Source: Enterobacterales bacterium | GTDB taxonomy: Bacteria > Pseudomonadota > Gammaproteobacteria > Enterobacterales > Enterobacteriaceae | Assembly: GCA_947478475.1 (NCBI GenBank) | Contig: CANJWD010000007.1 | Span: forward strand, 1 to 43,623 | Reading direction: 5' to 3' | DNA length: 43,623 nt | In this document: piece after piece, positions 1-43,623 of the stretch | Layout: every line of letters starts with the position of its first letter | How positions within the stretch are numbered: position 1 is the first letter of the stretch | Program-made: the position numbers and the translations under genes | Notes under the pieces: model-generated | What the model was told of the DNA's origin: nothing | The model's database searches: none | Seen by the model: the letters and a program-made list of their open reading frames with translations, nothing else

Positions 1-2
1 TA

Positions 3-137
3 CGGCATTTGGTGGAAAACGCCTTCCTGCATCTCAAGCGCTGGCGAGGAATTGCAACACGGTATGCTAAATGTACATCCTCGTTCCTTGCCGCAGTTCA
101 TGTCCGTTGCATTGCTCTGTGGTGTAATATTTTGTGA
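3..137 (+). mobile_element. IS5-type transposase, C-terminal fragment
   Basis: An open frame enters from the window edge and ends at a TGA at 135-137, giving 44 residues. It carries the stretch VENAFLHLKRWRGIATRY, typical of the C-terminal end of DDE transposases of the IS5 superfamily, in which the Glu of VENAF would be the last acidic catalytic residue. The rest of the element lies outside the window. In E. coli ftsH precedes folP, so an element now lies in or beside the ftsH-folP interval. I could not define its terminal inverted repeat or target duplication in 138-180. Confidence 0.75.
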
Positions 138-180
138 CGACACTATCTAAAATGACCTGGTATTTTTAAGGCAAAATATC

Positions 181-1023
181 ATGCAGTTGGTTGCCGGCAG
201 ATTAACGTTAGATCTCTCTTTCCCACGTGTGATGGGTATTCTAAATGTAACTCCCGACTCCTTTTCTGACGGAGGGCGTTATAACGATCTTGCGCGAGCG
301 TTGCGGCACGTCCAGATGATGATAGCGTCAGGGGCTGCCATTATCGATATTGGTGGTGAATCGACCCGCCCAGGTGCTATACCGGTTGGTGAACAGGAAG
401 AGCTCGACCGTGTAATTCCTGTGATTGAAGCACTGAGCAAACGTTTTGAGGTGTGTCTGTCGGTAGATACCTCTAAGGCCGCAGTGATTACTGAATCAGC
501 AAAGGCAGGCGTTCATTTAATTAACGATGTGCGTTCATTGCAGGAGCCAGGTGCCCTTGAAGCTGCTGTTGCCAGCGGTCTTCCGGTCTGCCTTATGCAC
601 ATGCAGGGGCAGCCAGGCAATATGCAACACTCTGTTCATTACAGTGAATTGCTGTCTGATATTGGCGATTTTTTTCGGCAGCATATTGACCGCTGTGTCG
701 CGGCTGGAATCGGAAAAAATCAATTGATACTCGATCCAGGGTTCGGTTTTGGCAAAAAGTTAACCCATAACTATGAAATTCTTGCCAGTCTGACGGCACT
801 GCACCGTTTTGGTTTACCGTTACTGGTAGGAGTATCGAGAAAGACGATGATCGGGCAGTTACTGAACGTCACGCCGGAACGGCGTGTGGCCGGAAGCATT
901 GCCTGCGCTGTAATCGCCGCAATGCAAGGTGCAAAAATTATCAGAGCGCATGATGTTAAAGAAACCGTCGAAGCGATGCGTATCGTCGGGGTAACACTGG
1001 CAGCAAAAAGGATAAGTGATTGA
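181..1023 (+). CDS. folP: Dihydropteroate synthase
   Basis: FolP joins 6-hydroxymethyl-dihydropterin diphosphate to p-aminobenzoate to make dihydropteroate in cytoplasmic folate synthesis. The 280-residue protein has normal family length. It has the N-terminal signature LNVTPDSFSDGG (residues 21-32), the pABA/pyrophosphate loop GGESTRPGA (58-66) and a C-terminal SRKTMIGQL loop. The ATG at 181 begins a protein that aligns from the first residues with E. coli FolP. glmM follows in the same direction, as in E. coli, and the folP stop lies inside a 16-bp tandem triplication that reaches the glmM start. No defect seen. Confidence 0.97.
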   Translation: MQLVAGRLTLDLSFPRVMGILNVTPDSFSDGGRYNDLARALRHVQMMIASGAAIIDIGGESTRPGAIPVGEQEELDRVIPVIEALSKRFEVCLSVDTSKAAVITESAKAGVHLINDVRSLQEPGALEAAVASGLPVCLMHMQGQPGNMQHSVHYSELLSDIGDFFRQHIDRCVAAGIGKNQLILDPGFGFGKKLTHNYEILASLTALHRFGLPLLVGVSRKTMIGQLLNVTPERRVAGSIACAVIAAMQGAKIIRAHDVKETVEAMRIVGVTLAAKRISD

Positions 1024-1066
1024 TAACCGTAAAAATGAGTAACCGTAAAGATGGGTAACCGTAAAT
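1019..1066 (+). repeat. Three 16-bp tandem copies across the folP stop and glmM start
   Basis: Units at 1019-1034, 1035-1050 and 1051-1066 share the core TAACCGTAAA. Unit 1 holds the folP stop, unit 2 starts with ATGAGTAACCGTAAAG and unit 3 with ATGGGTAACCGTAAAT. Units 2 and 3 both resemble the usual GlmM start (MSNRK/MGNRK). Because the unit is 16 bp, the copies are in different frames and only unit 3 opens into glmM. Confidence 0.9.
1035..1058 (+). promoter_or_regulatory. Seven-codon mini-ORF overlapping the glmM start
   Basis: The ATG of repeat unit 2 opens a short frame encoding MSNRKDG and ending in TAA at 1056-1058, past the glmM ATG at 1051. Ribosomes that start here would stop 5 nt inside glmM. 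It could tune glmM translation through termination-reinitiation or competition. That it is translated is inference. Confidence 0.4.
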
Positions 1067-2388
1067 ATTTTGGTACGGACGGTATTCGTGGCAAAGTGGG
1101 CGATAGCCCGGTTACCCCTGATTTTGTGTTAAAACTTGGGTGGGCCGCAGGAAAAGTTTTATCCCGTCACGGTTCCCGTAAAGTTATTCTTGGTAAAGAT
1201 ACGCGCATTTCGGGTTATATGCTGGAATCAGCTCTTGAGGCTGGTCTGGCTTCTGCTGGTTTATCGGCTTCTTTCACGGGGCCGATGCCAACACCTGCAG
1301 TTGCTTATCTGACACGTACCTTTCGCGCTGAAGCCGGTATTGTGATTTCTGCTTCCCACAATCCTTTTTACGACAATGGCATTAAATTTTTCTCAACAGA
1401 CGGTACCAAATTGCCCGATGACGTTGAGCGTGCCATTGAAGCTGAAATGGAAAAACCACTGACATGCGTCGAATCTTCACAACTGGGGAAAGCCAGCCGT
1501 ATTGTTGACGCTTCAGGGCGCTACATTGAATTTTGTAAGGGCTCTTTTCCCGGCGAACTGAGTCTGAATGGCCTAAAAATCGTGGTCGATTGCGCGCATG
1601 GAGCAACTTACCACATTGCACCCATGGTGTTGCGTGAACTGGGCGCCACAGTTAGCACGATTGGTTGTGAACCTAACGGGATGAATATCAATGAGCAATG
1701 TGGCGCGACCGATGTGCGCCTGTTGCAGAAGCAAGTCGTCGCTGAAGGGGCTGATGTTGGTCTGGCATTTGATGGTGATGGCGATCGCCTGATAATGGTC
1801 GACAACCAAGGCCATAAAGTAGATGGCGATCAAATTATTTATATTATTGCGCGTGAGGGCCTGCGTCAGGGGCAGTTATGTGGTGGCATAGTTGGTACGC
1901 TGATGAGTAATATGGGTTTGGAACTGGCGCTGAAACAGTCAGGCATTCCATTCACACGCGCCCGCATCGGGGATCGTTACGTACTAGAAAAGATGAAAGA
2001 ATATGGATGGCGTATGGGAGCTGAGAATTCCGGTCACGTGATTCTCCTTGATAAAACAACAGCGGGTGATGGTATCATTGCAGGGCTCCAGGTACTGGCT
2101 GCTATGGCGCGCAATGGTATGGGGCTCCGTGATTTATGTGGCGGTATACAATTGTTGCCGCAAATTTTGCTCAATGTGCATTTTTCTGGTAAACGAAATC
2201 CGTTAGAGTCCGAATCCATCCGGCAGCTTACGCAACAGGCTGAGAGCGAGCTTTCAGGAACTGGCAGGCTATTGTTACGCAAATCGGGCACGGAATCATT
2301 AATTAGAGTAATGGTCGAAGGTAAAGATGAAAAACTGGTTAATACTCTGGCACAGCGCATTGCTGATGCGGTGCAGACGTTTGCCTAG
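1051..2388 (+). CDS. glmM: Phosphoglucosamine mutase
   Basis: GlmM converts glucosamine-6-phosphate to glucosamine-1-phosphate for UDP-GlcNAc, the precursor of peptidoglycan and LPS. The 445-residue protein has the full family length. The phosphoserine loop is ISASHNP with Ser102, the Mg-binding loop is DGDGDR (241-246), and the C-terminal phosphate-binding motif RKSGTES is present. The start at 1051 is forced: the upstream ATG at 1035, in an earlier copy of the same 16-bp repeat, is out of frame. No clear Shine-Dalgarno precedes 1051, so expression may depend on coupling to folP or the mini-ORF. Confidence 0.97.
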
Positions 2389-2569
2389 ATGATGCCAGCG
2401 CGCGGGTTGTTTTTTGCCAGTTATTGGCTGCCAAAAAATTACCCTTGCGCAGTTTAGCAGCAATGGTTAGTATTACCGCCGCTTGAGTGTCGATGCCGAC
2501 GGACTGTGCTGCGGTGAGCGTTGGTTTTGAGGCTGGTTTATTACTGCTTATAAGGTAATCTGTTACGTT

Positions 2570-2908
2570 ATGTATGGGGTTCTTTTAGTCATTTTCCTGC
2601 TAATATCTTTAGCGCTGGTTGCCTTGATTATATTACAGCAAGGTAAAGGCACGGATATGGGGGCATCATTCGGAGCCGGAGCGTCCGCAACACTATTTGG
2701 ATCGAATGGTTCCGCAAATTTTATGACTCGTATGACGGCCGTGTTAGCGACGTTATTCTTTGTGATTAGCTTAATTTTAGGCAATATGAGTAGCAACCGT
2801 GGTGGTAGTGATAAAGGAACAGAGTGGGAAAATTTGGCGCCACTAAAAACTGAAGAAAAGGTGGCTCCATCGGTGCCGTCCAGCTCTGGCAGCGATATTC
2901 CTCAATAA
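2570..2908 (+). CDS. secG: Protein translocase subunit SecG
   Basis: SecG is the small auxiliary membrane subunit of the SecYEG protein-export channel. The 112-residue protein has two hydrophobic helices (about 2-22 and 52-73) joined by the conserved loop LQQGKGTDMGASFGAGAS, and ends in the variable hydrophilic tail DIPQ. It lies between glmM and tRNA-Leu(GAG) as in E. coli. The 181-nt gap after glmM (2389-2569) shows only an AAGG near the start. The protein looks intact. Confidence 0.96.
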   Translation: MYGVLLVIFLLISLALVALIILQQGKGTDMGASFGAGASATLFGSNGSANFMTRMTAVLATLFFVISLILGNMSSNRGGSDKGTEWENLAPLKTEEKVAPSVPSSSGSDIPQ

Positions 2909-2989
2909 AAGAGTCATGAATTTCAGACAGAGAGCTGCTGGTTCTGGCATGATACTGGAATGATAAAGAGCAATTTTTTGTCCTGATGT

Positions 2990-3076
2990 GCCGTGGTGGT
3001 GGAATTGGTAGACACGCTACCTTGAGGTGGTAGTGCCCGATTGGGCTTACGGGTTCGAGTCCCGTCCTCGGTACCA
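2990..3076 (+). tRNA. leuU: tRNA-Leu (anticodon GAG)
   Basis: This is an 87-nt class II tRNA ending in an encoded CCA. The anticodon stem CTACC/GGTAG closes the loop TTGAGGT, giving anticodon GAG at 3024-3026. The long variable arm pairs GCCC with GGGC and the T arm is ACGGG-TTCGAGT-CCCGT. Position and sequence match E. coli leuU downstream of secG. Oddity: the acceptor strand GCCGTGG faces CCTCGGT, so position 5 is T opposite T (U5-U68), where E. coli has A-U. Confidence 0.95.
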
Positions 3077-3127
3077 AATTATACGGATAATTTGCGTTAC
3101 GATGCTCTGTTAGTGGTGAACGGGGTA

Positions 3128-3157
3128 GCACCTGGCCTGTCTCCGGTGCCTGGTTTT
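3128..3157 (+). terminator. Probable terminator after tRNA-Leu
   Basis: GCACC-T-GG pairs with CCGGTGC across a 7-nt loop, with one bulged T, followed by CTGGTTTTT. It lies 50 nt past the tRNA and could end the secG-leuU transcript or act as a leaky leader terminator for the rimP operon. Confidence 0.5.
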
Positions 3158-3182
3158 TATGTCAGTTAGCGAAATAATCACT

Positions 3183-3203
3183 GGGCTTTTGGGCCCTTTT
3201 TTT
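3183..3203 (+). terminator. GC hairpin with T run in the rimP leader
   Basis: GGGC and GCCC flank a short T-rich loop and are followed by seven Ts at 3197-3203, an intrinsic-terminator shape. It lies about 20 nt before the rimP start. In E. coli, leader terminators before rimP-nusA-infB are part of NusA autoregulation, so this may be an attenuator. Confidence 0.55.
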
Positions 3204-3222
3204 ATGTCCTGAGGGGGGAAAC

Positions 3223-3693
3223 TTGTCCACGTTAGAACAAAAATTAATAAGAATAATCTCAGCACCGGTGGTGGCACTAGGTTACGAATTGGTTAATATA
3301 GAATTTATCCGGGGCCGCCGGGCAACGCTACGAATTTATATTGATACAGAAAACGGGATTACGGTCGACGACTGTGCTGATGTCAGCCACCAGGTCAGTG
3401 CTGTACTGGACGTGGAAAATCCCATTGCAGTGCCTTATGACCTGGAAGTTTCCTCTCCAGGTATTGAACGCCCCCTGCGCACTGCCGGGCACTATGCCAG
3501 GTATTCTGGTGAACGCGTTATACTGGTTTTGCGTATTCCTTTGCAAAATCGTCGTAGGTGGCAGGGTACTATTAAATCTGTTGATGGTGAAATGATCACG
3601 GTGACGATGTCAGATGGGAACGATGAGATATTCGCGCTAGGTAACATCCAGAAAGCGAACCTGGTACCCCCCACACTTTGCAAGTTTGAATGA
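3223..3693 (+). CDS. rimP: Ribosome maturation factor RimP
   Basis: RimP helps mature the 30S subunit. The 156-residue protein has the usual two-domain family build, with conserved segments [22 protein letters not shown], cut here as GYELVNIEF then LRIYID, the block [17 protein letters not shown] and the ending NIQKANLVP. The start is a TTG, as in E. coli rimP, preceded by the strong Shine-Dalgarno GAGGGGGGAA at 3211-3220. It is the first gene of the rimP-nusA-infB-rbfA-truB operon, and nusA begins 10 nt after its stop. Confidence 0.95.
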
Positions 3694-3703
3694 GGCAACC
3701 AGG

Positions 3704-5212
3704 ATGAATAAAGAAATTCTGGCTGTTGTAGAGGCAGTTTCTAATGAAAAATCTCTTCCGCGTGAGAAAATTTTTGATGCACTGGAAACCGCTTTAGCAA
3801 CAGCGACCAAAAAGAAATATGAACAAGAAATTGAAGTTCGCGTCAGTATCGATCGCAAAACAGGTCATTTTGATACCTTTCGCCGTTGGCTTGCTGTGGA
3901 TTTTGTCAGTTTACCAACCCGGGAAATTACGCTGGAAGCGGCTCAGTTTGACGACCCTTTGGTCCGGCTGGGTGATTATGTCGAGGACCAAATTGAATCT
4001 GTTCCTTTTGACCGTATTACCACACAAACTGCTAAGCAGGTTATCGTACAAAAAATGCGCGAAGCTGAGCGCGCCATGGTTGTCGAGCAGTTCCGACAAT
4101 ATCAGGGCGGAATTGTCACTGGGGTAGTTAAAAAAGTGAATCGTGACAGTATTGCCCTGGATTTAGGTAGCAATGCAGAAGCTATCATCAGTCGTGAAAA
4201 TATGCTCCCACGTGAAAATTTTCGTCAGGGAGATCGTGTCCGCGGTATTTTGTATGATATTCAGCCCGAAGCGAGAGGTGCTCAGTTATTTGTCAGTCGT
4301 TCTTGTCCTGAAATGTTAATCGAACTATTTCGCATTGAAGTGCCTGAAATTGGCGAAGAATTGATCGAAGTTAAAGCGGCAGCCCGTGATCCGGGTTCAC
4401 GTGCTAAAATTGCGGTGAAAACTAATGACAAACGTATTGATCCTATAGGCGCTTGTGTTGGTATGCGTGGAGCGCGTGTTCAGGCTGTTTCCAGTGAACT
4501 GGGAGGTGAACGTATTGATATCGTATTGTGGGACGATAACCCTGCCCAGTTCGTAATTAATGCAATGGCCCCGGCTGATGTCGCCTCAATAATTGTCGAT
4601 GAGGATAAATGCGTAATGGACATTGCTGTTGAAGTCAGCAATTTTGCGCAGGCAATTGGCCGGAATGGTCAAAATGTACGTTTGGCGTCGCAACTTCTTA
4701 AAAAACATCGCGATGACGACAAATGGGAGCTGAATATAATGACGGCGGATGATTTAGAGGCTAAGCATCGCGCTGAGGCTTATGCTGCCATTGAAATTTT
4801 TAAAAAATATCTTGATGTTAGTGAAGATCTGGCAACTGTGCTGGTCGAGGAAGGTTTTTCGACTTTAGAGGAGCTGGCCTGGGTACCAATAAGAGAACTT
4901 TTACAGATTGATGGTTTTGATAAAGACACTATTGAGAGGTTGCGCGAGCGTGCCAAAGCCGCGCTGACCACCATAGCGTTGGCACAGGAAGAGAGTATTG
5001 GCGAGCAAAAACCCGCTGAAGAGCTTCTGAATTTACCGGGTCTTGAGCGTGACATGGCATTCAAACTGGCCTGTCGTGGTGTGTGTACGCTGGAAGATCT
5101 TGCCGAGCAGAGTATCGACGATCTCGAAGATATCGAAGGGCTTAGCGATGAGCAAGCCGGTGAGCTGATTATGGCTGCACGCAATATCTGTTGGTTTGGC
5201 GATCAGGCGTAA
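3704..5212 (+). CDS. nusA: Transcription elongation/antitermination factor NusA
   Basis: NusA binds RNA polymerase and controls pausing, termination and antitermination. The order is the N-terminal RNAP-binding domain (from [12 protein letters not shown]), S1 (about 135-200), two KH domains (KH1 motif [16 protein letters not shown]2 motif [12 protein letters not shown]) and two C-terminal acidic repeats ending in ICWFGDQA. I chose the ATG at 3704, which matches the E. coli N-terminus and follows AGG; an upstream in-frame ATG at 3686 overlaps the end of rimP. The 502-residue protein is about 7 longer than in E. coli because of a charged insertion (LKKHRDDDK, about residues 331-339) between KH2 and the first acidic repeat. 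Confidence 0.97.
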
Positions 5213-5236
5213 TAAACTGTAGCAGGAAGGAACAGC

Positions 5237-7873
5237 ATGACAGATGTAACCGTAAAATCACTGGCAGAAGAAATTCATATTTCTGTTGCGCGCCTGGTAC
5301 AGCAATTTGCCGATGCCGGGATCAAAAAAACTGACGTTGACTCCGTTACCCAACAAGAAAAAGAAAAACTATTGGTATACCTGAACCATGAGCGTGGCGG
5401 AGCGCCTGATAAACTCATGTTACAGCGTAAAACACGTAGTACCCTGAGCATCCAAAGTACCGGCGGAAAAAGTAAGTCCGTGCAAATCGAGGTGCGCAAA
5501 AAACGCACTTATGTTAACAGCGATGTATCGAAGGCTGAACAGATAAAATTACAAGAAAAGGCAGAGAGTGAAGCCGCAGCGAAAAAAATTGCGGAAGAGA
5601 ATAGGGTGAAACAGGAAGCTGCCGAAAAAATCAGGCGCGCGGCTGCGGAAAAGGAAAAAATGCCCGGTCAGCAGCAAGCCGACGAAAAAACCAAAGCTGT
5701 ACAAAATGATAAAGCGCGCCGCGAAATTGAATCCGCTGAACTAAAACGCAAAGCAGAAGCAGAGGTATGCCGTAAGGTTGAAGAGGATGCCAAACGTGTT
5801 GCCGCAGAAGTTCGTAAAATGGCTGAGGAAAACGAGGGGAAATGGGCTGCGTCTGCCGCTGAAGTGCCTGAACCCACTGACTATCATGTTACTACTTCTC
5901 AACATGCGCGTGCCGCCGAAGATGAAAATGACGCTAAAGTAGAAGGCGATCGCCGGAGTCGCGTACGTGGTGGTAAAGTGACCCGCCAGAAAAAGGGTAA
6001 TAAACTCTCTGAATCTAAAGCTGATCGCGAAGAAGCACGTGCTGTGGGTCGTAAAACCAGACGTAAGCCAAGTGCTCTGCAACAAAGTTTCAATAAGCCA
6101 GTGATAGCGGTTAACCGTGATGTGGTGATTGGTGAAACAGTAACTGTTGCCGAACTGGCTAATAAAATGGCCGTTAAAGGTTCTCAGGTAATCAAAGCAA
6201 TGATGAAGCTGGGTGCCATGGCAACCATTAATCAGGTTATTGACCAGGAGACAGCACAGCTGGTTGCTGAGGAAATGGGGCACCGGGTTACGCTGCGTCG
6301 TGAAAACGAACTGGAAACTGCGTTGATGAGTGATCGCGATACCGGTGCCATGGCGGCTGCGGAGTCCCGCGCGCCCGTTGTGACGATTATGGGTCATGTT
6401 GATCACGGTAAGACTTCACTGCTGGACTACATCCGTTCGACTAAAGTGGCTGCAGGCGAAGCAGGCGGAATTACCCAACATATTGGTGCCTATCACGTTG
6501 AAACTGAGAATGGCATGGTCACTTTTTTGGATACTCCAGGACATGCCGCATTTACGTCCATGCGTGCCAGAGGAGCTCAGGCGACAGACATCGTCGTACT
6601 GGTTGTTGCCGCTGACGATGGTGTGATGCCACAAACCATCGAGGCTATCCAGCATGCCAAAGCGGCAAAAGTGCCGGTTGTCGTGGCGGTCAATAAAATT
6701 GACAAACCGGACGCTGATCCGGACAGAGTTAAAACGGAGCTGTCTCAGCATGGCATTATGCCAGAGGATTGGGGCGGAGAATCGCAGTTTATCCATGTTT
6801 CGGCAAAAGCAGGAACCGGTATTGATGAGCTGTTGCATGCCATTTTACTGCAAGCAGAAGTGCTGGAATTAAAAGCAGTGCGTAATGGTATGGCAAGCGG
6901 TGTGGTTATCGAATCTTTCCTGGATAAAGGCCGTGGCCCGGTTGCCACCGTTTTGGTTCAGGAGGGCACTCTGAACAAGGGTGATATTGTGCTCTGTGGC
7001 TTCGAGTATGGCCGTGTGCGCGCCATGCGTGATGAACTGGGTCGTGATATTTTCTCCGCAGGTCCATCCATCCCCGTTGAAATTCTTGGGCTGTCGAGTG
7101 TGCCAGTTGCTGGTGATGAAGTGACAGTCGTCCGTGATGAAAAGAAGGCCCGTGAGGTGGCTCTGTATCGTCAGGGTAAATTCCGCGACGTTAAGCTGGC
7201 CCGTCAGCAAAAATCCAAGCTGGAAAACATGTTTGCTAATATGGCTGAAGGCGAAGTATCTGAACTGAATATTGTTCTAAAGTCTGATGTACAGGGCTCG
7301 TGTGAGGCCATTTGTGACTCGCTGGAAAAACTGTCGACCGATGAAGTTAAAGTTAAAATTGTGGGTTCCGGTGTCGGTGGTATCACTGAAACTGATGCAA
7401 CGTTAGCTGCGGCATCCAATGCTATTATTCTCGGTTTTAATGTTCGTGCTGATGCTTCAGCCCGTCGGGTGGTTGAGTCAGACAGCCTGGATTTACGCTA
7501 CTATTCCGTTATCTACAACCTGATTGACGAAGTTAAACAGGCGATGAGCGGTATGCTGGCCCCAGAATATAAGCAGCAGATTCTTGGTCTGGCCCAGGTT
7601 CGTGATGTCTTTAAATCACCAAAATTTGCTGCGATTGCCGGTTGTATGGTGACTGAGGGTCTGATTAAACGCAGTAATCCAATCCGTGTATTACGCGATA
7701 ATGTGGTGATCTACGAAGGTGAGCTGGAATCGCTGCGCCGTTTTAAAGATGATGTCAGCGAGGTTCGCAGTGGCGTGGAATGCGGTATTGGCGTCAAGAA
7801 CTACAACGACGTGAGAGTGGGTGATACTATCGAAGTGTTCGAAATAATCGAGATAAAACGTACTATCGCTTAA
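5237..7873 (+). CDS. infB: Translation initiation factor IF-2
   Basis: IF-2 is the GTPase that brings fMet-tRNA to the 30S subunit and promotes subunit joining. The 878-residue protein begins with an IF2_N domain (about 1-50), followed by a long Lys/Glu/Ala-rich linker (about 85-290) and a second IF2_N domain (about 295-345). The G domain has GHVDHGKT (386-393), DTPGH and NKID. The C-terminal beta-barrels and fMet-tRNA-binding domain end in IEIKRTIA. Length is close to E. coli IF-2 (890). The stop codon lies inside a perfect 16-bp tandem repeat. Confidence 0.98.
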
Positions 7874-7888
7874 ACGTACTATCGCTTA
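7857..7888 (+). repeat. Perfect 16-bp tandem repeat over the infB stop
   Basis: AACGTACTATCGCTTA occurs at 7857-7872 and again at 7873-7888. The first copy encodes the end of IF-2; the second lies directly after the stop and repeats those codons as non-coding DNA. Confidence 0.9.
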
Positions 7889-7914
7889 ATAGTAAGATCC
7901 GCGTGTTTATCCAT

Positions 7915-7941
7915 TTTTTGGGGGGGGGCCACTGGCCTCCC
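7915..7941 (+). other. T6-G9 tract and GC hairpin between infB and rbfA
   Basis: Six or more Ts are followed by nine Gs (7920-7928). The sequence then folds as GGGGGGCC / ACT loop / GGCCTCCC (7923-7941), with one G-T pair. There is no T run after the stem, so it is not a classic terminator. It lies 20 nt before the rbfA start and could affect rbfA translation or be an RNase site. The G run is a likely slippage tract. Confidence 0.45.
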
Positions 7942-7962
7942 AATTTCTCTGAGAAATTTGTT

Positions 7963-8451
7963 ATGGCAAGAGAATTTAGTCGTACGCAGCGTGTTTCGCA
8001 AGAAATACAGAAAGAGGTCGCGATTATTTTGCAGCGAGAGCTGAAAGATCCACGTATTGGCATGGCAACTGTTTCCGGTGTAGAGCTTTCACGCGATTTA
8101 GTTTACGCCAAAATTTTCGTAACGTTCTTAAATATACTGTCTGAACCTGATGACCAGGAATCGATAAAAAAGGGTATTAAAGTTTTGCAGGATGCTTCAG
8201 GTTTTATCCGTACGCTATTAGGTAAAGCAATGCGCTTACGGATAGTGCCCGAATTGACCTTTGTCTATGACCGCTCATTGATCGAGGGCGTGAAAATGTC
8301 TCATTTGGTCACCACGGCGGTAAAAGATGATGTGCAACGCCATGTGACGGCAGAAAATAGTGCTGGTAACGATAATGCTGATAACAGTCACGCTGATAAC
8401 AGTCACGTTGATAACAGTCATGTTGATAACAGTCAAAGCAGGGAGAGCTAA
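7963..8451 (+). CDS. rbfA: 30S ribosome-binding factor RbfA
   Basis: RbfA is a KH-type assembly factor for the 30S subunit that acts on the 16S 5' helix region. The ATG at 7963 gives [11 protein letters not shown], which aligns with E. coli MAKEFGRPQRV; further in-frame sequence upstream is rejected because it runs through the G-rich hairpin. Conserved parts include [19 protein letters not shown], the block [16 protein letters not shown] and PELTFVYD. The 162-residue protein is about 30 longer than E. coli RbfA: its tail holds four tandem DNSHxD-type repeats from a 15-bp unit. The stop overlaps the truB ATG (TAATG), suggesting coupling. Confidence 0.95.
8380..8439 (+). repeat. Four 15-bp tandem repeats in the rbfA tail
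   Basis: Units beginning GATAACAGTCA lie at 8380, 8395, 8410 and 8425, differing in the last four or five bases. Being 15 bp they stay in frame and add the polar repeats [15 protein letters not shown] and DNSQS to the RbfA C-terminus. Confidence 0.9.
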
Positions 8452-9392
8452 TGGAGCATCCACGTCGTCAGGGTCGTGACATCAGCGGAATGTTATTGTT
8501 AGATAAGCATCAGGATATATCCTCAAATGAGGCCTTGCAAAAAGTTAAACGCATTTTTAACGCCAACAAAGCCGGGCATACCGGAGCGCTCGATCCGCTG
8601 GCAACAGGCATGTTGCCGATATGTTTGGGTGAAGCAACAAAATTTTCACAGTTTCTACTCGATTCAGATAAACGTTACCGGGTTATTGCCCGGCTGGGTC
8701 AGCGTACCGATACCTCTGATGCACAGGGTACGATAATTAGTGAAAAAGTCCCCTGTTTTACATCAACTCAGCTGAATGAAGCGCTTGATCAGTTTCGCGG
8801 TAACATTTTGCAGATTCCTTCTATGTATTCAGCATTGAAACATCACGGTAAACCCTTGTATGAATACGCCAGGCAGGGGATTGAGATCGTGCGATCGGCG
8901 CGGCCTGTCAGCATCTATGAGCTGCAATTGATCCGCTGGGAAGGGCACGAGCTGGAGCTTGAGATTTCTTGTTCCAAGGGTACTTACATTCGCACTATTA
9001 TCGACGATCTGGGTGAACTGTTAGGTTGTGGCGCTCATGTTACTGCCCTGCGTCGTTTACAGGTTGCCAGCTATCTGGCTGAACAAATGTGTACGCTGGA
9101 ACAATTACACGCATTATTGGGCGCTGCGCAGGCTGAATGTCCGTCTGACGGGCACAAAATTTTAGATTCATTGTTGCTGCCGCTGGACAGTGGACTGCAA
9201 AATTTTCCTGAAGTTAACTTAACAACAGCGGTTGCTGACTCACTCAGACAGGGGAAAGCAGTTCAGGCCTCTGGCACACCTGCAACGGGCATGGTGCGCA
9301 TTACTGCAGGTGACACCAGGGATTTTATCGGTATTGGTATCATTGATGATAACGGCCTCGTGGCCCCACGACGCCTGATTGCAAATTCTTAG
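8451..9392 (+). CDS. truB: tRNA pseudouridine(55) synthase
   Basis: TruB makes pseudouridine 55 in the T loop of tRNAs. The 313-residue protein matches E. coli in length (314). The catalytic Asp48 lies in [13 protein letters not shown]; also conserved are [16 protein letters not shown], the [20 protein letters not shown] block and CSKGTYIRT. The ATG overlaps the rbfA stop. In E. coli rpsO and pnp follow; here the stop overlaps the yicH stop on the other strand by 4 nt (9389-9392), so the operon ends at a rearrangement. Confidence 0.97.
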
Positions 9393-11113
9393 TGGCTATC
9401 TGTTGCCGCGCTGATTTCTCCTTGTTGCATCATCTGGCTGATTTGCCGCTTATTGCTGTCCGTAGCCTCGACAGAGCCGCTAAGGGAAGCTTTAAACGGC
9501 ACCTCACTGGAAAGCTCGCCGGTGAGTTTTAACTGCAAATCGCCCTTGCCATGCAGTGGCAGCAGTGGCCATCCCCAGTTGTGTAGTGTATTAATCTCCA
9601 CCGAACGCCCGGTGAGTTGTAGTGAAAATGGCCGCCTCTCCTGTTGACCGATCGTCGCGCTGGCTTCCAGTAGCCCGGTGCTGGCGAAGGCATTCACATT
9701 ACTCAAGGTGATCTGTTGATCGTCTGCATTGAGTGTCATCGTGAAGTGACGCAGATCGTTTTTGTTGAATGTGGCATTACTGGCATTAACAGTCAGCAGA
9801 CCGGACCACAAGTTCCAGTGATGTTCCTGCGCCAGCAACAGGTTATTGCCATAAGTATCAAGCGAAGTTACCTGAAAAGGAAAAGCAGGCGTGATATCAA
9901 TCAGTAAGTTATTGTCAGCAGATAATTTTGCCACTGAAATTTTAGACAGCCAGTGCGGTAATGGGCGTCGTAACACGGTTTTCCAGTCGGCTGGCAGGGT
10001 ATACTCCAGCGCAGCGAGCGCCACATCGTCCAGCTGGAGGTGCTGAATTTTCCGTATCCAGCGCCCGCTGGCCCTTAGCAGCCCGCCCTCCCAGCGCGTA
10101 CTGAATTGTTTAATGGCAATACCGGAAGCGTCGAACGTCATGCTGGCAATAGGGTCAATAAAATGCGTGCTCCCGATAATGATATCTGTTGCGTTCAGAG
10201 CCAGTGAACCATCGGCAGCCTGCCAGTGACCCTTTTGTAACGTGATATTTTGCAGCGTGAAATCCAGATCACTGAACGCCCAGTTAACCCCCTGCAAGCG
10301 GGCCTTAACCAGATCAAACCGTTTGAAAGTTATCGGTGGTAACGATGATAAAGAATGTGCCGACTGTTGCCACAATTGCTTTAGGGTCCCGGAGGATTGC
10401 AATCGTGTGTTGCTTAAGCGTAAGTTATCGCATAACCAGCTGCCATCAGCTATTCTGAGCGTGTCTCCGGTGACAGTCCCGCCCGCTATCTCTGCGCCAA
10501 AATTACTCAGCAACAGATGATTTTTATTAAATTCCCCCTCGATAAGCGCTTGTTTTATTGCTATCCCATTGATATTCAATGAAGCGATATCCAGTGAACC
10601 TGCACTTAATTTAAACTGACTGTTTTCACTGAAATTCGTCGTGGGCGATGGCCAGGGAAGTACCCGGGCGTTCACCTGATGCCCGGAAATGCGCCACTGC
10701 CCGGAAGTTGTATTCAGCGACATATTGGCGAGCTGGAGAAAATCGGCCCGAAGCTGAGGGAGTGGAACGGGGGTATTAAAATCAAAGGTCAGGGTACCAT
10801 TTTGCAGCAACAGGCTATGAAAATGTAAAGGCGTCGTGAGTTGTTGCCAGCCAAGGCCCAGCGTCACTTGCTGTGCATCAAGGTGAACAGAGTGGCTGCC
10901 AGCGGAGAGTTTGATATTCATCAGACGAAGCTGTGTGGGTCGTGACCATGAATAGTCTATTTTTTCCACAGCAAGATGGTACTGGCTATTGCTATTGATC
11001 CAATGACAGAGCACGCCTGCCGCCCAGCTGGTTGGCAGTAACAGGTATAACACAGTTACCGCCAGCACCAATAGCAGGGTGAGCGTAAGCGACAGTTTCC
11101 CGATAAAATTCAT
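9389..11113 (-). CDS. yicH: AsmA-family protein YicH
   Basis: This is a large AsmA-like protein of the envelope. The family is linked to outer-membrane lipid homeostasis, and the exact role of YicH is unknown. It has an N-terminal membrane anchor (about 5-27) and a long periplasmic beta-rich region. Similarity to E. coli YicH (569 aa; 574 here) runs end to end, including MNFIGKL, the SNxxYHLA-like segment, FTSRWEGG-like and LEYTLPADW. The ATG at 11113 follows AAAGGAGC. It starts 40 nt after apeR in the same direction, so it may be read through from the ape operon. The E. coli neighbours of yicH are absent. Confidence 0.9.
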
Positions 11114-11153
11114 AGATCAATCAGCTCCTTTAAAAAATGACGGCAGCACCCGC

Positions 11154-12383
11154 TTATTTCCAGCGCCGGACGACAAGCGATGTATTAATGCCACCAAAGG
11201 CGAAATTATTTGACTGGAAAAATTCACAGTCGAGGGAGCGGATACCGCCCATAATATAGTCCAGGTCACCACAGGCAGGATCAGGCCTGGATAAATTGAT
11301 TGTGGGCGAAAACCAGCCTTCCCGCATCATTGCAAGGGTTAGCCATACTTCCAGCGCACCACAGGCCCCCAGAGTATGGCCGAAATAACTTTTCATTGAT
11401 GAGACTGGGGTCGCGTTGCCAAACACTGCCGCGGTGGCGTGTGTTTCCGCGATATCACCCAAAGTGGTAGCGGTGCCATGCGCGCTGATATAACCAATTT
11501 CGCCTGCCGGGAGTCCTGCCGTGCACAGTGCACGTTCCATACAGGTTTGCATAGTAGAGCGCTGTGGCTGAGTGATGTGTGTTGCGTCACAGTTGGTGGC
11601 AAAACCGATAATTTCACCCAGTGGTGTGGCCCTCCGGGCCAGTGCATGCTCAAGTTCTTCCAGTATCAGTGTTCCGGCGCCTTCACCAATCACGAGACCA
11701 TCACGCCCGCAGTCGAACGGCGCCGGCGTAGTTTTCGGCGCGTCATTGCGCTGACTGGTTGCAAATAGCGTATCAAACACCGCTGCCTCCGAGGGGCAGA
11801 GTTCCTCAGCACCCCCGGCCACCATCAGCGTCTGGTAACCATGGCGGACCGCCTCCCAGGCATAGCCAATAGCCTGGCTGCCGGAGGTACAAGCGCTGGA
11901 AGTGGGTATGATTCGGCCACGCAGGCCGAAAAATAGCCCGATATTGACTGCTGCCGTGTGTGGCATCATCTGTAGATAAGTGGTGCCGGTAATATTATTG
12001 GTGTGCTTTTCAGTCAGCATAGTGGCAAATTCACTGACGGGTTTGGTACTGCCGGTAGAAGAACCGTAGGCGATACTGGTTTCACCACTGATCAGCGCCG
12101 GATCGCCGAGCAATCCTGCTTGCTCCAGTGCCAGTTCGGTGGCACGAGTAGCCAGCAGTGCTACCCGCCCCATCGAGCGAATACGTTTGCGTGTATACTG
12201 CCGTGGTAAAACAAAATTCTCGATCGGCGCTGCAAGCAGGGTATTAAGGCCCCGGTACTGGCGCCATTCTGGCATGGTACGTACCGCGTTTTCGCCCAAT
12301 TTTAGTCTGCCAGACACTGATGCCCAGTCGTTGCCAAATGCGGTTACTCCACCCATCCCGGTGATCACCACGCGGCGTATCAT
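11154..12383 (-). CDS. apeR: Beta-ketoacyl-ACP synthase ApeR
   Basis: This condensing enzyme of the FabF type is placed last in the aryl polyene operon, as in the E. coli cluster. The 409-residue thiolase fold is complete. The catalytic triad is visible: Cys165 in SSACTSG, His302 in SAHGTATTLGD and His336 in SYFGHTLGACG; the C-terminal glycine loop NNFAFGGIN is present. In characterised APE pathways ApeR is a ketosynthase additional to the ApeO:ApeC pair. Its start overlaps the end of apeQ by 4 nt (ATGA), pointing to coupling. No defect seen. Confidence 0.9.
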   Translation of the reverse strand: MIRRVVITGMGGVTAFGNDWASVSGRLKLGENAVRTMPEWRQYRGLNTLLAAPIENFVLPRQYTRKRIRSMGRVALLATRATELALEQAGLLGDPALISGETSIAYGSSTGSTKPVSEFATMLTEKHTNNITGTTYLQMMPHTAAVNIGLFFGLRGRIIPTSSACTSGSQAIGYAWEAVRHGYQTLMVAGGAEELCPSEAAVFDTLFATSQRNDAPKTTPAPFDCGRDGLVIGEGAGTLILEELEHALARRATPLGEIIGFATNCDATHITQPQRSTMQTCMERALCTAGLPAGEIGYISAHGTATTLGDIAETHATAAVFGNATPVSSMKSYFGHTLGACGALEVWLTLAMMREGWFSPTINLSRPDPACGDLDYIMGGIRSLDCEFFQSNNFAFGGINTSLVVRRWK

Positions 12384-13114
12384 AGCAGGCCTCCGTTGAT
12401 CGAAATGACCTGTCGGGTGACGTAACCGGCGATATCTGACATCAGATAGCAGGCCAGTCCTGCCACCTCCGCTGTTGTACCCGCGCGTTGCATCGGAATA
12501 AGCTTCATCGCCTCAGCGAGCACGACTGGCTCTATCTTCTGTGTCATCCCGGTGTCAATGACTCCGGGTGCAATGCTGTTAACGGTGATGCGGCGACTGG
12601 CCAGTTCTACCGCCAGTGCTTTGCTGGCACCGATAATCCCAGCTTTTGCCGCACTGTGGTTCACCTGACCACGATTACCCATCAGCCCGGAAACGGAAGA
12701 GAGGGTAATAATCCTTCCGCCACAGCGCAGACCAATCATCGGCATAATGCAGGGATGAATGACGTTGTAAAAACTATCGAGATTAGTATGAATAACATGA
12801 TCCCAGCCCGTTTCGTCAAGTGCAGGAAAGGCCGCATCCAGCGTAACCCCGGCGTTGCTGATCAGGCCATAATAAGCGCCATGAATAGCAATGTCGGCTT
12901 CAAGTGCCGCCCTTGAGGCAGAGCGTTCGGTGATATCAAAACAGAGTATACGTCCTTGACCACCAGCACTTTTTATCAAGCGCAGCGTCTCTTGCGCACC
13001 CTCGCCATCGCGGTGGTAGTGTACCGCCACCACAAAACCTTCTGCTGCCAGTCGACAGGCAATGGCCTTGCCGATACCTTTGCTGGCACCGGTGACCAAC
13101 ACTGAACGTTTCAT
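12380..13114 (-). CDS. apeQ: 3-oxoacyl-ACP reductase ApeQ with catalytic Tyr replaced by His
   Basis: This is a FabG-like short-chain dehydrogenase/reductase that would reduce the beta-keto group in each APE cycle with NADPH. The 244-residue protein has the cofactor loop TGASKGIG (8-15), the NAG motif (87-89), Asn111, Ser140 and Lys157. Where SDRs have the catalytic Tyr of YxxxK, this protein reads NHSAAK: residue 153 is His, codon CAC at 12656-12658 on the minus strand. A single T-to-C change from TAC explains it. The rest of the motif (GNRGQVN before, AGIIGASKALA after) is normal, so the protein probably folds but is likely inactive or changed. It overlaps apeP and apeR by 4 nt each. Confidence 0.9.
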   Translation of the reverse strand: MKRSVLVTGASKGIGKAIACRLAAEGFVVAVHYHRDGEGAQETLRLIKSAGGQGRILCFDITERSASRAALEADIAIHGAYYGLISNAGVTLDAAFPALDETGWDHVIHTNLDSFYNVIHPCIMPMIGLRCGGRIITLSSVSGLMGNRGQVNHSAAKAGIIGASKALAVELASRRITVNSIAPGVIDTGMTQKIEPVVLAEAMKLIPMQRAGTTAEVAGLACYLMSDIAGYVTRQVISINGGLL

Positions 13115-13602
13115 TCCACCCCATCCTGTTGTAAAAGTTCCTGTTGTAAAAGTTGTTGTAATTCTTCTTCCCCTGGCTGATAGATAGCCAGTCTGGCACT
13201 GGCCAGCAGTTTTCCGTCCTGACTAATCTCGCTGTCAAAACTGCCGAATTTATCATCCCGCATTAGCAGTATGACACGGATATCCAGTATACTGCCGGCG
13301 CAAAAAGTGGGCTGATGGCAGCACAAAGCCCGGGCGCCCAGTAACATACCCGGCCGGGGGCTGGCGCCCAGGGTCTGACGCTGGCGCCAGCCAAACCAGA
13401 CATCGACAGTTTGGGCCATCATCTCCAGTACGAACCAGCCGGGCAAGTTACCCGTCCGGTCAAGAAACGGTGCCAGAACCGAATCATTGCCAACTCGTAC
13501 CCGGCAGTGCGCCGACTCCTCCTTCACCTCTACGACTTCATCCAGCAGGAGCATCGGAGCCTGTTGTGGTAAGAGTGCGGCCACCGACCCATAATTATCC
13601 AT
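13111..13602 (-). CDS. apeP: Hotdog-fold dehydratase subunit ApeP
   Basis: ApeP is a FabZ/FabA-like hotdog protein that pairs with ApeI to dehydrate 3-hydroxyacyl-ACP in the APE cycle. The 163-residue protein has PMLLLDEVVEV, HCRVRV, the central segment NLPGWFVLEMMAQTVDVW and FGSFDSEI. The segment holds the conserved Glu but no hotdog His, which ApeI carries. The N-terminal LPQQAPM has Gln where the LPH motif of relatives usually has His. The C-terminal tail LQQLLQQELLQQ comes from a perfect 15-bp tandem duplication (13125-13154). It overlaps apeO by 8 nt and apeQ by 4 nt. Confidence 0.85.
   Translation of the reverse strand: MDNYGSVAALLPQQAPMLLLDEVVEVKEESAHCRVRVGNDSVLAPFLDRTGNLPGWFVLEMMAQTVDVWFGWRQRQTLGASPRPGMLLGARALCCHQPTFCAGSILDIRVILLMRDDKFGSFDSEISQDGKLLASARLAIYQPGEEELQQLLQQELLQQDGVE
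13125..13154 (-). repeat. Perfect 15-bp tandem repeat in the apeP tail
   Basis: CCTGTTGTAAAAGTT (plus-strand reading) lies at 13125-13139 and 13140-13154. A partial third copy, GTTGTAATT, follows. It is in frame and makes the LLQQE-type repeat at the ApeP C-terminus. Confidence 0.9.
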
Positions 13603-14767
13603 TTTTGATTCCTAAAATCAGGCAGGCGTTATTACCACCAAAGGCGAACGAACTGGAAAGTATAACGGGTCGTACCAGCGCTGTCGGTGTTCTGAGCAGA
13701 CCAAATTCTGGCAATGCCGGATCGGGTTCGCAGTACGAAAAATTCTGAGCGGGCAGCGGCAGTGCGCGCGTAAGCAGCAGCCAGCAGAGTGCCGCCTCAC
13801 CTGCGCCCGCAGCGCCCAGCATGTGGCCGGTCAGGTGTTTCGTCGAACTGCAGGGTACCTGGTTGCCAAACAGCTGATGTACAACCTGTGATTCAATCTG
13901 ATCGTTCAAATGCGTTCCGGTACCATGCAGATTGATATAACCAATGTCTGCGGCTGTCAGTGCGGCATCTGCCAGTGCCATATTAATCGCGCGTATTGCG
14001 CCACTACCACTGGGATCGGGTGCTGACATATGCCAGGCATAGGAAGATTCCCCAACGCCTAGCAGCGCCACAGGCTGAGGCTCCTTCGTGAGCAACATCA
14101 GAGCCGCTCCCTCGCCAATACTGATACCTCTGCGTGTGCGGCTAAAAGGCTGACAGAGTTCGTCAGAGAGTGATGCCAGGCTGTGAAATCCATTTATCGG
14201 CATGCGGCTAAGGCTGTCAGCGCCCCCGACGATTGCTGCATCAGCGAGACCGGCGGTGATGAGACGGCGGCCACTGATCAGCGCTCGCGCACTGGAGGAG
14301 CAAGCGGTGGAAAGCGTATAGGCCGGCCCGTTCAGTGACAGCAGGGCACTGAGAAAACGCGACGGATCTCCCAGTTCCTGCTGATAGTAGTGGTAGTTCG
14401 CACAGCGTTTTCCCGCCAGTACCGCACTTACCTGAGCGTCTCCTTCATCGAGGCCTGAGGTACTGGTGCCGAGCACTACTGCCACACGAGCGCGCCCGTA
14501 ACAGGCAATGGCCTCATCCACTTGCGGCCTAATCTGCGCCAGCGCCGCCAGTAACAGTTGATTATTACGGCTGTTATGTGCCGCCAGGTGTAGAGGAACC
14601 GGTGGCAGTGTTTCATCCACATGCCCGACCCAACAGGGGGCAGCTGGCGTCAGCCAGTGATGTTCCTGACGCATACCCGGTGCCCGGCCATGAACCAGAT
14701 TGTGGGCTATCTCATCAAGGGTATGACCTAACGCATTGAGCATACCGACGGCAGAAAAATAGATCAT
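13595..14767 (-). CDS. apeO: Beta-ketoacyl-ACP synthase ApeO
   Basis: ApeO is the main chain-extending ketosynthase of the type II aryl polyene synthase and forms a heterodimer with the chain-length factor ApeC. The 390-residue protein has Cys156 in STACSSS, His281 in LHGTGTHLND and His315 in KHLTGHMLGAAGAGE, and ends in SSSFAFGGNNACLIL. The ATG at 14767 lies within an imperfect 23-bp tandem repeat shared with the end of apeN. The active site looks intact. Confidence 0.9.
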   Translation of the reverse strand: MIYFSAVGMLNALGHTLDEIAHNLVHGRAPGMRQEHHWLTPAAPCWVGHVDETLPPVPLHLAAHNSRNNQLLLAALAQIRPQVDEAIACYGRARVAVVLGTSTSGLDEGDAQVSAVLAGKRCANYHYYQQELGDPSRFLSALLSLNGPAYTLSTACSSSARALISGRRLITAGLADAAIVGGADSLSRMPINGFHSLASLSDELCQPFSRTRRGISIGEGAALMLLTKEPQPVALLGVGESSYAWHMSAPDPSGSGAIRAINMALADAALTAADIGYINLHGTGTHLNDQIESQVVHQLFGNQVPCSSTKHLTGHMLGAAGAGEAALCWLLLTRALPLPAQNFSYCEPDPALPEFGLLRTPTALVRPVILSSSFAFGGNNACLILGIKNG

Positions 14768-14803
14768 GGTTTGCCCAGTAAATAGATCATAGTCTGTCCA
14801 GTA
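14759..14803 (-). repeat. Imperfect tandem repeat (about 23 bp) at the apeN-apeO junction
   Basis: Two copies of a unit that reads ATAGATCAT...CCAGTA on the plus strand lie at 14759-14780 and 14782-14803, separated by one A. One copy holds the apeO start codon; the other holds the stop of the apeN frame when it is read through its internal TGA. Confidence 0.75.
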
Positions 14804-15365
14804 ATTGAATCGCTATCTGGTAACCGAAGCTGTGCTGGTGCACTGCTACTGGCTGACGTTGGTCATGTGCGCCCTGGTAGAAAATTTCCGTTACCAGCAG
14901 ACTGTTTTCGTCACGCAATTCGCGCCGGTTCTCAGTGTCACTCAGGGTCCAGCCTGTGGGCAACTGCTCACGCCAGGCGGCCAGAGGTCAGTAACTGAGC
15001 ATAATATCAGCGAGCACCTGCTCGGCAGGTGGTAGTTCAGGCAGTAACAGCGATTGTTCAGTATGGATACCGTGTTGATCATAGATAATGCGAAAAAGAC
15101 GAATTCCCAATGAAGAGAGGCCCGCCATACTGAGCTGCTGCTGGTCGGCATGCAGCAGTACCAGCAAGTGATGTTGTTGCCCTTTTACGCTGGCAGTGAG
15201 CAGTTGTTGTTGATTGAGTCCCGGGCTGATGCCCGGTGGCGGTAATCTGATCTGTACGCCGGGCTTCAGCCAGACTTGCGGTTGGAATTTATTCTGCTTG
15301 TCCGCGCAGGCCGCTGAGAGTAAGAGCATCGCTGCCACAGTGACTAATAAATACAGGCTGTTCAT
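14787..15365 (-). pseudogene. apeN: ApeN lipoprotein (DUF3261) with internal TGA
   Basis: This DUF3261-type outer-membrane lipoprotein of the ape operon begins with a signal peptide and lipobox (LSAAC, Cys20). The frame stops after 125 residues (...LADIMLSY) at TGA 14988-14990. The same frame then continues for 66 residues without another stop (PLAAWREQLPTGWTLSD, then RRELRD, EIFYQGAHD) to TGA at 14787-14789, just before apeO. The total would be 192 residues, about family length. Relatives have Trp at the stop position (YWPLAAW-like), so one TGG-to-TGA change explains it. Readthrough would give a full protein; otherwise the product is truncated. The start overlaps apeM by 4 nt. Confidence 0.85.
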
Positions 15366-17761
15366 TTTTCTGTTCCATTTTTTTTCCCACTTTCTGTTCC
15401 ACTTTCTGTTCCACTTTCTTCTTTTTTTTCACTTTCTTTTCCGCCTGTAGCCTGCGGTGGTATGGCCAGGGGGGAGAGTAAAAACGCCGTGAAAATACCG
15501 CCAGAAAGTACAATACCGAAACTACTGATAGCCTGGGTGCTGCTGAAGACCAGCATACCCAGTGTTAGCAGGGTCGTGGCCATCGCCAGCACTATCGCCA
15601 GTAGTGATGTGAGCGGCACGGCCCGCGGATTACTAAAAAACAGCGAATAATTGATGCCAAGACCCAGTACCAGCACCAGAGCTAACAGAGAAAACAGGTT
15701 TAATGAATGGCCGCTGAAGGCCAGTATCGCCAGGGCAGAGCCCAAAGAGAGCAGGGAAGGTACCATACTCAGCAGGCCACGGCGCCAGCCAAGGCGAACG
15801 ACATAACTGCCGAAAATGGCAGCCACCGCCAGCAACAGTAATCCGCTCAGCATAGTGCGATAAAAGGCAAACGTTTTATCAAATACGGCCTTGCGGTCGA
15901 TCCACATCAGGCCAGGATATTCATCCGCCAGCTTCGCCAGCGCTGGCGCATTGCGTACACCATCCACCGGCACCAGCACTGCGCTCTGTCCGTCTGAGAG
16001 AGTCAGCCATAGCAAGCGCCAGCCCTCGCTGATGACTGACTGCTGCCATATCTCGGGGGTTACCGGCATCGGACTGAGATCAGGTGCCTTCGTGTGCATA
16101 CCAGCAGCCGCCAGGCGGGCTAGCACCGCAGGGGACGCGGTACGCAACAACGTTAAATCGGCCTGCTGACGCAGTAACGAAGAGAGCGGCAGCAGGCGGA
16201 AGGAACTCAGCCAGCCCTGGTGCTGAGCATCAGCAAGCCGGGGTGCCAGCTGCTCGAGACGTTGCAGAGTGCTCTGCGGGCTGGCGCCATAGACGGCAAA
16301 CCATTTCTGCTCAACACGCTGACCCGTCAGCGCAACAATGTGTCGTTCCTGTTGCAGGATCCCGGCAGGCAGATCCTGTAGCTGTGAAATATCATCACTG
16401 ATCGATAGCCGTGACAGACCCGCTACCGCAAAGAGTGTCACGGCGAGCGGCAGGCCAGTTCGCAAGGCGGTACTGTGCTGCCATGCAGACAACCAGCCTG
16501 CCATCAGCCTCTGCAGTGGCAGCGGTCGTACTGCTAATCGCCGCGTCAGACAGGGAAACCAGCACAGTACAGTCAGGCAGGCGGCGATCAATCCGGCGGC
16601 GGCGAATACTGCCAGCTGGCGCAGGCCTGGCAGCGGAGCGAGCAGCATAATCAGGTACGCGCCCAGCTGGGTACCAAGAGCCAGCAGCAGCGTTGGCAGC
16701 AGCTTATGCAGACTCTGCCCCGTACTGAGCTCGTTACCGTGCACCCTTCGTTCGGTGAGCCAGTACAGTGCATAGTCGGCAGAGATACCAACTATGCTGA
16801 TGCTCATGAGTAGCGTCATCAGGTGCAGTTCACCAAAAATCAGCAGCGTGGCAACAGTGCCCGCCAGTGCACCGATGCCTATCGATAACAGGCAGAGCAG
16901 TAGCGGATACAGTGAGCGGAAAATATAAAATATGAGCAACAGCACGCCGGACAGCGTTGCCGTGCCAAGTGTCGCAATATCATGTAGCGCCTGCTGACTG
17001 GCGTAATCACTGTAGAAAAGCGTACCACGTGTCAGCAGGCGTGCATCGGGCCAGCGCTGCTGCAGCGCTGTCTCCAGTATCCGCAGGCTGTGCACCAACT
17101 GACGAGTCTGCTGCATATTATCCGCAGCACCTGCTGAGGCACCGTGGATGACATACCAGCGCCGCCCTTGCTCATCCCGCGCCACCAGCCAGCCCCGTTC
17201 CATATGTAGCGCACTGCCCTGCTGCAATGCCAGCTGTGCGCTGCGGACCAGCAACAGCGGATCACGTGTCAGCTCCTGAGCACTAACGCCGGCAAATGCG
17301 GAATAGAGCTGTGCCACGACCCAGTCAGCCTGCTGCTGCTGGTTTTGCAGACGCCGTCGCGTTTGTGGATCGATCAGGCCGTTGCGGTGTTGCCAGTAAA
17401 ATTCGCCCCACTCCCGTTGCATGGCCTCCGTCATTGGCCCCTTAACATCGCTCAGGCCGGGCAAGGCCTGGAGTCTCTCCAGCCACCACTGCGCCACAGT
17501 GCTATCTGCTTCATTACCATCCGGACTATCCGGGCTCACCAGCCAGATAAGCTGGCTATCCAGCCGCTGCATGAATGCCTGCGTCAGTGCGGGCGGCATT
17601 TCCCCCATTGTTTGCTGGGGTAATAGTGCCAGCACGCTGCTGGTGAATGCGCTGCGCGGCAGCAGCCATAGCAGCGTCAGCAGTAGCATGATGCAAACTA
17701 GCAGCCAGCTAAGCCCCCACCTGCCGCGCTCAGAAAACAAAGCGCTTCTGTTCATCATCAC
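15362..17761 (-). CDS. apeM: MMPL/RND-type exporter ApeM
   Basis: This 799-residue inner-membrane protein of the MMPL family is proposed to export the aryl polyene lipid. The plan is one N-terminal helix (about 15-37), a large periplasmic loop, five helices (about 260-400), a second helix-loop (about 430-650) and five C-terminal helices, as in RND pumps. A motif with GISADYALYW-type residues lies in the first membrane block. The start may be GTG 17761 or ATG 17758/17755 (all in frame), overlapping apeL by about 30 nt. The C-terminal tail is a low-complexity ESGTESGTESG stretch from 12-bp repeats. Confidence 0.9.
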   Translation of the reverse strand: MMMNRSALFSERGRWGLSWLLVCIMLLLTLLWLLPRSAFTSSVLALLPQQTMGEMPPALTQAFMQRLDSQLIWLVSPDSPDGNEADSTVAQWWLERLQALPGLSDVKGPMTEAMQREWGEFYWQHRNGLIDPQTRRRLQNQQQQADWVVAQLYSAFAGVSAQELTRDPLLLVRSAQLALQQGSALHMERGWLVARDEQGRRWYVIHGASAGAADNMQQTRQLVHSLRILETALQQRWPDARLLTRGTLFYSDYASQQALHDIATLGTATLSGVLLLIFYIFRSLYPLLLCLLSIGIGALAGTVATLLIFGELHLMTLLMSISIVGISADYALYWLTERRVHGNELSTGQSLHKLLPTLLLALGTQLGAYLIMLLAPLPGLRQLAVFAAAGLIAACLTVLCWFPCLTRRLAVRPLPLQRLMAGWLSAWQHSTALRTGLPLAVTLFAVAGLSRLSISDDISQLQDLPAGILQQERHIVALTGQRVEQKWFAVYGASPQSTLQRLEQLAPRLADAQHQGWLSSFRLLPLSSLLRQQADLTLLRTASPAVLARLAAAGMHTKAPDLSPMPVTPEIWQQSVISEGWRLLWLTLSDGQSAVLVPVDGVRNAPALAKLADEYPGLMWIDRKAVFDKTFAFYRTMLSGLLLLAVAAIFGSYVVRLGWRRGLLSMVPSLLSLGSALAILAFSGHSLNLFSLLALVLVLGLGINYSLFFSNPRAVPLTSLLAIVLAMATTLLTLGMLVFSSTQAISSFGIVLSGGIFTAFLLSPLAIPPQATGGKESEKKEESGTESGTESGKKNGTEK
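15391..15414 (-). repeat. 12-bp tandem repeat in the apeM tail
   Basis: TTTCTGTTCCAC (plus-strand reading) is repeated exactly at 15391-15402 and 15403-15414, with a near copy at 15367-15378. It encodes the Gly-Thr-Glu-Ser repeats at the ApeM C-terminus. Confidence 0.85.
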
Positions 17762-18347
17762 TTAATATCCCGGGCTGGTGGTGCTGGTGATGAAAAACGA
17801 TCTCTGTACGATCACCCTGGCTATCATCCAGTATGATAGTGTCAATATAGGTCTGGCCCTGTAACCGGATGCTGCTAAACAACTTATTCAGCGGTGCGCT
17901 GCGGGGTGTTAGTATCAACTGCCAGCGTTGTGCGCCAGCATCGCGAAAATCCAGGGAAAAGTGCTTCGCCAGTAACACCGTATCAGCCTGTAGCAGGGCG
18001 CGCAGCAGATGGTTAAACTGAAATAGCTGTGGACTGGATTCAGCAGTGATCGTCTGTGGACTCTGCCCGGCTATGCGCTGCACCATGCGCCTGTCATCCA
18101 GCAGCAGGGTCAGAATAAATGGCTGCTGCTGCTGCCACCACAGCCCGTGTGTGCGCGCGATGATAAGTTCGCCACGAGAACGCAGCGGTTGCGCCAGACC
18201 TTTAATCTGGCGCAGCTGGCTGAATTGCGCACGCACCACCGGCTGATCTTTGAAACGCAGCTGCAGTTCCTCCAGCGTAACTGCCAGCACGGTACAACTG
18301 AGTGGTGACAGTATCAATAACAGCACCACTCGCAAAAAAAGGGTCAT
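17730..18347 (-). CDS. apeL: LolA-like periplasmic carrier ApeL
   Basis: This 205-residue LolA-related protein with an N-terminal signal peptide (hydrophobic 3-22, cleavage likely after VLA) probably shuttles a lipidated APE intermediate across the periplasm. Family traits are QFSQLRQIKGLAQPLRSRGE near residues 41-60, a WWQQQQPF segment and a C-terminal HFSLDF to WQLILTP region. It is coupled to apeK by a 4-nt overlap and to apeM by about 30 nt. The role is inferred from LolA and from the operon. Confidence 0.85.
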   Translation of the reverse strand: MTLFLRVVLLLILSPLSCTVLAVTLEELQLRFKDQPVVRAQFSQLRQIKGLAQPLRSRGELIIARTHGLWWQQQQPFILTLLLDDRRMVQRIAGQSPQTITAESSPQLFQFNHLLRALLQADTVLLAKHFSLDFRDAGAQRWQLILTPRSAPLNKLFSSIRLQGQTYIDTIILDDSQGDRTEIVFHHQHHQPGILSDDEQKRFVF

Positions 18348-18778
18348 GGCTGTACTCCGAGACGTTCAAATAAAATCGGCGGGCTGACCAGGCACATCTC
18401 TCTTGTCTCTGCTTTCACGGCAACCTGAATGGTATAGCCGCTGGTGGTGCGTTTGGCACTCTGAGCGTCGAAAATCTGGTAGTTAATCCGCAGTCGATTC
18501 TCATATTCTGTCAGGCTGGCCTGCACACGAATAGGCTGTTCAAACACCAGAGCCGCCCGGTATCTGACGCGGGTGTCTACGATAGGCCACAGATAACCTG
18601 AAACCTGCATTGCACGGTAACCGTAGTTGAACTTACCGAGCAGCGCTTCACGTGCCAGTTCGAAATAGCGAAAATAATTACCATGCCATACCACACCCAT
18701 GGCATCGACATCGTGGAATGGGATGCTTAGTGCCACTTCTGCGCTAAATTCTGCGCTAAATTTGTGATCGGTATTCAA
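18344..18778 (-). CDS. apeK: Acyl-CoA/ACP thioesterase ApeK (4HBT family)
   Basis: This 144-residue hotdog thioesterase carries the 4HBT signature DVDAMGVVWHGNYFRYFE, with the likely catalytic Asp25. It may release or edit acyl chains in APE synthesis. The N-terminus reads FSAEFSAEV, caused by a perfect 12-bp tandem duplication (18737-18760) right after the start. It overlaps apeL by 4 nt and begins 7 nt after the apeJ stop. The catalytic region is intact. Confidence 0.88.
   Translation of the reverse strand: MNTDHKFSAEFSAEVALSIPFHDVDAMGVVWHGNYFRYFELAREALLGKFNYGYRAMQVSGYLWPIVDTRVRYRAALVFEQPIRVQASLTEYENRLRINYQIFDAQSAKRTTSGYTIQVAVKAETREMCLVSPPILFERLGVQP
18737..18760 (-). repeat. Perfect 12-bp tandem repeat at the apeK 5' end
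   Basis: TTCTGCGCTAAA (plus-strand reading) occurs at 18737-18748 and 18749-18760. It is in frame and encodes a duplicated F-S-A-E. Confidence 0.9.
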
Positions 18779-18785
18779 TCAACTA

Positions 18786-20534
18786 TTACTCCTTGTTTTG
18801 GCTCGTTTCCCGTAGTTCAGGCAGTTGCCAGAAATCAAAAAAATTAAACCAGTCGAGCGGTGACAGCAGCGCGTAGTGTTCCAGCCGTTGTGCATAGCGA
18901 TCCACCGCCTGCTGCAATGCCTGCTGGCGATGCTGGCGCGGCAGCATAAGCGGATCGGCAAACCGTTCGCACCAGATACGCAGCTGACCTTGCTGCTGCA
19001 GGGCGAACATCAGTAATACCGGGCAGCGCAAGGCGGCGGCCAGCAGAAATGGTCCTTGTGGAAAGGGCGCCGGGCGACCAAGAAACGGGCTCCATACCAC
19101 GCGGCGATCACTGCCCTCCAGCCGCTGCACTGGGGTACGGTCACCGACAATGGCCAGCCATTCGCCGGCATCCAGTTTTTCTTGCAATAAAAAGGCGGTT
19201 TCCGGCCCAACGTTACTGACCGGGATAACATTGATACCGGCCTGGGGGGCAAATTCTTCCAGTATCTGTCTGAAGCGCTGCGCATGTTCACTAAACACCA
19301 GCGCGTTAATCCGCAGATTTTTGTCCTGTTGTGCCATCGCGCGGCACACTTCGATATCACCCAGATGTGAGGCGAGGATGAGCCTGCCCGCCGATTTACC
19401 CTCTGTCAGGGCCTGCTGTGCACCGGGGGCAAAATCGATATCCCGTCCCCAGCGCAACGCGCCACGCCAGCAGGCTATTTTATCCAGCATGGCGCCGCCA
19501 AAGCGCCGGAAGTGGTGAAAGCTACTCAGTGACTGTGGCAGGATAATTTGCTGTTGCCGGGCATAGCCGCGTACCTGATTTAGCCACTCCTGGGATGCCC
19601 GGCGCGCAACAGTACCGGTCAGCCAAAAATAGCCGGTCACCGGCCAAAGTAACAAATTAAACGCACGACGCCCGCACCGCTTGTAGTGTTGCAACATCAG
19701 ACGCATACCCCACAGCCCTTTACGCTCTGATATGTCCGACCAGTGGGGATAGCGATGGGGATGAGCATGGCGATGCGAATGACGATGAGAATGGTGGCGC
19801 AATAGTGCCGGTATACGCCACAGCATGGCGAAAAAAAGCCGGCAGTGCATCCGGCAGAGGCGAGCGTTATCACGCAGGGTATCGAAATGCGACAGGCCAT
19901 CAGGAGGGTAAGTGACGCGAGTGGGCACAAAGTAACTCTCTGTACCTTGCCAGTAAAGGCGCACCATGACTTCGATATCGAAATCCATGCGCTGACCCAG
20001 TGGCGTGTGATCGGCCAGAGCCAGGGTCGGCAGAATGGGATAAACCCGAAAACCACACATACTGTCTTTTAATGAGAGCGAAAGTGTTTCAGCCCAGACC
20101 CAAATATGGGTGATCCAGCGGCCATAAAGACGCATCCTGGGCACAGAATTATCATAAATGGGTTGCCCGGAAATGAGCCGTTGTGGGTGGAGACGAGCAG
20201 CAGTTAGCATGTGTGGCACATCTTCTGTCTGATGCTGTCCATCAGCATCCAGCTGTACGGCATGGCTGAACCCGGCCACAGCAGCAGCACGCAGCCCATG
20301 CAGCACCGCCGCACCTTTGCCGCTATTTTTTGGCAGACGCAGTAATCGCACTTCTGCATGTAATGTTGCCAGCGCGGACAGTTGTTGTTGCGTGGTGGTA
20401 TTGCTGCCATCGTCAATGATAAAACAGGTCATTCCAAAGGGCACCAGGCGTGCAACAACGCCGGCTATCGTGGCGCCATGGTTATAGCAGGGGATCACCA
20501 CACAGGGAGAAAATAGCGTGCTGTTTAGCGACAT
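18786..20534 (-). CDS. apeJ: Glycosyltransferase-acyltransferase fusion ApeJ
   Basis: This 582-residue two-domain protein starts with a GT-A family 2 glycosyltransferase (about 9-215), with VVIPCYNHG, FIIDDGS and the DADG metal/sugar site (96-99). The C-terminal half (about 300-575) is an LpxL/HtrB-type lysophospholipid acyltransferase, with the HxxxxE motif at His390 (ASHLGDIEV) and an IVGDRTP-like box. In APE clusters this fusion is thought to help build the lipid anchor. An unusual His-rich linker (residues 247-264, alternating His with Ser/Arg/Pro) joins the domains. It overlaps apeI by 10 nt. Confidence 0.88.
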   Translation of the reverse strand: MSLNSTLFSPCVVIPCYNHGATIAGVVARLVPFGMTCFIIDDGSNTTTQQQLSALATLHAEVRLLRLPKNSGKGAAVLHGLRAAAVAGFSHAVQLDADGQHQTEDVPHMLTAARLHPQRLISGQPIYDNSVPRMRLYGRWITHIWVWAETLSLSLKDSMCGFRVYPILPTLALADHTPLGQRMDFDIEVMVRLYWQGTESYFVPTRVTYPPDGLSHFDTLRDNARLCRMHCRLFFAMLWRIPALLRHHSHRHSHRHAHPHRYPHWSDISERKGLWGMRLMLQHYKRCGRRAFNLLLWPVTGYFWLTGTVARRASQEWLNQVRGYARQQQIILPQSLSSFHHFRRFGGAMLDKIACWRGALRWGRDIDFAPGAQQALTEGKSAGRLILASHLGDIEVCRAMAQQDKNLRINALVFSEHAQRFRQILEEFAPQAGINVIPVSNVGPETAFLLQEKLDAGEWLAIVGDRTPVQRLEGSDRRVVWSPFLGRPAPFPQGPFLLAAALRCPVLLMFALQQQGQLRIWCERFADPLMLPRQHRQQALQQAVDRYAQRLEHYALLSPLDWFNFFDFWQLPELRETSQNKE

Positions 20535-20869
20535 AGCTGTATTTTCCCACTACTGGCGATGCTTTCGGATCGCTGCACACCGCGCAGATAGCTAAAAATA
20601 AGCAACTGGTGTGCGGGTCGCCAGTGCAGCTGCAATGTTATCCTGATGCCCGGCAGAAGTGGTTGTTGAAATTTCACCCGTTCAATACCGGAAAACACAT
20701 AATCGGTAGCCAGCAGCTGGCAGCCATAGCGTATTGCCCAGTCAATCTGCGCCACACCTGGCAGGCCGGCAAAATGCCCCTGAAACCACAATAATGATGG
20801 CTGAAGCCAGAGATTCACCCGCACCTGTTGCGCATCGATTTGCGTGCAGGAAAGTTCAATCGGCTGCAT
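20525..20869 (-). CDS. apeI: Hotdog-fold dehydratase subunit ApeI
   Basis: This 114-residue FabZ-like protein contributes the hotdog His: FQGHFAGLPGVAQIDW with His32. In characterised APE systems ApeI pairs with ApeP to form the active 3-hydroxyacyl-ACP dehydratase, and this pair looks complete in its key residues. It overlaps apeH by 14 nt and apeJ by 10 nt. Length is normal for the family. Confidence 0.87.
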   Translation of the reverse strand: MQPIELSCTQIDAQQVRVNLWLQPSLLWFQGHFAGLPGVAQIDWAIRYGCQLLATDYVFSGIERVKFQQPLLPGIRITLQLHWRPAHQLLIFSYLRGVQRSESIASSGKIQLCR

Positions 20870-22268
20870 AAAACAGCTCCTGTAATTGAGCGCAGGTGCG
20901 CTTACCCTGACTGTTAAGCGGCATCTGTGTGACGATGCGCCAGTAGCGCGGCAATGCCACTGGCTCCAGCCACTGACGTAATGTCTGGCGCCACGCGCGT
21001 GTCAGCATCGCTTCGCCACGGTGACCTTGCGGCACTGTCGTGGCAGCATCCAGCACGATCACCGCGCCGATATAGAGACGCCCGCTCCGGGATAGCGTCA
21101 GTGCTGCGGCTTCTGCAACCCCGCTGAGCTGCATGAGGCGGTGTTCAACTTCGCTTAGTGAAATACGTTGTTCTTCAATTTTTATGATCTGATCCTGACG
21201 TCCGCACAGATGAAAACGTCCCTCTCCTGGCGAAAAATCCAGCCGGTCATCCAGTAGCAGCCCTTCGGGTTCTGGGATCAATGGTGAATGTACGCGCCAG
21301 ATTTTTTCTTTTTCATCACTAAGGTCTTTATGGTCTTTGCTAAAGCGTACACCTGGGAAGGGCTGCCAGGGTTCATTATTACGGCTACAGTTGCGCCATG
21401 CCAGCACACCGGTTTCGCTGCTGCCATAAACTTCGTTTAGCCGTACGCCGTAGTACTGTTCTGCCTGGCAGGCGGCATTCCAGGGCAGGAGTCCGCCTGC
21501 CGACAGGACCAGTTCGCAGTGAAAAGCGGGCAAAGCGATATCCAGCCGCCGCAAAAACGCCGGGCTGCTGATGAATACGTAGCGCTTTTCTCTGCTATGG
21601 GCGGCAATATGGGCGGCAAGCTGCTCGGGAAATTGCGTCAGGGCAGAGGAAAATGACAGACCAAGCGCCATCGGCAGCATAATGCGGAAGGTCAGACCAT
21701 AAAGGTGCTGATGGCTAACCGAGGAGAGCAGATGGCAGCCCGCCAGCCGTTTCCCCCATAATGCTGCCAGCCACGCGATTTCATGATCCAGACTTGCTAC
21801 AGGTTTCACCACTTCACGTGGCTGCCCGCGCGATCCTGAAGTAAACAGCACCACCGTCGCATCAGCAGATAGCACAGGCAATAAAGGGGTTTCCGTTGCC
21901 GCCATGGGCTGCTGGCCGGGCCCCACGATCAGGCAGGGGAAGTCAAGTGTCACGAATTTATCACTGAGCAGGGCATCAAATCGAGACCGCTGTTCCTGCA
22001 GCAGTGATTCGCGACTGTGGCCTGGTATTACTGCCGTTTTCGCACTGTGCAGCACTGCCAGCAGTGCCACGGTAAACCAGTAACTGTCATCAAAACAGAG
22101 CGCCCAGCGCTGCTGAGTTGTTGCCTGTAGCCGCTGGCAGAGTGCTATGACCTGCTGGCGCATCTCACCAAGGTAGTAGTGCCGCTCGTCCCCACAGGCG
22201 ACCAGTGTTTGATCTGCGCGGGAGTTATCCAGCCACTGTGCCAGCGGCAGTACCTGGATGTCGTTCAT
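20856..22268 (-). CDS. apeH: AMP-dependent acyl-ACP ligase ApeH
   Basis: This 470-residue adenylating enzyme of the ANL superfamily is expected to activate the aryl starter acid with ATP and load it on an APE carrier protein. Motifs are the P-loop FTSGSRGQPREV (142-153), YGSSETG, and the C-terminal hinge GRQDQIIKIEEQRISLSEVE. I start it at ATG 22268, which overlaps the apeG stop as ATGA; the frame stays open further upstream but that would lie inside apeG. The 5' flank holds an 18-bp tandem duplication. Confidence 0.9.
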   Translation of the reverse strand: MNDIQVLPLAQWLDNSRADQTLVACGDERHYYLGEMRQQVIALCQRLQATTQQRWALCFDDSYWFTVALLAVLHSAKTAVIPGHSRESLLQEQRSRFDALLSDKFVTLDFPCLIVGPGQQPMAATETPLLPVLSADATVVLFTSGSRGQPREVVKPVASLDHEIAWLAALWGKRLAGCHLLSSVSHQHLYGLTFRIMLPMALGLSFSSALTQFPEQLAAHIAAHSREKRYVFISSPAFLRRLDIALPAFHCELVLSAGGLLPWNAACQAEQYYGVRLNEVYGSSETGVLAWRNCSRNNEPWQPFPGVRFSKDHKDLSDEKEKIWRVHSPLIPEPEGLLLDDRLDFSPGEGRFHLCGRQDQIIKIEEQRISLSEVEHRLMQLSGVAEAAALTLSRSGRLYIGAVIVLDAATTVPQGHRGEAMLTRAWRQTLRQWLEPVALPRYWRIVTQMPLNSQGKRTCAQLQELFYAAD

Positions 22269-22888
22269 GGCGCTCTTGTCACCCGTTGTCCTCTTATCAC
22301 TCGTTGTCTGATAAGCCATTCTGCTCCAAATAACAAACCGCCGAGCAGATAGCTGATCAGGCCATTCCATAACAGCCACAGACGCATGTCCGCCGCGAGG
22401 CAAGTTGCCAGTGCAATGGCACCGTTACCTATAAAAAACAGGCACCACACCTGCGTGACGCAGCGAGTATACGGCACGGCCTCGGCTGGCAGGCAGGGAT
22501 CACGCCAGCGAGCCAGTTGCTCTGCCAGCGGCTTACCGTGAAACAGTGAACCGGCAAACAGCAGTAACAGAGCCCCATTGACGGCAACCGGATAGTAGGC
22601 CAGTAGCTGATGGTCGCGTAACAGGTAACTGGTCAGACAGAGTGCCGCACCGCTGATTGCCAGCATGTTGCCCAACTGGCCTGCTGGCTGCGCGCCACTA
22701 ACATTGCGTAGCCGTGGCAGAAAACGCAGCCGTAGCAGGAAAAATAGCAGCAGCAGCAGCGGCAGCCAGCGTAACTGTGGCTGGAGCACAGCCTGCCATA
22801 CCAGGAGAGGCCATGCCAGCATCAGCAGTATGCTAAAAATACGCGACAGGCCTCTGCTCACTGAATACCCTGTTGCCGCCACTGACAT
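22265..22888 (-). CDS. apeG: Integral membrane protein ApeG
   Basis: This 207-residue inner-membrane protein of unknown reaction is conserved at this place in APE clusters (COG4648 type). Hydrophobic segments lie at about 14-32, 40-55, 71-88, 95-112, 145-165 and 167-188. The hydrophilic tail RQRVIRGQRVTRAP comes from an 18-bp duplication (22273-22308). It begins directly after apeF and overlaps apeH by 4 nt. Confidence 0.85.
   Translation of the reverse strand: MSVAATGYSVSRGLSRIFSILLMLAWPLLVWQAVLQPQLRWLPLLLLLFFLLRLRFLPRLRNVSGAQPAGQLGNMLAISGAALCLTSYLLRDHQLLAYYPVAVNGALLLLFAGSLFHGKPLAEQLARWRDPCLPAEAVPYTRCVTQVWCLFFIGNGAIALATCLAADMRLWLLWNGLISYLLGGLLFGAEWLIRQRVIRGQRVTRAP
22273..22308 (-). repeat. 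18-bp tandem repeat at the apeG 3' end
   Basis: Units at 22273-22290 and 22291-22308 (CTCTTGTCACCCGTTGTC and CTCTTATCACTCGTTGTC in plus-strand reading) differ at two bases. They encode the near-repeated tail of ApeG. Confidence 0.85.
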
Positions 22889-23155
22889 TTAGCGTTCCTG
22901 TAGCAGTTGTTCCAATGCATTGACAATATCCTGCACCGTGCGTACTGATTTAAATATTTCCGGCTGAATTTTATGCCCGATTTTTTTTTGCAAATGTACC
23001 ACCATATCCACAGCATCGATGCTGTCCAGCCCCAGTTCTTCATACAGGCGTGCCTCTGGCGTTATCTGATCCGGCGTCAGTTCAAACAGGCTGACGAGCA
23101 GCGCAGAAACTTCCTGATAAATAGTTTGTTTATTCATCATAAACTCGTTTTTCAT
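22889..23155 (-). CDS. apeF: Acyl carrier protein ApeF
   Basis: This is the second of two tandem acyl carrier proteins. The phosphopantetheine site is LGLDSIDAVD with Ser45 when started at ATG 23155. Helical ACP features follow (MVVHLQKKIG, IVNALEQLL). Start options are 23155, which lies 5 nt after the apeE stop and gives MKNEFMMNK, and 23140/23137, which have a closer Shine-Dalgarno (ACGAG). I took 23155 for its tight coupling to apeE, with low certainty. Carrier of the growing polyene in the type II system. Confidence 0.88.
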   Translation of the reverse strand: MKNEFMMNKQTIYQEVSALLVSLFELTPDQITPEARLYEELGLDSIDAVDMVVHLQKKIGHKIQPEIFKSVRTVQDIVNALEQLLQER

Positions 23156-23159
23156 CCGG

Positions 23160-23432
23160 TCAGATAGCCCGCAGCTGGCGCTGCAATGTAATAAATGCCG
23201 CCAAAGTGGCGATCGAGTAAAAATGCTGCCGCATTTCCTCCGTCTCTGCCGACAGTACCAGCCCATAGCGATTCTTTACCATCAACCCAAGCTCCAGGGC
23301 ATCAATGGAGTCAAGCCCCAGACCCTCTCCAAATAGTGGCGCATGGGTGTCTATGTCATCGGCATCCATCCCCTCCAGATTGAGTGTGCTGATGATCATG
23401 TTTTTTATCTCAAGGTGTAACTCTTCCATCAT
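23160..23432 (-). CDS. apeE: Acyl carrier protein ApeE
   Basis: This 90-residue acyl carrier protein has phosphopantetheine site Ser42 in GLGLDSIDALELGL, followed by MVKNRYGLVL. Together with ApeF it gives the two carriers of characterised APE synthases. The start codon overlaps the apeD stop (ATGA); ATG 23429 is an in-frame alternative. No phosphopantetheinyl transferase gene is seen in the window, so activation must come from elsewhere. Confidence 0.9.
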   Translation of the reverse strand: MMEELHLEIKNMIISTLNLEGMDADDIDTHAPLFGEGLGLDSIDALELGLMVKNRYGLVLSAETEEMRQHFYSIATLAAFITLQRQLRAI

Positions 23433-24292
23433 TTGTTTCCAACAGGGTGACTATTTTTTGGCGTTAATAACTGTGTTAAATGGCGCGTCAGCTGGCGCGC
23501 ATTCAGTATCTGTATCGTGCCTGGATCAGCACTATTCTTAGCAGTATCGTTCAAACCGGTAATAAAATTTTCATTCGTGATGCGTGGCTGTACCGTGACG
23601 GAAAAAACCGGTTTTTCCGGCGGAATGTGATACCAGCGGTTCTGTTTACTCAGGGTACTCTGGCTGCAACGAATATGCACAACGCATAAATCACAGCCGG
23701 TGCGCAGGGCGATGTTAGCAGCACCGCGTAGCAGACGCAGCGGCTCTCCCGGATGAGTGCGTGTCCCCTCCGGGAAGAGCAGAATGTTGTTGCCCGCAGC
23801 CAGTCGTCGTTGAATTTCCGGTATCAGGGTATCCGCCTGAGCGTTTTGCAAATACCCCGCTGCACGTATTACCCCTTTAATAAAAGGGTTATGCTGTAAT
23901 TCCGCTTTGACCAGGCAGTCAATATCCGGCATCACTGAAGCCAGCAGTACATAGTCGATAAGCGTTGGATGATTGGCGACGATCAGACAACCCTGTTTCG
24001 CAGGTGGCAAACTGGCTCCCTCAATATGATAATCCAGTACGCCTGCCAGGCGTGCGGTGCGCAGAAACACGCGAAAGCTGGCAGCAATAGCGCGCCGCAT
24101 TTTATAGCGCTGACGATATTGATCCGCTTCTGTTAGCAACAGCACGTTGCACCAAACCAGCGATAGCAATAGTCCGCCTATGCCAAATAGTGCGAAGCAA
24201 CAGCCGGTCATTAGCAGGCGCCACAACCTGTTCAGCCCCGCTGTTATTTTTTTCTGCCGGTGCAAAGTGTTCTGCCGGTGCAAAGAGCTCAT
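23429..24292 (-). CDS. apeD: PlsC-type 1-acyl-glycerol-3-phosphate acyltransferase ApeD
   Basis: This membrane-bound acyltransferase has the NHxxxxD motif as NHPTLID (107-113) and the PEGTRT box (174-179), plus an N-terminal hydrophobic segment (about 29-55). It is thought to place acyl or aryl polyene chains on a lipid. I start at ATG 24292, which overlaps the apeC stop as TGATG; an upstream ATG at 24307 is possible. The N-terminus LHRQNTLHRQ results from an 18-bp tandem duplication (24252-24287). Confidence 0.87.
   Translation of the reverse strand: MSSLHRQNTLHRQKKITAGLNRLWRLLMTGCCFALFGIGGLLLSLVWCNVLLLTEADQYRQRYKMRRAIAASFRVFLRTARLAGVLDYHIEGASLPPAKQGCLIVANHPTLIDYVLLASVMPDIDCLVKAELQHNPFIKGVIRAAGYLQNAQADTLIPEIQRRLAAGNNILLFPEGTRTHPGEPLRLLRGAANIALRTGCDLCVVHIRCSQSTLSKQNRWYHIPPEKPVFSVTVQPRITNENFITGLNDTAKNSADPGTIQILNARQLTRHLTQLLTPKNSHPVGNK
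24252..24287 (-). repeat. 18-bp tandem repeat at the apeD 5' end
   Basis: TTCTGCCGGTGCAAAGTG (24252-24269) is followed by TTCTGCCGGTGCAAAGAG (24270-24287), differing in one base (plus-strand reading). It is in frame and gives the repeated LHRQ near the ApeD start. Confidence 0.9.
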
Positions 24293-25011
24293 CAGCGCCG
24301 CCAGCACCAGTTCAGGCGTTCACCGGTTACCCGGAATTCAGAATGTCCGGCCAGCCAGCCATGTAAAAATTGCAGCCCTTGCGGTAATTCTGGCTCAGTT
24401 TGTAAGGTAACGGGCTCCACAGTGCAGTGCAGCGCTGCCCTGGTATCCAGCAAAAATGCCACTGCCCAGGAGTAATCTGGCATTGCTGGTGGCAGCCAGG
24501 GCTGATAAAAATCCGGAATGGCGCCGTCGAAGTCGACCAGCAGTACCCGATGATACCCATTGCTCTGCAATGCATGGACTTCGCACAGTGCCTGCTGGAA
24601 GGTATCAATGCCGGCTGATAACGATGTAGCGGGCACCGATATTTTTGCTGCGATGGCCAGATTGCCTGCTGCTGAATTATGCACTGACATCACAAAATCT
24701 GTCGGTGACAGGCTATTTTGATGCGCCAGCTGCGTGAGTAGCTGAAAATTACTTTCGAGTTCACCGTGGCGGCTGCAAAATACCAGCGCATCCACCTGCT
24801 GGCGGCGCACCAGCGCCAGACCACAGCCAGCCGCCAGACGGCTACCTGTATTCAGACGACGTGCTATCATCGCCGGTAACGGGACACAACCTGTTAGCTT
24901 TGCCTTGCGGTCGATCCGTGCCGGTTGCCGGGCCCACTGCTGCCATTCAGCCGTCGTTGTTAGCGCTGGGGCGACCGCCTGCCAGTCAACAATGTTAAAG
25001 GCCAGTTTCAT
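24292..25011 (-). CDS. apeC: Chain-length factor-like ketosynthase ApeC
   Basis: This 239-residue short ketosynthase-like protein (Ketoacyl-synt_2 type) lacks the active-site Cys: the nucleophile region reads SVHNSAAGNLAI (109-120). This is normal for the chain-length factor partner of ApeO. Upstream, a 13-bp tandem duplication (25015-25040) lies directly before the start and alters the ribosome-binding region (GCTGAGAG). It is the first gene of the compact apeC-R run, 405 nt downstream of apeB. Confidence 0.87.
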   Translation of the reverse strand: MKLAFNIVDWQAVAPALTTTAEWQQWARQPARIDRKAKLTGCVPLPAMIARRLNTGSRLAAGCGLALVRRQQVDALVFCSRHGELESNFQLLTQLAHQNSLSPTDFVMSVHNSAAGNLAIAAKISVPATSLSAGIDTFQQALCEVHALQSNGYHRVLLVDFDGAIPDFYQPWLPPAMPDYSWAVAFLLDTRAALHCTVEPVTLQTEPELPQGLQFLHGWLAGHSEFRVTGERLNWCWRR

Positions 25012-25014
25012 CTC

Positions 25015-25040
25015 TCAGCCATTTTTGTCAGCCATTTTTG
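25015..25040 (-). repeat. Perfect 13-bp tandem repeat before apeC
   Basis: TCAGCCATTTTTG occurs at 25015-25027 and 25028-25040 (plus-strand reading), immediately 5' of the apeC start codon at 25009-25011. Confidence 0.9.
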
Positions 25041-25138
25041 AGTAGCAAATACAAGGGACAGACTCGGTTAAATGATAGACTCTGTTAAATTCTAGACGAA
25101 TTACACACGCCCGGAGATAAAAAAGCAGCGCTTTCACT

Positions 25139-25325
25139 ATTTTTGGTGAATAACGGCGTTTTTTTTATGGGTTATAGCGTAGTGGCGTCAGAGATGGCCG
25201 ATTACTTCACTGCAATGGCAGACAGTTTTAGTTGAATATCGCGGTCAAGATTGTTTACCCAACGGTTATAATTACGATGAATATGGCCATTTTCTGCCAT
25301 TAAATTGTGGCTGTTCACATAATTA
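25139..25325 (-). repeat. Duplicated block A, copy 1 (apeA 3' end and downstream)
   Basis: This matches 27059-27245 over 187 bp with three mismatches by eye. It covers the last 41 codons of apeA plus about 60 bp of downstream DNA. It belongs to a larger tandem duplication. Confidence 0.9.
25202..25325 (-). pseudogene. apeA remnant (C-terminal end only)
   Basis: The final 41 codons of the lipoprotein gene apeA, ending in the same TAA, remain here with one silent and one missense change (Gln to His). At 25323-25325 the sequence jumps directly to DNA that lies upstream of apeA in the other copy, so about 300 bp holding the signal peptide and most of the gene are deleted. The junction shares TTA with both parents. 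The region 25012-25416 has no intact gene: it holds this remnant, the direct repeat and AT-rich DNA. Confidence 0.85.
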
Positions 25326-25587
25326 TTTGGCCAACAGGCCCGGACAGCGGAAATTTGTGGTCACAGAATGTATCACAGCTTGCCAGTAGCATCCGGCTTT
25401 TTATCGATGTTTGGGGTTATAAGAGCGTTTTTTTACAGATGAGCAGCGTATGACCAATGCCAATGTTGTCAATCTGTTGCTCTACGGTAAATCCTGCCAG
25501 CGTCAGGCACCGCAGAAAATTTTCAGCGCGGTAGAAACGGCTATTGCCGTTAGCCATAGCGGTGAAATAGAGCGACAACGCATTGAT
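25323..25587 (-). repeat. Duplicated block B, copy 1 (apeB 3' end and downstream)
   Basis: This matches 27547-27807 with about ten differences and a 4-nt indel by eye. It includes the last 57 codons of apeB. Here the block continues into an intact apeB; in the other copy it breaks off. Confidence 0.9.
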
Positions 25588-26490
25588 GCTGAAAGCGCCC
25601 GCTTCGTGGGGTTGTCTGTCCCAGAACAGCTCCAGAATGCAGATCTTCGCCTGAGGTTTTATCACGCTGGCTATTTTTTTTAGAATGACAACAATCTGGG
25701 CTTCGCTGAAGCAATCGAGAAACTGGCTCATCCACCAGATATCGGCTTCAGCTGGCAATGGCGTATCGCTAAGCAGATCGACGCTTAGGGTGCTGATACG
25801 CGCTGACATACCCTGAGCGGTAATACTTTCCTGTACCAGCGCAGTCTGTTGTGGCAGATCGAGGATGGTTACACCCACCTGTTCATTGTACTCGCAACAG
25901 CGCAATGCCCATCTTCCCGTATTACCACCGAGGTCATAAAGATGTTGCGGTGCCAGCGCAAACACATAGGGCAGTGCGCCGCTAAATGCTGCGTCAGAGT
26001 AGTAGTGATCACAAGCAAACCAGCTGCGGCGGGCAGCCTCTGGTAGCGCATTCAGCGCCGGATAGATAGTTGGCCAGTCACCAAATACTTGCAGGCCGGA
26101 AGGCTTGCCCTGCTCCAGCGCCTGCCTGAGGTAGTACAATCCCTGGTAGCAGACGTCCTGAGTGAAATCCATGTTGATGCGCGTCATGCGGTCATGCAGT
26201 AAAAAGTGCCCGATTTTGCCAAGCACGTAATGTTCATCACGCTGACAGAGAATGCGTCCGCTCAGGCCCATATCGAGCAGCACACCGACAGCATAATCGC
26301 TGAGCATGCAATGATTGCAGATAGCGCTGCGTATCGCGCCCTGTTCTCCCTGACTGTCAAGGAAAGCCAGAATGCCCAGAGAGCGCAGGTTGCATGCTGC
26401 CTGAAACAGCATCGGTGCAAAGGCGATTTTTTGCGCCTCAGTAATGGCTTCCAGTGCGCTGATATCGTCTTTATCGTAAGAATGATCCAC
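25417..26490 (-). CDS. apeB: SAM-dependent methyltransferase ApeB
   Basis: This 357-residue class I methyltransferase has an N-terminal dimerisation/winged-helix half (about 20-100) and a Rossmann domain with SAM motif DLGGNTG (186-192), then TILDLPQQ and a DIWWMSQFLDCFSE segment. It resembles O-methyltransferases of the PF00891 type; in APE clusters it likely methylates the aryl head group (inference). A GAGGAAAA lies 14 nt or so before the ATG at 26490. It is the intact copy of a duplicated gene; a 57-codon fragment of its twin lies at 27637-27807. Confidence 0.85.
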   Translation of the reverse strand: MDHSYDKDDISALEAITEAQKIAFAPMLFQAACNLRSLGILAFLDSQGEQGAIRSAICNHCMLSDYAVGVLLDMGLSGRILCQRDEHYVLGKIGHFLLHDRMTRINMDFTQDVCYQGLYYLRQALEQGKPSGLQVFGDWPTIYPALNALPEAARRSWFACDHYYSDAAFSGALPYVFALAPQHLYDLGGNTGRWALRCCEYNEQVGVTILDLPQQTALVQESITAQGMSARISTLSVDLLSDTPLPAEADIWWMSQFLDCFSEAQIVVILKKIASVIKPQAKICILELFWDRQPHEAGAFSINALSLYFTAMANGNSRFYRAENFLRCLTLAGFTVEQQIDNIGIGHTLLICKKTLL

Positions 26491-26533
26491 TTTCTGTTTT
26501 CCTCATTCAATATCATCACAATTTGTTTACAGC

Positions 26534-27058
26534 CAGTCAGATTCAGCGCTTCAGTGCTTCAGTGCATAGAGCACTGCCATCAGCGCCTGGCCAGACGCCA
26601 CCATTCCCGCACGGCCACGACACCGAGCCCCAGTAGAATAAAAAATTCTTGCGTAGGTACCGAATGCGAAAAATACTTGTAATCGCAGACAAAAAGATTA
26701 GTCCACAAACAATTCACCCCAAAGCCACGCAGCACGGCATCATTCTGTCGCCAGCCATACCAGACAGCCAACATTGCCACAACAGAAAAGAGGGCAGCCC
26801 ACTGGTATTGCAGAATTTTTTGCCATGGATCCAGCGTGTCATTACCGGAAATATCGGAAACAGACAGAACCCACAATACGATAAACATATAAAGCAGTCC
26901 GGGGACTTTAGTCTGTGGTAACACCGATAACAGCCGCCGGAGGAGGCCTGAAGCAGTGGCGCGAGGTCTCTTCTGCTGGCCAAGTATCCCCCCTGCGGCT
27001 AATAGCGTGCCAAAAAAAATATATTGTAATAGCTCATTCATACTCAAAAAATAGCTTC
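26534..27058 (-). repeat. Duplicated block D, copy 2 (DUF2157 gene 3' half)
   Basis: This resembles 27808-28331, from the shared CAGTCRGATTCAGCG at the 3' flank to the shared AAAAAATAGCTTC at the 5' side. It is far more diverged than blocks A and B: roughly a quarter of positions differ by eye. Confidence 0.75.
26580..27041 (-). pseudogene. Truncated DUF2157 membrane protein (C-terminal half)
   Basis: This 153-residue frame from ATG 27041 (a TTG at 27047 is also in frame) encodes about four membrane helices. It aligns with the C-terminal half of the 357-residue DUF2157 protein at 27835-28908: FFGTLLAAGGIL with FFGMVLAAAGIF, LLYMFIVLWVLS with LLYLFIALWILS, and AVLRGFGVNCLWTNL with AVLRGFGLTFLLINL. 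The N-terminal half is missing because the junction with the apeA block falls at 27058/27059. It may still be expressed as a small membrane protein. Lies between apeA and apeB. Confidence 0.75.
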
Positions 27059-27245
27059 ATTTTTGGTGAATAACGGCGTTTTTTTTATGGGTTATAGCGT
27101 AGTGGCGTAAGAGATGGCCGATTACTTCACTGCAATGGCAGACAGTTTTAGTTGGATATCGCGGTCAAGATTGTTTACCCAACGGTTATAATTACGATGA
27201 ATCTGGCCATTTTCTGCCATTAAATTGTGGCTGTTCACATAATTA
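27059..27245 (-). repeat. Duplicated block A, copy 2
   Basis: Partner of 25139-25325 (three mismatches). In this copy the block continues into the intact apeA gene. Confidence 0.9.
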
Positions 27246-27529
27246 ATGGTGTAACCGGAAGCGGAATAGGTGATGCGAACCGCAGCGCTGTGCTTACGAT
27301 TATCAAGATGGGCGTCAATCACGCCAGGCGAAATTTGATTCATCATCCATTTACGCCCCAGACCCGCCTGAACAATAGCATCCCTTATCTGATCGTTGCT
27401 GTAGTGATGGTGTGAGGAAATGGGTGTCTGAATATTTTGCAGAGTAACAGTACGACCAGTGTTGTGACTGCACGCAGCGATGATTGCAGCACACAATACG
27501 CCCAGCAGTAATGTACAATATTTTTTCAT
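27122..27529 (-). CDS. apeA: Lipoprotein ApeA of the aryl polyene cluster
   Basis: This 135-residue lipoprotein has a Lys-led hydrophobic signal peptide ending in lipobox IAAC (Cys20). The mature part has a SNDQIRDAIVQAGLGRKWMM segment and the C-terminal pattern VNSHNL, then IHRNYNRWVNNLDRDIQL, seen in small lipoproteins at the upstream end of APE clusters. I use ATG 27529; an in-frame ATG at 27544 would put residues before the signal peptide. Function unknown. Here the local order is apeB-apeA-apeC, unlike the apeA-apeB order of E. coli, a result of the duplication history. The gene symbol rests on position and type rather than strong sequence recall. Confidence 0.65.
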   Translation of the reverse strand: MKKYCTLLLGVLCAAIIAACSHNTGRTVTLQNIQTPISSHHHYSNDQIRDAIVQAGLGRKWMMNQISPGVIDAHLDNRKHSAAVRITYSASGYTINYVNSHNLMAENGQIHRNYNRWVNNLDRDIQLKLSAIAVK

Positions 27530-27546
27530 GGACAGCCCTCGCATAC

Positions 27547-27807
27547 TTATTTTGCCAACAGGCCCGGACAGAATTTGTGGTCACAGAATGTATCACAGCT
27601 TGCCAGTAGCATCCGGCCTTTTATCGATGTTTGGGGTTATAAGGGCGTTTTTTTACAGATGAGCAGCCTATGACCAATGCCAATGTTGTCAAGCTGTTGC
27701 TCTACGGTAAATCCTGCCAGCATAAGGCACCGCAGAAAATCTTCAGCGTGGTAGAAACGGCTATTGCCGTTAGCCATAGCGGTGAAATAGAGTGACAACG
27801 CATTGAT
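27547..27807 (-). repeat. Duplicated block B, copy 2
   Basis: Partner of 25323-25587. The match ends at 27807/25587, where this copy switches to DNA downstream of the DUF2157 gene. Confidence 0.9.
27637..27807 (-). pseudogene. apeB remnant (last 57 codons)
   Basis: The 3' end of apeB, with the same TAA at 27637-27639, survives between the DUF2157 gene and apeA. The 5' four-fifths of the gene, including the SAM-binding motif, are gone. The upstream junction (27807/27808) joins it to the 3' flank of the DUF2157 gene. Confidence 0.85.
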
Positions 27808-27834
27808 TCAGTCGGATTCAGCGAAGACAGATTG

Positions 27835-28908
27835 TTATCCACGCTGGCCCAGATGCCACAGTGTTTCCGCTTTTCTTCCCACGGCCCATAAAGTTAGCGC
27901 CAGTACCGTAAAGAATACTGTTTCGGGTATTGCATCCCAGAAATATTCGAAATAGCGTGTATAGAGATTAATCAGCAAAAAAGTCAGCCCAAAGCCACGC
28001 AGCACGGCATCGTCGTGTCGCAGGCCGTACCAGATAGCCGCTATCGCCACAACAGCAAAGAGAACAGACCAGTGAAAAAGCTCGTATTGCCGGATTTTTT
28101 GCCATTGATCCAGCTCACTGTAATTACCGAAAATAGACAGAATCCACAATGCAATAAACAGATAAAGCAGTCCGATGACCTTAGTTTGTGGTGACATCGA
28201 TAACAGCCGCTGCTGAAACCCTGACGCGCTGGCCACGGCGCTATTTTGCTGGCTGAAGATCCCTGCTGCGGCTAACACCATGCCAAAAAAAACAAAGCGC
28301 AGCGGATAGTTCATACCCAAAAAATAGCTTCCGTATCCAGAACGATACCCTGTTTCAGCGCCCATCCAGCTACCGAGAGAGAGTAGCGCAAATACCCAAA
28401 TCAGTTTTGAGGGCAAGCATACTCCTAATAGCCCGTAGCATATTGCTGCTATTAAAAATAGCACTGAGTAGTGACCAGAACCGTTATCAAATGCCACACC
28501 GAAAAAGAAGAGAGATGTGGCCAGTGCAAGCACACCGAGAAAAAAAACAGCCTCGTTGCTATAGAAGCGATGCGGGTAACGCTGCCGCAGCATCAGGCCG
28601 TAGTTAAAAATCAGGGCAGCAAGCGCCACAAAAATGCTGCCGGACATCCCAGGAGCTGACATAAAGAAATCCTTGAGATAGCTGGTTATAGCGGTGGACA
28701 GCGCGATAAGCAGACAAAAAACAGCGACAATAAAGGCATAGCGCGCCGTGCGTTGCCAGTCAAAGGTGGCGACAGCTATGGAACCTGCAAGTCTGGTGGC
28801 TGTTTGTTCATCAACGATGCCATTTTGGCGCCACTGCTTGATAACCTTGCTAACTACCCTATGCTGTTTGCCAGGCAGCGTCATGGTAATCGATTTTTGT
28901 TCTGGCAT
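27835..28908 (-). CDS. DUF2157 multi-pass membrane protein
   Basis: This 357-residue protein has an N-terminal cytoplasmic part (about 1-55) with KQWRQNGIVDEQTATRLAGSI, typical of DUF2157, then roughly nine to ten membrane helices. The function of the family is unknown. A strong Shine-Dalgarno (AGGAGAAA) precedes the ATG at 28908. It lies between the valS stop and the ape genes and was partly duplicated together with apeA and apeB. Whether it serves the APE pathway is open. Confidence 0.8.
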   Translation of the reverse strand: MPEQKSITMTLPGKQHRVVSKVIKQWRQNGIVDEQTATRLAGSIAVATFDWQRTARYAFIVAVFCLLIALSTAITSYLKDFFMSAPGMSGSIFVALAALIFNYGLMLRQRYPHRFYSNEAVFFLGVLALATSLFFFGVAFDNGSGHYSVLFLIAAICYGLLGVCLPSKLIWVFALLSLGSWMGAETGYRSGYGSYFLGMNYPLRFVFFGMVLAAAGIFSQQNSAVASASGFQQRLLSMSPQTKVIGLLYLFIALWILSIFGNYSELDQWQKIRQYELFHWSVLFAVVAIAAIWYGLRHDDAVLRGFGLTFLLINLYTRYFEYFWDAIPETVFFTVLALTLWAVGRKAETLWHLGQRG

Positions 28909-28944
28909 GGATTTTCTCCTATTTTTATATAATGACCTCCGCTG

Positions 28945-31842
28945 TCAGAGCGATCGGATGGTAGCAAGCTGTTGCGCTAATTTTTGCGCTGCTTCGGTAC
29001 AGGCGGCTAATCTTGCCCGTTCATTGCTGACCACCGTTTCTGGTGCGCGCGTAATGAAACCGGCGTTGCTCAGTTTTGCCTCGATAGCGCTTATTTCACT
29101 ATCCAGTTTAGCCGCTTCCCGGGTTAGTCGGGCGATTTCGCTCGGTTTATCAATCAGCCGGGCCATCGGAATCAACAGCTGCGCCCCTTCTATGCGTTTG
29201 CTCACGGAAACCGGGCCTTTTTCACCCGCAGGCAGCAGAGTAATAGTGGTAAGACGTGCGACGGCCTGAATAAGCGCGTTCTGTTCCTGCACCCGGCGCG
29301 TCACATCAACCGTGGCGCCCAGTAACAGCGCTTCCAGTGGCTGAGCCGGCGGAATATTCATTTCTGCCCGGATATTACGGACGGCGGTCACCATCTGCTG
29401 GATCCATTCGAGATCGCCGACAGCATGCGGATCATTCAGGCTGGCATCATAGTGCGGAAAAGGTTGCAGCATAATCGTCTCACCGGTGATGCCTTTGCGC
29501 TGTTTCAGCTGCTGCCAGAGCGTTTCCGTAATAAATGGAATGATGGGGTGCGCCAGGCGCAATAGCGCTTCCAGAACCTCAATCAGCGTGTGGCGTGTAC
29601 CACGCAGTTGTGCTGGCGAGCCGCTGTTTAGCACCGGTTTGCTCAGCTCCAGGTACCAGTCACAGAATTGATTCCAGGTAAAATCGTAGAGCGTGCTGGC
29701 CGCGAGATCAAAACGATAGCTGTCAATTGCCTCGCGGTAGAGATGTACCGTTTGGTTAAATTTAGCCAGAATCCAGCGGTCGGCAAGGGAGAGTATCCTG
29801 GCTGCATCGCACTGCGGCTCACTCTCTGACGCTTCGGTGTTCATCAGGACAAAACGGCTGGCGTTCCACAGTTTATTACAGAAGTTACGGTAGCCCTCCA
29901 GGCGTTTCATATCCCAGTTAATATCCCTGCCGGTCGCTGCCAGTGCTGCCAGGGTGAAACGCAGTGCATCAGTGCCATGAGGCTTAATGCCCTGTGGAAA
30001 CTGTTTTGCAGTGCGCTGACTTATTTTTTCAGCCCGCTGCGGTTGCATCATCGTATCAGTGCGTTTCGCCAGTAACTGTTGCAGCGAGATGCCGTCGATC
30101 ATGTCTAAGGGATCAATGACATTCCCCTTTGACTTGGACATTTTTTGTCCTTCTTCGTCACGGATCAAGCCGGTGATGTAGACTGTTTTGAACGGCACCT
30201 GAGGCTTCCCCTGTTCATCTTTGGCAAGGTGCAGGGTCAGCATTATCATGCGTGCGATCCAGAAGAAAATAATGTCAAAGCCACTGGTCAGCACCTGGGT
30301 CGGATGAAACGTTTTTAGCGCCGCCGTCTGCTCTGGCCAGCCAAGGGTTGAGAAGGTCCATAAACCGGAAGAAAACCAGGTATCAAGAACGTCTTCATCC
30401 TGACGCAGCTCCAGGTCAGCGGGCAAATTATGCGCCAGACGCACTTCGGCTTCATTACGGCCGACATAAACGTCTCCCTGTGCGTCGTACCACGCCGGAA
30501 TTTGGTGTCCCCACCATAACTGGCGTGAGATACACCAGTCCTGGATATCGTTCATCCAGGCGTAGTACATATTTTCGTACTGCTTCGGGACAAACTGGAT
30601 GTCTCCCTGTTTAACGGCAGCAATGGCCACTTGTGCCAGGGGCGCAGTGCGCACATACCACTGGTCGGTTAGCATCGGTTCAATCACCACACCACCGCGA
30701 TCACCATAGGGCACGCTGAGGTGATGTGCTTTAACCTCTTCCAGCAGGCCGAGCTGTTCACATTCGCTGATCACGATTTTACGTGCCGCAAAACGTTCCA
30801 GACCGCGAAATTGTTCCGGGATGGTTGTGCTGTAAATATCGCTGATTTCGCCATTGGTATCGAAAACTTCTGCCTGATGGCGGAGGGTTCCCTCCAGCGT
30901 TAGTATGTTGATCATAGGTAAACGGTGGCGTTTACCGACGTGGTAGTCGTTAAAATCGTGTGCCGGTGTTATTTTTACGCAACCGGTCCCTTTTTCCTGA
31001 TCAGCGTATTCGTCGCCCAGAATCGGGATACGGCGGCCCACCAGTGGCACCATCGCATCACAGCCGATCAAATCCTGATAACGGGGGTCTTGCGGATTCA
31101 CCGCAATGGCCGTATCCCCCAGCATCGTTTCCGGACGGGTGGTGGCAACGACCAGATAATTTTTGCCAGCGGCAGTCTTTACCCCATCGGCCAGCGGGTA
31201 GCGCAGATACCACATAAAACCACTGGATTCACGATTTTCCACTTCCAAATCAGAAATGGCCGTTTGCAGTTTGGGATCCCAGTTGACCAGACGTTTGCCA
31301 CGGTAGATCAAACCTTGCCGGTAGAGGCATACGAACGCTTCCTTCACAGCATCAGAAAGGCCTGTGTCAAGGGTAAAACGTTCACGTTCCCAGTCTATTG
31401 AATTACCCAGCCGGCGCATCTGGCGTGTAATGGTGCTGCCTGACTGAGCTTTCCACTGCCAGATTTTATCGATAAAGGCGGCACGACCATAATCGTGGCG
31501 TGTTTTCCCTTCTTCAGTAGCGATTTTGCGTTCCACCACCATCTGTGTTGCGATGCCGGCATGATCACAGCCTGTCTGCCAGAGTGTGTTTTTTCCCTGC
31601 ATGCGCTGGTAGCGGATCATGATGTCCATAATGGTCTGCTGGAAAGCGTGACCCATATGTAGACTGCCCGTGACATTGGGAGGCGGGATCATGATGCAGA
31701 AGCTCTCTTTGCTGGTATCACCATGAGGTTTAAAATAGCCTTGCTCTTCCCACCAGGCATAGAGCGGTTGTTCAATATCCTGTGGGCTATAGGCTTTATC
31801 AAGGGCAGCTGGCTGGCAGGTATCCACAAATGCTTTTTTCAT
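28945..31842 (-). CDS. valS: Valyl-tRNA synthetase
   Basis: ValS charges tRNA-Val with valine. The 965-residue class I synthetase has the HIGH box as [14 protein letters not shown] (His62-His65), the editing-domain block [25 protein letters not shown], the KMSKS box in [14 protein letters not shown], and a C-terminal coiled coil. The ATG at 31842 adds about 13 residues before the point where E. coli ValS begins. valS-holC-pepA is the standard order. No lesions seen. Confidence 0.97.
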
Positions 31843-31855
31843 GTTATTTTTTTAT

Positions 31856-32317
31856 TCAGTTGGTTGGCGGTGTTGCCGTTTTCAAATGGAAGCCAGCACG
31901 GCGATAAAAGGTATACCGCTCGCGCGCCTGCTGTTTTAAGGCTGTTTCATAAGGTACAAAATCTATCACTTCACAGAAGGTGCTGGCAAAAGTCGCGCAC
32001 TCTGGCAGCAGGCTTATTAGCAGGTCACGCGGCGCATTGCCGCGGCGCGCAGGCCAGGCCAGTTCTACAGGTGCGCCCTGTCCGGGACCTTCACCGGCCA
32101 GATTATGAGGCACGAACGAAAAAGGCGGGCGCTGCCAGAGGGCTTCATCCAGACGCTCTGCCTGTTGCGTGTTTTCACAAAAAATGAGTACGCGCTTCCC
32201 CTCACGCCAGTGCATGGCGGCGAGTTCACAGGCCAGAACCTCTGCTGCTGCCAGCGGGTCAGTGGATTCATGCTGTTCGGGCAGGTATTCGAGCAGGTAG
32301 AAGGTGACATTTTTCAT
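31856..32317 (-). CDS. holC: DNA polymerase III chi subunit
   Basis: HolC (chi) links the clamp loader to SSB. The 153-residue protein matches the family: MKNVTFYLLE start, RLDEALWQRP, SFVPHNLAGEG, DFVPYETALKQQARERY and a C-terminal FHLKTAT. It starts 26 nt after the pepA stop, in a spacer made of 13-bp repeats, and ends 14 nt before valS. Confidence 0.95.
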   Translation of the reverse strand: MKNVTFYLLEYLPEQHESTDPLAAAEVLACELAAMHWREGKRVLIFCENTQQAERLDEALWQRPPFSFVPHNLAGEGPGQGAPVELAWPARRGNAPRDLLISLLPECATFASTFCEVIDFVPYETALKQQARERYTFYRRAGFHLKTATPPTN

Positions 32318-32318
32318 T

Positions 32319-32358
32319 AATCGTCACCGCTAATCGTCATCATTAATCGTCATCACTG
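32319..32358 (-). repeat. Three 13-bp tandem repeats over the pepA stop
   Basis: TAATCGTCACCGC, TAATCGTCATCAT and TAATCGTCATCAC (plus-strand reading) run from about 32319 to 32358. The outermost copy holds the pepA codons Asp-Asp-Asp-stop; the others fill the pepA-holC spacer. Confidence 0.85.
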
Positions 32359-33854
32359 CTCCCGGCACGGTTTAATAAAAATTGTGCCAGCAGGGCGACC
32401 GGGCGACCGGTAGCGCCTTTATTGTCGCCGCTGCGCCATGCTGTCCCGGCGATGTCGAGATGCGCCCAGTGATATTTCGCGGTAAAACGTGACAAAAAAC
32501 ACCCCGCCGTGATGGTCCCGGCGGCGCGTCCGCCGATGTTCGCCATATCAGCAAAATTGGAGTCGAGCTGTTCGTTATACTCATCCGCCAGTGGTAGCCG
32601 CCAGGCACGGTCACCCGCCTGCTCAGAGGCGGTGATCAGTTCATGAGCTAATGGATTGTGATTTGACATTAAGCCGCTGATATGGTGACCGAGAGCAATC
32701 ACGCAGGCGCCCGTTAAGGTGGCAATATCAATCACCAGTTCCGGGTCAAAACGCTCAACGTAGGTCAGGGCATCACACAATATCAGACGACCTTCAGCAT
32801 CAGTATTCAGGACTTCAATGGTCTGGCCCGAAAGACTGGTGACGATATCCCCTGGGCGATAGGCATGGCCCCCTGGCATATTTTCACAACCGGCGATGAC
32901 GCCAGTAACGTTCAGTGGCAACTGCAATCTGGCTACTACCGACATCACACCGAAAACGCAGGCCGCGCCACACATGTCATATTTCATCTCATCCATATTT
33001 GCGCCGGGTTTGAGGGAAATACCGCCGGAATCAAATGTGACACCCTTGCCCACCAGTACAATCGGTTTAACGTCCGGATTTGGGTTACCCCTGTATTCGA
33101 TAATGGACATTAATGATTCGTTTTGAGAACCCTGACCAACAGCCAGCCAGGCATTCATCCCGAGCTCTTTCATCTGCTGTTCACCCAGCACGCGTACAGA
33201 CATGTGCGTGCTGAATGCCGCGGCCAGTTGATGGGCTTGCGCCGCCAGCCAGGCGGCATTACAGATGTTGGATGGCATATTCGCTAAATCTTTAGCACTC
33301 TTAATGCCCTCGGAAATAGCCATACCGTGCCGGACAGCCTGCTCACCACAGGTTAATTCGCGGCGGGTTGGTACGTTAAAGACCATCTTGCGTAGCGGGC
33401 GACGCTGCTCGATTTTATTGCTTTTAAGGCGGTCAAACAGGTAGAGTGCGTCGTTAATAGTTTCTATCGCCTGGCGTATTTTCCAGTAAATAGTGCGGCC
33501 CTTGACATGCAGTTCGGTCAAAAAACAGGTGGCTTCCATTGATCCGCTGTCATTAAGAGCACGGATAGTGTGCTGAAGAATGTGTCTGTACTGACGTTCA
33601 TCGAGCTCACGCCCTTTGCCACACCCCATCAACAAAATGCGTTCTGAGGGAATGCCGGGGACCTGGTGCAACAGAAGCGTTTGCCCAATTTTTCCTTCCA
33701 GTGCCCCGCGCCGCAATAACGCGCTGATGTGACCACCACTGATTTTATCGATTTGCTCAGCACCAGGGGAGAGACGGCGAGGTTCGAAAACACCGACAAC
33801 GATACAGGCGCTGCGCTGTTTCTCCGGGCTACCACTTTTTACACTGAACTCCAT
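32343..33854 (-). CDS. pepA: Leucyl aminopeptidase PepA
   Basis: PepA is a hexameric two-metal M17 aminopeptidase. In E. coli it also binds DNA, in carAB control and Xer recombination. The 503-residue protein equals E. coli PepA in length and is highly similar from [16 protein letters not shown] onward. The active-site block includes [22 protein letters not shown] and [19 protein letters not shown] precedes the ATG. It diverges from lptF, and its stop lies in a 13-bp repeat array. Confidence 0.98.
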
Positions 33855-34014
33855 GTACTCTCCTAAAATTTAAAGACAACAGAGCGGGCTGCCGCTAAAA
33901 TGTACAAAGTTGTCATAGAATGAAGCGACGTAGCAACTTAGATAGCAACATTAGATAGCAACTTAGCGAAAAATTTCACCGACTTCCCCGAACGTTCTTA
34001 ACAGGTAATTACGT
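33855..34014. promoter_or_regulatory. Divergent pepA-lptF intergenic region with 12-13 bp repeats
   Basis: This 160-bp gap must hold promoters for both pepA and lptF. I see no convincing -35/-10 pair. Three tandem units starting TAGCAAC (33931, 33943, 33956; 12-13 bp each) lie 50-80 bp before lptF. Confidence 0.6.
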
Positions 34015-35106
34015 GTGACTGCCATTAGATATTTAGTATGGGAAATCACTAAAAGCCAGACGGCGATTCTGCTGGTCCTGATGCTTATCTTTTTCAGCCA
34101 GAGACTGGTACGGATAGTAGCAGCCGCCGCAGATGGCGATATTCCAGCCAGTTTAGTGCTCTCACTGCTGGGTTTTGGTATGCCCGCGATGGCGCAACTG
34201 ATTTTACCGTTAAGTTTATTTCTTGGAATATTAATGGCCCTGGGTAAATTGTATACGGAAAGTGAAATCACCGCTATGCAGGCCTGCGGTTTAGGAAAAA
34301 AAACACTTGTTATTTCAGTGCTCATTCTGGCGATCATTACCTCTGTGGTTGCCGCAGTCAACGCTATCTGGTTTGGCCCCTGGTCTGCTAAACATCAGGA
34401 TAAAATACTGGCTGAAGTAAAATCCAATCCCTCTCTTGCCGCCATGGTTGAAGGGCAGTTCCAGGTCTACCAGAATGGTAGCCTGGTACTGTTTATTGGT
34501 GATATCAGCAAGCAACAGGCTAGCCGCTTCTTTTTGGCGCAATTGAGGCCTGATGGTAATCAGCGTCCTTCGATAGTAGTGGCTGATCAAGGAAAGATGC
34601 AGGAACGTGCTGATGGCTCGAAAGTGATACTCTTCAATAGCGGGACCCGCTATGAAGGGAGTGCGTTATTGCGTGATTTTCGCATCACTGATTTTACTGA
34701 TTACAAGGCAGTACTCAGTCATCAGAAAGTGACTATCGAGAGCAGTGATGCTGCACATATGTCGATGAGTCAGCTGCGCAGTGGCACGCAACCGGAGTTT
34801 CTTGTTGAGCTCCACTGGCGCCTGACGCTGATTTTTTCGGTCATCATTATGGCGCTTCTGGTGGTACCGCTTAGTGCGGTAAATCCTCGTCAGGGGCGAA
34901 TATTAAGCATGCTTCCGGCAATATTGCTCTATTTGATTTTTTTCCTGACGCAAAGTACGCTGCGCTCCCGCGCTAGCGCGGGTACGTTTGCGCCTTTAGT
35001 CTGGATGTGGGTGGTTAACACGGCTTATCTGACGCTGGCTATTGTGCTTAACCTGTGGGATAGCCCGGCGGTCCGTAAGTTGTGTGCACGTTGCAGAAGG
35101 TGGTAA
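34015..35106 (+). CDS. lptF: LPS export permease LptF
   Basis: LptF and LptG form the inner-membrane permease of the LptB2FGC LPS extractor. The 363-residue protein has membrane helices at about 15-37, 60-80 and 100-120, a periplasmic jellyroll domain (about 130-255) and three C-terminal helices. Conserved are GDIPASLVLSLLGFGMP, LGKLYTESEITAMQACGL, TRYEGSALLRDFRITDF and the helix VVPLSAVNPRQGRILSMLPA. The start is GTG 34015, giving MTAIRYLVWE, aligned with E. coli. lptG follows after 3 nt. Confidence 0.96.
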   Translation: MTAIRYLVWEITKSQTAILLVLMLIFFSQRLVRIVAAAADGDIPASLVLSLLGFGMPAMAQLILPLSLFLGILMALGKLYTESEITAMQACGLGKKTLVISVLILAIITSVVAAVNAIWFGPWSAKHQDKILAEVKSNPSLAAMVEGQFQVYQNGSLVLFIGDISKQQASRFFLAQLRPDGNQRPSIVVADQGKMQERADGSKVILFNSGTRYEGSALLRDFRITDFTDYKAVLSHQKVTIESSDAAHMSMSQLRSGTQPEFLVELHWRLTLIFSVIIMALLVVPLSAVNPRQGRILSMLPAILLYLIFFLTQSTLRSRASAGTFAPLVWMWVVNTAYLTLAIVLNLWDSPAVRKLCARCRRW

Positions 35107-35109
35107 CTA

Positions 35110-36222
35110 ATGTTGTTCGGTATCCTGGATCGTTATATCGGACGGAGCATTTTCGCTACCATCATGATGACATTATTCATGCTGGTGTCGCTCTCAGGTG
35201 TCATTAAATTTGTTGACCAGTTACGTAAAGTAGGCGATGGCGATTACTCAGTCTTTGCTGCGGCTGTCTATACTTTGTTCAGTGCGCCACAAGATATCCA
35301 GATCTTTTTCCCGATGGCGGTACTGCTAGGGGCGTTATTAGGTCTTGGTACTCTGGCCAGTCACAGTGAATTGGTGGCAATGCAGGCCGCGGGTTTTACC
35401 CGCATACAGGTTGCCATCTCAGTGATAAAAATAGCCGTCCCCTTGGCGTTACTGGCTATGGCGATGAGTGAATGGGTTGCTCCGGTAAGCGAAAATATGG
35501 CGCGTAATTACCGGGCACAAAAAATATACGGGGGCTCGTTCCTTTCGACACAAAGTGGTTTACGGGCGCAAAGTGGTTTATGGGCGACACAAAGTGGTTT
35601 ATGGGCTAAAGATGGACTGGATTTTATCTATATTGAACATATCCAGAGCGATAATGAACTTTCCGGTGTCAATATTTATCGTTTTGATCAACGCAATCGC
35701 CTGCAATCCGTGAGCCATGCTGCTACGGCAATTTTTGAAGATAACCGGTGGCAGCTATTTCAGATTGATGAATCAGATTTAAGTGATCCGGCGCAGATAA
35801 ATGGCACGCAGCGCTTAATGGCGGAGTGGCGGACGAATCTGACCCCCGACAAACTGGGGAGCGTTGTAATGAGCCCTGAGGCGCTGTCGGTGAGTCGATT
35901 ACATAGCTATGCTAACTATCTGGAGCAAAGCGGGCAGGAATCGGGTCGTTACCGGTTAACGATGTGGAACAAACTGCTGTCACCGCTCACCGTCACTGTG
36001 ATGATGCTAATGGCGCTGTCGTTTATTTTTGGGCCATTACGCACGGTGCCTATGGGAGTGCGTGTATTAACTGGCATTGGCTGTGGTTTTATTTTTTATG
36101 TGCTGGATCAAATTATTGGGCCACTGAGCCTGGTTTACGGTATGCCGCCGGCCATGGGTGCGCTGTTGCCCAGCCTTCTGTTCCTGCTGATCAGTATTTA
36201 TCTGTTATTGAAACGCCGATAA
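35110..36222 (+). CDS. lptG: LPS export permease LptG
   Basis: LptG is the partner of LptF in LPS extraction. The 370-residue protein keeps the family plan: FGILDRYIGRSIFATIMM start, KFVDQLRKVGDGDY, FTRIQVAISV, the jellyroll, and the C-terminal block FIFGPLRTVPMGVRV. It is longer than E. coli LptG (360). An 18-21 bp unit is present three times (35551-35610), giving QSGLRA-QSGLWAT-QSGLWAK where E. coli has a single QQGLWAK. This adds 13 residues at the start of the periplasmic domain. Confidence 0.96.
   Translation: MLFGILDRYIGRSIFATIMMTLFMLVSLSGVIKFVDQLRKVGDGDYSVFAAAVYTLFSAPQDIQIFFPMAVLLGALLGLGTLASHSELVAMQAAGFTRIQVAISVIKIAVPLALLAMAMSEWVAPVSENMARNYRAQKIYGGSFLSTQSGLRAQSGLWATQSGLWAKDGLDFIYIEHIQSDNELSGVNIYRFDQRNRLQSVSHAATAIFEDNRWQLFQIDESDLSDPAQINGTQRLMAEWRTNLTPDKLGSVVMSPEALSVSRLHSYANYLEQSGQESGRYRLTMWNKLLSPLTVTVMMLMALSFIFGPLRTVPMGVRVLTGIGCGFIFYVLDQIIGPLSLVYGMPPAMGALLPSLLFLLISIYLLLKRR
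35551..35610 (+). repeat. In-frame triplication inside lptG
   Basis: Units beginning CAAAGTGGTTTA lie at 35551 (18 bp), 35569 (21 bp) and 35590 (21 bp). They are in frame, encode repeats of QSGL(R/W)A, and insert 13 residues in the LptG periplasmic domain. Confidence 0.92.
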
Positions 36223-36226
36223 CAGG

Positions 36227-37327
36227 CTATGTATTCACCCGCACATAGCCACCAGGTACCGCTATTATCCGCCCCGCAAGCTCCAGATCGAGCAACTTAA
36301 TGACGACATCAGATACCGGCTGACCGGCACGTTCCGCGATAATATCAACAGATGTTACCTCGTTGTCTATGTTAGCCAGCAGGTCAGAAAAGGGTGATTC
36401 CGCGTCGCTTTCCTGGGGAGCACTGTTTTGCTGCGCTATGTTTTGCTGCGCTAATGGAAACCATCGGAGCGAGCTGCTAACCTGTTCAACAATATCCTTT
36501 GGGCTGGTGGCAAGTGAAGCACCTTGCTGTATAAGCCAGTGAACACCCTCGCTCATCGGGCTGCCTAGAGGCCCCGGTAGCGCGAAGACATCCCTGCCCT
36601 GATCCAGAGCATGACGTACTGTAATAAGAGAACCGCTTTTCAGCGTTGCTTCCACAACTACAACAGCCAGACTTAATCCGCTGATGATCCGGTTGCGCCG
36701 CGGGAAATGTGCGGGCATCGGTAACGCTGTTGTTAAAAATTCAGAGACCAGAGCACCGCCCTGGGCCTGAATTTTTTCGGCTAATTGCCGGTGTTGCCGG
36801 GGATAAATGTTTTCAAGACCACTTCCCAACACTGCAATGGTTTTCCCTTGTGCATCAATGGCTGCCTGATGACAAATACCGTCAATGCCCAGTGCAAGTC
36901 CGCTGGTAATAGTGAAACCGCAGCGCACCAGTCCGGAAGAAAAATATTGCCCCCAGTGTTCACCGTAATAAGTGAATTTGCGGCTACCAACCAGAGCAAT
37001 TTGTGGGTGATGAAGTGTACGGCAATCTCCGGCAATAAATAGCAAGAGTGGTGCAAAAGCGATCTGTTTTAGTAAAGGGGGATAATCAGGGTCACTATAA
37101 ACGACCATGCGATGAGAAGGGCGACTCAGCCACATCAGAGCGGACGATATGTGACGCAAATCGGCGTGCAGAAACTCTGCGCACTGCTGAGGGTTTAGCC
37201 CGCTGGCGAGCAGTGCATCAAAGTGGTATTCCCCACAGGCGATAAGCCGTTCAGTTATCGCGCTGGCTTTTCTTGCACCCAGACGGCGAACCCGACTTAT
37301 TCGTAACCATAATTCCGCTAATTCCAT
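36227..37327 (-). CDS. dprA: DNA processing protein DprA (Smf)
   Basis: DprA is a Rossmann-fold single-strand DNA binding protein that loads RecA in transformation; in enterics its role is less clear. The sequence has VGSRKFTYYGE, TSGLALGIDGICHQAA, VLGSGLENIYP, FPRRNRIISGLS and a C-terminal winged-helix domain. I use ATG 37327 (366 residues), matching the E. coli N-terminus; an upstream in-frame TTG at 37357 is possible. A perfect 15-bp duplication makes the IAQQN repeat in the linker (36424-36453). It diverges from def, as in E. coli. Confidence 0.92.
   Translation of the reverse strand: MELAELWLRISRVRRLGARKASAITERLIACGEYHFDALLASGLNPQQCAEFLHADLRHISSALMWLSRPSHRMVVYSDPDYPPLLKQIAFAPLLLFIAGDCRTLHHPQIALVGSRKFTYYGEHWGQYFSSGLVRCGFTITSGLALGIDGICHQAAIDAQGKTIAVLGSGLENIYPRQHRQLAEKIQAQGGALVSEFLTTALPMPAHFPRRNRIISGLSLAVVVVEATLKSGSLITVRHALDQGRDVFALPGPLGSPMSEGVHWLIQQGASLATSPKDIVEQVSSSLRWFPLAQQNIAQQNSAPQESDAESPFSDLLANIDNEVTSVDIIAERAGQPVSDVVIKLLDLELAGRIIAVPGGYVRVNT
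36424..36453 (-). repeat. Perfect 15-bp tandem repeat in dprA
   Basis: TGTTTTGCTGCGCTA lies at 36424-36438 and 36439-36453 (plus-strand reading). It is in frame and encodes the repeated IAQQN in the DprA linker. Confidence 0.9.
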
Positions 37328-37448
37328 ATCGTTACTGGTTGCCGCCGATTTGCCCAATCCTCTGTCGATGATGCTGTCAATCGAAGCGAAGAATGTCTAG
37401 AATAGCGATCAGAAATCATTCGCTATTCAGGCGCAGATATAACTATTT

Positions 37449-37961
37449 ATGTCAGTATTACAAGTATTACATTATCCAGACAAGCGGCTTCGCACTATTG
37501 CCAAACCGGTGGCGGAGGTTAACGCGGCAGTCCGGCGTATCGCAGACGATATGTTTGACACGATGTACGCTGAAGACGGCATTGGGCTGGCAGCAACACA
37601 AGTTGATATTCATCAGCGAATCATTGTGATTGACATTTCTGAAGAGCGTGACCAGCGTCTGGTGCTTATTAATCCGGAACTGCTGGAAAAAAGTGGAGAA
37701 ACAGGCATTGAAGAGGGTTGTCTCTCTCTTCCGGAAGAGAGAGCCTTTATTCCGCGCGCAGAAAAAATTCAGATCAGAGCATGGGACAGCAATGGTACCT
37801 CTTTTGAATTCGAAGCGAATGGTCTGTTAGCCATCTGTATCCAGCATGAAATGGACCATTTGATGGGGAAGCTGTTTGTTGATTATTTATCCAAACTTAA
37901 ACGCCAGCATATTCGAAAAAAATTACAAAAAATGGCCAGGCTCAGCGCCCATGACAACTGA
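37449..37961 (+). CDS. def: Peptide deformylase
   Basis: Def removes the formyl group from nascent proteins with a bound metal. The 170-residue protein has all three motifs: GIGLAATQV (44-52), EEGCLSLPE (88-96, with metal ligand Cys91) and HEMDH (133-137). It starts the def-fmt-rsmB-trkA run and diverges from dprA; fmt begins 23 nt after its stop. Confidence 0.97.
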
Positions 37962-37984
37962 TCTTTATTTAACAGGCTATCAGC

Positions 37985-38932
37985 GTGTCTGATGAATTAA
38001 GGGTTATTTTTGCCGGGACACCTGGTTTTGCTGCGCACCACCTTGACGTATTGTTATCGGCCCGGCATCGGGTTGTTGGCGTTTTCACGCAACCAGACAG
38101 GCCAGCAGGCAGAGGCAACAAACTCTCTCCCAGCCCGGTTAAGGTGTTAGCAGAACGGAACTCTATTCCGGTTTTCCAGCCCGCTACGCTGCGTTCAGAA
38201 GAGAGTCAGCAGCTGATCGCTGCTCTTGATGCCGATATCATGATAGTGGTCGCTTATGGGTTAATATTACCACAAACTGTACTGACTCTGCCCCGTTTGG
38301 GGTGCATCAATGTTCATGGTTCTCTGCTGCCCCGCTGGCGCGGTGCGGCGCCTATCCAGCGTGCACTGTGGGCGGGTGACAGACAAAGCGGTATTACCAT
38401 TATGCAAATGGATTCAGGACTGGACTCAGGTGCTATGTTGTATAAAGTGGCCTGTGATATTACACCCGCTGATACCAGTGCAACACTTTATGATAAGCTG
38501 GCCCGTCTTGGTCCTGATGCCCTGTTAAAAACTCTTGAACGGCTTATAAAAGGGGCGCTTTGCCCTGAAGCACAGGATGGGCGGTTAGCCACTTATGCTC
38601 AGAAATTAAGCAAGCAAGAAGCGAAACTGGACTGGAGCCTCTCTGCGGTGCAGTTAGAGCGCTGCATTCGTGCCTTTAACCCCTGGCCCGTCAGTTATGT
38701 TACGATTGAGCAGCAGCCGGTGAAAATTTGGCGCGCGCAGGTGCTATCGGCAGCCAGCCACGCACCGCCTGGCTGCATAATTCATGCCGATAACAATGGT
38801 ATTCAGGTAGCAACGACTGATGGCGTGCTCAGCATCACTCAATTGCAGCCAGCCGGAAAAAAAACAATGTCAGTGTCAGACCTGCTAAATTCCAGACGCG
38901 AGTGGTTTGTTCCGGGCAAACAATTAACTTAA
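37985..38932 (+). CDS. fmt: Methionyl-tRNA formyltransferase
   Basis: Fmt formylates initiator Met-tRNA with 10-formyl-tetrahydrofolate. The 315-residue protein starts at GTG 37985 and aligns end to end with E. coli Fmt. The active site has Asn109, His111 ([16 protein letters not shown]) and Asp147 (GLDSGAML). The loop residue after SG is Ala150, where E. coli has Asp; this is not one of the catalytic three. It ends 3 nt before rsmB. Confidence 0.97.
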
Positions 38933-38935
38933 TGG

Positions 38936-40225
38936 ATGAAAAGAACATATAATCTCCGCAGTATCGCTGCTCAGGCCATTCACTCAGTTTTAGTGCAAAA
39001 GCAGTCGCTTAGCAGCATACTCCCCAGGCTACAGGGAACACTTTCCGCTAAAGACAACGCATTGTTGCAGGAGTTATGTTTTGGGATATTACGTGTTCTG
39101 CCGCAACTTGAATGGTGTGTTCAGCAACTTATGGCCCGGCCACTTAGCGGGAAACAGCGTGTTTTACATTATCTGCTGATGACCGGGCTTTATCAGTTAA
39201 TGTATACCCGGATTCCGCACCATGCGGCACTGTCTGAAACGGTAGAAGGTGCGGCAGTCTTAAAATATCCGCAGTTTAAGGGATTGATTAATGGTGTCTT
39301 GCGCCAATTCCAGCGCCAGAAAACCGACTGGCTGGTGCGTTCTGTCAATGATACCGGCCATTACCAGCATCCTGACTGGCTGCTCGCACGCATCAAAAAA
39401 GCTTATCCGGATCAGTGGGAGCAAATTGTTGCCGCCAATAATCACAGACCGCCCATGTGGTTACGCGTCAATCGTCTGCTCTGTTCCCGCACTGAATATC
39501 TGGAGTTACTCAGAGAGGCTGGAATGGAGGCCACAGCACACCCGGTTTACAGACATGCTATCGCTCTTATCACACCGTGTGCAGTGAAAGACCTTCCGGG
39601 TTTTGAACGGGGCTGGGTAACCGTGCAGGACGTCTCTGCCCAGGAGTGCATCGAACTGTTGGATCCCAAAAATGGCGAACATATCTTAGATTTGTGTGCG
39701 GCTCCGGGGGGGAAAACAACCCATATGCTGGAAGCTGCTCCTGATGCGCACATACTGGCTGTTGATATCGATGAACAGCGTCTGCTACGGGTCAACGAAA
39801 ACCTGCAACGTTTACACTTCAATGCCGTTGTCAGGGTAGGTGATGGCCGTACCCCAGAAAGATGGTGCGGCGCAAATATGTTTGATCGTATTTTACTGGA
39901 TGCACCCTGTAGTGCGACGGGAGTTATTCGTCGTCATCCTGATATTAAATGGTTGCGCCAGGATAGTGATATAGAAAAACTCGCGGTGCTACAGGCAGAA
40001 ATACTGGAAGCCATCTGGCCCCGGTTAAAAAAGGGCGGCGTCATGCTGTATGCCACATGCTCTATTTTACCAGAAGAAAATCAGCAACAAATTAAAACAT
40101 TCCTGCAACGTAATTCAAACGCTTTACTGGCGAAAACAGGAACACCTGCTAATCCGGGGAAACAAAATCTTCCGCATCCTGATCAGGGTGATGGTTTTTT
40201 TTACGCCCTGCTGGTTAAGCAATAA
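38936..40225 (+). CDS. rsmB: 16S rRNA m5C967 methyltransferase
   Basis: RsmB methylates C967 of 16S rRNA. The 429-residue protein has an N-terminal NusB-like domain (about 5-130) and a C-terminal SAM domain with [16 protein letters not shown]. The two Cys motifs are [18 protein letters not shown] and [11 protein letters not shown], the first holding the usual nucleophile region of the family. It starts 3 nt after fmt. Confidence 0.97.
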
Positions 40226-40257
40226 AATAACCTAAAGCGATTTACTTCGGTTAATTG

Positions 40258-40291
40258 AGTTTGTCACACAGCACAGTTTGTTACACAGAAC
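40258..40291 (+). repeat. 17-bp tandem repeat before trkA
   Basis: AGTTTGTCACACAGCAC (40258-40274) is followed by AGTTTGTTACACAGAAC (40275-40291), with two differences, ending 10 bp before the trkA ATG. Confidence 0.85.
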
Positions 40292-40301
40292 AAAGAGCGC
40301 T

Positions 40302-41678
40302 ATGAAAATAATTATTCTCGGAGCAGGCCAGGCTGGCGCCACACTGGCAGAAAATTTAACCGGCGAAAATAACGATATCACTGTTGTCGATATGAACGCC
40401 GCTCGCCTGCGTCGGCTACAGGATCAATTTGATTTGCGTGTTGTACAGGGGCATGGTTCACATCCCCGGATATTGCGTGAGGCGGGAGCAGAAGATGCAG
40501 ACATGCTGGTTGCTGTCACCAGTTCTGATGAAACCAATATGGTTGCCTGCCAGGTAGCGTACTCATTGTTCAATACCCCCAATCGCATTGCGCGTATCCG
40601 TTCCCCCGAATATATCAGGGAAGCGGACAGACTTTTTTTGCCGGAAGCCGTACCCATCAACCACTTAATTTCACCAGAGCAGTTGATAATTGACTACATT
40701 TATAAACTTATCGAATATCCTGGTGCGCTTCAGGTGGTTAATTTTGCCGCGGGAAAGGTTAGCATCGCTGCCGTTAAAGCCTATTACGGTGGCCCGTTAG
40801 TGGGTAACGCATTATCTTCCTTGCGCGAGCATATGCCACATATAGATACCCTCATTGCGGCGATATTTCGTCATGACAGGCCCATCCGGCCACAGAGCTC
40901 GACAATCATTGAGGCGGGAGACGAAGTTTTTTTTGTCGTTGCCTCATCACATATTCGTGCAGTGATGAGCGAATTGCAGCGTCTTGAAAAACCGTATAAA
41001 CGCATTTTTATCGTCGGTGGTGGCAATATAGGTGCTGGCTTAGCGTTACGACTGGAAAAAGAGTACAGCGTAAAATTAATTGAACGAGAGCAACAGCGTG
41101 CCAGTGATCTTGCTGAAATGCTGCACAATACCATTGTTTTTCATGGCGACGCATCAGATCAAGAACTGCTGGTGGCAGAACACATCGAGCAAGTGGATGT
41201 ATTTATCGCTCTGACTGATAACGATGAAGCGAATATTATGTCTGCCATGCTGGCAAAACGCATGGGAGCTAAAAAAGCGCTGGTTCTTATTCAACGCAGT
41301 GCCTATGTTGATCTGGTCCAGGGAGGCGTCATTGATGTTGCGATATCACCGCAACAAGCGACAATTTCAGCCCTGCTGGGTCATGTTCGTAAAGCAGATA
41401 TCATTAGTGTCTCTTCTCTAAGGCGTGGCGTAGCGGAAGCCATTGAAGCCATTGCACATGGTGACGAAAACACATCCAGGGTAGTAGGCCGTGCGGTGGA
41501 GGAGATAAAATTACCGCCAGGTGCAATCATTGGGGCTGTAGTCAGAGGTGACGATGTTATTATTGCCAGTCGTAGTCTGGTTATTCAACAGGGCGACCAT
41601 GTCGTCATGTTTATTACCGATAAAAAATTTATCCCGGATGTTGAGCGGTTATTCCAGCCAGGCCCGCTTTTACCCTGA
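40302..41678 (+). CDS. trkA: Trk potassium uptake regulator TrkA
   Basis: TrkA is the NAD(H)-binding peripheral regulator of Trk K+ channels. The 458-residue protein equals E. coli TrkA in length. It has two RCK repeats: N-terminal [19 protein letters not shown] and a second Rossmann fold with [17 protein letters not shown] near residue 236, each followed by a TrkA_C domain. I start at ATG 40302; the frame opens earlier but matches E. coli only from here. mscL, which follows in E. coli, is absent; 41679-41806 holds no recognisable gene. Confidence 0.97.
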
Positions 41679-41806
41679 AACGCTGTTCACGATTGTCGTT
41701 CGCCGCGTTTATGGCATGAACCACCATGACATCAACAACACATCCGTACTTCAGGGCGCTCTCCCTGCATGGACCATTGCGATAAAAAACGGTTGAATAC
41801 GATACA

Positions 41807-42778
41807 ATGAACCTGGAAAAAATTATCGAGTTAACTGCAAAAGATATGACCGCTGTGAACGCAGTTATCTTAACTCAGCTGAATTCTGATGTATCACTCA
41901 TTAATCAGCTGGGTTATTACATCATTAATGGTGGCGGAAAACGCATCCGTCCAATCGTTGCTGTGCTCGTCGCCAGGGCGCTCAGTTATCCTGGTACCAG
42001 CCATATTACTGTCGCTGCATTGATCGAATTTATCCATACAGCGACATTACTGCACGATGACGTCGTTGATCAGTCTGATATGCGCCGGGGAAAGGCAACT
42101 GCCAATGCTGCCTTTGGTAACTCTGCCAGTGTTCTGGTCGGTGATTTTATTTATACACGCGCTTTTCAGATGATGACAAGTCTGAAGTCTCTGCCGGTGC
42201 TTGGGGTGATGTCTGAAGCGACCAATTTGATAGCTGAGGGTGAAGTATTACAATTAATGAACTGCAATAACCCTGATCTTACTGAAGAGGGCTACATGCA
42301 AGTTATCCACAGAAAAACAGCCCGTCTGTTCGAAGCGGCATCGCATGCTGCCGCGATTCTGGCCGACGCGACCGAAGCACAACAGGCGGCATTGCAGAAT
42401 TATGGCCGTTATTTAGGGACCGCATTCCAGCTTATTGATGACGTGCTTGATTACAGCTCAGAGTGCAGCAGTCTGGGAAAAAATATCGGTGACGACCTGA
42501 ACGAAGGTAAGCCAACACTGCCGCTGCTGCATGCGATGCATAACGGGACGCCGGAACAAACGGGCATGATTCGTCAGGCTATTGAGCAGGGGGGAGGCCG
42601 CTCTTTACTTGAACGTGTTTTGGAAGTTATGCGGGAATGTGGTTCACTTAACTACACACGCATGCGGGCTGAAGAGGAGGCTAAAAAAGCAATTTCTGTC
42701 TTACGAATATTGCCGGAGACACCTTATAAGTCTGCGCTTGAGGGGCTTGCTCGTTTAGCAGCAGATCGTGTTTTTTAA
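41807..42778 (+). CDS. ispB: Octaprenyl diphosphate synthase
   Basis: IspB makes the C40 side chain of ubiquinone and menaquinone. The 323-residue trans-prenyltransferase has both Asp-rich motifs: DDVVD (84-88) in HDDVVDQSDMRRG and DDVLD (211-215) in LIDDVLDY, with GGGKRIRP and GDFIYTRAFQMM. It aligns from MNLEKI to the C-terminus with E. coli IspB. The rplU-rpmA genes that flank it in E. coli are replaced upstream by trkA. Confidence 0.97.
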   Translation: MNLEKIIELTAKDMTAVNAVILTQLNSDVSLINQLGYYIINGGGKRIRPIVAVLVARALSYPGTSHITVAALIEFIHTATLLHDDVVDQSDMRRGKATANAAFGNSASVLVGDFIYTRAFQMMTSLKSLPVLGVMSEATNLIAEGEVLQLMNCNNPDLTEEGYMQVIHRKTARLFEAASHAAAILADATEAQQAALQNYGRYLGTAFQLIDDVLDYSSECSSLGKNIGDDLNEGKPTLPLLHAMHNGTPEQTGMIRQAIEQGGGRSLLERVLEVMRECGSLNYTRMRAEEEAKKAISVLRILPETPYKSALEGLARLAADRVF

Positions 42779-42838
42779 AAAATAAACAGAAAAACAGGTT
42801 CCCCAAATCATTATTACTGACTGACGTTCTGACAGGTC

Positions 42839-43192
42839 TTAAGGAAAATATTTCAGTAAATTCACAACACCTTCGCGCAAAATGAAATTAATCGCCCTGT
42901 TTCTTTCTTCCTCTGTCAGATGGTAGTACGTTTCGATCCACACGGCTAGCGGATCTTGTCTCCTGACCACGTACTCGGCTGAATCCTCTTTCAGCAACAA
43001 AATGTCATGAACAAAATCTGGCAGACTCCTAATGTGATACTCAAGCGCCTTTCCCTGGACACCCTGACGCCGCCGCTGCTCCCATCCATCGCGCCTTGCC
43101 ATAAGGTTTATTCCCTGTGTTGACGATGGCAGCCCGGCAATACCCACGAGATCTTTTGCAGCATACCACTCTTTTGTTTTCATCTGTTTCAT
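42839..43192 (-). CDS. Mu-type DNA-binding regulator
   Basis: This 117-residue protein begins with a domain like the Mu transposase/repressor DNA-binding fold (HTH_Tnp_Mu_1 type): KEWYAAKDLVGIAGLPSSTQ, then RRDGWEQRRRQGVQGKALEYH. The second half (about 75-115) has DPLAVWIETYYHLTEEERNRA and no known fold to me. An AAGG precedes ATG 43192. It faces away from a Ner-like gene, like the repressor-ner arrangement of phage Mu. Likely a transcriptional regulator; target unknown. Confidence 0.75.
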   Translation of the reverse strand: MKQMKTKEWYAAKDLVGIAGLPSSTQGINLMARRDGWEQRRRQGVQGKALEYHIRSLPDFVHDILLLKEDSAEYVVRRQDPLAVWIETYYHLTEEERNRAINFILREGVVNLLKYFP

Positions 43193-43371
43193 CTCAACCT
43201 TGCTTTAAAGCACAAAAAAGAAATTTTTAGAAAAAACAGAAAATAATTTACTGTTTAAATGCTATTATTTTCTTAATAAATCTGCCATATTTGGGAATGT
43301 TACTCACAACAACGCGTTAGTTATACCACTATACTAACTAAGAGAAAACCCATCAAAAAAGGAACTTAGAG
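43193..43371. promoter_or_regulatory. AT-rich divergent control region between the Mu-type regulator and the Ner-like gene
   Basis: This AT-rich 179-bp region must carry two divergent promoters. An imperfect inverted repeat, TTAGTTATA / TATACTAA (43317-43337), contains a possible -10 box TATACT (43330-43335) for the rightward gene, and AAGGA lies before its ATG. I found no good -35 match. The inverted repeat is a candidate operator. Confidence 0.5.
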
Positions 43372-43428
43372 ATGATTTTAGGGAAATCTGACTGGCACCC
43401 TGCAGATGTTATAGCTAACTTCCTATAA
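43372..43428 (+). pseudogene. sfsB: Ner/SfsB-like regulator, 5' fragment cut by IS630-type element
   Basis: After a good Shine-Dalgarno, the frame MILGKSDWHPADVIA matches the start of Ner-like DNA-binding proteins (E. coli Nlp/SfsB has DWHPADIIAG near its start). After the codon for Ala (43114-43116 in the last-five-digit sense, i.e. 43414-43416) the similarity ends and the frame reads Asn-Phe-Leu-stop (43426-43428). The position next to ispB is that of sfsB in E. coli. The break falls at a TA (43416-43417), the target of IS630 elements, and such a transposase follows at once. Confidence 0.75.
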
Positions 43429-43623
43429 ATTGACATATTATAATCAAATGACATATCCATTAAAATTTCGCCAACATGTGATGAAAGTGAAGGAACAAGA
43501 AGCCCTCACCTTTGCTGAAACGTCATCCCGTTTCGCTATCAGCATGTCCAGTCTGATGCGCTGGGCTAGAAAACTGCACCCTGTCATGAAACGCAGTAAA
43601 CCTGCCAGTAAAATAAGCAGTGA
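43418..43623 (+). mobile_element. IS630-family insertion element, left end and start of transposase
   Basis: The ATG at 43448 opens a frame that runs off the window, starting MTYPLKFRQHVMKVKEQEAL, followed by TFAETSSRF and MSSLMRWARK. This is the N-terminal helix-turn-helix of IS630-type transposases. The element probably begins just after the TA at 43416-43417. Its right end and the rest of the disrupted gene lie beyond the window. Confidence 0.8.

Follow-up and report, generated by a model that had tools for sequence, protein, structure and literature searches.

In Portiera, a whitefly symbiont, loss of dnaQ goes together with genome rearrangement, repeats and large intergenic regions, according to the accessible parts of the report (PMC7821994). 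For B. tabaci Portiera, which has no dnaQ, Table 1 of that report counts 111 tandem repeats over 357 kb, against 10 in 281 kb where dnaQ is present. The same table gives 3 tandem repeats for S. simplex (dnaQ pseudogene), 11 for Uzinura (no dnaQ) and 31 for P. mori (dnaQ present), so that the link between dnaQ and tandem repeats is mixed. In yeast, rad27 (FEN1) mutants acquire insertions that turn ABA into ABABA, with A of 1–21 bp and B of 1–91 bp (excerpts of PMC5677150). In the open-licence literature, as far as its accessible text goes, we found no description of a burst of in-frame duplications of 10–18 bp, and the nearest published case found is dnaQ-less Portiera (PMC7821994).

Here we analyze a stretch of 43,623 nucleotides (contig CANJWD010000007.1 of assembly GCA_947478475.1; hereafter, the window) from an Enterobacterales bacterium which is probably a symbiont, as suggested by a small genome that contains broken genes and mobile elements. 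An earlier note on this DNA had pointed to lptG, whose product carries three QSGL(R/W)A units where E. coli LptG has one, and both the sequence and the LptG chains of the PDB bear this out. The note had treated the insertion as a feature of LptG. This view is not supported, since the same class of in-frame duplication occurs genome-wide, MurE, Der, SucA and SucB included. The LptG repeat alone is ordinary; the interest lies in the duplication process, in its 13–14 bp size and in its possible cause.

Results

The lptG locus

The features of the locus are as follows (window coordinates).

32343..33854, minus strand: pepA, leucyl aminopeptidase, divergent neighbour (NF002072, 967.3 bits)
34015..35106, plus strand: lptF, partner permease, upstream of lptG (TIGR04407, 348.3 bits)
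35110..36222, plus strand: lptG, an LPS export permease of 370 aa that carries the 13-residue insertion (ORF; TIGR04408; PDB 6mit_G, 6mhu_G)
35551..35610, plus strand: repeat block QSGLRA-QSGLWAT-QSGLWAK, residues 148–167, QSGLRAQSGLWATQSGLWAK
35551..35568, plus strand: unit 1, QSGLRA, 18 nt
35569..35589, plus strand: unit 2, QSGLWAT, 18 nt plus ACA
35590..35607, plus strand: unit 3, QSGLWA, 18 nt, running on into the conserved KDG

The product was identified as LptG by profile search (TIGR04408, 427.7 bits; cut-off 240). The three 18-mers begin at 35551, 35569 and 35590; neighbouring units differ at one position and the outer pair at two, and since differences are limited to 1–2 of 18 bases the copies are recent. 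TRF reports an 18/21-bp unit in 2.9–3.0 copies, with scores of 82–94. Thirteen residues (39 nt), the length that had been given to the repeat insertion, is indeed the net gain, but the repeat unit itself measures 6–7 residues (18 and 21 nt).

At window positions 36222–36227, a convergent dprA lies 4 bp past lptG, and the ORFs after it resemble def, fmt and rsmB. As lptG and these genes are far apart in E. coli, the adjacency of lptG and dprA marks a rearrangement junction. Opposite pepA, positions 33102–33296 (plus strand) match the Rfam family Ysr276, an antisense Yersinia sRNA, with 111.8 bits; this match possibly reflects mere conservation of the pepA sequence.

We compared the repeat with 109 loci of other genomes. 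They comprise the top 80 among 259 relatives (genome_contigs) and the top 29 among the 51 matching genomes of a second collection of 59, whose relatives include no same-genus genome; some genomes are counted twice among the 109 (L001 and L083). None of the 109 loci has a second unit. Wide occurrence in the family, which the earlier note had named as a finding that would count against its reading, is not seen among the loci compared. Opposite the insertion the alignment gap is of 13 residues in nearly all loci, of 12 in L099 and L106, and split in L105. A single unit is also present in the E. coli and Enterobacter cloacae LptG chains of the PDB. At the level of sequence it is confirmed that the repeat is real and, among the loci compared, found in this lineage only.

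Position of the insertion in the LptG protein

A first AlphaFold2 model of LptG, built from 19 sequences, was too poor for use (pTM 0.31). In the model obtained from 50 homologues only the jellyroll is usable (mean pLDDT 55.8, pTM 0.45): residue blocks 171–240 reach pLDDT values of 76–85, and the membrane part is weak. The model shows membrane helices, at low confidence, around a periplasmic jellyroll. Among PDB structures it matches 6mit_G best (E 1.6e-30, TM 0.75; 64% identity in the structural alignment). Transmembrane helix 3 (TM3) is modelled as far as residue 140, and the first strand begins at residue 164. Nowhere in the model is pLDDT lower than in residues 141–160 (27–28), which hold the extra residues 148–160. 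The predicted structure, weak as it is, agrees with the placement of the insertion just before the jellyroll, and we consider that the insertion probably lengthens a flexible linker between TM3 and the jellyroll. The accompanying statement that this jellyroll passes LPS to LptC/LptA is loose; in the accessible text of PMC6744409, the structures connect the periplasmic domain of LptC to that of LptF, and a role of LptG is speculation only.

Residues K34, R136, F67/Y320, Y257/Y271, R301, I163, W204 and L206, at which mutation is reported as lethal or severe in the part of PMC6744409 available, are kept in this LptG (mapped by hand). Compared with the protein studied there, V209 is replaced by I, K40 by R and K62 by Q; the same text reports less growth for a V209 mutant and no harm from K62E (PMC6744409). 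With an intact ORF and the reported essential residues in place, it is plausible that the transporter works with the insertion.

Tandem repeats across the genome

The genome is a draft assembly of 1,629,196 bases in 100 contigs. We counted exact tandem repeats of period at least 10 in its 18 largest contigs (603,623 bases, 37% of the genome; GC about 49%) and obtained 116, i.e., 19.2 per 100 kb. The LptG repeat, being inexact, is not one of them. The window alone has 8 exact repeats and 36 TRF rows, and a further 240 kb of the genome has 39 exact repeats. Those of the window are the following.

7856..7889: period 16, spanning the 3′ end of infB
8377..8407, plus strand: period 15, in rbfA
13124..13154, minus strand: period 15, in an ApeP-like dehydratase ORF
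15387..15419, minus strand: period 12, in an MMPL-family ORF
18737..18762, minus strand: period 12, in a thioesterase-like ORF, close to its N-terminus; the sole aligned relative shows no gap
21596..21619, minus strand: period 12, in an AMP-binding ORF; two relatives are without 4 residues
25015..25040: period 13, outside ORFs
36424..36453, minus strand: period 15, in dprA

Window positions 9389–25011 hold ApeP-like dehydratase, ketoacyl synthase, AMP-binding, glycosyltransferase and MMPL ORFs, all kept in a genome of 1.63 Mb; this cluster resembles aryl polyene clusters. Segments 25139–25587, 26695–27245, 27539–27807 and 27965–28331 have copies elsewhere in the examined sequence, and of the ORFs between 25139 and 28331 one is methyltransferase-like and another bears a weak resemblance to DUF2157.

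In ten relatives (G024, G025, G016, G032, G035, G004, G026, G034, G043 and G020) only 7 exact repeats were counted in 470,320 bases, which corresponds to a ratio of 12.9 (p 4e-21); eleven reduced-genome relatives have 10 in 380,494 bases (ratio 7.3). When the sample was replaced by first-order random sequence, two such versions yielded 0 and 1 exact repeats, against 116 observed. Four AT-rich reduced relatives (G029, G008, G013 and G015) have 26 in 267,185 bases, or 9.7 per 100 kb. One of these, G015 (20% GC), is denser than the genome studied here, with 10 exact repeats in 40,000 bases; its shuffled versions gave 1, 6 and 4 under a looser rule (a run of 10, not a period of 10). When arrays were counted by TRF score, densities were 27.7 per 100 kb here, 27.5 in G013 and 82.5 in G015, and the ten relatives had 15 arrays in 470,320 bases. 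AT-rich reduced relatives thus come near or above the repeat density of this genome, which counts against its uniqueness.

As 115 distinct unit sequences were found among the 116 repeats, no dispersed element is involved and a dispersed repeat family is ruled out. Three of the 116 are the longer 24- and 48-bp repeats (GPEVTASARPEV) of a 410-aa ORF at L120:16436-16707, which perhaps belong to a different class.

Reading frame and repeat size

Only ORFs of at least 100 codons were used for the frame test, and 23 repeats at ORF edges were set aside. The period is divisible by three in 43 of the 48 repeats inside ORFs, against 11 of the 45 outside (Fisher p 8e-11), and exact repeats are scarcer inside ORFs (9.2 per 100 kb) than outside (53.9). 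Inside ORFs the dominant periods are 12 and 15. Outside, periods peak at 13 bp (14 cases) and 14 bp (13 cases), with 2 cases at 11 bp, 3 at 12 bp and none at 19–25 bp; the small sizes 6, 8 and 9 are also above chance there (38, 7 and 7 cases, against 16.2, 1.4 and 0.2 expected). The duplication process thus ignores genes, and frameshifts are removed by selection.

A relative could be aligned at the site for 6 of the 43 in-frame ORF repeats, the other 37 being without one. At five of the six sites this genome is longer at the repeat, by 4 residues in the AMP-binding ORF, 11 in MurE, 8 in Der (where the alignment gap lies beside the repeat, not on it), 15 in SucB and 5 in SucA; the sixth site, near an N-terminus, aligned without a gap. 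The gain relative to other genomes is established for LptG and these five genes, as are the repeats, their excess and the frame filter. In PolA (965 aa; G000:C75, L143:1477-4371) a repeat run, FPTEFPTEFPTEFPAEFSAEFSAE, lies between the 5′-nuclease domains and the 3′-5′ exonuclease-like domain, which itself has NIETFNTEIFNTA close to its start.

Flanks and ends of the repeat units

The flanking sequence shared by the 101 repeats of fewer than three exact copies is of 0 nt in 34 cases, 1 nt in 16, 2 nt in 17 and at least 3 nt in 34, this last class being inflated by decayed third copies; about 57, 28, 11 and 5 would be expected without homology. Homology, or decayed third copies, contributes to the duplications but is not required: 50 of the 101 share 0–1 nt, and direct repeats are therefore unnecessary in many cases. 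Three or more exact copies are present in 15 of the 116 repeats.

There is a tendency for units to have a T-rich start and an A-rich end (z 5.1–6.2, with random windows nearby as the reference; 0.1–1.4 for the reverse combination). The end signal tends to be one-sided, with a Spearman coefficient of −0.32 (p 0.02; 50 units) and of −0.28, −0.18 and −0.22 (p 0.10, 0.14 and 0.06) at other cut-offs; the A-rich end was noticed before testing, so that the signal is post hoc, and one of the four correlation tests falls below 0.05. A one-sided signal is what would be expected if one unit end were the 3′ end of a nascent strand, and we treat it as a lead only. The start and end of the units pair no more than shuffled sequences do, and a hairpin-driven origin was discarded; a leading/lagging bias was likewise discarded, there being no link with the GC-skew strand (11:11, 11:10, flat 7:3).

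Repair and replication genes

The mutS gene is in two pieces.

G000:C34:1-849 (L144): mutS piece
G000:C95:1-981 (L145): mutS piece

The N-part ends near residue 267 in multicopy sequence. The C-part begins at residue 607, directly after the end of a DDE_3-type transposase, and positions 1–14 of MutS_V are missing. A family search of the assembly did not find residues 268–606. Hence mutS is interrupted, and loss of mutS or mutL is what defines a mismatch-repair mutator; mutL is an intact ORF. It shares with uvrD, rep, recD, exonuclease I and polA a reading frame without interruption over roughly the length usual in the family. PolA retains both 5′-nuclease domains (PF02739, PF01367), which speaks against the loss of a flap 5′-nuclease of FEN1/rad27 type. 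The recA gene is split across two contig ends (G000:C83:1-567 and C22:20939-21264) with about 25 residues between, probably by an assembly gap.

At E up to 1, the assembly gave no match to dnaQ (TIGR01406) other than RNase T, and rnhA (PF00075) was not found in it either. All 148 other genomes drawn from the family, one of about 200 kb among them, match dnaQ at 1.9e-49 or better; in the dnaQ survey, 4 of 149 genomes, this one included, had no match over the cut-off. In G016, rnhA adjoins dnaQ and yafS is the next gene. Here yafS lies at the start of contig C4 (G000:C4:1-860, L115), where bases 15–163 are multicopy sequence and rnhA is absent. Such a junction fits a mobile-element deletion of rnhA-dnaQ; the loss itself is not claimed, and, the smallest contig being of 3,468 bases, a short rnhA-dnaQ contig may be missing from the assembly.

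Discussion

We judge it likely that the LptG insertion is one product of a genome-wide tandem duplication process, filtered for reading frame and tolerated in a linker. A single ancestral segment coding for TQSGLWA would have been duplicated twice in tandem, by 21 and by 18 bp; presumably a 21-bp duplication of ACA-CAA-AGT-GGT-TTA-TGG-GC(G/T) came first and an 18-bp duplication within its first copy followed. The process would create tandem duplications, mostly of 10–18 bp, throughout a reduced Enterobacterales genome. Purifying selection would remove those that break the frame, so that the survivors in genes are mainly of 12, 15 and 18 bp (some of 21 and 24), and the surviving insertions would sit where the protein tolerates extra residues, in LptG probably the flexible linker. 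In all likelihood the copy in LptG is nearly neutral and reached fixation through drift. We infer that the source is misalignment of DNA strands at replication, with broken mutS and perhaps other repair losses. MutS loss is not known to yield duplications of 10–18 bp, and the size peak at 13–14 bp outside ORFs is sharper than plain slippage suggests, which counts against this explanation. So do the many cases in which direct repeats are unneeded, the repeat densities of the AT-rich G013 and G015, both of which have dnaQ, and a sample drawn from the largest contigs.

An adaptive change of LptG, in which the extra units would alter the hinge between TM3 and jellyroll and be selected in a host-restricted lineage, would suit near-identical units in an essential protein. 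The density of like insertions in unrelated genes accounts for the one in LptG, however, and the linker at this site is modelled with low confidence and is probably flexible; we hold adaptation to be very improbable, and reject any that is specific to LptG, the duplication class being genome-wide. An artefact of assembly or sequencing is the least probable reading of all, even for a draft in 100 contigs: the frame filter argues against it, as an artefact would not respect frame (43/48 inside ORFs, 11/45 outside), and the LptG copies carry point differences. Footprints of mobile elements, either target-site duplications that outlasted the excised element or the result of filling in and joining staggered cuts, would explain the narrow size peak and the many cases in which flanking homology is unneeded, and multicopy sequences do occur at contig ends. 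Against them stand the 15 of 116 repeats with at least three exact copies and an end signal that is unpaired within the unit and tends to be one-sided. No Ku was found either, though of the 14 genomes used as a control for that search a single one scored over the cut-off. Such footprints seem to us quite unlikely.

Within the preferred explanation, a genome-wide duplication process filtered for frame, one specific cause is possible though doubtful: with the loss of dnaQ (proofreading) and/or rnhA (RNase HI), misaligned ends or primer-length flaps would be kept and give rise to short duplications, as they would in Portiera without dnaQ or in rad27 yeast. Neither gene was found in the assembly, dnaQ is matched in all 148 other genomes drawn from the family, and yafS, which adjoins rnhA in relatives, here meets multicopy sequence where its contig ends. 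The A-rich tendency at one unit end (z 5.1–6.2) points the same way, as do, in the accessible text of the two reports, the repeats that accompany dnaQ loss in Portiera (PMC7821994) and the insertions of rad27 yeast, RNA primers being of 7–14 nt (PMC5677150). On the other side, a short rnhA-dnaQ contig may be missing below the smallest contig of 3,468 bases, the available Table 1 of PMC7821994 shows a mixed link to tandem repeats, PolA has both 5′-nuclease domains, no link with GC-skew strand appears, and the A-rich signal was chosen after looking. The fuller proposal of a natural mutator we regard as unlikely: here, in addition to the breakage of mutS, a mobile-element deletion would have removed the adjacent rnhA-dnaQ pair from a genome that, unlike dnaQ-less Portiera, stays GC-balanced and gene-rich, and primer-length duplications (13–14 bp) would have been selected for frame into linkers of LptG, MurE and Der.

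A size-specific duplication signature whose density is some 13-fold that of the ten relatives, and in which selection shows as a three-base filter, would be a natural record of long-term defective replication or repair and of the loops at which essential proteins tolerate insertions. If the rnhA-dnaQ loss were true, the cause could be tested in E. coli K-12, and the genome would be a second, gene-rich case beside Portiera.

When compared with known systems, this LptG resembles the Enterobacterales LptG (TIGR04408; 6mit_G, 6mhu_G, 5l75_G) in fold, in the residues of lethal mutants, in the order pepA-lptF-lptG and, but for the insertion, in length; it differs by 13 extra residues in the TM3-jellyroll linker. 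As short in-frame tandem repeats in coding sequence, the repeats of the genome recall bacterial intragenic minisatellites or VNTRs, from which they are set apart by a density some 13-fold that of the ten relatives, by copy numbers that mostly stay below three, and by units that nearly all differ. Short direct duplications gained across the genome are shared with rad27 yeast, as excerpted from PMC5677150, but those described here are mostly of 10–18 bp and often without A, and the 5′-nuclease domains of PolA are present. With Portiera, in the accessible parts of PMC7821994, the genome has in common that it is a reduced symbiont genome with many repeats, those of Portiera being tied to the loss of replication/repair genes. 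Portiera genomes are of about 280–412 kb with 284–308 genes, and the repeats of the unstable lineages are mostly in intergenic regions or pseudogenes (PMC7821994). Unlike Portiera, the genome studied here is of 1.63 Mb with about 49% GC in the sample, has kept mutL, its dnaQ loss being unproven, and carries many in-frame repeats in housekeeping genes.
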